Shown here piece by piece: positions 1 through 64,000 of a stretch of DNA of 64,000 nucleotides (its first letter is position 1; every line of letters begins with the position of its first letter). This DNA comes from Pomacea canaliculata. Lineage: Eukaryota; Mollusca; Gastropoda; Architaenioglossa; Ampullariidae. The stretch is from contig NC_037599.1 in the NCBI RefSeq assembly GCF_003073045.1, forward strand, positions 17,834,055 to 17,898,054, in the 5' to 3' direction. The position numbers were made by a program, and so were the translations under genes. The notes below the pieces were generated by a model. The model worked only from the letters and a program-made list of their open reading frames with translations, did no database searches and was not told the origin of the DNA.

Positions 1-1519
1 ATCTCTCCCAGTACTTCTAACGCCAAGACATCAGCAACAACCACTATATTCAACACCATCAACAACATAACAGCTATGTTACCAGATTGCAAAGCACCTA
101 CCTACCCCATGCGAAACTTATTATCATCATTAACTGTGCGCTTGCATTTATCTGCACATTCGCAACAAATGAGCATACCATCTGTTTGTATTTTTATGCA
201 TCCATAGACGTTGCCTCTTTTAGTATATTCCCCCATCCCACTGAATCGTTGTTTTCTAAAAAAAATATTGCGCCTAGGTAATAGCTTCCAGATTATAACA
301 TATCACATTTTACCCATCAAAGGAAGAAAAAAATTGTGCTGCAAAAATAAAATCCCGCTACCGCAACAAACGAATAATCTCTGCGAAAAAAAAAAAAATT
401 CTTTTAGGTGTGTCAGAACCTGTAGCTGCAAATTGCTTAATTAAAGGCTAACCACTCAATGTCCCCTGACACTGAGATGAGGACATTAGCGCTAATGTTT
501 CTCGCCACCCTCAACTACCCACCGCTCTATTAGCCAATTTGGAAACGAGCGGCAGCCATTAGTGCCGATGGTGGGTGGCCTCGTTACTGCTCCGAACTGC
601 AAACATAATTCCTCCAAAAGTCAGCGTACTTAATGCAAACCCCACTTGCCGGTGATCGCCAATAAACACAAGGACTATGTGTCGCCCCCTGGAGATACGA
701 CTAATGGACTTAGGCCAACATTTCTCAATGAGTTTTTTAATTATTCAAGACGTTTCTTTTTTTTTTATATTAATATTAGTGTGACGACTCGCGCTTTCCC
801 CACATCCCATACAAGCACTAAATGAAACATTGAATAAAATTTTATTTTGGGGGAAACAACAACAAAGATGTCTTGAACATAAAATACAACTACACATAAA
901 CTATTCGGTTATCGATGGTTTTAAAATATCAAATCTTTATTAACACTTTGTACAGAAAAACTGGTGTTGGGTTTTGGGCAAGTTTTTCGTCAGTGTTAGG
1001 ACACATAGAGTGCGAGCAGACGATACATAGTTCAAAGGTCAAGCTTATTTTTGGTGTAATGCATGCTCAAAACATCCGGGTTCTCATAATTACGGTCAGT
1101 GATGACTTTTTTTCTTTGCTCCTTAAGCCCGTTAATACAAAAGAGCGATCGTGAACGGAAAACGGTTCTTGAAATTTGCGAAGTCGAATTTTTCTTTGTC
1201 ACGGTTCCCCCAAAAAAAGTTCACGGAGGGAAAGATTACCGGCGATAACGAAGAAAGGGTCGAGACAATTCAAGCTGAGTAATTTGATTTTTTTTCAACG
1301 CAGACTACTTTTTATAAAAAATCTTGTTATAATGACCAATCAAAATGTAGTACTTAAAATAATTTAACTACTTCCACTTCTTTTGGTGAAACTGATGAAC
1401 GGAAGTAACTAGTGAATGGTTTTCTGTGAGAATTAAGTGCGTTTGATTTTTAGTGCATTCTAATCCCCTTTTGTATCCAAGGTTTCCAATTATTGCTCTT
1501 TTCTTTGTCTGCTTTCGTT

Positions 1520-1573
1520 TTCTCTCTCTCTCCTCTCTCTCCTTCTCTCTCCCTCTCTCTCCCTCTCTCTCTG
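1520..1573. repeat. (CT)n microsatellite
   Basis: Pyrimidine tract of CT dinucleotides with a few CC or TT interruptions. The open frames on both strands across it are products of the repeat. Confidence 0.9.
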
Positions 1574-2137
1574 TGAATGAACTCGATAACTGCGCATTTA
1601 TGACAAATAGAAAAGTTATTGCTGTGGTCTGTGTTAGGGTTTGGATTTTATTTTGGACAGATTGATTTAGCAGACACAATTGAACACAAAGAATGTTTTT
1701 TCTCGGAAGGCTGATGGCCCTCAAATAATAAGAAATAAAAGCAGATGTACGCATGCATGACGCAAGTCTGTGGATAAAACTTATTCATCACTACAACTGT
1801 TTTTATCCATGCGCACGTCAGTGTGGGGGCGAACCGTCTCTTAACTCGACCCACCTACCAGCAGCATTAACCTTCAGAGATATTCTCCGACGTCCACAGG
1901 TGCCGTTAATGCATCAGTTGAAGAAATAGTAGTGCGCCAATTTATTTCTATTGATTGGGTAAAGTACAGTACAAGAGACTTTTTCCCTAACTCCGTGCGA
2001 ATACTTTCATCCTTACAAACACAGAGAGAGATCAACACAAGAGAAGTCAGGTTAGTGGATGGATACATTCACCTCATGATGAAGAGCTGAGTGAGCTGAG
2101 GAACACTTGCTAACAGTGATATTTGTTGACGAGAACA

Positions 2138-2176
2138 GATGATGATGGTGGTGATGGTGATGGTGATGATGATGAT
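2138..2176. repeat. (GAT/GGT)n trinucleotide repeat
   Basis: About 13 triplets of GAT and GGT. On the minus strand it reads as a poly-histidine run inside a short frame that has no other support. Confidence 0.9.
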
Positions 2177-4036
2177 TCATAAAGACAACCAAAAAATCTA
2201 GCAAAATATCCCAGACAAACAAGAGGCTGCAAAGACCGTTGGTGGAAGAAAATAATGGTCTACAGCTGGAAACGAATCTGCTCTGGCATAGAACAAGCAA
2301 AAACAGAGATACAACGAAGAGCGCAAGGTAACAGGAGACATTAAAGTCGACATAAATCTAGGAACAATACCAAAAAAGACAAAGCAGCTCCCTCCAGCTA
2401 GTTAAGCGAAGGGACATCACTCTCATATAATTAGAGGAAATAAAATCATACTCTTAGCGTTATTCAATTATAAGTAAAAAATAAATAGCAACCCAGTAGT
2501 CCTTTAAGACGTTAAAGCAATCCTTTCATCGTAAAAGCCATTTTACTTTTTATTTCCTTCTTCCTCTCGAGATCACGCACAACGATCCTGTCTTTGTCTA
2601 GGTCTTTTTTATCTTTTCTTTTACAGCTTCTTTAAATGACTTGGAAGGCCACAACCTCTCTGTAATACAAGAAACTTCCCTTCTTTTCCACACTCTTCGG
2701 GATTTATTTTTGCATATACTTTTGAATTTCTCTCTGCAAAACGTTCTCAAGCATTTCTAGAAACACCTTCCTCTCCCCCTACCCTCGGTTTCTAAAATCT
2801 ACATGTCTTCCAAAAATCTGATTGAAAGCTGTCAGGGACTTAGATACTTCTTCAAACAGTTCTGAACACACTATGGAACTTCTCGCTTTGCATGCAAAAT
2901 AAGTCATAACCGCGAAATATAGACATTAGCGATCGTCATAATAATCTTCAAAACCACTTACTTGCATTTTGAAGACAACATGATCGTCACTCGAAGTATA
3001 CTTCAAGCCCAAGAAACAACTTGAATCAATAAATTCCGAGGGCGGAGGAGTCACCACCGGCTTCTTTACAAAATATCCATCGCTTGACATCAGCTACATC
3101 AGTACACAGAGGCCACCACGCGTTTGACACATTATAAAACAACATAACAGCTTTACCACAACAAAAGGAAATCTGTAAGTAGCATATATGTTCTGTTGCA
3201 TGCGTCCGTGTATGTGTTATTATTATTATTGTGTGTGTGTTTATATTTTTTGTTAAGCGCTTTTGTAACTTACGACAGAGGGATAAAGCGCTCTATAAAT
3301 CAACTTGTCAAACCAAGTATAAACTGGAATCGTGAACTAAAGATGCATTACTCAGGAGTCGATTCGACCATTGAACCTTTAGTCGATTCGACCACATCAT
3401 TAGCTATATGATAAATCAACCAACTGCTCTGCTATTGCGTAAATTAAACTAAACAAATAATGTGTTTGTATTTCATCGATCATACAGAGGTATTCATGCA
3501 CCACATTACTTCAACAGCATCCATTTCTCGTTTGATAACAATGGCGGCTGACCTATAGATAACAAATTTACTTATTGACAAACTGTGTAGTTTTTGCCTG
3601 CACACAACAAATGCTATTACACCGAATAGTAACTTTTGTACTTTGTGGTCAGATCAACCCTGGGTCGTGGTTAAACTGACTCGTGTTTAGTCAAATCCAT
3701 TTGGTCATATCAGGAAATAGTGGAACCGATCTGTGACCCATGACATCATCCAGACATATAAGAAGGAAAAAAGATTTCTACATTTCCGCTCGCATTCACC
3801 TGATATCTTCGAGATGTGATCACCTGGACTTTTTAAAGTTGTTTCTTAGCTACTTCGCTAAGCCGTTTTTTCGCTTTTACGAGAGGTATTGTTCTCGCCC
3901 TTTGCATTGGAACTTGATCCATGCGTGGGGAGTGGCCAGTCATGGCGTCATCACGTGACCCTCCCTACACGAAGGAGAACTTTTACCTCCTACTCATCAC
4001 TATTTTTTTTCAGCCATCAGAGGATCGTAAGATGGG

Positions 4037-4038
<2 letters not shown>

Positions 4039-4070
<32 letters not shown>
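4039..4070. repeat. (GAT)n trinucleotide repeat
   Basis: Uninterrupted GAT repeat of roughly ten copies. It reads as poly-aspartate on the plus strand, but no gene context supports coding. Confidence 0.9.
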
Positions 4071-4071
<1 letters not shown>

Positions 4072-6833
4072 ACAGTAACAAAATATCAAATAACTCACTT
4101 TATCAAGCTGATTAAACTATTTATTATCCGCTTCTACTGATCCAGCTATGTTTTTATTTATTCAGCTTTTTTCATACTTTTATACAACGCATATCTATGT
4201 TAGTTATCTGGATGTTAGTTGATATGGAAATCAATCAAATGTTTAAAATAAACCAAAGTTTTATCTACCAAAATGAAGAAAAAATATATTATCATACAGC
4301 ATGTAACAAAGAAGTTATAACATAAAAACAGAGGCTATAAAATCTACGCACGTTTGAGAGAAGAAGAGAAGGACACATAAAATGTACTTGAGATGACCAG
4401 GTAAGTGGAGGATGGGCATGATGTTTCAATTTCTTGCACTGTATGAAGGCAGACGTGTAGTTTGTGATGACACTAATCAATAGCACACGGAGGCGGCACA
4501 ACCTGCATCTCATGGTAAGTGTAAGAAGACAAGAGTGAAAATAATCTTTCCGAAATTTACATGGTTTTTCTTTGTGAAACCATTTAACCTCGATGTGCAC
4601 CACAGCATCAGGACAGGTTGGCCAAAGCTTTCAAAGCCTGACTGATCACAGCATCAGTTGTTTTTTTTTTTTTTTCTAGAAGAGATTCAGTTTCCGAGAC
4701 TAATTAGGTTTGAGAATAATATCTACGTCACTGAGTTCAATGGCGCTGCAAGTATGCCAGTGCCACCTGCAGGTAGCCAGCCTACGCAGCCGTTTTCTTT
4801 GATGCCGGCTGCATGTGCCAGCTGACCACGTGCAAGTGTGAGCACATGGGCAGCAGCTTGCATTGCAGGGCGAGGAAGTGCGAGGGTGGGATGGAGGGAA
4901 GAGCGGGAGGAGTGTTTGTGGAGGCTCTGACCTCTCTTGTGTCTCCACTCCATTCTGTTACAAGGTTGTAGTTGAGTTCCTTCTCACTAGAAAACATGCG
5001 GGCGTCGATGTGTTCTATGATTCTCCATTCACGTCATAAATTAACTGATTTTTTTTCTTTTTCTTCCCGGGGTTACTTTTATAATTAACCTCACTCCTAC
5101 GAGTCCACTTTTGAGGTGTTTGCTTCAGCTTTGTATCGTTTCTGATAATGGTTACTCGAAAACAGTAAAGGATCATTGCTAGACAGCTTCTCAAACAAAA
5201 TCGTGTTGTTCTCATATGCAAGGTAGGATAAAGAAGAAGACTTCATTTATTTGCAGGTGACATTGCACGTGGAACACGTCTCTATCATGGCCGACACTTC
5301 TCAACACACACACACACAATCTCTCTTTCTATCGCAGACGCCACTGTTCAAATTGATTGTATGTACACTATTATAAATGTTACGATAATTTATTAAAAAT
5401 GTCATTGGTAAACAAATCATGACAGGAACACTAGTCTAAGCTTGACGAATCCACAGTTTTCAATTGTGTTGTCTCTGACACACATGCCAGACTTGCTCAC
5501 TCCCCATACACACTGTCCCGTTCTCTGGGCTCTTTAAAACTTTAACTTAAAAAGTAACTAGTCTGCATTTTCCTAAATGTCATTAAAAAATAATCAAAAT
5601 ATTGACAAAGTCATAAAGTCAGTTACTTTCTTCTGAATGAAGACATTCTAGTTACAATTGAAAACAAAACATCCTATGCTGAGCTATGACACTTGTTTGT
5701 GATATCTGTTTTGCAAAATCTTGTATAATTAAAATGTAATAACAAATGAAATTGTCTGAAATAAATGCATGCTTAATATGTCAGTGAACATCTATAGTAT
5801 TTTGATGCATGACACAAGTCATAATGTTGGATGCTACACTTTGATTTTACATTGAGGAAATTATCTTTTGAATTGTTAAATAAAATCCATTTAAAAACAA
5901 AATTCACAAAAATCAAGATTTGTTATTTTTTAGAGACTGCAGAAATAATTCTGTGAAATGTTTTGAGTGAATCACCATAATAGCGATGAGTCCATAGCTT
6001 AGTTTCTCAATTCTCACCTTTTCACCTCTTTATCTACAGTCACTCATCCAATGTTCCCGGACCCACAGAATCATTGGTGAGGTATTGAACTTATTTTAAG
6101 TGGTAATAAACATTTGTAAGTTAAGTTATATTTCGTGTTATTTCTGTTGTTGTATTTCAGCACATCATGTTTTGCAAAAGAGAGTCTTCTCGATCGTCAA
6201 CTCTTTCTTTTTTCTTTGCTCTGACAAAAATAAAAGGTCGGGCAATCGTCTGGTTCAAGATGGAACAGCAATAGGACACTATATCGGAAACCACCTTTTG
6301 TAAAATATTGTGAATAAACCTCATCATGGTCACTAGGTATCAACAGTTACCCGTGTCTTTCATTTTTCTACACACGTTAGATGCCCACAGCACAAGAAAT
6401 TTCAGATTTTCTCTGTAACTTGAGAAAAGCACGCAAAAAAGCCTTTGATATCAATCTCGCACCGCTTGATGGACATTCACAAGAGCTAGGATACAAACAC
6501 TCAGTGTGAGATTTTCTTCTGGCGCTTTGCATTTTATGATTATGCAACCATTATTTACATGGAAATGTGAAAAATTTAATAAAAATATTACAACAGATAA
6601 CACTTTAAGGCATAACAGTATTATAACATTTGAGGCAGTTTGAAAACCATGTACATGTACATTTAAACTGATAATCATTACGCAAGTGTGCGAGGTTCTC
6701 GGAGACGCCATGCGGCAGAAAATTTTTTCATGCAAGTGATCTCGCAACCCGGACGAGGGTGAAATGACCTCAGGGGTGTCACAGAGCAAGGAAACATTAT
6801 ACAGTTAGACAGAGAAGGGATTTACCCAGAAAA

Positions 6834-7010
6834 TTGCTTGGTAGTGTGGTGATTAAAACACTTGTCACCACTGCAGTAAAAAAGTCAGGGTTCACATCTC
6901 GTCTTTGGACTTTTTTCTGTATGTGACACCTGTCCGCAGGTATGGGTGTCGTGGGTTTTCTCTGGTCCCCTCCTTTCTCTCTCTTCCCCCCCCCTTTTAG
7001 TTCTAAATTA
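6834..7010 (+). mobile_element. tRNA-derived SINE, probable
   Basis: The 5' part (6834-6900) has a pol III-type layout. An A-box-like stretch beginning TGGTAGTGTGGTG is followed about 40 nt later by a B-box-like GGGTTCACATCTC. Next comes a module around 6945-6966 reading GTCGTGGGTTTTCTCTGG, which resembles the GTGGGTTTTCTCCGG segment common in animal SINE bodies. A pyrimidine tail follows. I recognise the type, not a named family, and see no clear target-site duplication. Confidence 0.55.
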
Positions 7011-10000
7011 TCGTTGGTGGTCAGATGTTGGAATGTACTCAGAGAAACTGAGATGGAGGGGAAGGAGGGAGAGACACAGATTACAAGTGCGCGGCCTATT
7101 AACCCTAGCTGATTTCACAACGCTTGAGTACAGATCATTCCGTAAACAAAACGAAAAGTCAGAAACAAAACCAACACTTAATCTCATTTCCCTTGTCTCC
7201 ATTGAGTTGTTTTTAGACAGCAGAACATTTACGGCTCACCCAAGATCTTCACAAACACAGTTTCAATGCCCTGGTCCTGCTAACTGGGAAACATCTATTT
7301 CGCAAATAGCAGTTGATATCTGCGATGCCATCTGTATTAAATCCCAACTAGTAACAAGAAATTGGAGAGGCGATGACAGGGAGAATATGGAAATGACATC
7401 GTCCGTTATGTCTTCGTTGTCGAGAAAAAAAAAATCTAAAAATCGCCATTCGGGTGGAAGCTCCTTTTCCTTTCAAACACAACAACATCACAAAGGAAAC
7501 CCTATGACATCGGACATAAGACTCTTAAAATGTTATCTACGACCACAGAGGCGACTGTTCAATGAATTCTTCCAGCGAAGAAGGCGATGCTTGTCTTGTG
7601 AATTAACTAATCCATGTTTAACTATATTTAGCTCTCGTTTTTCTGAGGACGTGACCTCCTATTGACGAGTCTTCCGTGCTCCACTTTCATTTTTTCTGTC
7701 ACCTTTGATAACGACCTATTTCAATGGTAAATATCGAGTGTCTTGAGAAGACAGTAAACACGGAGGTTGATGGAAGAAGTAAGCCGGTTTAATTGTGTTT
7801 GTATTCCCTTGTTTCAGTTAATTTCGTGTCAAGTAGTTTGATAGTAGGTCGCGGGTTAAAGCCCAAATGCAGCATGCACAGAATGTTTGGAGTCTACCAT
7901 TGGTGAATCAAGTTTATTTTTACGAGAATGGTGTTGGTGTACTTTGTAGTTTCTGCTGTAGTCTCCGTGGAACAGTTAGTTCATATCTCATTTGTCATTT
8001 GACACTATTAAAGAACCTACTTATGTGTGTACACTGATGAAACATGGACATACATTTGGGCAGGTTTTGCATTTCTTCTATGATGGATATATACTCTGCC
8101 AAACTTGGTTCTTCCATATTCAAACTGACGCTTCTCAGACACAAGGCGACTTTTTTAGTGATGAGATCTGTGCCTTTTAAAAAGGGACTTTATGCCTGAG
8201 TTTGTATTATTCTGATTGGACTGCTTGAACTCTTCATACCTTGATCCTCCCAACTGATTAACTTCAACCAGTCCCAGAATAACTCCATTCTCAATCACTG
8301 TAGGTGTGAGCTGTGAGCCGGATGCCAGTTTTTGCTCGTTTAAATTATCAGGTTACAACCGTTGACTTAATGACCTTGACCCTTCTTTTTTCCTCCATCA
8401 GGTCTGTTGCTTTTCATATGCTGATTCATTTTCTATCAGGCTTACAAAGCTTGGGAGTCATTCATTTCCTTTCGCGGATGCCAAAAACACACATATTCCC
8501 CTCAATGGCAGCCTAAAGGTAATTTTTAAAAGTATTTTTTAAGCAGACTTGTGAAAAAAGAAGTAAATATGTTACTGAACAAAAACAAGTTCGATTTCAA
8601 ACTGGGATGGTTTGTATTTCAAGAACGAAAGATAGGTTATAGACTGATATTTTGGAAAATAATATCTTGTACTGAGCACAACTCTGTCTTTGTTCTCAAA
8701 TGTAGGTCTTTAACCCCAGCTCAACGTTGACTCCACTTTCAATATTTAAAAAAATTAAACCCCGCTGGGCAGGACCGATGTTTTATTTTAACAAAGCTTG
8801 TATCTTAAGAACCAAAGATTAAAGGCATGCCGATTATTCACAGGTATTTCAGGAACTAGTTCCACGTACAGCGCTCAAGCCAGTATTCCTACTCTAGTAC
8901 GTCTTTAAATGATGGTCGCCCAGTTTAGCCCACCATCAACGGTCGTGTCCAGGTGGATGGGAAGTGGGGAGAGGCGTGATGATGCCAGTGCACTTTGCTG
9001 GTGTCTGTGTTGTCAGGAACAGAGCCCTGGGCGCCGACTAGATTAGCAGGCACTGGCGACGTCACCGCCAGAAGTCACGTGGGCTGACTGACTGCGCTGC
9101 GCGCGCCACATGGTCAGTGCCAGACAGCTGACCGTCAGTCACGTGGCGCCTGGCTCTGCGTGCAGCTCACTCACGGTGCCAGGCTGGAAGTGAGTGAGAG
9201 GATGACACGAGGGAGCGGCAAGGCGTGAGCGCTGTCTGCGAGGTACACACGACCTCCAGGACCATGGGTCGAGGTCTGGTCCGTCCGATTTTATTTTGAA
9301 ATTAGGTCTAGTGCTGCTGGCAGTATATCGCAGCTGGTCGACTGTTGACCGACAGTAAAGTTTACACCTGTAAACAGGTGTCACATTTACAATATAATTT
9401 AATTAAAACTTGTGTGAACTGGGGACGTGATTGGAACAGCTTTACTATTTTCTTCATATTATTTGCTGGACACAATTCCTTTTACCCAAAGAATAGAACT
9501 GACATGGTAGAGGAGGTCGTTTTGCTGTTTCCTCCTGTACATCAGTTGGGTTCGAAGGTCAACTATTTTCAGCCACAGATCCTGGCACTTTGTTTTTGGT
9601 TGGAAATTGCGGTTGTTTCTTGTTGACCAGCGATCCAGGTTATGTTTCCTAATTTGCCCAAACCTACACCTGATGCATCGAAGATGGTTTCTCCCACACG
9701 CTGGAATGTTTCAGACCATTTTGTATTTGCACTTTCTCTATGTAGTAGCAGAACAAAAATAAAATTGAAAGGTAACAAAAAGAGCATCACAGTTGTGTTT
9801 TCTGCAGACACTAGCAAGAGCACACGTTCAGTATGGTTATTCATTTCTTCCCTGTGATCTTTCTTCATCCATTTCGTGTTAGATAGACATTAAAGGCTAA
9901 CCCCGAGTGCAACATTTTTTTCTTTATGATCTAGTTAAGGTCTTTAAAAATAATAATTCCCCAAATACAAGTGCATAATTATGCTTAATTTTCAAGCTAT

Positions 10001-12340
10001 TGGCATCCAAACATCGGCATTCTCACCTGCAGCGAGGAAAGCAGAAGAAAATTATTCTCTACACTGGAGAGTTCTGTTGCTTGTATGCGGTATTTGTAAC
10101 CAAGGGTGGATCAGTTCAGCAAATCTGTGATGTCTTGGGGCAAGATGAAGAAATATCTTGAAGAAATATCGTGTTCAAGAAATGATTTTTTGCGCAAAAA
10201 TGAAATAACTGATTGTGGAATGTGGTTTTACAGATTTCAACTTTATTGTATTCTTATTGCTTCTCTGTTACTAAGTGAGCCCGTGTAAATTAATTTTTCC
10301 ATGTGACTTGTAATAATGATTTTTTTACCATGAACAAATAAAACATTATAAAAATTTGATACATATTTATCGATGCAAAAACTTATTTAGTTGCATGCAA
10401 AATGTATTATTTATTTACGTGTTCCCATTTAAGCTTCTCATACGTTTGTCATCCTCAATTCTTTTCTTAGCTATTTCGAGGAGAACCATCAATGATGTCC
10501 TCACATTGTTGTTTTTAGCAATGTGCTGGACAAGGATACGACTGATGATGTGTTTGTCTCTGTGTCACCATGATTGTGTAGAAAGCGTCGATGTACATCT
10601 GGTGCTTTGATATTTCAGCTATTTACCAACGATTGTAGTTGGTTTTAACAACAGTTGGCAATGCTGTAGGAAGAAGACCTCTTCGTTTTACTGAAAGTCC
10701 AAGACTTGCTTGAACTGTACAAATAACTGGATAACAATTGATTTTAAAATGTTTTGAGCAAATTCTTGATTAAAGGGTGGGGAAGAAGTTCACACGGCAC
10801 GTTTAAACAAATCAGAGTTTGAACAAAAACACTGGTGTTTGTAGGAAATGACAATGAGTACAAACTAACTCCATCTGAGTGTCGATGAGGACATTCAGCA
10901 GCGACACATTGTGTCCTGGTCTGTTTTCTTTTCTCGAGAATTGAAGCACACTATATTTTTAGAAATACCGACTTTTCGTCACTTCCTGTTTTCTTGACAA
11001 ATCCAGGCGTGATTAAGAGAAAAACATTCATAAAATATTCCTCATGAATCGACCAACCAACTAAAGGGTTCACTTTCTGGGTACCTTTTTTTTTACCCGA
11101 GTTTGGAGTGCCTACAGATCATGAATGAATTAATCTCTATAGAATTTTTCTGTCCTGAACCTATTTCGCGGCTATGTTTGAACTAAGGTTTCCAGCACCT
11201 ATCTATAAAGAAAGAAATTTGTATCGATGTTAATCTCTGATCTCTCGGAACCAGGTTCAGACCTGGAAAGAAATATTGGCAGCTGACGTGGACAGATCGG
11301 ATCCAAACCGTTCTCCGTTACGAAGGGAGGATGGTGGGTTACAGCGATGATGGGGAATGAGGAAACGTGGGCGGATTTGAAAGGCCACACAAATTATTAC
11401 ATTCTCTTCCTCCCTGGGCGCTAGAAAGCGATTAATACCGATTAACAGGTCGAAGAGGTCATGCTTTTGCACTTGCTGCTTTAACCTTGACTCCTTTCCG
11501 CCCTGTTGACCTTCATTCCGTTTTGCCCTACAGTCGAAAGCAGGTTGTTTTTGTTTACTGCAAGTTAGCAACCCCTGTTTTTGTAAGTGGGACTTGTTCA
11601 TTATGTGTTTTGTGTCTGTGCGCTCGATCGTGTGTGTGTCCGTTTGTGCGACTGCTTGTCTGCTTTAAAGAACGGATGATAAGGGGCGGATTTCTGAGGC
11701 AAGGGGGGACATCTGAGCCCATGACACCAGCAAATGTATTTATAGTGTTCGGCTAACCTTTCATTTCATTGTTTTATTAAGAAATTTCAGACAAGCGTCT
11801 TGGGAGAAACAGCAAAAAACTACCGTGTGTCAGCCTTTACAAAATGTCACTTGCGTAACCTATCACCACATCACGAAGGACAGGTAAAGCTAGAATGCAT
11901 TATTAAATCCGTCCACGCATACCAGACACACCATCTGCTATGCTAGAAAACGATCTTCACTGAAAAGAAAAATTTTTTACTTTGCTTTCAGCCAGCAAAA
12001 TGCTGCGGAATTATTACTTTTATTGGAGGTGTGAGAAGGTGATTTAAGCCCACACGAAAAAACGATAAAAAATAATGAAGTTTAGGTTTACACGACATCG
12101 GAGACCCGCTTGGGATGAGCTGAGGGTAGGATGGAGGTGTGATTGGCCTCTTCCCTCTCTCACGTATTTTGTCGATGGAAGAAAAAGGACGATGATGTTT
12201 GTTATAACATCAGAAATGGAAAAAATGACGACAACAAAAATGAAATTGTATCACCGATGACAACAACATCTACAACGAAGTCAGTATTAATGGGGACGAC
12301 GACGACAATAACAACATCACGAGCGCCATTAGAGTGAGGA
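7011..12340. other. Intergenic stretch without a supportable gene
   Basis: Nothing domain-like was found on either strand. A 239-codon open frame (6946-7665, +) starts inside the SINE and has no family resemblance, so I do not call it. A GC-rich patch at 9.04-9.26 kb is listed separately. The rest is AT-rich spacer, possibly upstream sequence or intron of the bZIP gene. Confidence 0.5.
9040..9260. promoter_or_regulatory. GC-rich island with two CACGTG E-boxes
   Basis: This roughly 220-bp patch is much richer in G+C and CpG than its surroundings. It contains CACGTG at 9076-9081 and 9140-9145 and a CRE-like GACGTCAC near 9059. The two E-boxes lie in an imperfect inverted repeat: CACGTG followed by TGACTGAC on one side, and its near reverse complement on the other. 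It could be a promoter or enhancer. No adjacent exon was found, so the role is inferred. Confidence 0.35.
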
Positions 12341-12499
12341 CCTGGTACACGTAGCCAAAGGGTTGCTGGCGACGCAACATGGCGTCAGCTTTCCACCGCA
12401 TTAACGCCGGCTGCTGCTGCTGCTGCAGGCCCGACGCACGCCAGACCTCCGCACGCATCGTCGTGTCGCGTTTGACGGTCACAAAACGTGAGCCGCCGT

Positions 12500-13410
12500 C
12501 ACGTGCGGCGTAAACTTGAACTTCCCTTTCACTGCATTCCGCATCCTGGAACAAGCCAGCCGGATTTCCCCCGCTCCTCCCATCCCAACCTTCCCCAGCA
12601 CGCACACTCCCCCCTCACCTCATCATCCCACCTCCCACTATTTCTTGTTCAATGCCTACCTCCTCCCTTCTTTCTGGCTACTGCGCTGCGCGTCTGCCGC
12701 TCATGGAGCCGCACGCAGCGTTCTTTTCTGCTTGTCTCGCCGCACCGCCGTGCCGCGCCGCGTCACCCAAATCCGCGAAGGACCAGCAACATCTGAACGC
12801 TGGCTGCTGGCTCCCACATCACTAAAGGGCGTTGCATCGCATATTCGAGGCGGAGGGGGAGGAGAGGAGGGTGGACCTGGGATGGGGTAGGTAGGGTGGG
12901 TTAGGAAACTGCAATTGACCGCGTCACAATTAGCCTTGTGGTCGCTTCGAGGTTACAGCACGTGCAGCTGTTGAGGGCTGGGTACTTTTTTAAAAATATT
13001 TTTTCCACCAATTACGTAACAGCGTGGGGCGGCCGCAGCGGGCCAGCCGAGGGCCCATACGGTACGATGTCCATGCCGCAGTGAGGCAAGGGCTGTCTAC
13101 AAGCGGTCATCAGTCGTGCCGCACACACGTGCCGCACAGTTCCTGCAGTTGTCGTGACGGTGAGGCGGCGTTTGACACTTGTCGCCACTCTGGACATGGT
13201 GGTGGAACTTCTTAAAAAGTGACCCCAGCGCACAGACACGACCATCGATAGTCCCTGGTCTGTCTGGATGGGTTGCTGCGACTGTTGCAGACGACGGTCA
13301 AGCTTCAGGTGTTTGAAGAAGACGCGAAAGTAGTCGAGGGACGTCAGGAGCTGGCTGTTGTCGTCCAGTGTTTAGACTTACCCATCTCTACCTCCAGCCA
13401 CAATCACGTG
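12500..13410. promoter_or_regulatory. Cluster of four CACGTG E-boxes
   Basis: Perfect palindromic E-boxes lie at 12500-12505, 12959-12964, 13126-13131 and 13405-13410. By chance one CACGTG is expected per about 4 kb, somewhat more often in CpG-rich DNA. CLOCK/BMAL-type bHLH-PAS factors and MYC-family proteins bind this site. In Drosophila the NFIL3 relative vrille is driven through E-boxes by CLK/CYC. Relevance here is inferred. Confidence 0.4.
13011..13020. promoter_or_regulatory. Perfect NFIL3/PAR bZIP D-box
   Basis: ATTACGTAAC fits the consensus RTTAYGTAAY at every position. It sits inside the CpG-rich region upstream of the NFIL3/PAR-like bZIP gene and 47 bp from an E-box (12959-12964). 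Autoregulation or cross-regulation by a PAR/NFIL3-type factor is a reasonable inference. Confidence 0.5.
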
Positions 13411-13683
13411 GGCTTCCAGCTTCTGCAAGGGACATATAGCATCCAATGTCTTGTTCTTTCGGACCAATTCCTGAGTGACGCCGAACGTCCACACTGAGCA
13501 TGCTCCAGTAAGTTCACAGTTCAAAGTTCACTAGTTTCATCGAAATTGCTATTGGCCAGTTTGTTAATATCGATAAGTTCAAATAGAAGGAATGTGGATA
13601 CTACTTCTTGTAAGAAAAAAAAAGAACTAGCTATAAGAAACTTTAAGAAGCCGCAGGATTTTTAGAGACTAATATAATTGTGG

Positions 13684-13745
13684 TGATGATGATGATGATT
13701 GATGATGATCATCATCATGATCATGATCATAATGATTAATCTGAT
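13684..13745. repeat. GAT/ATC palindromic triplet repeat
   Basis: A GAT run switches to ATC, producing the perfect 18-bp palindrome TGATGATGATCATCATCA and several overlapping TGATCA palindromes. It is probably a microsatellite that can fold back. Confidence 0.8.
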
Positions 13746-13930
13746 GATGATTTGAAATGACGCTGGATATGGTGTCAGAGATGGCACTGTTCATAGAAAA
13801 TATTTAAAGAAAACGGCGATGATATTTTGAGGATGATTAGAATCTTATAATGGCATGAGAACATAACACTACGATCTCTTGCGTCTTTGTAATTCATGTG
13901 CGCGCGTATGTTTGCATCTTTCTTTATCAG

Positions 13931-13950
13931 TGTGTGTGTGTGTGTGTGTG
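13931..13950. repeat. (GT)n microsatellite
   Basis: About ten uninterrupted GT dinucleotides. Confidence 0.9.
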
Positions 13951-14689
13951 TTTACCCGTGCGTAGACAGCGTGAAGTCGATGCGTTCATAGTCATTGGAC
14001 CATCATCCCAAGCATCAACAGTACTCAAAACTAGATTAGCTGAATGAAAGAACGGCCTAACCTGATAACCTTTAGACAACATCTAAAGAAAGAGAAAGTA
14101 AATTTATTTCATGTGGCCCAACAATAATGGTGACAATTATAGTCAAAGTGACTGGAAGTGACTTTAGCTTTTTTGGATTCCTATTAGAGAGTTGTCTTTC
14201 CTGATCGCACGAGGGGCACGTAACCTCGATGTTGCCATACCGGACTGTGTGCGTGTACGCGCGCGCGTGCGTGTGTCCTATCCAGTAGAACATCCACGGA
14301 CTCTGGCGCTGATGACGCAGCGAGTTCCCTTCCCTCCCCAATCTCCCCCTCCCTTTGTCTTCATCATGTCTATCTCTGCATCCAATTTTTGTTTTCACAA
14401 TATCTTTCGTAAACTGACGGCCATTGCGTAATGCCGCAAACGTTGCTGAACTTGAACTTGACTCCAAGCGTTGGTGCAATGTCGCCGCCTCCGTTCCTGC
14501 TGCTGCTGCTGCTGGTTCTGGGTGTCGTGATTGTCGTCACAACGCTGAGTAATGTTGCCCTTTGCGTAAATAACAAGGATGTGAGGGGAGGACAAGGATT
14601 AATATCACTCAGCTGGAAGTCGTTTACCCAACACGAGGGCATCTATGTAGGACGGACAGTTTCGTGTGCTTGCGGAATGATTGGACAAC

Positions 14690-15050
14690 GATGACGACAA
14701 CGATGACGATGACGATGAAAAAAAAATTATAATTTGACGTCAGATGCATTTGAAACGTGGAAGATGATGATGTTGATGATCTTCGTCGTCGCCATTGTCG
14801 TTGACAATCGAGTCTTCATAGCCTTTGTTATCGTCATCGTCGTTGATGCCGTCGACGTCATTGACTTTGTGAACATAATCCTCACCGGCTGCCATCTCCA
14901 TAATTGTTTTCATTATCAACATCTTTTTTATCATTGTTATCAACGCCGTCATTTTCGTCGTTATTTCATCGTCGTCATCATCATGGTCGTCGTCCTCGTT
15001 GTAGTCATAGCTGTCGTCATTATCTTCTTCATTATTACCACAACTTGCCT
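14690..15050. repeat. Degenerate (GTC/ATC/GAC)n triplet region
   Basis: A long stretch is dominated by GAC, GAT, GTC and ATC triplets with point changes; a smaller patch of the same kind lies at 15480-15530. It keeps frames open on both strands and yields Val/Ile-rich or Asp-rich translations. I regard these as repeat artefacts, not membrane proteins. Confidence 0.7.
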
Positions 15051-16692
15051 AATCAGGGTCAGAGGCGACGGCGAATCGGAACCAAGTCTGAGTGCTTGTA
15101 TACTCGGCGCCTGTCAGCAGTTAGCTGGGACACCACGTGCTCCTACAATTCGTCATTTGCCGCAGTGTTGGTCTCCACCTATAAAATAAATTTTAAAAAA
15201 GCCTCTGAGAAGAAGGTCAAAGGTCGTGAGAAAAACTTTAGAGAGAGAAATATCAAGCGAAGAGCAGTTGAGTGAGACCACCGCCCTCTTGCCCCCCAAC
15301 CCTCAAAGCGTGTCACTTGCGGTACAGACGAACCCAGGGGAACGAATGACACACACACTCACACACTAATTGCATGAATACCAAGATAATGACAGGTCGA
15401 CTGTACCTCACACTCTACTGCTTGAACTAGACAAGCTCAGGTAAGGCCAGTCGCCAGTGTGCTGTGAGACACCCGACACCATCATCATCATCATCGTCGT
15501 CGTCAGTCAATCGTCATCGTCGATAATTCAAATGGCTTGGTTTTGTGCTTCAGGGTTTTTTGGATAATGATATAAACCAGCTGTTACTGTTTTTAATGAG
15601 TTGTGATCCGCCGACGGCATCTCTGCCTTCGCTTTATCCTAAATTCATGTGCGGTAATTATAAATGCTTTAATACTCTCAGAAGCAGAAAATAAACATGG
15701 AAAAAGTCACATCATTCAAGAACGAGGCTGGTCAGCATAATTACCCTTGACCTGTCTCTAGAAGCTAGTCTATTAGAGGTTTGGATCGAAACTACTAAAA
15801 ATATGTTTTAAGTAAAAAAATGTGAATTGTTTCTATAGCGACAGACGACATTATAAGGGAGATCAGTCATTCAGTCTGAAAACCACACTTCTCACATAGT
15901 GACCTATTTGTTTAGCGATGGCGTGGGAGTTCCACCCAGCTCTTTGTCTTTTTATATAGCACTGTCTCATGGTTACTTTTATTCAATCTGTGTGTAAATT
16001 TATTCAAGTTTTGCAGGAGGAAGTTGTGTGGGTGAACTGCTAGTTGTGTATAATTCAGTTTCCTCTTACCTTCAAGGGGTGAAAATAAAAATGTTTGATG
16101 TCTGGTAATTTTGGTCGTTGAACATGTAAAGCGGCGGCTCTATTTTATTACAGTAGAATTGACATTGTATTGCTGTATAAACATTAAAAATATACCTCAT
16201 ATGCCATTAATAGTGCAAAAGTGACCTAAAGTGTACATCACTACAACAAAAGACACATCGCCATTAAAAATAATCCTTTTCCTCGCACGACCACATAATA
16301 TTATGAATCATGATAAAGAGAAAACGATGATTGAACATTTGAGCTAATTATGGGTCATTTCAATATGATCAATAATGCTGTGATGTTTACAAAAGCTTAC
16401 GTGTGTGTTTGCGAATATTATCGCGTTTTTATATCGATTTTTCCTTGTTCAAAATGTAATCAAAAATCTTGCAAACAATACTTATCAATGCGATCTATGT
16501 ATAGTTACCAGGTAAATATATACATCATCATTTTTATTTTTATGAATTGCTTGAAAGTGTGACAGAGAGTGATAGTAGTATTCATCCAATACCAATCAAA
16601 ACCATTTATCCCTTTTTTAAAATCTAGTTTTGTTATTAAAGTTTAAAACGCAATTCTCATTTAAAGGTTTTAGTCTGTTTTTGTTGATTCAG
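15051..16692. other. Spacer, probably last intron before the bZIP coding exon
   Basis: No gene-like frame was recognised. The stretch ends in a pyrimidine-rich run and AG at 16691-16692, a good splice acceptor 37 nt before the bZIP start codon. Confidence 0.45.
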
Positions 16693-16729
16693 GACAATAC
16701 CACATCTTCCCGAAGATAGGCGACCACAG

Positions 16730-18436
16730 ATGCCTATTCAGCATTCAACATCAAGCCAAGATGGCGACTGCTATATCTCCCATACTTCCTACATCATCTC
16801 CGCGCTGCCGACAGCGCCTGCAGGTCACCACGTCAGCAGACTGACCTCTGACCCATTCATGGAGTCATGGGGACGCTACGCGCCTGTGAAGCAGGAGCTA
16901 CGGGACGAAAATGATGCGACAACTCTCGGTTCCAAAGAGTTACGGGACATGTCGACTCGACTCTCCTCTCCCTCCGTCAAAACTCAGCGCCGAACTTCGA
17001 CCGCACACCTGCACGTGCCGGGTCAAGGTCATCTTGGCTTACACGTGGCAGGCGCGTGGGGGTTAAGACACCACCCGTACGGAGGTCGCCGCGAGGTCAC
17101 CCTTTCACACCCTGAGGTCACTCATCTCAACCCCTACTCACAGCAAGAGATCCGGCGAAGCCCCGACTGCTATCCAGACATGACAGAAAGCCCTGTCCAA
17201 ACCTTGAACGTCCCACATTTCAGCGGTCAGTATGACAGCGGAGGTCAGCAGCACCCGTCTCCTCCTGATCGTTGCCCCCAATCTCAGAGTAGTCCTTACC
17301 TCCATCGAAGCATGTCCGAAGATGACGAGAGTGGTCAGGATGACAACGACTACAGCGACAACACCAGCGGGTCTATGCACAACAGCAAGATTAGCAATGA
17401 TGATGGTGATGACGGCCCAACGAACCTGGAGACGCGGAACGGCTTCCGGTTTTCCGCCCCCCAGTCCGATTTGTCCCCTGTAGGTGCAGTAAGTCAGCCG
17501 AGAGCCAAGCGGGAGTTTGTGCCCGACCACAAGAAAGACGCCACCTACTGGAACAAGCGGCTCAAGAACAACGACTCGGCTCGCCGCTCGCGTATCAAGC
17601 GAAAAACGATGGAGAAAATCATGGAACACCGCATGGCGGAGCTGCAGAAGGAGAACCTAGAGCTCCGCTACGAGCTGAACGCCTTGAAACGAATGCTCGG
17701 GGATCAGCTGACATCTGACCTCAAACCCCCAAAGCCGTCCTCGTCTTTGATGGCCTCTTCGCCATCTTCCTCCTCCTCCTCTTCTTCTTCGCTGTCGTCG
17801 AATTCTCCTTTCTGTTTGTTAACTGCCAGCAGTGAGTCCGGCTACGAGGATCACTCCAACAGCTCGTCCGCTATGGAAGCCGCTGAGGAATCAGGAACGA
17901 AACACAATGGTTATAACTTTCCCATACCTGTCTCCCCCCAGGCGCCCGCCGTTACCAAAGGAATGTCTACCTCACCGAGTTTCCCAGACGAGATAGAATT
18001 TTCGAAAAAGAGTGTCGCGGTTGACGAGACAATGATGTACAGACCCCCCTTGCATGTTCAAAGCCGCGGTTTCAGCAACCAGACTGGCTCTGGTCGAAAT
18101 CAGGAAATCGTTCCGAACACCCCATTCTTGTCTGTGCAGCGCGTCCATGACGTCACCATCAACCGTTCCTCGCTGTCTGACTCTGGCACCGATTCGTCCC
18201 CCTCTCGCAGCCCCTGCAGGTCTGAGGGGAGCCCCGACAGCAGCAGCAACAGCAGCAGCGGGCTTTTTCAGACCAGTGAGGAGAAAGGAAGCAGAGGCAT
18301 CCTGGGAAACACCAAGAGCTGGGAAAAATGCGTGGACATGGACCTCCTGCAGAAGATCCCGCTCAAGTTTCGCATCAAACGCGGGCTGCAGCCAATAGCT
18401 ACCGACAGTCAGTTGTCACGCGACGACCTGAAGTGA
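16730..18436 (+). CDS. NFIL3/PAR-like bZIP transcription factor
   Basis: A 568-residue protein encoded in one exon, starting at an ATG 37 nt after a strong acceptor (AG at 16691-16692). Residues about 268-325 form a bZIP domain. It opens with KKDATYW, has the basic-region signature NNDSARRSR and a leucine-zipper heptad array, and resembles NFIL3/E4BP4, vrille and the PAR factors (KDxxYWxxRxKNN). The usual AAKRSR core is replaced by SARRSR. The N-terminal half has Ser/Pro/Asp-rich disordered sequence and a SUMO-type VKQE motif at residues 53-56. After the zipper come a poly-Ser run and a C-terminal basic/hydrophobic motif, KIPLKFRIKRGL, similar to the C-terminal LPHKLRIK segment of NFIL3. The expected role is a nuclear regulator binding D-box DNA, often circadian or metabolic. 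Assignment to vrille/NFIL3 rather than PAR is uncertain. Confidence 0.85.
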   Translation: MPIQHSTSSQDGDCYISHTSYIISALPTAPAGHHVSRLTSDPFMESWGRYAPVKQELRDENDATTLGSKELRDMSTRLSSPSVKTQRRTSTAHLHVPGQGHLGLHVAGAWGLRHHPYGGRREVTLSHPEVTHLNPYSQQEIRRSPDCYPDMTESPVQTLNVPHFSGQYDSGGQQHPSPPDRCPQSQSSPYLHRSMSEDDESGQDDNDYSDNTSGSMHNSKISNDDGDDGPTNLETRNGFRFSAPQSDLSPVGAVSQPRAKREFVPDHKKDATYWNKRLKNNDSARRSRIKRKTMEKIMEHRMAELQKENLELRYELNALKRMLGDQLTSDLKPPKPSSSLMASSPSSSSSSSSSLSSNSPFCLLTASSESGYEDHSNSSSAMEAAEESGTKHNGYNFPIPVSPQAPAVTKGMSTSPSFPDEIEFSKKSVAVDETMMYRPPLHVQSRGFSNQTGSGRNQEIVPNTPFLSVQRVHDVTINRSSLSDSGTDSSPSRSPCRSEGSPDSSSNSSSGLFQTSEEKGSRGILGNTKSWEKCVDMDLLQKIPLKFRIKRGLQPIATDSQLSRDDLK

Positions 18437-18949
18437 CGGCGATGGCTTGACCCTGTCAGGTGTTTCCAGTTCATTTTCCTGTCGCGTGTCGTGTAAAACA
18501 CCCACGCGCTTGTTAATTTTCAGCATTACACTCCCCCAACCCTCCTCAGTTGACTGCGCCACTAAGGGTAAATTACATTCCTTCTGGACTATAGTGGAAC
18601 ACTTGACACATTCGTCATCAACGAGTATTTTGTTTCTTTCAAGTGAAAATCTCTAGATGCCATTTGAAAGACTCAGGCCCAGTAATTTTATAGCGATCAA
18701 AGAAGTGGTCAGCACAATGAAGACCAAAGTGCCTCTTCTTGACCCATCCTTTCTTCACCTCACCCCTCCCTCGCACAAAAAAATGAGGTATATTTATTTT
18801 GGTATGGTGTTTGTGACCATTACCCCCAATTTGCTCCAATCGGAGCTGTAGTGTCAGCCTGGTCCTACTAAGTCGACCTACTTCAGGGACAAACCGTCAC
18901 ATCACATATACAAGATGAGGATGCTTTGATGGCATCTGATTTCATTCAA

Positions 18950-18981
18950 TGTAAATATGCTTTGATGTAACAATGTACATA
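18950..18981 (+). promoter_or_regulatory. Two Pumilio response elements in the 3' UTR
   Basis: TGTAAATA (18950-18957) and TGTACATA (18974-18981) both fit the Pumilio/PUF consensus UGUANAUA exactly, and their starts lie 24 nt apart. PUF proteins repress or destabilise mRNAs through such sites. Function here depends on this being transcribed UTR. Confidence 0.45.
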
Positions 18982-19023
18982 TACTTTGGTCTCTTTATTC
19001 CCAAAGAAGACCTTTGGCTTTGT

Positions 19024-19080
19024 AAAGTGCTCTTGCACTTGGGTAAAGTGCTTCATGCACTTGATAAGGTGCTCGTGCAA
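19024..19080 (+). repeat. Three tandem copies of a small hairpin motif
   Basis: Three consecutive units of about 21 nt, each based on AAGTGC-loop-GCACTT. The first (19025-19040) and second (19046-19062) have perfect 6-bp stems with loops of 4 and 5 nt. The third (from 19066) keeps the sequence but has lost most of the pairing. They lie in the presumed 3' UTR of the bZIP gene. Confidence 0.6.
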
Positions 19081-19550
19081 AAATAGGAACTTTCTTTAGC
19101 AGCTTTACCTGCAATTCAACGGTTCTAGAGACAAGACAGTTGCAGCTGTGTGAGATGCCAAGACAAGGACTGAGCTGGTACCAATTTTTTGTATCTGGCC
19201 TTTAAATGAATAAGTATAAACTAGGTGTGTTTACCCTGTAAATGTCGGGTGTGTACTCTGTAAAAGTCACATTGCGCCATAGCACTGGAGGTGAGCGAAA
19301 GAAGCAACCAACTCCTTCCTTTGTGAAAATATTGAGATGGAAGCGAACAGAGACAAGGTCCCTATTGAAACTTGGACTCAATACGGTTTCAAACATTTGA
19401 TGTCATCGTTTTGTTATTTGTTTCAGGAAGAATATAGCAACGTTTATATAACTGATCATATGAGGTATTGTAACAAGTAAATATTCTGTAACAGTCTTTT
19501 CATTGTGCGTTTGACCGCGTTAACAGTAATAGTGGAAATTAATCCTTTAC

Positions 19551-19907
19551 CAGGGTTGTCCATGGGACATATTTTTCTATCCCGTCCCATCCCGTCCCAT
19601 GGCAATTTATGCCTGTCCCATCCCGTCCCATCCCACGGGATGTTTCCCATGGGATTCCCATGGTATTAACAATCCTATGGACAACACTGAAAACCACTTT
19701 TCGGCTTTTGTTCTATAATTCCTGCTACTTCACATACAATAGATGATTCAGAGGAAAGATTTAAATCCTTGATGAATGAAATAACAGTAAATTTATTTTG
19801 CAATATCAAGTATCGACTACCATGGGAAATACAAATGTGTGCTGTCCCATCCCATCCCGTCCCCTGGGACGTTTCCCATGGGATTCCCATTCCTATGGAC
19901 AACACTG
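19551..19907. mobile_element. hAT-type MITE with perfect 8-bp target duplication
   Basis: This 357-bp element is flanked by the identical 8-bp TCCTTTAC at 19543-19550 and 19908-19915, as expected for the hAT superfamily. The ends are inverted repeats: CAGGGTTGTCCATGGGA on the left, and on the right the complement of CAGTGTTGTCCATAGGA. The body is made of CCCATCCCGTCCC repeats. A second, internal copy of the right end lies near 19665-19690, so the element has an internal duplication or a nested copy. There is no transposase frame. Confidence 0.85.
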
Positions 19908-19915
19908 TCCTTTAC

Positions 19916-22900
19916 TCCTACACATACAGAAACAAAAAGAACATCCCAAATATTGAAAAAAAACAAAACCAACTCCATACAGATTTTTGCAGACTGGTAG
20001 GTAACCATCTTGTGATTCTGTGGGTAAAATTAGGAAGAGGTCAGAGGTGAGGTCTTGTAGGGAAAAAAGGGTTCAGCTAGATGTAAACGCTCTTGTTTGG
20101 CCACTGTCTTTAGCAACGAGTCTCTAAACTCAGTAACCGTTGTGGCCAACATATGAAGAGCATGGAATGTAGGAAGTTGAGACAACCACTCTCTGTACGA
20201 TGTTTCTTGCCTCCCCTGATAAATCAGTTTCGTGGACGGGGAACGTTTTACAGCCACAGCCTAGAAAAAAAAATGATCTTCTCCAAAACAGGAATATATG
20301 ACTCAGTGACAGAAGTCATCTACACGTCAAAGATCATGACTTCTATCTTGATAGAATTAAAATAAACAGTTTTAATGCGGCATTGTTTTCAACCTTGTCA
20401 AACGATGGAACCGTCCGTAGGTGGCGGTTGTGAAACGTCCAGTAATATGTTACAACGTGTTAAAACAAGAGAACGGGTTATGGCATTGCCTGCCAACGAT
20501 CGAATCTTTGGAATCGAAATATTTTTGTAAGTCTTTCTTCCCTTTCACTCACCAGCCACAAGAGGAATGTTCTTTACGATCACTAGTCAAGGTAGACAAG
20601 CGCGTAAAGTGATATAAACACCACGCGCGCTTATATCCCTTGATTTTCCTCAGAAGTTTGTGGGTAGAGATCGCGGCCTTAATGATTTTAACTGTCCCAT
20701 CGTGCCTCCAGTTTGTTGTTTTTTTCTAGAAAAGCGTTACCATGAGCACAAATTTTATACTATGTGACCTTTAAATCACGACTATTAAAATTACTTATGT
20801 TGAAATATTAAAATATATATATTGGAATATTAAAGTATATTAGAATATTAAAATGTATCAGAATATTGAAATGTATGAAAATATTTAAATATTTTGGAAT
20901 ATTGAAAAATGTGTGTAAGTTTGTTAGTCTTGTCTCTCGTGAAAAATACACAGTATAATAAATGTGCAAAGGTGCACAAAAGTAGTGCTAAATAATTGTA
21001 AACTGAACTTTTTTTGTTTTTATTATAATTTTGCCATTTAAAAAAATTGTCTTTAATATTAGAAAATGAACTCATTACATCGAGTTATAAAAACGTTTGT
21101 ATAGCCCTCAGCAATAGAGCTGAAATTATACTAAAACCGTTAAACAAATTCTTCCCAAATGTTTGAGATTTCTTGCTGTGATGTTTAACATTTGATACAG
21201 CTGCATCAGTGTATAAATTCTATTGTTGTTGTTACTAGCAACTTGTGATGGAATCTGTATTTGCTCTTACTTGTATGTAATGTCTGGTGATATTTAGCTA
21301 TTGTCTATCTGACTGTCAGTGTCCAGGACTTCCTCGATGAAGACCCAATAAAAAAAAACACGCAAGACTTAAATTTCTTTGCTTTAGTTCTAGAAGGTTT
21401 TATTTACTCAGAATTTGTTTTATTAAATATTTTATGAAATGTGTTTGAACAGAAACATAATGTTGGTATACATCAGACACTGAGAAAGCGCTAAATGCAA
21501 GTGATAATGTGACCCAACAGGGTACAATTTATTTTAAAGCCATGTTGAGAGTAAATGCATAATGAACATAAAATACAGTTCTACATCGCAGTCTGTAAGC
21601 TCCCACCTGTTCCCCAGTATGTTGGAAAGTTTTTTCTATAAATAGCTTCTTCACAAACATTTTCCTATATCTGAGTTTTCTATATCTGTTTACTCTACCT
21701 AAAACGACCAGAACTAAAACCCTAACAATTTTTAAGAGCTGCGCATCTGAAAGTATGTTATATAATGACAATTAATCTGTGAACATATCAGGTCATTAAC
21801 TGACAGTGACAAGTGCCAACGCAATGCCACTTTTTTTTTTTTTCTTCAATTGAAGGTTACTGGCAGAAGAGGCTTGCTCAAAGTTTGTAATACAGACCTA
21901 ATAGTTTAAGATCAGCATGCAGACCATTTGACCTGTTTTAATATGAAGCAGAAAACTAGTAGTCAGGCAGAACTAAAGTAAGGGTAGACACAATAACTCA
22001 AAAAGTGAAGGACTAGTAAAAAGTGAGCTCTATCCATGTTCATTGAAGTCACATTGAAGTCAACACAGACCTCAGACCCCAGGATGCTTTTCTTTAGTAA
22101 ATATCACTAAACGTGGATTTCAGAACAAAGCAGTGACATTGGTCTCAGTGACAGTGGGGGATTCAAAATCTTGTCTGCATATGCGTATCAAACTGTGTAG
22201 TTCTATTTAAGTATGTATTGACCTGCAATAATTCCCCTTTTGCAGTATATGCAGTCTCTTTAATTATGCCTATATACATGCTATCTCATACTGTGTCATG
22301 TGATAGGTCATATATGCAGCCACCACTAACAAGGGATTTTAGAGAAGCGTTTGTCTCCTTGAATTTAGGAAAGTTAATCTGACTTGCCTATTATAGTTTA
22401 TACAATTTCCTTGTTCATAATTTGTTACTTAGAATTTTAATGCAAGAATTAAGACAATAATTTATAGCTCCTCAAAGATATTTTGCACGTACAGTTTTTC
22501 ATTGTTCCAAAAATTACTAGGTAAACACATTGGCAATGATATGTCTATCTGAGTGGTGAACCAAGAGGAAATTTATAAACAGCTCATGTGACTGAATGAC
22601 CGTTTAATTACGAGTGCTCGATCGTTCATACACGTACAATGCTTGAAAAAGCAAAGAAAACATGTCCCCACAACCTGTCAGTATATATTCTATACTACAA
22701 TGCAGTTGAAAATCTTAATGTCAAAGTTTTATCTGAGAAAATAAAATAATATCCTGCCTACACTAGAAAGTAAATGTCTAGCTCTGTGAAACGCGAGCAT
22801 GTTCAAAACACAGTTGTCGATCTTTGACAGCTTTCGGTTGTACTAACGATTGAAGGAAGAAAATATGATTCAGAAGCCATGAGACAGGAATTTTATAGTT

Positions 22901-23825
22901 TTACATAAAGATATATAAGTAGGCTTTTGAAATGATCAACAGTTCCACAAATAAACATCTCACTCAACCCACCTGAAATATGCTAACTTGTAAACAATCG
23001 AGTTTCGACCGACACATGATTCGATCGTTCAATTCACGACAATGTTGTTTTATGATAGTATAAACAAGATCGTAAATACAAACACTAATTCTGATAAACT
23101 TAAAGTTAAAATATGACTATTTGTTCCCTCTCACAAACAGAATAAATAATAAACATCGTACTCGTATATAGTCACATATCAACTACCTACCAGACATGAA
23201 CATTGTATCAGTGATGCTATAGGCGATAATAAACTGTTATAAACAGATAGAGAAAAAAATTACTTTCACATTACAGACGGTAGTTCTTGCATTCATAGGT
23301 ATTGGGAGGTAATAATTTGAATATTGGTATAAATTTTACAGATAGTGTAGTGTTAATATTCTGTTACCGAAACTTAACGCCCGCCAAAAAAAATGTTGTG
23401 CGTAGGGGACTTCAGAAAAACAGCCACAAACTCATCTAGAATAATAAAATACACAAGAAAATGTGACACACACAAAGAATAATGCACTGACCAGCTATTT
23501 ACATAAAACAAAACCTTTATTTTAGTTTAAATTAGGTGCATTAATTATAACATTTGCTATCAACATGTTTCTGAGATCGCAAACACGTAGGTTCTTTGGT
23601 AAATATCTTCAGGTAGAGTAATCCTAGAAAAAAATTACATATCAATAGAAAGAGCAATGTCTGTAGATTTCTACGATACCAAATATGATAGTGTTATGTG
23701 TACAGGTAGGGGCGCATTTTTAGGAGAAAGAAAGACAACAAGCACAGTTTTGGCCGGTAAGCGCGGAGCAGAAGTGGATTTGGCAGCCAGCGGGGCGGTG
23801 CTGTCGTCGCGGCTCGCGCTGTGCC
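19916..23825. other. Intergenic stretch without a supportable gene
   Basis: AT-rich spacer. Two AATAAA hexamers on the plus strand (20361 and 21347) could end the bZIP transcript. An AT-rich minisatellite at 20.8 kb is listed separately. I found no domain or exon here. Confidence 0.55.
20793..20905. repeat. AT-rich minisatellite (GAATATTAAA-type)
   Basis: About six degenerate copies of a 15-20 nt unit built on AATATTRAAATRTAT. It is noncoding by appearance; the minus-strand Phe/Tyr/Ser-rich frame is a by-product. Confidence 0.7.
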
Positions 23826-23833
23826 TATATAAA
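23826..23833 (+). promoter_or_regulatory. TATA box of the histone H1 gene
   Basis: TATATAAA lies 121 bp upstream of the H1 start codon in otherwise GC-rich sequence. It predicts transcription starting near 23857 and a 5' UTR of about 90 nt. Confidence 0.8.
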
Positions 23834-23946
23834 GCCTCGCTCTGAGCGTGTCGGCCATTCCGCTCCTGTCGTCTGCGCTGCGTGAACTTGTCGTCGCTGG
23901 TTTACCTTGTCGACGCATCGTCGTTAACCTCGCTCTTCCTCTCACC

Positions 23947-24582
23947 ATGGCTGATACTGCGTCCGATTCACCAGCTGCTGCCTCTGCTACAGCCCTCGGC
24001 AAGAAAGCTGCCAAGGCTAAGAAGCCAGCGAAGCCGTCCGAACACCCGAAGTACAACATCATGATTGCTGCCGCCATCGACTCTTTGAAAGAACGTGGTG
24101 GCTCGTCTCGCCAGGCCATCCTCAAGTACATCCAGTCCAACTACAAAGTGGGCGACGAGGTGGCCAAGATCAACGCTCGCTTGAAGACTGCCCTGAAAGC
24201 TGGGGTCAAGGCCGGGACCCTCAAGCAGTCCAAGGGGACTGGGGCATCTGGATCCTTCCGTTTGGGCGAGAAGAAAGTCGTCGCCGCGGTTAAGCCAAAG
24301 AAGGCCAAAAAGCCCAAGGCTGTGGTCAAGAAGCCCAAGTCGCCCAAGAAGCCTGCCGCCAAGAAACTCAAGGCTTCCCCCAAGAAGGCTGCAGCTGCCA
24401 AGAAGCCTAAAGCCGCTGCTGCCACCAAGAAACCTAAGGCTTCCCCCAAGAAGGCTGCAGCCAAGCCTAAGGCTTCAAAGCCAGCTGCAGCAAAGAAGCC
24501 CAAGGCTGCCAAACCAGCTGCCAAGAAAGCACCGAAAAGTCCGGCTAAGAAGGCAGCCAAGCCCAAGGCTTCCAAGGCTTAA
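23947..24582 (+). CDS. Histone H1 (linker histone)
   Basis: A 211-residue linker histone that binds nucleosomes at the DNA entry/exit site and compacts chromatin. The ATG at 23947 is chosen because it is in a good context (CACCATGG) just before the typical MADTAS N-terminus; the frame stays open further upstream but lies in the 5' UTR. Residues 1-32 are an Ala/Pro/Lys tail. Residues about 33-107 are the winged-helix H15 domain ([31 protein letters not shown]). The rest is a Lys/Ala/Pro tail with repeated SPKK or SPAKK sites for CDK phosphorylation. There is no intron, and a histone stem-loop follows 35 nt after the stop, so it is probably cell-cycle regulated. No core histone gene is within this window, so it is either solitary or apart from a cluster. 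Confidence 0.95.
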
Positions 24583-24616
24583 GCCTCTTTTTTGACACCT
24601 ATTTCCCACTCACAAA

Positions 24617-24635
24617 GGTCCTCTTTCTGAGGACC
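24617..24635 (+). terminator. Histone 3' stem-loop
   Basis: GGTCCTCTTTCTGAGGACC can form a 7-bp stem with a 5-nt pyrimidine-rich loop, followed by ACACA. This is close to the animal histone mRNA signal (6-bp stem, UUUC or UUUU loop) that binds SLBP and directs non-polyadenylated 3' end processing. The spacing of 35 nt from the stop codon is typical. An AATAAA at 25078-25083 may give an alternative polyadenylated form. Confidence 0.8.
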
Positions 24636-26879
24636 ACACATTTTCCAGGTGAGAGCATATCTCTCCACCGAAAGTTTGCAAATGTGTTTTACCTGTGTTT
24701 CTTTTTTACTTTTCAGAAAGTTATGCAAAACTAGCCCCTTCCATCTACCTCCAAATAACAAATGGTTTAAGCACTTTTGAGCAACCTAAATTTTTTGAAG
24801 CTGTTACATTTGCTTTTCCTTTTTCTAGGACCAAGAATCTTTAGAATAGAATCAACTTGAATTAAGTTCATCATCCTCCATACAAACTTATCTTTTGGGA
24901 AAATTCATAACTTGTTTGAGTGAAATTGCCATTATATAATTTGTAGCTACCACTTCAAGTCCCTCGCACTACGATTTAAAACACCTACCTAAATGTGTAG
25001 TAGTGTTGGATAATGTTGTGGATACAGGCGATGGGTGAACAAGAGCCATGTGATCCTGCACAATGATAATTTCCTCAAATAAAAAAAAAACTGCTTTCCT
25101 AGCAAGGGTAACTAATTGTTCACTTATGCAGGATACTTACAGAGGTGAAACTAAACTGTCTAAAGCAGGGGTGGGCAATTAATTTTCCCAAGGGGCCGCA
25201 TGAGAATTGGGATGGTTTTAGAGGGCCTGACTACTATAGTTAACTCCGTTTTACCCAATACTGTATATATAGTATATATACTGGTGGGCCGGTCAGACAC
25301 AGGAGGCGGGCCGGCCTTTGCCCAGGTCTGGTCTAAAGTAACTACATATAGATGCATACGCTGTAAATCATAACATTTATTTTCAGAAAAATCAGTTTGG
25401 TTCTTTTTTGTCACTAATAATTGTTTTGAATTTTATGAACTTCAGACATGAAAAAAGCAGTATGGTTCCTGGATTTGACCTGCTTCAGTCCCAACAAATA
25501 TTTTAGCACCCCCATGCATAAGAAATAAGCTGTGTGGACTACAGTGATGGGCAGTTATTTTCAAACTAAAAAACTTGAAAAAATTATTTTATGCAAGCGT
25601 CAAGGCAGCAAACAAAGTCATTATACCTAGAAAGTGGGAATGTGCAGTTTACAACACATATGGTTAAAAGGAAAAGATTAGAAAAACTATTGAGTGTAGG
25701 ACACAAGACAAGAGCACAGTGGGGAACTTGTAATGTATCTTTGAACATTGCTTCCAAGACTGAAGCTAGTTTAAAGCACACATGAAACAGAAAAATAAAG
25801 GAAGATTAACAAACACAATAAAGCTGAAACTTATTTTTTGAGCCCTGATAAGAAAATTGCTAATAAAATTGTGGCCCATGTTATATCCTCTTTCTTTAAT
25901 CTGTAATAAATGAAATTAAAATCAGTGGCAGATGACCTGCAGTTATTTTTGTCTGCATGTTATGGAAAACATCCTTAAATGGTCCTTAGAATTTTAAGTG
26001 TGGTCAGCCCTGTATGAACTCTGAAAAGACTTAAACGATATATCACATTTTTACAATTAATTGACTCTCAGATCATTTAGTGAACTAGTAAGAAAGTATG
26101 AATGAACATAATAACATATATCAGCTAAATGAGAGCAGATAGAAATATACTCAACCAACAGTTATTACAATGAATGACTATATGGCCTCTGAAGCACCAA
26201 AACCCATATATTCTATGGTAAAAAAATCAACTATTTAAAAATCTTTATTTAAAATGGAGAAAAGCCTAATCCCCATAACTCACACTGTCAAGAGTTTCCA
26301 GGTCTTGCAACTTTCTAGAGAACGAATGCGATGTGAGCGTAGGTGAGCGACATTAGCACCATGTGATCATATATATAATCCTCCACCCACCCCCTTTTGA
26401 CAAAGGTGTATGGCTGCATATTTAAAAGAAAAGAAATTTCTCTGTAATTCATACTCTTAATGTTACAACAACAACTACTACTACTACACTTTAGTTGCTC
26501 CTTGGCGAACATCTAAATATGTCAGTGCTTCCAGGCATGAGTGTTTGTGTGTATCCTTAGTTTGCCATTGTACTTCCCCCCTCCTCCCCCACATCTTAAT
26601 AGTCATAAAGTTTCTTGCTCATGGTGTAGTCTTAATTGAAAGAATGAGAGTGATTGTAGAAGGAAGAAGAATATAGGATTTAAACATGGAAAGATCAAGA
26701 AGTGCGGACTGATCATTGTGCATGTGTTTAATCATGTCTTTCGTTTTTGTGTCGATATGTTTGGTTCTTTTATCCATCACCTTTACCATCATCCCTCTAC
26801 ATATGTTCAACATCAACACCATAAGACTGCACAAGAATAAAAAAGCACTTTAATCGAGAATGGATTGTTATCATAACAA
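24636..26879. other. Spacer between H1 and the ZP-family array
   Basis: Apart from the MITE at 25166-25330 I see no gene. It is AT-rich, with short open frames only. Confidence 0.55.
25166..25330 (+). mobile_element. hAT-type MITE, copy 1
   Basis: This 165-bp element has the identical 8-bp direct repeat GTCTAAAG at 25158-25165 and 25331-25338. Its inverted ends are CAGGGGTGGGCAA and CAGACCTGGGCAA. The TIR and the GGCC-rich, TATATA-centred body recall Tip100/Zaphod-like hAT elements. It is non-autonomous. A second copy in opposite orientation lies at 27489-27689. Confidence 0.88.
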
Positions 26880-26885
26880 TTTATT
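26880..26885 (-). terminator. Poly(A) signal equivalent for paralog A
   Basis: AATAAA on the minus strand. It lies in a block aligning with the AATAAA-containing block downstream of paralog B (33204-33209), where flanking words such as GAATGCTC are shared. It is probably the ancestral end of the duplicated transcription unit. Confidence 0.5.
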
Positions 26886-27339
26886 TTGGAATGCTCCGTG
26901 ACTGAAATAAAACACCAGTCAACCTCCTTTTTTAATTATTATTATTGTTAATGTTAATAATAATAATAAAGTCTGACAGGGGGCCTTACTCTTGAGTTCT
27001 TTGAAGAAATAACTAATGTTAGTTGCTTCCCTTTAATAACTAAATTTTACGTGCTGACAGGTGCTCAAAGTTCACAGATGAAAAGCATGCCGCAATCAAT
27101 CGCTTTATATATTTCTTTTGTATAGACGAAATAGTCATAGTGAATCACTTCAACGAAACATGAATATTTTATGTAAGCGCTTATCACAATACAGTTTTTT
27201 CTTTGTTTTGAGATTCATAACAAAACCCAGTGGTCATTATAAATCCTTCCGGTTCTTCAATGTTATTAATCCATTATTTATTTCAATGTTTATTTCATAT
27301 CCAGCAAACTAATGTTCCAGTTGTCTCTTTTGATCAAAG

Positions 27340-27440
27340 AACATGAAGAATTAAACTCAGCTGGTGAAGCCTCAAAGTCAGTATGAGAAGTGAAGCATAC
27401 AGAAACCCTTGTGATAGTCACTGCGACATTGGTAGCTTTT
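27340..27440 (-). pseudogene. Relic of the terminal (GPI-tail) exon of paralog A
   Basis: The sequence aligns with the last exon of paralog B: both contain a TCACTTCTCAT-type core followed by CTTCACCAGCTGAGTTT or its near match. It would be the hydrophobic C-terminal exon of an ancestral full-length copy, but it no longer reads as one clean frame. It shows that paralog A was once complete and lost its middle and 3' exons. Confidence 0.55.
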
Positions 27441-27474
27441 GGTAGAATTATCTAGATAATAAAGTAATTCAACA

Positions 27475-29275
27475 GGTACTCTCTAGACCAGACCCTGGGC
27501 AAACGCCGGCCCGCGGGCCGGATCCGGCCCGCCTCCTGTCTCTGATCGGCCCGCCCGCTGGCCCGCCCACCAGTAAATATACTATATATACAGTATTGGG
27601 TAAAACTGAGTTAACTATATTAGTCCGGCCCTCTAAAACCATCCCAGTTTCTCATCCGGCCCCTTGGGAAAATTAATTGCCCACCCCTGCTCTAGACCAT
27701 GGTAGGAGGCTCTAGTGCTGTGGTAAGTTTTAGGTACGTAGGTAGAAGGGATTTATGGTGGGGTAGCCTGTGAACCATATTTTAGTCCATGGGTAAAAAA
27801 AAAAAACACTTGTAGTGGGGTATGCTTTACTCCGTGGGTATGAAATTATTGTAGTAGGGTAATCTGTAAACCGTGGATAGTAGGGTCTTTTGGTAGGGTA
27901 ATGTGTAGACAGTGGGTATAAGAGACTTGTGCTCTGTTGGGGTCATCTGTAGATCGTGGGTAGAATGGTTTGGGGGTTGTGTAATCTGTAGACCATAGGT
28001 AGAAAGGTGTGTTTGGGTAAGTTTTATACCGTGGGTAGGAGGGTGTTGTGTTGGGGTAAGTTTTATACCGTGGGTAGGAGGGTGTTGTGTTGGGGTAAGT
28101 TTTATACCGTGGGTAGGAGGGTGTTGTGTTGGGGTAAGTTTTAGACCGTGGGTAGGAGGGTGTTGTGTTGGGGTCATCTGTAGATCGTGGGTAGAAAGGT
28201 GTGTTTGGGTAAGTTTTATACCGTGGGTAGGAGGGTGTTGTGTTGGGGTAAGTTTTAGACCGTGGGTAGGAGGGCGCTCTGTTGTGGGTCATCTGTAGAT
28301 CGTGGGTAGAATGGTTTGGGGGTTGTGTAATCTGTAGACCATAGGTAGAAAGGTGTGTTTGGGTAAGTTTTATACCGTGGTAGGAGGGTGTTGTGTTGGG
28401 GTAAGTTTTATACCGTGGGTAGGAGGGTGTTGTGTTGGGGTAAGTTTTAGTTTTAGACCGTGGGTAGGAAGGGTGTTGTGTTGGGGTCATCTGTAGATCG
28501 TGGGTAGAAAGGGTGTGTTTGGGTAAGTTTTATACCGTGGGTAGGAGGGTGTTGTGTTGGGGTAAGTTTTAGACCGTGGGTAGGAGGGCGCTCTGTTGGG
28601 GTCATCTGTAGATAGTGGGTAGAATGGTTTGGGGGTTGTGTAATCTGTAGACCATAGGTAGAAAGGTGTGTGTTGGGTAAGTTTTATACCGTGGGTAGGA
28701 GGGTGTTGTGTTGGGGTAAGTTTTAGACCGTGGGTAGGAGGGTGTTGTGTTGGGGTAAGTTTTTATTTTTACCGTGGGTAGGAGGGTGTTGTGTTGGGGT
28801 AAGTTTTAGACCGTGGGTAGAAGGGTGTGTTTGGGTAAGTTTTAGACCGTGGGTAGGAGGGTGTTGTGTTGAAGTCATCTGTAGATCGTGGGTAGAATGG
28901 TTTGGGGGTTGTGTAATCTGTAGATCGTGGGTAGAAAGGTGTGTTTGGGTTAGTTTTATACCGTGGGTAGGAGGGTGTTGTGTTGGGGTAAGTTTTAGAC
29001 CGTGGGTAGGAGGGTGTTGAGCTGGGGTAATCTGTAGACCGTGCGTAGAATGGTTTTGTAGTTCGGTAATGTGAGGACCCTTGGTAGGAGGGTGCTGTGT
29101 TGGAGTCATCTGTAGACCGTGTGTAGAAGGGTGTTGTATTGTCGTGAGTTTTAGACTGTGTGTAGAAGCGTTTTGTGGCTGAGTTATCTGTAGACCGTAC
29201 GTATGCGGGTCTTCGCTCTGGGTAATCTGTATACAATGGGTAGGAGTGACTTTTAGTAGGGTGATTTAAGTCAGA
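27475..29275 (-). repeat. 39-bp coding-type minisatellite
   Basis: About 40 tandem units of mainly 39 bp, with 36-bp variants and a few units with indels. The plus-strand core is GTGGGTAGGAGGGTGTTGTG. On the minus strand the unit encodes a 13-residue repeat such as TPSYPRSKTYPNT. A hAT MITE (27489-27689) is inserted in the distal end unit. The proximal third is read in frame as part of paralog A. Three similar 39-bp units occur in exon 11 of paralog B (33649-33765), so the array probably grew from that exon. Confidence 0.88.
27489..27689 (-). mobile_element. hAT-type MITE, copy 2, inserted in the minisatellite
   Basis: A 201-bp element with perfect 8-bp target duplication CTCTAGAC at 27481-27488 and 27690-27697. 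Its ends match copy 1 in inverted orientation (CAGACCCTGGGCAAA on the left, complement of CAGGGGTGGGCAATTAA on the right). The duplicated target belongs to a 39-bp repeat unit, so insertion came after the array had formed. Confidence 0.88.
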
Positions 29276-30616
29276 TGGTCTTGTTTCGAATTCAACAGAG
29301 CTCTGTGTCTGTGTTTGTGCCTGAGCCATGCTTTCCATATCAAAATCGCACGACACCGCCATTGTATGATTAGTGTTCAGCATTTCTTCATTCTTTTCTT
29401 GTAGTGCCAGCAGCCACTCGTAGGAGTTGTTTCCTGTCTAAACAAACAAAACCTCACATATACAGACATGTGTACGCGTGTACTCATACAATATGATTCA
29501 TGATTATATGAACATGCATTTTGTGTTATTTATATATATATAATTCAGTATGTCTCATATGTATATACAGGCGATCACATAATGAAACATTGGGGCAAGG
29601 TTATAGTTAATTAGTGAGTCACGTGACATCTATTTATTTGTTCGTTGCCTTTTTTGGTTACATTTTGCTTATATATCTTTTCAAGCCGTAAGAGTTTTCA
29701 GACTTATTACACAGGTTGTATCCACACCTTTTTGCCACCGCAGGTCACGCCCACTTGCCGCTCGTTGTCCCGGGTGACGGGGATCTTGACGGAGTAGACG
29801 CCGGTGTCGTCGTATCTCTCCTCGGAGCCGCTGCACCAGGCCTGGGGGGTGCCGGCCTCGTCTGTCAGCTGCACCGTCTCGTACTTGCGTCCGAAAGGGT
29901 TAATCCTCACCAGCGCGTAGCGACCCTCCGAGGGGCTGTTGACGCAGTGGTAGGTGACCTCTGCCCTTCTCGTGCCTGAACGTCAGACGAGAAAACTTCT
30001 AAACTTCTCCTTTGACTGTGTGAGGCAACAATTTTTTCACCCACCCTTGTAGAGGAACCCAACGATATATAATCAAGTCTGTACACACTGATTGTACTTA
30101 GATGAAGGGGTAGGCAAAAATGTGAGAGTAAGGTAGGGACGATACGATACGATATTCTTTAATGATTCAGTCATCTGGCTCAATTTCGTAGGAGGTTTAA
30201 CATGGTAATAAATGATATATAATGAATATACTCAGGGCTTCTGCTAAGGCTAAATTTTTTGGGGTCCCAGGGACCCCTTCTTCAGATTTTTAAGGGGTCC
30301 CTGTTCTTCGCCCAAATTTGAAGGGGACCCCATTGACGAAAATTGAAGGGGTACTGTATGCAATTTTTTGCGTAAGCAGAAGCCCTGATACTTAGTATGT
30401 TTACTACTAGACTTGAATTCTTGCATGCATAGATATGTTAAAAAATACACATAAAATGTCTACGACGAACAATCAACTTTCAAAGAGAGAACAGCAGGAC
30501 TTACCATTATTGCCTTCAGGGGGAGTCACTGAATTATCGTTGATTGTTTGTGCGTGGACTGTGTCCTGAGCTGTCAACACCAGCAGAAGTAGGGCCAGCC
30601 AGGTCCAGGGAGCCAT
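28769..30616 (-). CDS. Paralog A: secreted ZP-N protein with Tyr/Pro-rich 13-residue repeats
   Basis: Three exons fit in frame: 30505-30616 (signal peptide, MAPWTWLALLLLVLTAQ), 29728-29975 and 28769-29437, totalling 1029 nt or 342 residues. Exon 1 ends in phase 1 at GTAAGT and joins directly to the phase-1 ZP-N exon, so the loss of the lectin and EGF exons leaves the frame intact. The ZP-N half keeps four cysteines (YHC, WC, TCGG, SCDF). After SCDF the frame runs without a splice into the minisatellite: about 12 repeats such as TPFYTRSTDDSNT and TPSYPRSKTYPNT, ending at TAA. ZP-C, the furin site and the GPI tail are gone. Such a protein would be secreted, not anchored. The style recalls Tyr/Pro adhesive or matrix proteins, but that is analogy only. 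Transcription is not proven; a spliced link to the old last exon at 27.4 kb is an alternative. Confidence 0.6.
30233..30387. mobile_element. MITE in intron 1 of paralog A
   Basis: This 155-bp element has inverted ends CAGGGCTTCTGCT and the complementary AGCAGAAGCCCTG. The ends are flanked by ATACT at 30228-30232 and 30388-30392. The interior has inverted GGGGTCCC/GGGACCCC words. It is hAT-like by its CAGGG ends, but the 5-bp duplication is short for that superfamily. Confidence 0.65.
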
Positions 30617-30677
30617 CGTCGCCAGCTCACCTCTTCTCAGTCTGATGTCGAATACTGCGCACCTGTCACAGCTCCTC

Positions 30678-30722
30678 AAATATATCCTGGAATGTCAGGT
30701 GATCAGTCAGACAACAACCAAT
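30678..30722 (-). promoter_or_regulatory. Conserved TATA/CCAAT promoter block, paralog A
   Basis: On the minus strand, GGATATATTTG (TATA-like, complement at 30678-30684) lies about 65 bp before the start codon. An inverted CCAAT box (30718-30722) lies upstream. The same arrangement, with the linking words GTGACAGGTGCG and CTGAGAAGAGGTGA, is found upstream of paralogs B and D. Confidence 0.55.
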
Positions 30723-33203
30723 GAGCAAGTTTCAGTTTTTTTTACTCTATTTTCGGTCAACACCTCTTGCGTCAAGCAAATTAACCCGAGGGCTTTATCC
30801 TCTGCTTTTGTTCAGCCAGAGGAAACGGTCTCTTCAGTACTTCTGAAAAAAATCTGTAAAATACAGCTTTCAGTTATATTTCTGGATTTCCCTGTGGAGT
30901 CTGAACGGTTTCAGACAAAACGTTCACAAACCTTTTGCTTCATTTGTGTCAGTCATGATAAGTTTCTGTAAGGTGCAACGGCATTGCCAAGCGCCCATAC
31001 ATACAATAGGTACATACAGTAAAATTTTATATTATGTTTTTAAAACGTTACATGAATATTATCCACTATGCCACCTCAACAACCGAATGGTCTAGAACTT
31101 TGGTCAGTGTTTCAACACAGAGGTTGCCAAGACAACCATAAAACTTGTTGCTTGGAAGTCAACAGAGCATCCACATATTAGTTTGTTACAAAAAATACAG
31201 TTGAGAACTTCAAGTACATGCTCAGAGGAATTGTCCAATCAGCAAGCCCACTTTTGTAACATCACCAGAATTGAAGTCTTGACCTCCTTCAAAGCCCAGA
31301 CAAGAACTACAAGATTCAAAAGTTTTTATCATGCGAAGATGACAGAAGTTTTCATATTGTAATAACTAGTATCAAATAATGAACTCAGTTGACAATAAGT
31401 TTGAACTCAGGTTGGCCTTTAAGTCCAACGTTTAATGCCAAATATGGAAATTTCCGACAAGGTACGGACAAAGCCAGCTAAGTGCGGGTTGAACCCTTAA
31501 ACCTGAAATTCGACTTCAACGCCCGAAAATGAACTTTTGTGAACAAAGGGGACGTGATTCTTTAAGCATCATTTACCATTCGATCCTGATCACGTTCATC
31601 ACCTTTAGGTCAACTCGTGCACTCAGGTACTGTCCCCCACCTTTACATTTTAGAAAAAAAAGTGAAAGAGCAATGCTATATCATTGTGTAAACAACTGAG
31701 TACAGTCACGATTTCGATAGTAGGAAAAGAAGGAGATAACCAGCTTATGGAGGTATTTACCACGGAGGTAGGTTTCAAAAGCCTCGATAGGAAGTTACTG
31801 AAGGGGACAGTAAGCAGCGCTCACGAGTGTAGAATGTAAACTTTTTGCGAGAAAACTCTATTTTGTTGATATTTCTAAGTTTCGAACAGCAGCTTAAAAT
31901 AACATTCAAAAGACTCAGTGACTCATACAAAATTTTCTTCTCGTGATGCCAAAAAACAGTGAGTGTGTGTGTGTAGAGGGACATTGTCATTGTGTTTGCA
32001 GGACAATGATCCACTCAAGGACCAGAGAGACGACGCATAATATTTGAAATAATACCGTGGGCTCTTATGAGAACAACAAAGAAAGTCTTGTGATACAATC
32101 AAATACTACCCTAAGTTTATTTCGTGATTGAAAGAGGTTGGAAAAGAAAACTAATTTCAGGACTTTAGCACAAAGGACAATGTTTGAAACCCAAGATTTG
32201 TAGTCCAAACCTGCTAAACAGAGTGTAGTCTGTTTTACCTGAACTTTAGTTGTCAGATGGAAAACAAAACAAAAACCCATAATATTTAAGCAAAAGCTGA
32301 TCTCATTAGGTGGGTGGAAGGGTGAACACAGTAGAGAATGGGACAGAGAGAACCCAATGAGCGTTCACAAGTAAAAACTTTTCAAATTTATCCTTGAAGC
32401 TTATCCTTGAAGAGTTTCAAAATCGTGTGGCCATGTCAATAAACAATTTAAACAGACATCGTATTGAAAATAACACGGTTCCTCATCGCGGCTTTGTTTA
32501 TGTATACGAGATGTATGTATACGTGTGTATGTATGCGTGGTGTGTGTATACGTGATGTATGTATTCATACACGTTATATTGCGGGGAAGTAACAACACAC
32601 ACACAGAGAAAAAGGTGGGGGATGGAAGAGAGAAGAGATTACTATACTCGACATTCAAGAAGACAAGTACTGTGTTCTTGTGTGTATGTGTGTCTGCTTG
32701 TCTCTTGGAGTGAAAGGAGTCAAGAACAATGAAACTTTATTTCAGAAGTCGTATTCCTCACTCTCTGATACATGTCTTCAATGTTTGGCGAACGTCCAGG
32801 TGTGTGGCAGTACATCAAGGCATGGGCATACAGAATGAATAAAACAGCCAGACGACAGAAAGAGGAGGACTAAATTTTCTCAGTGAGTCAACCAAACACT
32901 TTTCTCGTTTGCAGTTGACGGTGTTGCATGCAAGCATTTAAAGGCTGGGTGTAGGGGAAGACAGGATGATGGTAAAATAGGTAATTACTAGAATTTGTTT
33001 ACAAGCTTTTATGATAATCATGTAGTCAGCAATTATGTGTGGATATGCATGTGTTTAACATTTTTATTTTTGTTTCTTTGTCTGACTCTTTTTCATCCAT
33101 TCACCAATTTTTTAACCAGTCTCTACTTTGTTCATCCAACATCGTAACATTGCAGAAAAACAAAGAAGGCGTTTGATTCAACAATGTAGTTTTATCATAA
33201 AAA
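30723..33203. other. Spacer between paralogs A and B
   Basis: It contains blocks alignable with the regions upstream of B and D, for example around 31765-31880 versus 39640-39740 and 58270-58390 (shared words such as CACGAGTGTAGAA). The tandem duplication unit thus reaches well upstream of the start codon. No extra gene is seen. Confidence 0.5.
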
Positions 33204-33209
33204 TTTATT
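33204..33209 (-). terminator. Poly(A) signal of paralog B
   Basis: AATAAA on the minus strand about 125 bp past the predicted stop codon of B, in a block shared with the downstream region of A. Confidence 0.55.
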
Positions 33210-33332
33210 TAGAATGCTCTGCTACTAAAGTATGTCGCCACAAATTAACAATTATTTTAAGACGAAAGAGTATATTTTGTATCTTGCTTTAACTACTGTT
33301 CTAAGTTTAGAATAATACCCAGTGGAAACAAA

Positions 33333-36300
33333 TCATTTCCAGTTTTTTTGGTATTCTAACCTACGTTGTCTATGTCGATGCTGAATTTCAACTACACCTT
33401 GATGAGGATGAGTGAAGCTCAACTGGTGAAAGCCACGAAGAAAACCCAGGATGAGAAGTGAAGCCCAGGCCACAGGAGCCCCTGTGTTAGTAGCCGCCAT
33501 ACTGGTGTCATCTCTGATGATGTTGATGACTGCAGTGGCAGACTCACGGGCGGTGGCTTCTCTCTTCCTGCGATACCACGTGGTCCGCCAGTAGTCGTAG
33601 TAGGTGCTGCCCCAGGGGTAAGAGGAGGTGCTGCCCCAGTAATTAAAATAATTTGTAGACCAAGGATATGGGGGACTTGTGGTACGGTAATCGTTGGACC
33701 AGAGATACGGGGATCCTGAGGTGGTGTGATCCCCATACCAGGGATAGGATGATCTGTTGGTGGTGTGCAGACGATTCCTTCGTTTTAGTAGAGCATCGCT
33801 GTGTTTAGAACAAAGAAAGCGAAATGAAATTATTCCAGTCTCTTGGAAGTAGACAGCCGTGACACGACCAGCAATAACCTAATGAAAACGCTCCAGGCTA
33901 TCTATGTCAAACATGTAGACTGATCTGAATAGTGATATTTACCTTACACATTATTTGATACAATGCTTCTCCAGAATGTTAAAATTTCTTTCTGTGCTTT
34001 TTACAAACAGGATTCTTTAACTTAATAATTTTTAATTAATAAGCTTAATTAACTAAGTCACTAGCTTACCTCAGTGCAGAGCGAATCTTCCCGTGTGAAG
34101 CAGAACTGGAAGGAGCAGGTGATCTGTACACTGTTGTGACCAGGGAAGGTAAACAACTCGAATGGATCGGTCATGACGGTGCCATTATGTCCCCTTAGCT
34201 CAGATATGATGGTGGAGCCGCTTGGTGGACAACTAAAGTTGACAAACAGCATGTTTAGTTGTTTAAAGATTTGTTAAATTAACTGTTCAATTTTGAGTAT
34301 ATACTTCTGGTGATTTTACCTGCTGGCGTCAATATATTTAATTTCTGAAAGCAATAAAATTTGCCTCCATGATCAGAAAACTTGGATATAAAATATCTGC
34401 CACAGAGTGATGGGTAACTTCTCCAACTTCTATTTTCCCACAGACTTTGTCTTTTCTACACGATCTTGTAGAGCGTAGCTTATCTATGGATAAGCACTAA
34501 TTACTACTAATATATATATATAGTTCTTAATGTTTGTCTGTCTCTCTGTGTTGTCAACTTTATTTCATATTGATGGCGCCGGAAAAAATGGCGACACGAT
34601 GGTATGACTGATTACTATTTGTTTTGTTCTGTTGCTGGTGTTTGAGATGACTGAATGTCCACTGACTTTTGTGTCTAAACACTAGTGCGAGCGTTTGCAA
34701 GTCTGGGTGTGCATGCGATTGGTATTTGTCGGGTAAGTGGCGAACTCATATTCCTAGTGCAATGTCAGTTGAAAACCAATTCTTATCTTATCGTATCTCG
34801 AGATAGCTTAGTTGTCTCACCCATCAGAGTCAGTCAGAACGAGGCTGTAAAGACCATCTCCAGAACTGACGATACAGTCATAAGGAGACACACCCTGAGC
34901 ACTGATACCTGCAAATACAATATCTCTATTGCCTATCATAATATTATATAAAGGATGTTCCGCTCCCTTCCCCCGGACTCGATAAATAAAAATAAATAAA
35001 AAATTAAAAAAAATATCTCGGTTCGTTTTATTGCCAAGTAGGAAGTAGAACATCCCTCGTACACACATTCACATCGAAACGAATTTAACTAAAGACACGA
35101 CAACCTCGACTTCGCTACACTCTCATCTGCTCATCTCTCCTGGTTACCCGGGGTGATGGTGAGTCGCATGCGCAGTTGCACGTTGGCGCCAAGTCGAGCC
35201 TGTTTGAGAGCTTGTCCCGTGTAGGGGTCTGTCACCTCTAAGGTCACGAACTCGCGAGAATTCACGGGTTTTCCACCGAAGGGAGTTCGCCACCTTCACT
35301 GTCACACAACAGAATGCTTTTAAGTCGCACAAGCCATCACACAGAATTTGTACCACGATTTTCATTGTCCTACAAATTTGCATATTTATAGTTTTTGAAC
35401 AACTGTTTCTTGTCTATTATATTTTACAAAGGACAAAAATTGTGTACTAATTTTCCTAGCTATTTAAATGTGACCCGAAATTTATTTTAGCATTTATTTG
35501 AGAATACAATTTTAAATATAAAATGTATAGAGCAAAATTTGTGTAAATCCTGTTTCCTACACGACAACACTCTGTGACTGTGTCAGAACCATGTTGTCCG
35601 CCTCATTAAAATCACACGACAGCTCCATCCTGCGGTCAAGGGACAGCATCACTCCATTCTTTTCGCGCAGTGCCAACTGCCACTCGTAGGCGTTGTCTCC
35701 TGTCTACACAAACAACCTCTAGTTATGCATGAATACACGTGGGCGCGTATTCAACAAGTGTCTATATAGAGTTCAAATGTATATTATTATTATTATATGT
35801 GTCTGGTGTTTATGTATTCATAAAAAAATAATATGACAGATTTTTTTTTCTTGATATTCCATCACACAGGCTGTACCCACACCTTATTGCCACCACAGGT
35901 CACGCCACTTGCCACTCGTTACCCCGGGTGACGGGGATCTTGACGGAGTAGACGCCGGTGTCGTCGTACCACATCTCGGAGCCGCTGCACCAGGGCTGGG
36001 GGGTGCCGGCCTCGTCTGTCAGCTGCACCGTCTGGTACTGGCGTCCGAAAGGGTTAATCCTCACCAGCGCGTAGCGACCCTCCGAAGAGCTGTTGACGCA
36101 GTAGTAGATGACCTCTGCCCTTCTCGTGCCTGAACGTCAGACGAGAAAACGTCTAAACGTATGTTGGCAAAACCAGGACAATTTATGAAAAACGTGGGAT
36201 ACTTAAACCTACGCAGGGTGACACTCTCTCCCCTCCCCCAGCTACCCCCTCCTCAAATATGACAGTTCAGACTCGCAAACAGTATAATTGAAAAAAAAAG

Positions 36301-38798
36301 AAGAAATAAATAAAGAATCAATAGAAGAAATAAAGAGCCATTAACTATATCAGTCCACGCATGCAGCCATCCATCCTTTGATTAGTGGACGTGGTGCAGG
36401 GTGGGAGGATGAAAGCCGCCCCTCACAATCTACTCACGTGTGTAGCAGTAGGGACCTGTCCACCCTGCCTCACACCCATACTTGCACGGTTGTCCCCCTT
36501 TACAAGGCTCTCCGTAGCAATGGCAGGCCTGGTCACAGTTGTCTCCCACAAAGCCATCCTTGCATACTACACAGGCAGGAAACACGTAGAGTTATCTCCC
36601 TTCTAGGTATCTTGCTGTGTATCTCGTACAAATGTTTGCTTAAGGACGTAGAAAAACTAAAAATGTTGTAATACATCAGTGTTGTGTCACGTGCTCTGTA
36701 CACAATTTCTCATCGCCACCATAATCTGTACAAATTATATTTGCATTGCAATATGTGTCAAAGAGTTACAACTCTCATGCAAACCCAGACTGAAGTGAAA
36801 TAAACTCAGCAGTAAGTCTCTAACAAATGACAATAGCTGTTGGTGGTACTTCTGTGATTGTAAGCCATTGAACAAAGAACTCATTTAGCTTCGTATTTCA
36901 GGTACTTAAAGTAACGGGATTTTGAAGTTTTGTATCAGAAATGATTTTGAATATGATATCAAGGTCCTAATATCAGGAGGTTGTTAATGTTAAAATAATG
37001 TGAGCTCAGTTCACTACCTCGGAAGCGATTCTTACATTTGTCTGCCTCGCAGATGTAAGGTCTATTGTCACTGCAGGACGTTCCTGTCCACTTCCTGTAC
37101 GGGTAGGTCAGGTAGACACAGTCGTACCCACAACATTGATTGATCAAGTTGTAGTAGTTGTTGGTGTTTGTGTACTAAAGACAACAATAGTTATTAATTA
37201 ACTGCGGCAGTGAAACGTTTGGCAATGATTGACTCACTCTGACACTGTACTTTATTTTCCCACAATGCACCTGTCAACATTTATATTTATCTGTGTGTCA
37301 GTCGGCGTTTTCTCTGTGTTGTGGAGTTGGGTCGTTAGTACTTGGGTCTGTCAGTGCACGACATAATTTTGCAAACCTCACACATTAAACTTACATTCAG
37401 TCGCTGTCGCTCCAACCCTTCCCAGTAAAATTCGCCGTAGGAATAATTTCTTCTAAGACCAATCCATGGCTCCAAGGTGTATCGAAATGGCAGGAAATCT
37501 AAATAAACATGCACATAAATAATGCATATAAATACAATTATATATGTTAAAGCTAAAAGTCAATAGCTGCTTGCATACATATGTGTTATACACACGCATA
37601 CAATTCCGCACGGTGTGAGTGTAGATTTTTTTAAAAAGCAGAAAGACTAGCCAAGTCCTGTCTGAGTTCTGTGAAAGTCCATACTCATTTTTGTCAGAAT
37701 AAGGAACAGTCCAGTTAAAATATAAAAAAAAATTAATCTTGTACAGGAAAATAAGTAAGAAGAAGACGAGCAGAAGTTCAACCAGTGCTGGTGCTCACAC
37801 TGTGCAGCGGCTGAGGTCTACTCACCCTCCACAGCTCTCTGGCGTTTTTCTGATGTGATCGTTACCAGCCGCCCACCCATGGTCCAGCAAGACTCAGTTG
37901 CGTTGTCGAATGCCTTGGGAATGTCTACATGTTGTAGACAGAAAGGTCCATCAGAGTCTGGGAGGAGGGTCCAGCTGGTGTCCGGACAGATGTATTGGGG
38001 CGACACCACGTCATCGCACACGTAATGTCCGCTGGCTGTTAAGGCAAGAAGTGGACTGATCATTGAATACCTACTGCAGAGTAGTTTGGTTGAAATATAG
38101 CTTCACATTGTTTCTTTGATCATCAATTGTACACATTCGTCCTCTCTGACACACTCAGATTCTCCTTTTCTCTGACACACACACACACGTACGTTAAAGT
38201 GCCACAAGCCCAACCACCTATCCATACAGACATACACGCGCACAGACACAGAGCATTCCCTAATAGTAGATACACCAACACAAGGATCGTTCTTTTTAAT
38301 GGAGTTAAAGGATGCTATAGTTTAAAATACGTCTAACTGTGCTTCTGGTTTATTTGCAGCCATGCAGCATGATTGGTCACACCTTGTGAAAGATAGCCAA
38401 CAATTTAACAAGACAATCTCTGGGTTGGAACCCACAGGGGAGGCGCAGGGTTGGGAGACCCAGACAGACATGGAAGAGATCATTCCACAGAGAGGCGGAG
38501 ACAGCTGGCATGACATGGTCCCAACTGGAAAGGGATGCCCAAAACCGGATCCGATGGAGGGGAGTAGCTGCGTCCCTTGGGGCGATTAGGAACGAGAAGA
38601 TTTGTTCTATTGATTGTCTTTGATGATTAATCGATTTTTTAAAGATCTGTTTTTAGAAGCGGGGGACTTACCCACAATGCCTTCGGAGATATTCACCAAA
38701 ACGCGGTGGCTGGAGTTATTGAGGACTGTTTGTGCATGAACCGTGTCCTGTGCCTTCGTCATCAGCAGAAGTAGGGCCAGCCAGGTCCAGGAAGCCAT
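33333..38798 (-). CDS. Paralog B: lectin-EGF-ZP surface protein, probably damaged
   Basis: Exons: 38672-38798 (signal peptide), 37826-38035, 37395-37498 and 37036-37174 (C-type lectin-like domain with WIGL and YICE), 36438-36566 (EGF, GFVGDNCDQACHCYG), 35883-36129 (ZP-N), 35561-35703, 35148-35293 (acceptor shifted relative to D), 34821-34908 and 34070-34232 (ZP-C, VLTDSDGCP and CSFQFCFTRED), and 33333-33798 (linker, RRKRE furin site, hydrophobic tail). Two apparent frameshifts: one C is missing in exon 6 near 35908, giving an early TGA, and exon 11 changes frame between RCSTKT and the linker. Exons 11 and 12 are fused with no intron, and the usual stop after the hydrophobic tail is missing, adding about 30 polar residues. 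The linker holds three 13-residue repeats (TTSPPYPWSTNYF-like). It is either a young pseudogene or an intact gene with consensus errors. Confidence 0.65.
38340..38600 (+). mobile_element. LINE ORF2 C-terminal fragment
   Basis: The plus strand reads as GWNPQGRRRVGRPRQTWKRS followed by AGMTWSQLERDAQNRIRWRG and a short tail. This is the characteristic C-terminal end of reverse-transcriptase ORFs in several LINE clades (NPQGxRxxGRPxxTW ... AxDRxxWR). It is about 70 codons long and uninterrupted, inside intron 1 of paralog B, in the opposite orientation. It has no 5' part. Confidence 0.8.
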
Positions 38799-38860
38799 TG
38801 TCGACTGCTCACCTCTTCTCAGCCTGTTGTCGAGTAATTCGCACCTGTCACAACACCGTG

Positions 38861-38899
38861 AGTATATCCTGAAAGGTCACATGGTCAGAGACAACCAAT
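38861..38899 (-). promoter_or_regulatory. Conserved TATA/CCAAT promoter block, paralog B
   Basis: GGATATACT on the minus strand (38861-38870) and an inverted CCAAT box (38895-38899), 65-100 bp upstream of the B start codon. The intervening sequence matches that of A and D closely. Confidence 0.55.
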
Positions 38900-41450
38900 G
38901 GAGTTACAGATTTTTATCAGCTCTGACGTCAAGAAAATTAACTCGAATAGTTGCTTAATTTTTTTCTAAAAACACTGATCTTGTCTTATTACTTCTGAAG
39001 AAGGAAACTGCGAAATTCAATATGGAATAATATTTATGCCTTTGGTAGCTTGTAGTGTGAAAGATTACAGAACTCCAAGCCTTCGAGCCTAGTGCTCCAA
39101 TTATGCCAGCCATGATAAATTTATACTGATTTGACCTGTGAAGGGGCATCGAGACTACATCGTCAGCCTAAAAAAAATTATGAGCATCTACGCACATCCA
39201 AAGCTCAAAGATGTTGATCAGCAGCAATACTTGGAACACGAGCATCACATCCTTCGTACACGTGTTTCACAATGTTGCTGACACGTCCCTCTCGTGACAT
39301 ATGGAATCCAATGAGTTTGGCTCAAACAAAATGTTAGACCCAAGCCTGACAAGAAGTTACGATTGGTTCATATGAGAAATCAATCCCTCGCAAATCTGGA
39401 TGCTGGTGCTTTTATATATATATAACACATGAACATCTGTGAATTTAACTGTTCACGGACACAGCAGTAATAATATCTTTTATAGCAGATTTTGTCGCTT
39501 ATCAGTGAGCTCAATGGGTTTGAACATAAGAGCATTGCGAGAAACAAATGCAGCAACAAACCGAAAATACTAAAGGTGGCGCGGAGAGGGAGAGATGGCG
39601 GACAAAGGGAGAGATAAAGACCTACTGAAGTTATTTAACAAAGTCTAAAGACCAGTCTTGAGAGCTCTGAAGGTACACCCTCAAGTGGACCACGAGTGGA
39701 GAATTTAGAACTAAAAATCTTCAGGAGAATACTTGCGATAACATTTGATGTATATATCACCAAAATCGTCTTTGCCAACTCTCAGAGTTTGACACTCGCG
39801 CAGGATTATCTATGAGTTGTGATGTTTGCTAACTGAATAGTTTATGTAATTTATGGCTGTTGTTGTCAGAAAAACCTCGCTTTAGTGCAAAAGTTCTCAG
39901 TCAGGGTGGATTTTCTGTTATCTTATTGTGAGTTGTCCTGCACACAAGCTCCAACGACAATGACCCTTCTGTGAAATATTGTGAAATATAGTCTTTGGTG
40001 TGTCAGCAAGTCCTTTGTTACCTAATGTTACCTAATGTTTTCTAATGTTACCTATGCTAGTGTTACCTAATGCTGCCGTTTGCACGATCTCACAGACTTA
40101 TATCCGTGTTCGAAATATGGAAATGTCATCAAAATTTAAGCCAGGATTCGGATGGCGCGGGTTTCTATTTTTTTTTATTGTTTATATTGGATTTCTGCTG
40201 TAACACAAGCAAGCGCGCACTGAGATACATATTCTACCCTCCCCCAACACACACACACTTTCTCTGTGTCCACTTACAACCCACATCAAGACAACAACAC
40301 CTGTTTATTCATTATCGAAATTTTTAATCGTCAAAACTTTTTTCATACACTGCATTATGTAAACAAACTGTTAAAAGTTTCAAGACCTACAAAAAAAGTA
40401 TTTTCAGCAATTTGAGTGTATAATAATTTCACCTGATACCCCTCCACGTCTCACTCTAACCCTGGGCTCCCCCCAGAAAAAAACACCCACCAAAACTCAT
40501 ATTCAAATAGAATGAAAGGCTTTTTTATGCTTGCGTTATACATGAGCTCGATTTTATTTCTACCCCTTTGGCCAAAATCTTGTGTTCCATACAGAATTCT
40601 TCTCAAAATGTTTATTTGTGTGTGTGTGTGTGTGGAGGCCGTCTATGTCTCTGTTGAATGTGTCTCAGTGACTGTTTGTGTGATTGCATTGATTGTTTCA
40701 TTCAAGGGCTTACCCTACGGAAACAATGATAAACAAATGCTATCTTCACTAGTGCACAGATACAAAAGGTAGAACAGAACTGCCTTTAATAACATTCGCT
40801 AAGTACATAGATTAATCTTCCTCTGTAGTCTTTATACATAAAATGCATAAAAGAGGAGAACGCCACATTATTTACAATCGTTTCAATTGTTGAAGTCAAA
40901 AACAAACTTATGTTACAAGTACATGTATTTGGATTTAAAAAAATTCTTTGCACGAATCTTGCTGTCAAAGGATATAGGTTGTGTCAACACAGAGCAGTTA
41001 ACCTCACCCTCCTTGTTGATTTGACCAAACTATTTAACTGATCTTCAGATTCCTAAATAAAATGTGTCGCTCTTTTAATTTACATATAGACATATTATGC
41101 ATCCCTGATTTAACCAAATAAAACCAAATCCAAGAGAAATTGTGACACCAACTAAATAAAAAGCAAGCATATACTATTGTGCCAGCTGTGCAAATCATAA
41201 GAGTTACTTTAGCTGCCGTGTCCGTGGCTGTCAGTGTGATTCATCTAATGTTAGTAGACAAAATCCTGATTGTTCATTCTCTATCTGCAGACATGAAGCC
41301 CTGTAAACATGTGATGTAGTGTCTAAAATAATATATAGCGGCAGGCCTTTCTAAACATGGTTAGACAGTTGTAGACATAAAATAGGGCAGCAGCATGGTA
41401 TACATGCCACACTAAATATCAAACTAGAATAACCAACGAAACAAGGACAG
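38900..41450. other. Spacer between paralogs B and C
   Basis: It contains the duplicated upstream block noted for A and D (around 39640-39740) and a short 10-bp tandem repeat at 40.0 kb. Past 40.8 kb it is probably 3' flank of paralog C. No gene recognised. Confidence 0.5.
40014..40070. repeat. Short tandem repeat, unit TGTTACCTAA
   Basis: About five imperfect copies of a 10-11 nt unit. Confidence 0.75.
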
Positions 41451-44400
41451 CTAGGCTTTGAAGAAGCGAAGAAAAGCCAGGAACAGAAGCGTTGCCCAGG
41501 CAACCAGACCCGCTGTGTTATTAGCCGCCATACTGGCAGTCTGCTTGGTGACCGTGCTGGTGGATTCTGGTGACACAAAAATCCAGAAACTGATACACTA
41601 CGATCGAAGATAAGCATAATTTTTTTCAACGGTAACATCACTCTGCACTGTAAAATGTTTCAAATGCCATCCACTATCTTCTCACCTTTAATGATCTCGA
41701 CCTGTGCGGTGGCGAACTCAGTTGCGTTGGCTTCTCGCTTCTTGCGGTACCAGTACGAGGGGGAGGACCAGTAGTAATAAGGGCTGGTGTACCAGTAGTA
41801 GTAATCAGTGGTACACGACCTTTGGTAATCACTGCTGGTGGTATCCGCCGTATGGTAGCTGGTGGTGGTCAGACGTGCCATTCTCCTGGTAGTGCATCGC
41901 TGTGGCAAGAACAAGAAAAGAATAATGACAATGCTTCCATCTTCTCTAATCGAACAGTCGACACGATAACAAGACAAACTTACTGAACACTCGTCAGTCT
42001 TCTTGAATCGCACCGCCGGGATGAGACCAAGACACAAGTAACCAAAATTTGTAAGTCTTATGAGAACACGTGACTGAAAGGAAGGTAAGTACTCGAGGGT
42101 TGCTTAACTTAAGCTCTTATATATCTATTTGAAAGAAGTAACTCATTGTCACACTGCATTTTACTATTTGACTAGCTTACATCAGTGCATAGTGGATCCT
42201 CTGCTGTGAAGCAGAACTGGAAGGAGCAGTAGATCTGTAGATTGTTCTGACCAGCAAAGGCGAACAACTCGAAGGGTTCGGATTTAAGAACGCCATTATG
42301 TCCCTTTAGTTGAGATACGATGGTAGATCCGTCTGCAGGACAGCTGAAAATAATAAAAATTTACATCTGTAGCTCTAACTAAACTGTCGTTATTGTATAA
42401 TCTTGCACCTGTGATTAAGCTGTTTTGATAACGGAAACCAGCATTGTCAGAGATGACAGAAAAATTGATTCCTGACTTACTGAGTAGACCAGCCTCGCAG
42501 GAATTCTAGAAAAAGAATGCAGTTGTATCAACGTCACGAAGGTAAAAAAAAAAAAAGAAAAAGAAAAACCCAAAACATGAAAACATAGAACATGCAGGAA
42601 TCTTTAGCACCGCAGCCTTATTCAATCTGTTAAATAAAATAATACTTAATGAACACATATTACCCATCAGAGTCAGTCAGAACGAGCTGGTAGATGCCAT
42701 CTCCAGAGCTGGCGACACAGTCGTACGGAGACACTCCCTGGGCCCTGAGACCTGTAAATACAATGTTGTGATGATTTCTTTCGTGATGACGAGCATGCAT
42801 ACTTGTGACAGGCACTGATCATTCTGTGCTGGTCAGTCCCCACTAGTCATCAAAGGCATTAGACAGACGTAGACAAAGCTCAGCCTGATTGTTAGATTGA
42901 AAGTCAGTCATGGAGTATTCAGATGATGAGGATGATGGTGATTAAAATTTTGAATGCCCTTTACTCTGTAGACACCTATAGTGAAGCTTCCTAGACTTGC
43001 GATTACTGTTGTGGCTTGTTTATCAGACTCTTGCATAAACTCTTGCTCAGTTTTTTATTATAAGAATTCTCACGCAACTGAGGGGAGAGGTGTTTATAGG
43101 GCTACATTCTCTGTCTTGTCCACACTCTCCATCTGCTTCCTCACTCCTGGTTACTGAGTGATGTGGTGAGTGTCATAGCGCAGTGCACGTTTGCGCCGAG
43201 TCTCGCTCTTGTGAGAGCTTGTCTGAGTAGGAGTCGGTCACCGCAGGTTCACGAACTCGCGAGTTCAAAAGGTTTCTCCACTGATGGGAGGGCATTGTTT
43301 GGTTGATCCACTTCTCTGTTGCACATCAAAGTAAATAAAACAATAATAAAAGTGTTAAACTGCTAGTATGCATTAAATTACTTAATAATTTCATAAAATA
43401 GAAAATTTATCTTATTGATACTTTTTATTTTAATTTCGAGATATGAAGAATAATGTTTTGAAATTTAAATTAACTGTAGCAAAAGTAGGGGAAGGATAGA
43501 AAAGGTAAAAAAACTGTAAGTCAGTGTTTTTATTTCGTACACTGCCATGTTCTGTGACTGGTCTGAATAATGCTGTCCGCCTGACTGAAAGTCACACGAC
43601 AGCTCCACTCGACACGGTCAAGGGGACGAGCAACACTCTTTTTTTCTCTTGCACCGTTCAGTAGCACCTGTAGGAGTTGTCTCCCGTCTAGACAAAGAAG
43701 TAAAACACATGATGACTATACACGCACACAGTCAAGCTCTGGCCAGCTCTTTTTCAATCGTTCCCCGCCACCCAACAAAAACAATGTGTACAAACACATT
43801 GTCACACCATGAACACACACCTACACACCTTATTGCCACCACAGGTCACGCCCACTTGCCACTCGTTGTCCCGGGTGACGGGATCTTGACGGAGTAGACG
43901 CCGGTGTCGTGGCGTACCACAATCTCGGAGCCGCTGCACCAGGCTGGGGGGTTGCGGCCTCGTCTGTCAGCTGCACCGTCTCGCTACTTGCGTCCGAAAG
44001 GGTTAATCCTCACCAGCGCGTAGCGACCCTCCGCCGTGTTGTTGACGCAAGTAGTAGATGACCTCTCCTTTCTCGTGCCACCCAACGTCGACGGGTTGAG
44101 AAAAAATCATAGCGTAGCCATCCGTTTGACAGCGAACCAAAAAGACTTTCTGTGGCCAAAATGAAGAATCACTTCATTAGCAAGAAAGCAAAAATTTTAT
44201 TTAGACAATCTCATTCACTTATATGCTCCTCCTCAAAATTTTGCGTTAACCTTGCAATTCGATGCCTATAACACATCATTATACAGATTATTACACAGTA
44301 AGTTTACTATATCGGAGATGTATTTATTGTCTTCCATCATCTATACCACCTGTATTTTCTGTTCAGTCTTACCACGATCCAGTGTCAGAATTGAATTATT

Positions 44401-46779
44401 AATGCAAGAAGCTTCAGCGACGCCGCCTCAATAATCACGATAGCAGTAGGACCTGCTCCACCTGCCTCACACAACCGTACACTGCACGGTTGTCCCCCTT
44501 TACAAGCTCTCACTAAAGCCAAATGAGCAGGCCTCGCACATTTCTCCCGCCAGTCCACTCTACACACACTTACAGCAAAGATTGTTACGTGAGAGTTATC
44601 TCCCACTGTCTGCCACGTGTGCAAATGTTTATTTGCAAGCCACGAATAATGTAAAATTGAAGATATATTTACACTTTATTGTCCCCTAGTCCTAGATTTG
44701 AAGTTAGTCAGGACCTTCAAATTATTCCAGTCCACAACGCTAATCCCTGAGTGCAACCATCTTAAAACTATGTTTGTCTAGTTACTTGCATCAATTATAC
44801 ATACTAAAATGTTGAGCGACAATGATAGTTTTGAAATGGATGATGCTTAAACTTGCCTCGTAGTTCGGACAAGACAGTTAAGTATTTATTTAGAGAATGT
44901 GCCAAGTTTGCTGCCTTGAGATTTAATCTCTACCTCCAACTCTCTCGCAGATGTAGGGTCTGCTCTCCCAACAATTTGTTGGCGCCCATCTCCTGTACGG
45001 ATAATTCATGTAGACACAGAAAAGGTCACAGCAGCGGTACTGCCAATCGTAGTAGTAATCACCGTTTGTGTACTGTAAACAGTGCAAGAATCATCATTAT
45101 TAAGCTATTTTCGCTCGCTGACTGACTGTTTGATTCACTCGCTCACTCACCCACACGCACGCATCCACTCACTCAAACCAATGACTTACGTTGAGTGTGA
45201 ATGGTTGCATCCCTTGCCAGTAAAATTGGCCATAATAAGATATTTGCCTGAGACCAATCCATGGTTCTCTGGAGTATCGAAACGGTATGAAATCTAAAAC
45301 ACACACACATACACAAGTTTATGCCTTTATCAGTTAAACTATTACGAAACTCTGAAGTATTACAGACATGCATACATAGCAATATAAAAGTACAGACAGA
45401 AGGTGACGAAAGTATGAAAAGTATTTCTAAAAATAGTGTTGTCTGCATGAACTGAATTGGAAAAAAAAGATGAAAACACAGCAGGACACAATGTGCTGTT
45501 GGTGAATGTTGTCATCGACACTCAGATGGAGTTTGTACTCATTTAGGAAATCTTAAAAATAATGGCAACAAAACGCCAGTTGCATTGACTTTGTGCAGAG
45601 ATCTGCCTATACCTACTTACATTACTCCGACCTCCATGCTCAATGGGCTGCGACTACTCACTCTCGATAGCTTCTGGCGTTTTCTGTTGGATAGTTAGCA
45701 GTCGCGCGCTCATGTTTGAGCAGGAGAGAGCAGCATTGCCAAACCACTCATTAATGTCCACCAGCTGGAGACACATGGGTCCATCTGAGTCAGGGACGAG
45801 GGTCCAGTTGGTGTCTGGACAGGTGTACTGAGGCGACACCACGTCATCGTGCATGTAAATTCCGGTGGCTGGAGGGAAAAATAACTCGACAGATGAATAC
45901 AGATATGTTAGAGTTGGTATAAAATGTAAAAAGTACATGATATTTAAATAGAAGTTCACATACTTTTATGTAATTAATATAATTTCACACATTAATAACG
46001 CTGTTTTTATGCTTTTTTATGATTAATACTCAGAAAAGGTTCGGCTTTTTACAGCAGATTTTGTATGTCTAAAAGCTTAACGAGCTTAACACAACGACAC
46101 AAGACACTTGTCCTTGATTACCCATGTTGCTACTAGCACAGGCATGTACTTTTTTTATAATCAAGACCTAGTATATAAACAAAATATATGAGTTAAACAT
46201 ATATAAATATAATGTGTAGGATACAGCAAAACGCGGTAAGAGACGAAGTTCGGGTAATTTGGAAAACAATAAATAACTCCAAATGGTTAAAAAGTGAGGT
46301 GTCTTATTTGGGAACCATTAAGAGGCCAAGAAAGTTTTTGTTTTTACATCTTCTGACCAATCAAAATAATGCCGAATATTTCCCTAAAAAATGCTTAAAT
46401 TCTTTTACGAAACGTTGCACAAACCTTACCCTAATCACTCAATAGTTAGCATTTTGTAGATATTTGTTGTCAAGTACAGTTTGCAGAGGTTTGAATGGTT
46501 ATGAGTCACTGTTTGCTGTCGACTTCTTGAGCGATGGACGTATGTATTGTAGTAGCTAAACGTTTGAACTTTCTAGACTTTGCAACGGGATCGTTTACTT
46601 TCTTTATTATTTTTGATTAACCGTCATAAATCGGTTTTTAGAAAGAACAGACTTACCAATAATGCCTTCGAGAAATTCACCGAAATCTGAAAACTGGAGT
46701 GCCGCCGAATGTTGTGCTGTGGACCGGTGTCCTGTGTGATCGCACCAGGAGGCAGGGAAACCCAGGCCCAGGTAGACAT
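41451..46779 (-). pseudogene. Paralog C: eroded lectin-EGF-ZP gene
   Basis: Recognisable exons: 46657-46779 (start exon), 45662-45868, 45190-45293 and 44934-45072 (lectin-like domain, intact), about 44440-44560 (EGF), 43826-44077 (ZP-N), 43545-43689, about 43152-43323, 42664-42751, 42181-42343 (ZP-C, intact), 41686-41899 (Tyr-rich linker and RKKRE furin site, intact) and 41451-41566 (GPI-type tail, intact). The start exon reads MSTWAWVSLPPGAITQ with no hydrophobic signal core and shifts frame. The EGF, ZP-N and first ZP-C exons carry many one- to three-base indels relative to D. The promoter block seen in A, B and D is also degraded. Intact exons at both ends with a damaged middle could mean a pseudogene. 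A poorly polished stretch of assembly at 43.1-44.6 kb is the alternative. Confidence 0.7.
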
Positions 46780-48720
46780 GGCTATCTGCACACCTTCGCT
46801 GGCTAACGCCAAGTGCTTTACCTGTTCAAGCACCTAGCTTGGACTGCGAGATTCACGTGACCATATTCACAGTTCAACCACCAATGAAAAAGTAAGGTTT
46901 TTGTTGTAAAGATCTCTTTCTGCTAACTGGGTCTGACGCCAACGCATCTAAAACTGTTTTCTTAGCATTCTTCATTTTTACACCCAGCTAAACCTTCGAG
47001 AGGTTTTGAACGAACTCCGCAAATCAAAATGCAATCGTTTTTGGCCGTTGTCAGGCTGACGGTCTTGAAGCCAAAAGAACACGGGCTGCAAACTCGTGAA
47101 GCTTTTTGTTCCTTTCATGTCAGCAAAAGCAAGAAACCTTTTATCAGGTGCATCAATTGCGCCACGAAGCGGGCAGTTTCAGGTAAACACATTCAGGTAT
47201 CATACTTTAGTCCGCCCTTGGATGTTATTCCCATACAACCAGATGGTTGAGTCAATCGGATGTTCTTTTGCACAAAGATTTGCACCTGATGTATTAGTTT
47301 TAAAATGATAGAAATTATACGTAATTAATAAGTGTCGGCAAACGTATGATGGTCAGAAGATGGAGAATACATCGGATTCATCATTAACTTTGTACTAATG
47401 TTGTAAATTTTCAAAATGAAACACTTGTCTCACGACCACATCATCAGTACAGTTGTCTCACCTAGCAGACTTCTATGAGAACTGGACATTCACCAAACGT
47501 CGAGTTGTCACCTTCCACATGGCTGCAGCCACAACATTGTCTAAGTCTCTATATATCTATTATCAGAAAGTCTACAACAGGAAGAAAATATGTGTGCAAT
47601 TGCTGCTTTTTGTTCTTTATTCTAGCGCGAAAAACAATTTCTTGAGGATTTTCCTCTTGCCTAAGTCTGTAGACTTCAAGACATCCTCTATCATCCATGT
47701 TCTACATCAGAGCTTGCACAGCAACCACACGAGCAGACAGACAAGTCCATCAGTCCAATGAGATTTAGAAGGAATTTTGTGAGTGTCGAAAAGTTTCTCC
47801 GCAACAAGAATTTTTCATTTATTTGAGCAGCAACGGTCTAACCATACTCGCAATACGAGGCAAGCACAATAGCCTTGCGGCATATTTTATTTTAATCCGT
47901 GCCACGTGCAATATTTTAGCAGGAGGCCACTGCACACCAGTCAGATCCTTCTGATTTCTTTTATCCGACATCGCGTGCTTCATCACGTTTGATTCAGAGC
48001 TGTACAAAAGATTACGGTTACGATGTGTCTGGGAAGGAGTTCACATCAACTACTACACGGGAAGTAGGTCAGCTAAGCCCCGCCACGTGACTCTAACGAC
48101 CTTTAAATCACGTGAGTCTCTTCCGGTTTTCCAGAACCAAGATTCGTGCAAAGGGCGTCAACGTGAAGCACAGCAAACATAACAAACATAAATACTGGGA
48201 GTATGAATATCCCTAACAGCTCAGGATGAAAGAAATGCAAGGGCAGTATGTTTTCAGTAAACGGGTAAATTATTGACGTCAGAGACATAATCTAAGTACT
48301 ATGTATTAAAAATGGAGGAAATAGCTCTAGCATAGGTGATAATCTATTGTTTCATTTTTAACAAACTGTTTAGCAACGCATAGTTAGTTTGAGCACATTA
48401 CAAAACAAAAAAAGTCCCAATGGCCTCATGCTTCAAAATACAAAACAGTGTCACACTAACATTATCCTACAAGCCAAACTAAAATCCAGTGTCATTCTAG
48501 TACTGGAGCGCTCCATTTCGACCATAAACTTATATATCTGATGGTCGCCGCATTTCAGGTCACGTGACCCAGCAAGACCCCCACCACCCCCGTTCCCCTT
48601 CCTTCACTAATCCTGTTATTCAGAATTTTACAATGCACATCCCCAAAACACCTGTGCTTGCCTTTTCGGATTTATAGGTTGTTCTTTTTCTCGATAAAAG
48701 ACTTCGCTGGGACCCAACAC
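46780..48720. other. Spacer upstream of paralog C
   Basis: No gene recognised. A few short frames occur but show no domain. A CpG-poor, AT-rich background continues. Confidence 0.5.
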
Positions 48721-48934
48721 GCAAGCTGTCGTGAAGAACGCTCAGCGGCGCCTCTTCCTTCTTCGGAAGCTAAGTCTTTCTTTGTCTCCCAGCAATTTCT
48801 TCAGCTTTTTTTTTTATAGATCAACAACAGAGAGCATGCTGTCCTCGTTCATCTGCTTTTACAACAGTTTACCGGTAAAGGACAAGTGCAGCTTGTATTG
48901 TTTCCACCTGATTCAAAGTCAATGTAACATGTAG
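48721..48934 (+). mobile_element. LINE reverse-transcriptase C-terminal fragment
   Basis: The translation contains KNAQRRLFLLRKLSLS and FFYRSTTESMLSSFICFYNS. These match the thumb/post-RT segment of LINE ORF2 (KAQQRLYFLRKL ... FYRSxIESVLT). About 65 codons remain, in one open frame, between paralogs C and D. It differs from the 38.3-kb fragment, which comes from another part of such ORFs. Confidence 0.75.
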
Positions 48935-49028
48935 AGCTGCTCTAATTGCTCTCTGGGATAAATGAAGTGTTATTTTAAGCAATCTTTACATGTACTTATG
49001 AGTGGGCGTGCAGCGTGAGTGTTCGTAA

Positions 49029-49050
49029 GTGTGTGTGTGTGTGTGTGTGT
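49029..49050. repeat. (GT)n microsatellite
   Basis: Eleven or so uninterrupted GT dinucleotides. Confidence 0.9.
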
Positions 49051-49648
49051 GCACATGTACATATAGCTAATATACTTCAACAACCACTATTTAGCTTCAA
49101 GCGGCGTTCGACTCTTCTTTAAACACCCAAGAGAATTTTCTCTAATAAATTTAAAGAACAAACTAAAGCAAGAAATGAGCAAAGTTTTAATACGATAATA
49201 TAAAAAGTAAATTTCTGCTTACTTCGTTGTGTACCTTTCTGTAGATTAATTATTCTAAGCAGACAGAATCAGTCGACTCTTCAAAGATTAACTTCTATTG
49301 TATGACTAAGCTAGGAGCCATACGCGATTCGGCCAATCAGACTTTTTGCTAAAAATAAAATAATATAATAATAATTATTATGAACAATATCATCATTTTT
49401 TCCCTTTCGACCAAACTACATTGAACAGTCCATCGTCGACGGTACGGAAGTTCTTAAATAAAATATCTTTAATTTCACATGCATTGAAAAATATTGAAAA
49501 TCATTTGTTTGCTAAATGGTAATCTGTTCACATTCTGCAGAGAAACACATCATGGACACGACGACGCGGTGGTAGGGGTAGATTAGACAGTGATAAATCT
49601 GTTTAAATAAATAAAAAAAAAAACTTTCACAGTAAGCAAACAAAATAT

Positions 49649-52600
49649 TTAGACGCTGAAGCTACGAGAAAGAACAAGGATCAGAAGGGTTGCCCAGGCA
49701 ACGGGATCAACAGCGTTAGTCGCCGCCATACTGGCAGTCTTCCCTGTGTCTGTGCTGCTAGATTCTGGTGACAGAAATTATATAAACAAGTAACTGAAGA
49801 TTATAAATCTTAAGCATCAGACAAAAGACTAACATATCTTACATGGTTTAATATAGAAAAGATGGCTATCAAAGACTTTCCAGAATTCTAATTTTAATAG
49901 AAAGAGATTTCTACGTAAAAATTCGAAACATAATGATTAAATGAATTAGATTAAATGCAGGTTTATTGAGCTTCGTTATGAAAATTGTTTTATAAAGCTA
50001 CGACATCTACGAGCGTCATTTATACAAAAAGAGTGTAAGGTTTCTCGGTTTTGTAAGAATGTTTTTAATACCAGTCAGAATGATGACTTCACCTTTTATG
50101 ATCTCGACCACCGCGGTGGCGAACTCAGGTGAGTTGGCTTCTCTCTTCTTGCGGTTCCAGTACCAGGTGGAGGTCCAGTAGTCGTAAGTGCTGGTGGACA
50201 CATAGCTAGAGGTGGTCAGACTAGTGGTGGTCAGATTCACCATTCTCCTTGTATTGCATCGCTATGGTGAGAGCGACAAAACCGTGATGAAAACTCTTCC
50301 ATCTTAAGGAATTGCAGTCAGCAGCAAAGGCAATAAAAGCAATGTGATTTAGCGAAGTACAAGAAGGTTCTTTAGCCATGAATAAGATAACATTCACTCA
50401 TTCATTTCATGCTATTCGCTGCTTGACTAGCTTACATCAGAGCAGAGTGTGTCCTCTGGTGTGAAGCAGAACTGGAAGGAGCAGGCGATCAGTAGACTGT
50501 TATGACCGGCAAAGGCGAACAACTGGAAGGGATCGGATTTGACCGTGCCATTATGTCCCCTGAGTTCAGACATAACAGTAGATCCACCTGCTGGACAGCT
50601 AGAAATGAAAAACTAAGACTTATCCGTATGTTTAGTTAAATTGTGCCTCTACCAACATGTTAATACAATTTCTGCATCTGATTTATTTTTGAGACCTCCA
50701 GAAAACGTTTACATTTGTACGTAAAGGGTACACAGAAATCGGTATCTAATATTACAGTGAAGTTATTTTCTCTTGGATCTGGATTTGTGTGAATAAATCC
50801 GGAGTAAAATGATGATAAAGATAAAGGATAAATTGAAAAAACTACGCGTTTCATTATGATGGAAGGAACACTTACAATCAGAGAGAGAGAGAGAGAGAAT
50901 GACCGACAAAGATAAAATGGCTAGTATTGAACAGCTTAACCTTTCCACCACAGAATCGCAGGCAGAACTGAAAACTGGTTATTTTCTCTCACCCATCAGA
51001 GTCAGTCAGAACGAGCTGGTAGAGGCCATCTCCAGAACTTGCGATACAGTCATACGGAGACACTCCCTGGGCTCTGAGACCTGCAATACAGTTTTGATTG
51101 TCTCCCTTGTGAGATAATTCTTTTGACTAGGACTGGGTGGCGTGTTCTGGTCATCCCGGGACTGGCGGTCAACAAGAGTAGATACATTTATTGGCTTGCC
51201 ACAGAAGCCTTTATTTAATTTAATATTAAAAGAAAGTCGCTCATGCTCAGGGGATCTCAAAATGACAATGAGAAGTGGTGATAATGATGACGACGATGAT
51301 GATTATTAACATTGTTTGCATGATGAGGCTTCTTAGCCTCGGGGCTAGAGCACTGATCTGTGAAGAAGAAGCTCGTTAGTTCAACTCCTCCCCTTGTCAA
51401 GCAATTTTCTTACTCACATCCATATTGCTTTTTTCTGTTTAATTATATGGTTATATAGCGTGCAACTAATCAATTTCTTGCTCTTCAATATCTCGTCTAG
51501 TATCCTGCTTACCCGCGGTGGTAGTGAGTGTCATGCGCAGTTTCACATTGGCGCCAAGTCTCGCTCTTGTGAGAGTTTGTTCCGTGAAGGAGTCGGTCAG
51601 CGCCAGGTTCACGAACTCGCGAGAATTCAAGGGTTTTTCCACTGAAGGCAGGGCATTGTTTGGTTGATCACTTTCTCTGTTTTAAAAACAAAGTATACAT
51701 AGCATGGAAGGTCATATAGGGCTTTATGCTATATAATGTTTTTTTTATGTTTTTAATGTGCACTTTTTAAGCACCATTCTTCATATACTTTTTTATTCTT
51801 TGTTCTTCAAAAGTATTGGGAAACGATTAAAGTTTTAAATAAATTTTTACAATAACAGAGGCAGGGAGAAAGAGAATAAAAGGTAAAATTTGACATAATG
51901 TGTATGATATGCGTACACGGCAACGTTCTGTGACTGTGTTTGAACCGTGCTGTCCGCTTTATCAAAGTCACATGATAGCTCCACTCGACGGTCAAGGGGA
52001 AGTAACACTCCTTTTTTCTCTTGTAGGGTCAACAGCCACTTGTAGGAGTTGTGTCCCGTCTACGCAGATCAAAAAGCTACATGTTACACCTGATCTCAAG
52101 AAATCATTCATTTGGGCAGTTGCCAGAAAGTAAGAGGAGAAGTTTTTTCGTTTATTCATTCATTTTATTCTACCTTTAATTTCTTTCTAAGCAGTTATTT
52201 TGCTTTTTTTTTAATGGAGAGATTGCTCACGCACCTCAATACCACCACAGGTCACGCCCACTTGCCACTCGTTACCCCGGGTGACGGGGATCTTGACGGA
52301 GTAGACGCCGGTGTCGTCGTACCACATCTCGGAGCCGCTGCACCAGGGCTGGGGGGTGCCGGCCTCGTCTGTCAGCTGCACCGTCTGGTACTGGCGTCCG
52401 AAAGGGTTAATCCTCACCAGCGCGTAGCGACCCTCCGCCGTGTTGTTGACGCAGTAGTAGATGACCTCTGCCCTTCTAGTGCCTGAAAGTTAGGAGGGGT
52501 AAATAAAAATAATCAAGTTTACGTTTGGGGAAAAGAATGTTATTTATCTTATTTCTATCATTTCTTATTCACTAATTATACTGCATATATTAGTATTAGC

Positions 52601-55600
52601 ACCCGCACTGCTGCATTTATATTGTGTAGAGATGTGTTTATGTTAGCCAGGCTTTACTACTATCACTGTCTCCATTATTATCGTATATTATAGCATATTT
52701 CGTTACGATGATATGTAATGCTTTTATTAGAAATGCATTTTTTTGGACATGGGGATGTCAAGAGGAAAAGGGAATATTCAAAGTGACGTTTAACTGCTCT
52801 AAGAGAACTTACACCCACCACTGTACATATATTGAACTGTACATACAGTGCATTGTTTATTTTTATGTAAGGTTGGGAAAACTTGTGAATGAACGAAGAA
52901 AGAGAGGAGCAGTGACAGTAAGACTATCAGGTGGACAGATGAGCAGAATGCATGAAAATAAAAAATGGAAAGAGAAATATAAAAAAAAAAAAATTAGTAA
53001 GGAAATAGAACTTAGATAGATTGACAAACAAACAAAAAAACAAACAAAACAAAAAAACAAAATTTACGTCATCTGAATCCTCCCATATATGTTCTCTCCA
53101 ATTTTCACGAATGTAATGTTCATCCACTTGGTTAAGTGCAAAAAGTTTACAAAAGTATAGACGCCGCTTTGATGTACTCACGTGTGTAGCAGTAGGGACC
53201 TGTCCACCCATCCTCGCAGCCATACTGGCACGGTTGTCCCCCTTTACACGTTTCTCTGTAGCAATGGCAGGCCTGGTCACAGTTGTCTCCCACAAAACCG
53301 TCAACACACCCTGTATGCAAAAGTTATCTCCTCGTAGTCCCCAGATTTCATGCATTTCTATCGTAACCTAAAAGCTCTTAAAAGCTAACCAGAATGAAAA
53401 TTATTTTTAAACGCCTTTAATTCAAAAGAAGATACTTATTTCCAAAATATGAGCATCTTTCACTGGTTTATGTTTATTCATCTTTTCTTTTCCTAAATCG
53501 TCTTAAAATCTCTACCATTTTCTTTTTTTCTCTCAGGAACTAAAGGCTAGGTGCCCCTGCACTTACTTGCTCCGCGTTAAAATGTCTCAGGGGTCGTAAT
53601 CACTATACACTTTATGTGTATTTCTATGATGTATAAAGCGTATGAAAAAAATTAAGCCAGTATGGAAAACATGATATAAATTCTACCTTAAGTCTTAGAA
53701 AGACTGAAATTGCATGGGCACCTTTTGTGCAAAATTGGGAGCTATCAAACAGAAGACATTTAGCCTTATATCAGAATAAAACAACGAGACAAAGATAAAG
53801 TTGCATGACATTAGATCCGAATACTTAAACCAATTTTATGAGTGACAACAAGACTAATTAATGTAAAATTAAGAAATTATTCAATTTAAAATCATAGGTG
53901 TCAAGTTCATTGCCGTGCCATGTAAAGGAAAAGCTATTTAATCTCTACCTTTGTCTCTCTCGCAGATGTAGGGTCTATAATCCCAACAATATCCTGATAT
54001 CCACGTCCTGTACGGATAACTCATAAACGCACAGTGCCCACAGCAACTATGGACCAAGTCGCCGTAGTAATTCTCGTTGGTGTACTGTAAACAGTGCATC
54101 AATTATTATTAACGCTTTTCACTCACTCACTCACTCACTCACTCACTCACTCACTCCTCACTCACTCACTCACTCACTCACTCACTCACTCACTCACTCA
54201 CTCACTCACTCACTCACTCACTCACTCACTCACTCACTCACTCACTCACTCACTCACTCACTCACTCACTCACTCACTCACTCACTCACTCACTCACTCA
54301 CTCACTCACTCACTCACTCACTCACTCACTCACTCACTCACTCACTCACTCACTCACTCACTCACTCACTCACTCACTCACTCACTCACTCACTCACTCA
54401 CTCACTCACTCACTCACTCACTCACTCACTCACTCACTCACTCACTCACTCACTCACTCACTCTGATTACTTACGTTGAGTATGAAAGGCTCCATCCCTT
54501 GCCAATAATAGTCGCCATAATCATAATATCTCTTGAGACCAAGCCATATCTCCCCGGCGTATCGAAATGGTACAAAAGCTACACACACATATACATAAAT
54601 ATTAAACATAACATGTTTTTACCCATTAAACTGTAACGATACCTTGTACACATTTATTAAAGTATTACACACAAATACACACACTTACAGACACACATAT
54701 ATATATACTCAGGCGGATACGTGTTTGCTTGTTTGGCACCGTAGGACACAGTGAGTGAATGAATGATCATGCGTAAAAGTATAACAAGGGAATAAAAGAT
54801 AACTGTTAGTTAATCAACAGCCTTATGGTGTAATTATTACACAACGACTGAGGACTACTCACTCTCCACAGCTCTCTGACGTTTCTCTGATACGATAGTT
54901 AACAGTCGCCCGCCCATGTCCCCGCAAGACTGAGTCGCACTGTCAAAGTTCTCCAAAATGTCCACCAGCTGAAGACACATCGGCCCGTCAGAGTCGGAGA
55001 CGAGGGTCCAGCTGGTGTTGGGACAGGCGTATCGGGGCGACACCACGTCATCGCACACGTAGATTCCACTGGCTGGTAGAGAAACAACTCAGTAGATGAA
55101 TACATATACCTAGAATCGTAACAGTGTATAAAATTACTGCTTTTTTTAATACAGTTTTAATTACGTGAGTGGCGCGGTTTGTATCTTTTATTACAAATAT
55201 CTATTTCATTACCAAATAGGGTTATACACATACACCACACATAGACACATAACAAATGTACAGACATACAACATTTCACGACCATCGGACCGTTATTTTC
55301 ATCGGGAAGAGGCTCAGGTGCAATCCAATCTATAAGCTTGCAGCTGACAGATGTGAAAACAAGCACAGTGAGACTGCAAGCACCTAGAAAATAGATGGGT
55401 ACAGACAAGAGCTAGATCATTCTGAACAACAACGGTATCAACAACGCACAGGTTAAAAAATATTATAAAACAGAGTACAACTCAAAGTAGTGAACTGCGT
55501 TAGGTGCATGGGAGCAACCCTTTCCAAAGTTGAAAGTTCCACGGCAGACATTCGCATAATGTTTTCCACCAAGTAAGTACGTGTGTGAGACGATTAGTTT

Positions 55601-56830
55601 ATTGACATGGACAGAGTTAAGGCATTTGAGACCGAAGATCTGAGAAGGGTGGTCTGTATCTCCTAAACAGAATACAGAACCAATGACTTTGTACAGAGCA
55701 TGGTCACCACCCTCTTGGGACACCATAAAGCCCCCTTCGCAAATAAGTCAATAGAAACGCCAAATTTTACTTGAAGATTAGAAAACTACTGAGGCTGCAT
55801 AAAGCAAGAGTAATTTATAGCTTTGTTTATTCCTTGTTACTCCTCGAGGAGCGTAGGGTCTCAACAGAGTAATTTATATCCCCAGGGCAATCTCAAGAAC
55901 TTCAGGATAAGCGTGCTCTTCTCGTAGTTACAGTTTGTTGCCTTGGCCACGGCGACAAGACCTTATGTTTCTTTACCATAGGGTATATTTGACACTGATT
56001 AAAACTACGGCCTTAGAAATAAAAAATCTTCAGGGTCTGAGCACGGCTTTAGAGTTAAGGAAAGAAGACAGCTGTCATTGTCGCCCCCAGCCATCGACTT
56101 ACCATCTGTTCATAACTTTGGCCCCATAGTGCTATACATATCTGCTCTTAACATATCTGTGAACGGTACTGGAAAAGGTGGTACGGATGCAGTTCAAGTC
56201 GTTTTGAGGACAGTAAATAGCTCCAACTAATCACACGTATAATGTCTTATGTGTGTCCTAAACTAAGGCAAAGATAAGGTATTTATTTAACAAAACTTTT
56301 AGTCAATTAGAATAATACCGAATATTTATGAAACTGGGATATTTCAAAATTTTATTTAAAGAAACTAATTCTTTTTAAAGAAACGTAATACAAGCCTTAA
56401 CTACATTCCTAACCGAACAATAGTTAGCCTTTTGCGTTTAATTTTATTTATAAAATATAGATTATAGACGTTCGATGGTTTTTTAGACTGTGACACAGTT
56501 TGAAGTTAGTTTCTCTCAGTAAATGAAAAATGTGTTGCAGAAGACAAAGATTTACGATTGTTTATAGGTTGACGTTAAGTTAAGCCCAGGATAATCTTTT
56601 TATGCGCAGATACTTTGTGAATAAATTACATTTTCTGAACTTTCTGAGTTTTGATGGTATCGTCCACTTCTTTTAATTATCTACACTGAACAGCAGAACT
56701 TACCCACAATACCTTCGGCGAAACTCATTGAAATCTGATGATTGGAGTTATTGCCGAATGTTTGTGCGTGGACCGTGTCCTGTGTCTTCAACATCACCAG
56801 AAGCAGGACCAGCCAGGTCCAGGAAGCCAT
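49649..56830 (-). CDS. Paralog D: intact C-type lectin/EGF/ZP-domain surface protein, 598 aa
   Basis: Twelve exons with consensus GT-AG borders total 1797 nt in frame: 56704-56830, 54863-55072, 54475-54578, 53949-54084, 53182-53310, 52235-52482, 51917-52059, 51513-51676, 50993-51080, 50436-50598, 50093-50261, 49649-49764. Residues 1-23 are a signal peptide (MASWTWLVLLLVML). About 43-192 are a C-type lectin-like domain with WLGL and RPYICE, a vicinal Cys pair (SCCGHC) and no EPN or QPD sugar motif. About 193-235 are one EGF/laminin-type repeat; 236-360 are ZP-N with four Cys; 366-505 are ZP-C (SPYDC, DSDGCP, CSFQFCF). A Tyr/Trp/Ser/Thr linker leads to RKKR at 541-544. The last 17 or so residues are hydrophobic after small residues, as in a GPI signal. 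ZP proteins usually polymerise after furin cleavage, so this is probably a matrix- or coat-forming lectin. Function is unknown. Confidence 0.88.
51328..51394 (+). mobile_element. tRNA-like SINE head or tRNA relic
   Basis: It has an A-box-like TAGCCTCGGGGCTAGAGC and a B-box-like TTAGTTCAACTCCTCC about 35 nt apart, the spacing of a tRNA gene. Acceptor-stem pairing is poor, so I prefer a tRNA-derived SINE fragment to a working tRNA. It lies in intron 8 of paralog D, in the opposite orientation. Confidence 0.4.
54120..54463. repeat. (CACT)n tetranucleotide array, 344 bp
   Basis: About 86 copies of CACT with a single interruption near 54157, in intron 3 of paralog D just before the acceptor side of exon 4 in transcript order. 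The same intron of paralog C has only short CACT/CGCT patches (45115-45180), and B has almost none. It reads as a Thr-His-Ser-Leu repeat in a long plus-strand frame that is not a gene. Confidence 0.97.
55463..55726 (-). other. Unidentified 87-codon open frame in intron 1 of paralog D
   Basis: It starts at an ATG in fair context (GGCTTTATGG) and ends at TAA. The composition is protein-like: mixed codons, and five cysteines in FCLGD, LKCLN, NVCRG and GKGCSH. It has no low complexity and no similarity to the lectin, EGF or ZP exons. The frame is open for a few codons upstream (ICEGGF), so it may be an internal exon and not a start. Intron 1 of B and C lacks this block. Cys spacing weakly recalls rhamnose-binding (SUEL) lectin domains, but I cannot confirm that. 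A second minus-strand stretch at 55260-55400 (ending GPMVVK) might be a partner exon. Confidence 0.3.
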
Positions 56831-56891
56831 CGTCATCTATTCACCTCTCCTCAGTCTGTTGTAGAGTACTTCGCACCTGTCACAACACCGC

Positions 56892-56936
56892 AAATATATC
56901 CAGAAAGGTCATGTGACCAAAGTGACAGCAACCAAT
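56892..56936 (-). promoter_or_regulatory. Conserved TATA/CCAAT promoter block, paralog D
   Basis: TATATTTG on the minus strand (complement at 56892-56898) lies about 65 bp before the start codon, and an inverted CCAAT box (56932-56936) about 40 bp further upstream. The words GTGTTGTGACAGGTGCGAA between TATA and ATG are shared with B. Confidence 0.6.
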
Positions 56937-58859
56937 GGACAACTTACATATTTGCTCCACATTTACTTCCTTGACTCTAATGTCAAAAATACTTAACTCA
57001 AGCTCTGTTCTTCTCAGATGGTTTTTTTTTTTTCTCTCTTAAGTGCTTTTGACCAAACAATCTGCGAAATTCAGTATACAATCATATTGAAAAAAACTGA
57101 CATTGTATAATCTAAAATGTTACTGGCTCAAAGTTTAGAAGCTTTTTGCTCCATTTATGTCATTGTAAATTTATATGAATTGTATTGCCAAGTGTCCAGT
57201 ACAATAAAACCCATCTATCATATTTTTGTTACTAAGGGTCACATTATATTGCCTCTAGATCACCATTCAACGGACGGTCTAGTCATTCTGATATTTCGCG
57301 ATTAGTTATATGCTAGCCCAAGTCTGATATAAAAATAAGTAAATTTACTTTAAAATTAACAGAACATCATCTTGTTTGAACTACACAGCAAATATTTTAA
57401 TTTTTGTGAAAACATATGAATTCTAACTTCTGATGCCAGTGAAACAGCAGCTGAGAACTTCAAGCACGTTACCACATGAAGTGTGAGAAGTGTTGCCCAA
57501 TCAGTAAACCCATTTCTGTGACGTCACCGGAACTGACATTTTTTTCTAAACCCAGAATAAATCTGTAATGTTCAAAGGCTTGTACATTTTCACAGCTCTT
57601 ATTCATAATATCATAGTTACTACAAATGAGCCGCTATCTGGTCTGGAGTTACCGAAGGCTCAGCACCCGGTAATAATCTTTTTATGATGTATACCAAATC
57701 ACTGTTTCAGATATATCAGGTATATATATATTTGCATATATTTGTACATTCTACACACGCACACACACACACTGATATTGAGCTATTCAGAGCATGAAAA
57801 TTACATTGTTAGACGGTGGATAACCAACAAGAAGGTAAGGTCAAAAGAATCTACAACAGAAGCCCTCGTCTTTTCCAAAAGCTGTACTAGAGTTTTCTCC
57901 TATTTCTGTTCGGGTTGGCGATATTGATAGTCCATTCGTAGCTTCATCAAGAAAAAGGTTCCACGCGTGTCTATTATGGAATAAAATAAACTGTTAGACC
58001 CAAACCTGACAATAGATTTAACACTGGAATGTTTGTGCTTTATTGACAATAGGGCCAGCAAATCAAAAACATATGTGAGTTGAACTGTCTACGAGAAAAG
58101 CAATAATAATGAAATTTGTAGCATTTTGCTGCTTGACAGTGAGATCAGCTCACTGGAACAGAAGAGTATCACGACAAACAAATGCAGTAGTACAATGACA
58201 AACTACAAAACCAAAAGGGGGGGGGGGGATGGCAAAGGGAATAGATGATAGGAAAAGGTGGAAACACCCAGAGGTTTACAAAAGAGGTCTGAAGACAAGA
58301 CTCGAGAGCCTCAAGGGGACAGCGGAAAGCGTCCACGAGTGTAGAACGTAGGACTTGAAATCTTCACCAGAAAACTTATGATAACATTTGATTTATACAA
58401 TACCGAATCTTTTGTCCGCTTTTAGCACTTGGCTCGCACAGGAGTACGTATGATTTGTGATATTTTCCAACAAAGTTTTTACATAATTTACAGTTGTAGC
58501 TACCAGGAAGAGGTCGTGGCTTTAGTGAAGAAATTTACAGTTGGGATGCATTGTCTCGCTTAGTAGTGCAGTGAAGTGCGTTGTCCTGCACATCATCTCT
58601 AGCAGCAACGACCTTTTTTAATAATGGGTTAGGGTTCCAACACTAGCACGCAAGCACTAAGGCCACATCACTACGACCTCCAACACACACACGCACACGA
58701 GCGTTCTCTCTCTCTCTCTTTTGGATGAAGAAACCAGCGAATAATGTTTATTTAATGATCCAAAAAGATTTGAAAAAGTCAAGAAAGGTACAAAACATCT
58801 AAAAAATGGAAGGCACAGACAAAATTATTAGGGAAGTGTTAAAAAACTATAATACAGCT
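56937..58859. other. Spacer upstream of paralog D
   Basis: It contains the upstream block of the duplication unit (58270-58390, alignable to A and B). No gene recognised. Confidence 0.5.
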
Positions 58860-59340
58860 GTTCTTGGTTTTCTGTCATTTTATTTCAGAAAGGCACTTTC
58901 CAGTGCGAATGGTCTAAATCTACAATAGTACCAATACATAAAAGAAAACATATTCAGAAAAATGTCAAGAAGTGGATCCAACTAGTGTTACATATTAGGC
59001 ACATTTACAAAGCTATTTTTAAAGGAGATTGTCAAGATGGGCGCCAGCAGAAGAAAAGATTATAGAAGACGAGGAATGCTTTAAAAAAGGACATAGCACA
59101 ATTAATCGTATCTTCTCTTTGTTTTCTTTACTGCAAAAAATATTATTGTAAAGTAAGAACGTGTATTTTGCTTTTGTGGATTTTAAGCAAGCCTTTGATT
59201 CTGTAAATAGAAACCTGCTCTAGAGTGTTTTGAGAAAGAATTGTGTGAATGGTAGAATGCATATAGCCTTGCGAAATAAATAGAAACGTTGTACATGTGT
59301 GAGAGATACATTTAAAATATTTAAAAATAATGTTATAATA
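58860..59340 (+). mobile_element. LINE reverse-transcriptase fragment with the active-site region
   Basis: Segments in one frame read DEECFKKGHSTINRIFSL, the GFRxGxST-like motif, and VYFAFVDFKQAFDSVNR, the fingers/palm AFVDFxxAFDSV box preceding the catalytic region. Several stops and frame changes interrupt it. Flanking sequence fits the same RT core. It is a decayed LINE copy between paralogs D and E, distinct from the C-terminal fragments at 38.3 and 48.7 kb. Confidence 0.78.
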
Positions 59341-59788
59341 TGGACAAATGCTCTAAGAACTACGTCTAAAATCTACTGTCATCAATTTGATCCATCCTGA
59401 TCAAGCTACATGGTACAGTTCATCATCTGCGGTATGGAAGCTCTTAAATAAAATTTGTTTAATTATACATACGATTGTTGGTGTCTCTTGCGTCTTTTCT
59501 TCTGTCGCTGTGGTGGATAGACTGGATCCTACAGTAACTTAGTGTAGTGACATTTGCCGGCTGTCTGAATATACTCTAGTCTCTGTCGCTGTCCTTTGTC
59601 ATCACTCTCAGTTTTAAACTGTCTGCGATGTTGATATTAAAAATTGTGCGTTGACTGATGATAATCTATTAACATTTTACAGGCGAGAAACACATCATAG
59701 ACATCATTACACGGTGGAAGGGAAATATTCGACAGTGGTAAACCATTTTAAAAAACCAATATAAAAATATAGTAAATAAAAACAAAGT

Positions 59789-62700
59789 TCAGTCATTGAA
59801 ACCACGAAGAAGAAGAAGAAGTAGCATCAGCGTTGTCCAGGCAAAGGGTCCCACTGTGTTAGTAGCCGCCTGACTGGTTTTCTGATTTGTATTCGTGCTG
59901 GTATATTCTGGTGACACAAAAAGTATGTAGAAAGTGATCAAACTGGATTCTAAAACGTATTGTAAAATATTGATAAAACATTTGAAATTCGCTCTATTGA
60001 GGTGAACACAAAAAATTTAAGCAAAGTAAAGATGAAAGGGAATGAAAACAGGAGAAGGGAGACTGGATCTATAAGGAAATGGTCCGTTTGATGGTATTTA
60101 CAGATTTATTTTTCTAAGACCAACGAATAATTTATTTTTCATTGATTAGCACATTAAAGATGACTATGATCACAGACACTTACGAACTCCAATATTAACG
60201 AAAAGAGGTATATATGTGCAAACATCATAACATCAAATGTAGATATCACCAGCTTTTAATGAATGGCGTGTGCACACAGAGAGGTTACCAACTGTCGGAT
60301 TTGTTAAATTGTTTTAAATAATATTCAGATTCCTGACTCACCTTTTATGATCTCGATGAAAACGGTGGCGAACTCGGTTGAGTTAGTTTCTCGTTTCTTG
60401 CGGTTCCAGGACGAGGTGGAGGTCCAGTAGTTGTCGGTGCTGGTGTCCCCGTAGCTAATGGTGGTCAGCCGCGCCATTCTCCTCGTATTGCATCGCTGTG
60501 ACGAAAACAAGGAAAGCCTCATGAAAAACGATTTTTCGGAATAGCACAATCATAAACCGAAGCTAAGTGATGTATTTACTACTTATAAACTATTTATGTT
60601 TGTACATTGCTTTGATTTTTTTTTCTGCTTGTTTGTTTGTTTTCTGCTTGACTAGCTTACATCAGTGCACAGCGCTTCATCCCGAGTGAAGCAGAACTGG
60701 AAGGAGCAGACGATCTGTAGAGTGTTCTGACCGGCAAAGGCGAACAACTGGAAGGGATCGGATTTGACAGTGCCATTATGTCCCCTTAGCTCAGACATGA
60801 CAGAGGATCTGCCTGCTGGACAGCTACACATAAAAAATAAGATAACCAGCTTCATATTAAATTGAAAATTTTTTTACTGTATAAGAATTCGTCTGCGAAT
60901 GCATAATAAGATTAATCTACTGACTTAAATATAATTACTCCATAAATATTTTTTTCACGTTTCCATTTTTTCCTAGTGTTGAAACAAATCTTGCTTACCT
61001 TGAGTAAGAAAAGACAGATACTAGTCACAAAACACTTCACTTTGCACCAACAAATCCCCCGCAAAAGAGAAAGAGAAAGATCTAAAAATATATTTTTAAA
61101 AAGTGGTTGTCGACTCTCACCCATCAGAGTCAGTCAGAACGAGCTGGTAGAGGCCATCTCCGGAACTGGCGACACAGTCGTACGGAGACACTCCCTGGGC
61201 CCTCAAACCTGCAAACACAATGGTCTGATCAAGAACTAGTATTACTGGACTGCTGGCAACGATTTTTCCAGTTAACTACTAAAACGATTTAGTCATATTC
61301 TTTGTTTAGACTCGCCGAGACTAACAGCGGAGAACATCGCAAGAGGCTAAGCGTTGGTCTTGGAAGACAGACAGCAATCCACCTCTACACGTCCGTGGTC
61401 TGATTGTCTCCCTTAGGATGAAGATTGTACATTATTTGGACCTGTACCTTTCAGCCAAACTGAAGACGCATTGACAGACAGCAGCTTACCAACGAGTCTC
61501 TCTACGGTGGCGAAAAGAAAATCTTTGATGGTCAGTCAGCCTCTTTACCCATTCACTAACCCATCGTTATTACTATATCACTTAATGTGGTCAAATGACG
61601 TGTAATTAATTAGCTCTCTCGCTTATCTACTAATCATTCCTCATTACCCAGGGTGGTGGTGAGTATCATGCGCAGTTGCACGTTGGCGCCGAGTTTCGCC
61701 CTCGTGAGAGTTTGACCCGTGAAGGAGTCGGTTATCGCCAGACTCACGAACTCGCGAGAATTCAGAGGTTTTTCCACTGACGGGAGGCCATTGTTTGGTT
61801 GATCACTTTCTCTGTCACAAAACAAAGAATATAAATAATATGAATGCTGCTGTTAACTAATAAATATTTCTCTCACAAAAGTTTATTTTCATAATTCGTA
61901 TCTTAAACATTTGTTCCCGTTCATAGTGCGCATTAAAGTTATATTTAGATATATTCTGAAACGCATAAAAAATTTGATATTTTGAAAATTAAATTTTAAA
62001 ATTTAAATAGTATTTAAGAATATTTGAAGAAGCTGCAAAATATAAAATATAACTAACGTGGTATTTGAATTCACAGTAGCAGACAGAAAGAAATAAAAGT
62101 AGAAAGTAGAAAGTAGAAAGTCTGGTTTTCTTACACGGCAACGTTCTGTGACTGTATCCGAACCATGTTGTCCGCCCTGTCAAAGTCACATGACAGCTCC
62201 ACCCTGCGGTCAAGGAGAAGCAATACTCCTTTCTTCTCTTGTAGAGTCAACAGCCACTTGTAGGAGTTGTAACCCGTCTAGACGGACAAAAGTCTTACGT
62301 TCTACACACGTGTGAGAAAATACACTCACACTCTCTCTCTCTCTCTCCAGGGGACGTGCACAGCCAGGAAGTAAGTAGAAGCTTTAGTTCGCTCATTTAT
62401 TTGATTTTTCACTGGATGGTTAGTTTGTTCTTTCCTTTCTTCTTTGGATCATTAGCTGGTTGATTTAGCAGTTGGGTTATTTTAGATGTCCTTTTCCATA
62501 AATGCTAACACATACAGATTTTAATATCTTGATTATGCGTAATACGTGTACACGTACCCGGTTGCCCCCGCAGACAAAGCCCACTTGCCACTCGCTACCC
62601 CGGGTGACGGGGATCTTGACGGAGTAGACGCCGGTGTCGTCGTACCACATCTCGGAGCCGCTGCACCAGGGCTGGGGGGTGCCGGCCTCGTCTGTCAGCT

Positions 62701-64000
62701 GCACCGTCTGGTACTGGCGTCCGAAAGGGTTAATCCTCACCAGCGCGTAGCGACCCTCCGCCGTGTTGTTGACGCAGTAGTAGATGACCTCTGCCCTCTT
62801 CACGCCTAAAAGTAAGTCAGAATATAATTTTTAAAAATCCAAAAGTATATTGAAAGTTACAGAGTAGATTTGTTGAATAAGGGGGATTACTGACACAACT
62901 TACAGGCAGGAAAAATAAATACATTTTGTCCTCATAGAGAATCATTCACTCATAGTTACCAACTAGCTCTGCATATTGAAGTACTTGTATTTCGTACAGA
63001 TGTACTATAGTACAAATTATTTATAGTACAGTAGTAGTAAACTCATTTCCTAGTTAGTACTTTTATATAAAATAAGTGTCTGATGCCATAAAGTCGTTTT
63101 GCGGTTTTTCTTTTTTGCGCTCACACTTATACACAAACACATGATGCGGAAAGACTGATGAAACATAATAGTGAATAAAGAGACGAAAATTGTGACAGTC
63201 AAACGTACAGGTTGGAAAAGAAATAACGAAAGAAAGAAAAAAAAGAAGAAATAGCATGCAGCTAGATCAAAGATTTACGTGACCTTAATCCCAGCTTTAT
63301 ATGTCCTAGCTAATCTTCCGAAAATATTTGTCATTAAGTTTAGGAAAGAAGAGAAACCGTCTCAATTTACTCACGTGTGTAGCAGAAGGGACCTGTCCAC
63401 CCTGCCTCACATCCATACTTGCAGGGTTGTCCCCCTTTACAAGGCTCTCCGTAGCAATGGCAGGCCTGGTCACAGTTGTCTCCCACAAAGCCATCCACGC
63501 ACACTGCGGACAGGTAAAAATCAAAATAAGAGCAGTTGTCTCTACGTTGTCTTGTGAAATACACTGTGAAAATTATATTTAAACACGTAAAGTATTATGT
63601 AGTGGTATTCGTGGACAATAATGACGTCACGAGCTTTACCTATTTCCGGTGTCTGTAGACTATGCTTTTTTTTAAATCCTGCACTGGGTGCAATGTCGAG
63701 TAGAAGTCACACGAAGTTGATACTGTTTTCAGGGGTTGAAAAATTAAAGATCGAAGTTGTCACATAAAGACACAAAGTGTCACATAAAGTCTTGTATCGA
63801 TGACACTGAAATATGATAATGATAAAAGGCCAGCAAAGTAGATGTCCAGAAATATGTCATCGCACATGCGGAAAAGCAAGTTGGTTTTTACCTTTGTCTC
63901 TCTCGCAAATATACGGTCTGGCGGTGCTGTAGCAATCCGAATATTCCCAAGTCCTGTATGGATACGTTAAATAGGTACAGTCCACTCCACAGCAATGGGT
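59789..64000 (-). CDS. Paralog E: lectin/EGF/ZP-domain surface protein, 5' end outside the window
   Basis: Exons seen, in transcript order: from the window edge to 63892 (end of the lectin-like domain, HCCGVDC and RPYICERDK), 63375-63503 (EGF), 62558-62805 (ZP-N), 62135-62277, 61648-61811, 61121-61208, 60661-60823 (ZP-C), 60342-60495 (linker and NRKKRE furin site) and 59789-59907 (hydrophobic tail with a run of leucines, stop TGA). Exon lengths equal those of paralog D except for a linker 5 codons shorter and a tail 1 codon longer. All joins stay in frame and no internal stop is seen. The signal peptide and first lectin exons must lie beyond 64000. ZP-N is nearly identical to that of D at the DNA level. 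Predicted to be secreted, furin-cleaved and possibly GPI-anchored before cleavage. Confidence 0.87.

Follow-up and report, generated by a model that had tools for sequence, protein, structure and literature searches.

Copy A, a member of a zona pellucida (ZP) gene cluster in Pomacea canaliculata, is probably a tandem duplicate of lectin-EGF-ZP gene B with an internal deletion (probability about 0.75). Sequence shared by the two copies comprises both flanks, exons 1, 6 (together with the adjoining intron edges) and 7, and what is left of the TM exon in A. By sequence comparison, the repeat tail of A is the exon 11 linker of the family, which in A is attached directly to exon 7, without exons 8-10.

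The gene cluster

The window, the whole 64,000-nucleotide stretch analysed, falls in a cluster of about ten signal/lectin/EGF/ZP genes arranged in tandem, whose ZP module is of the VERL_C type. Paralog D provides the reference gene model, with exons in the order signal, lectin (three), EGF, ZP-N (two), ZP-C (three), linker/cleavage site and TM. D matches the Lectin_C (8.8e-10) and VERL_C (1.9e-8) profiles above the cut-off and H also passes for both, while the annotated protein of I (P0006) matches Lectin_C and not VERL_C. The VERL_C match of A itself is weak (0.004, below the cut-off, residues 75-171). The paralogs carry a furin-type cleavage site of the RKKRE type, an external hydrophobic patch of the FATAVV type, and a TM exon. 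The exon 11 linker that precedes the cleavage site ranges from 28 to 74 residues across the eight paralogs measured. Exon 6 is broken in cluster members C, F, and G.

Features of copy A and of the paralogs compared with it
Feature	Position	Strand	Remarks
5' flank of copy A, putative promoter/5'UTR	30617..30741	-	conserved with B and D
A exon 1	30505..30616	-	putative signal peptide (MAPWTWLALLLLVLTAQDTVHAQT...), by eye and paralog match
A exon 6 equivalent	29728..29975	-	ZP-N Cys 1-3; phase-1 acceptor
A fused exon 7/exon 11	28769..29437	-	ZP-N end (SCDF to 29342), repeat tail, TAA 28771-28769
Exon 7/exon 11 junction zone	29266..29320	-	family donor lost within this interval
In-frame repeat part	28772..29256	-	12 whole units and part of the next
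Remaining array	27690..28768	-	frame-broken in this assembly
hAT-type miniature element (class by eye)	27489..27689	-	inside last repeat unit
TM exon (exon 12) remnant, degraded	27345..27433	-	local alignment to B
3' flank common to A and gene B	26667..26944	-	AATAAA at 26885-26880
Sister gene B exon 11 (+12)	33399..33798	-	three 13-residue repeats (SYPWYGDHTTSG, SPYLWSNDYRTTS, PPYPWSTNYFN), then RRKRE
Paralog D	49637..56830	-	family reference gene model, 12 exons

Gene structure of copy A

The upstream part of A closely follows its paralogs. In blastn the 5' flank including exon 1 is 78.7% identical to B (30741-30531) and 79.4% to D (30734-30531). The lectin and EGF exons (exons 2-5) were not found in A, and their loss does preserve phase as had been described, with exon 1 ending in a phase 1 donor (G/gtaagt, the slash marking the exon end) and exon 6 starting in phase 1, the phases also seen in D and B. 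The exon 6 donor is phase 0 (AAG/gtgtgg), as in B. Four ZP-N Cys motifs, VTYHC, AWC, VTCG, and VSCDF, align with the paralogs, and exons 1, 6, and 7 show no stop, frameshift or splice-site loss except at the exon 7 donor.

The ZP-C exons 8-10 are present in B, D, and H and were not found in A; for exons 8 and 10, A was compared with B, D, E, G, and H in blastn. Exons 5 and 9 were placed with opposite-strand queries (x2 and x1), which still marked their location. A has no furin-type cleavage site, hydrophobic patch or membrane anchor, just the degraded TM-exon remnant past the stop. The gene model comprises a putative signal peptide and ZP-N with no ZP-C, the make-up of a PLAC1-like ZP-N-only secreted protein. 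No ZP module was found 3' of the repeat in A, a layout that differs from that of VEZP14. The product, if made, is predicted to be secreted and to consist of ZP-N and a flexible tail. The gene model supports, as a prediction, the combination of signal peptide, ZP-N, and Tyr/Pro/Thr tail claimed in the preliminary description.

The repeat array

The ZP-N exon of A continues past the usual donor position, as had been noted, with 190 codons open after SCDF up to the TAA. The frame is open for 222 codons in total (29437-28769) and fuses the exon to the Tyr/Pro/Thr 13-residue repeat, confirming the in-frame fusion reported earlier. Of the 12 complete units (starts 29256 to 28830), ten are 39 nt long and two 36 nt, and none has a frame-changing indel, so that the frame-preserving unit lengths reported hold for all 12, and unit 13 is interrupted by the TAA. 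A tail of about 12 units is correct for this in-frame part, 12 whole units plus a partial one, but the array itself runs to ~27690 and contains ~40 units. Counting the one that bears the stop, 9 of the 27 later whole units have lengths not divisible by three; the frame is kept in 12/12 five-prime units and broken in 9/27 further ones, with small indels lying in 28770-27760. Two near-identical higher-order blocks (315 columns) show two substitutions between them, of which one lies at the block edge, against five indels, four of a single base and one of six bases. A genome search for the repeat returned five places, all within this locus.

Origin of the tail

Several comparisons link the tail to exon 11. 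The sequence AAACACAG is found both in the junction zone of A and at the exon 11 acceptor of B. The family donor of exon 7 reads ..GCCGT/GTAxG in D, E, G, and H and GTCGT/GTAGG in B, and is absent from A; annotated proteins matched to E and H read ..QSQNVAV/ESDQPNN.. across this donor junction. A profile of the A units scores B exon 11 above 2000/2000 shuffles (best window P 0.0005). Against the exon 11 of other paralogs the same profile gives 0.010 for D, 0.031 for F, and above 0.1 for C, E, G, and H. At the DNA level the array scores 64 against B exon 11, where the best of 500 shuffles reached 49. The junction alone is less informative under strict local alignment, giving short matches, mostly of 6-9 bases, to exon 11 of seven paralogs (P 0.09 to 0.98), and the exon 7 end plus intron beat exon 11 in this alignment (P 0 to 0.14). 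With looser scoring, the junction and first repeats reach 42 against B exon 11 (P 0.002, best shuffle 44).

Matches to B continue beyond the array. The TM remnant scores 71 against B (best of 1000 shuffles 35), and at 0.05 it matches B, G, H, and C with no match to D, E, or F. The 3' flank scores 149 against B (maximum 60 in 200 shuffles), and comparisons with C, D, and a control stretch gave nothing above their own shuffles. The miniature element is bounded by an 8-bp target duplication, GTCTAGAG (27697-27690 and 27488-27481), and has 39 other scored copies that are 94-98% identical.

It had been suggested that a new gene arose when the ZP-N exon entered a minisatellite, an interpretation not supported here, the unit being the exon 11 linker of which sister gene B carries three copies. 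In that earlier reading, loss of the donor took the exon into an unrelated non-coding minisatellite. The donor is truly gone and the genome search places the array at one locus only; however, the unit matches B exon 11 in both protein and DNA, and the exon 12 and 3' flank remnants come next in the correct order, making this reading very improbable. Capture of an unrelated minisatellite by read-through was likewise rejected, as the unit is homologous to exon 11.

Trees group A with B with support of 79 for exon 6 and 82 for exons 6+7. In the exon 7 tree B groups with other copies, apart from A (support 66). This tree, the weak unit profile outside B, the mismatch of the TM remnant with D, E, and F, and P0006 lacking VERL_C were counted against derivation of A from B.

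Derivation of A as a deleted duplicate of B would involve a deletion of ~2 kb joining exon 7 to exon 11, after which unequal exchange may have grown the linker repeat from ~3 to ~40 units. The frame would be kept during this expansion because the unit was 39 nt from the start. The predicted product consists of a signal peptide, ZP-N, and a disordered Ser/Thr/Pro/Tyr tail, with no ZP-C, cleavage site or anchor. Being unanchored, this ZP-N could associate with ZP-N domains of the neighbouring genes' products, or with the ligand of those products, and act as a cap or decoy.

Selection and expression

No purifying selection was found on the ZP-N or tail of A. A-specific changes comprise 6 silent and 23 replacement, with a neutral expectation of ~27% silent, and in exons 6+7 replacements make up 20/23 (P 0.105 for so few silent). 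The branch leading to A is ~0.14 substitutions per site long. In the repeat units there is no excess of third-codon-position change (5 of 37 distinct variants in the eight most diverged units), which would have been a sign of purifying selection, and the 5' units trend the opposite way. Among the eight most diverged 5' units, 5 variants are silent where 9.4 are expected (one-sided P 0.03, uncorrected), and across all 12 in-frame units there are 8 against 10.9 expected (P 0.13). Variants in these 12 units create no stops where 2.3 are expected (P 0.024), in a stretch that was chosen for its openness. The length of the open frame was rejected as proof of coding, as a second frame on the same strand is also open over all of 29265-28769. 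In a crude simulation of 29 neutral changes, the chance of no stop was 0.35, multiplied by 0.10 for no frameshift under an assumed indel rate. The intact state of exons 1, 6, and 7 leans towards some past or present constraint.

A product of A was absent among the proteins searched (the 8000 top word-sharing candidates, ~188-598 long, and 24 candidates, ~90-285), a range that an annotated product of shorter or longer length would escape. A sequence search of solved structures returned nothing matching A, and with the family profile the lectin part alone matches among the best 60 of 138. Rfam gave no match at gathering thresholds. Literature searches for Pomacea canaliculata zona pellucida returned nothing on these genes, judged by title, and those for Pomacea egg perivitelline zona pellucida domain found none.

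Fate of copy A

As selection on the A branch looks relaxed or absent, A is likelier to be a degenerating copy than a maintained gene, with slightly better than even odds for the former and the latter doubtful. On the dead-copy reading the open frame is a relic that has stayed open mostly because the 39-bp unit is stop-free in two of three frames and little time has elapsed. The neutral-like change along the A branch, the second open frame, the loss of ZP-C, cleavage site, and TM, the broken exon 6 of C, F, and G, and the absence of the product from the proteins searched are all consistent with this, although exons 1, 6, and 7 are undamaged despite the length of the branch. A maintained gene would be fast-evolving, encoding a secreted protein of ZP-N and a flexible repeat tail, which would serve as an egg-coat/ZP-matrix decoy or cap under diversifying rather than purifying selection. 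The same open exons, the intact splice sites between them, and the conserved 5' flank agree with such a gene, as do the predominance of replacements in exons 6+7, the shortfall of silent variants in the eight most diverged 5' units, and the lack of frameshifts in the 12 five-prime units. From the parts of the sources consulted, isolated ZP-N forms filaments (PMC1479692) and a decoy role has been proposed for abalone VEZP14 (PMC3567151). However, the selection tests are weak or uncorrected, the product is not among the proteins searched, the frame breaks past the 12th unit, and a young element sits in the last array unit. It is improbable that A is a live, positively selected soluble ZP-N decoy, derived by internal deletion from a membrane-bound VERL_C-type lectin-ZP receptor and caught soon after birth, with a long Tyr/Pro/Thr tail that varies in its number of repeats, perhaps from 12 to 40. 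It would then act as a decoy in gamete or matrix recognition, and the tyrosine-rich repeats could cross-link into the egg covering.

The stop at 28769 and the later frame breaks may be assembly errors, the true tail spanning some or all of the ~40 units, a reading given not quite even odds. The near-identical blocks differ more by indels (four one-base and one six-base) than by substitutions (two), although substitutions usually outnumber indels among mutations. Recently exchanged copies can, however, carry real indels. The assembly was built from PacBio reads with Pilon correction, according to the portion of PMC6129957 available, and this origin also favours errors. This reading fits either a maintained gene or a dead copy. 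A dead A would be a clear caution that an open frame, however long, carries little weight in a 39-bp array and that the boundary is blurred by indels in this reference. An expressed A would exemplify, in nature and at a recent date, the decoy route that has been proposed for egg-coat proteins.

Comparison with known systems

The lectin-EGF-ZP paralogs of the cluster, LOC112574009, LOC112574010, LOC112574011, and LOC112574242, have the same signal and ZP-N exons as A, with the linker unit occurring in B. Full cluster members also have the lectin, EGF, ZP-C, cleavage site, and TM that A lacks. The nematode standalone ZP-C proteins have lost the opposite half of the ZP module, and are described in the accessible part of PMC7456536 as still predicted to be secreted and under strong stabilising selection, whereas none was detected in A. 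The ZP-N-only proteins PLAC1, Oosp1-3, Papillote, CG16798, and F55A4.10, in the excerpts of PMC1479692 available, have a signal peptide and ZP-N with no ZP-C, some with long extra sequence. Expression evidence exists for these proteins (PMC1479692), while A is a deletion product from one cluster, known from its sequence.

The architecture of A had been thought to lack a counterpart elsewhere, but abalone VEZP14 (vitelline envelope ZP protein 14), a VERL paralog, is a close precedent in another gastropod. As far as the available text of PMC3567151 describes it, VEZP14 has a single N-terminal ZP-N followed by ~20 tandem Thr/Pro-rich, presumably unstructured repeats. Its unit is 7 residues compared with 13 in A, and it retains a C-terminal ZP module. 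The sole ZP-N in A is the one from the ZP module, and the A repeat originates in the linker that precedes the cleavage site. Copy A as a deleted duplicate of B would show a route from a full ZP receptor gene to a VEZP14-like ZP-N-plus-repeat, in which the middle is lost, the frame kept, and the linker repeat expanded.

Gene cluster and reference copy

The window corresponds to C10:17834055-17898054 in a genome of 440,159,624 bases. Matches to the ZP-N exon occur at ten places on C10, 10/10 on the minus strand, and in a map of the window and eight adjoining stretches copies A to J and a partial K occupy 30.6-139.8 kb (extended window coordinates). Copy D serves as the reference, with twelve exons: signal, three lectin, EGF, two ZP-N (6 and 7), three ZP-C (8-10), exon 11 and a transmembrane (TM) exon. 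Exon 11 encodes the last Cys together with a linker rich in Tyr, Ser and Thr, and also carries RKKRE and FATAVVEII. Pfam matches D to Lectin_C (8.8e-10) and VERL_C (1.9e-8, above cut-off), the annotated H protein to both and the annotated I protein to Lectin_C only. VERL is the egg-coat receptor of abalone for sperm lysin, so by domain match the ZP module of this snail family is of a type found in gastropod egg coats, with a possible egg role.

Exon 6 of copies C, F and G carries several small frame breaks each, so that much of the cluster is either decaying or badly polished. In D, a TCAC array (99% regular, ~86 copies) takes up nearly all of the intron that separates the second lectin exon from the third.

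Feature coordinates (window coordinates unless stated)
Feature	Position	Strand	Remark
Exon 1 of A	30616-30505	-	joined to exons 6 and 7 in predicted protein
Exon in which ZP-N of A begins	29975-29728	-	one exon before the fused exon
Fused ZP-N/repeat exon of A	29437-28769	-	222 codons without stop; TAA at 28771-28769
Exon 7/exon 11 junction of A	within 29320-29266		
hAT-type element	27689-27489		in last unit of array; 8-bp duplication GTCTAGAG on either side
TM exon remnant of A	27433-27345		degraded, behind array
3' flank common to A and B	26944-26667		
Second exact copy of CAGGGGTGGGCAA	25166-25178	+	end of hAT-type miniature element
Histone H1-like frame (by eye)	23833-24582		Lys/Ala/Pro-rich tail with 66-bp tandem repeat
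C0Q70_16835 (P0003)	~28000-28500, 24141-24578, 17972-18415	-	array piece; antisense of histone H1 frame; antisense of bZIP-like frame (by eye)
Exon 11/TM region of B	33399-33798		
Exon 6 of B	35880-36130		
Exon 6 of C	43829-44079		frame breaks
TCAC array of D	54119-54463		
Exon 6 of F	73821-74068 (extended)		frame breaks; L009/L010
Exon 6 of G	84772-85017 (extended)		frame breaks; L011

Copy A as a reduced duplicate of B

Copy A is a duplicate of its sister gene B with internal losses, a lost donor, repeat identity and remnants in order. The two agree at 78.7% over 211 nt of 5' flank and exon 1, 93% over 299 nt of exon 6 plus intron edges of 29 and 22 nt, and 74.5% over 145 columns of exon 7. 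Behind the array, the TM remnant scores 71 against B (shuffle maximum 35, n=1000); it also matches C, G and H (P < 0.01 each), with no significant match to D, E or F in the same comparison. The shared 3' flank scores 149 (shuffle maximum 60, n=200), whereas C, D and a control stretch each score within the range of their shuffles. A search of A for exons 2-5 and 8-10 did not find them. A and B group together in the trees of exons 6+7 (support 82) and exon 6 (79); the exon 7 tree differs, placing B with other copies instead of A (66).

A good acceptor, tttag|ACAGG, precedes the fused exon, which encodes TGNNSYEWLL...VSCDF and with it the fourth Cys of ZP-N. Exon 7 ends at GT|GTA in B, D, E, G and H, a splice used by the annotated E and H proteins. 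The preliminary description had this exon running past its usual donor at SCDF into a tail of about 12 units whose 39-bp and 36-bp lengths keep frame. This is what is found: the donor is gone in A, the frame is open to the stop, and VSCDF is followed by 12 whole 13-residue units, ten of 39 nt and two of 36 nt with no frame shift (0/12), and part of the next. The predicted protein, exon 1 included, has 342 residues.

Origin of the repeat

Exon 11 of B holds SYPWYGDHTTSG, SPYLWSNDYRTTS and PPYPWSTNYFN, all ahead of RRKRE. Against it, the profile of the 12 units of A beats 2000/2000 shuffles (best window P 0.0005); the values for exon 11 of D and F are 0.010 and 0.031, and exon 11 of C, E, G and H gave nothing significant. 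At the DNA level the array scores 64 against B exon 11 (shuffle maximum 49, n=500). Linker length varies from 28 to 74 residues across eight measured paralogs. From these matches and the variable linker, the repeat reads as family linker sequence first and minisatellite later, and A as exon 7 joined to exon 11. This replaces the earlier proposal of a new gene made by ZP-N running into a minisatellite. Searched against the whole genome, the array hit five places, all in the A locus. The octamer AAACACAG lies both in the junction zone of A and at the exon 11 acceptor of B, consistent with a possible short-homology deletion. A deletion in a B duplicate would have come first, with repeat expansion by unequal exchange following.

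In B itself, no intron separates exon 11 from the TM exon (the matches adjoin at 33508/33505, against ~350 intervening bases in D), and the start of exon 11 is out of frame with its Tyr/Pro repeat. Exon 6 of B shows GG in place of the GGG of A and D, a homopolymer indel that is either real or an assembly error; the annotated protein LOC112574010 stops at this site, reading QVA.

Is copy A a working gene?

Copy A is best read as degenerating, at a probability of roughly 0.55; maintenance is the unlikelier outcome. Exons 1, 6 and 7 are intact, and with 29 neutral changes the chance is 0.35 of no stop and 0.10 of no frameshift (indel rate assumed). The A-specific changes, 23 replacement and 6 silent, lie close to the neutral silent share of 26-28%; silent to replacement counts are 3:3 in exon 1 (against B and D), 1:11 in exon 6 (75 codons used; against B, D, E and H) and 2:9 in exon 7 (against B, D, E, G and H). 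Over the three exons dN/dS is 0.44-0.47 for A with D, E and H, and 0.23-0.39 among D, E and H. Among the variants of the 12 in-frame units none creates a stop, where 2.3 would be expected (P 0.024), in a stretch chosen for its openness; a second frame is also open over the whole in-frame stretch, so openness proves little.

Silent and third-position variants among the units of A do not point to purifying selection on the peptide that the repeat encodes. Silent variants number 8 against 10.9 expected in the 12 in-frame units (P 0.13) and 16 against 17.1 over 39 units. The eight most diverged units have 5 against 9.4 (P 0.03 uncorrected), with 5/37 distinct variants at third positions, which at most hints at the reverse. 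No product of A appeared among the protein-search candidates compared, which were limited in number and length range. The annotated model C0Q70_16835, which joins part of the array 3' of the stop to antisense frames, looks spurious.

The array continues past the stop to 27690, and the length of 9/27 further whole units is no multiple of three. Two of its higher-order blocks, compared over 315 columns, show 2 substitutions as against four single-base indels and one of six bases. An indel excess of this kind is typical of residual long-read error. As the genome paper describes the assembly as PacBio with Pilon correction (PMC6129957), the TAA may be artefactual and the real tail may extend further. 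The hAT-type element in the last unit counts against a long, unbroken tail. This insertion is probably young, judging by the 94-98% identity of 39 other scored copies (40/1840 first-look candidates scored); the genome paper reports a recent hAT-Charlie burst (PMC6129957).

Comparison with known proteins

The product of A would be secreted, lacking both polymer control and an anchor. The SYP and Tyr-Pro units may resemble mussel foot protein repeats. Isolated ZP-N can form filaments (PMC1479692), and abalone VEZP14, in which ZP-N is set off by ~20 Thr/Pro-rich repeats, binds lysin via ZP-N and is modelled as a decoy (PMC3567151). If A is made, the role that makes most sense would be that of a soluble decoy or chain cap, formed by ZP-N and a flexible tail. 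The architecture, thought unfamiliar in the preliminary description, has a close precedent: like A, VEZP14 combines ZP-N with repeats, there Thr/Pro-rich. Proteins with ZP-N alone, ZP-N joined to Thr/Pro repeats, and coding repeats are each known already; to these A adds a variation in its route of origin, out of a lectin-EGF-ZP receptor whose linker supplied the repeat.
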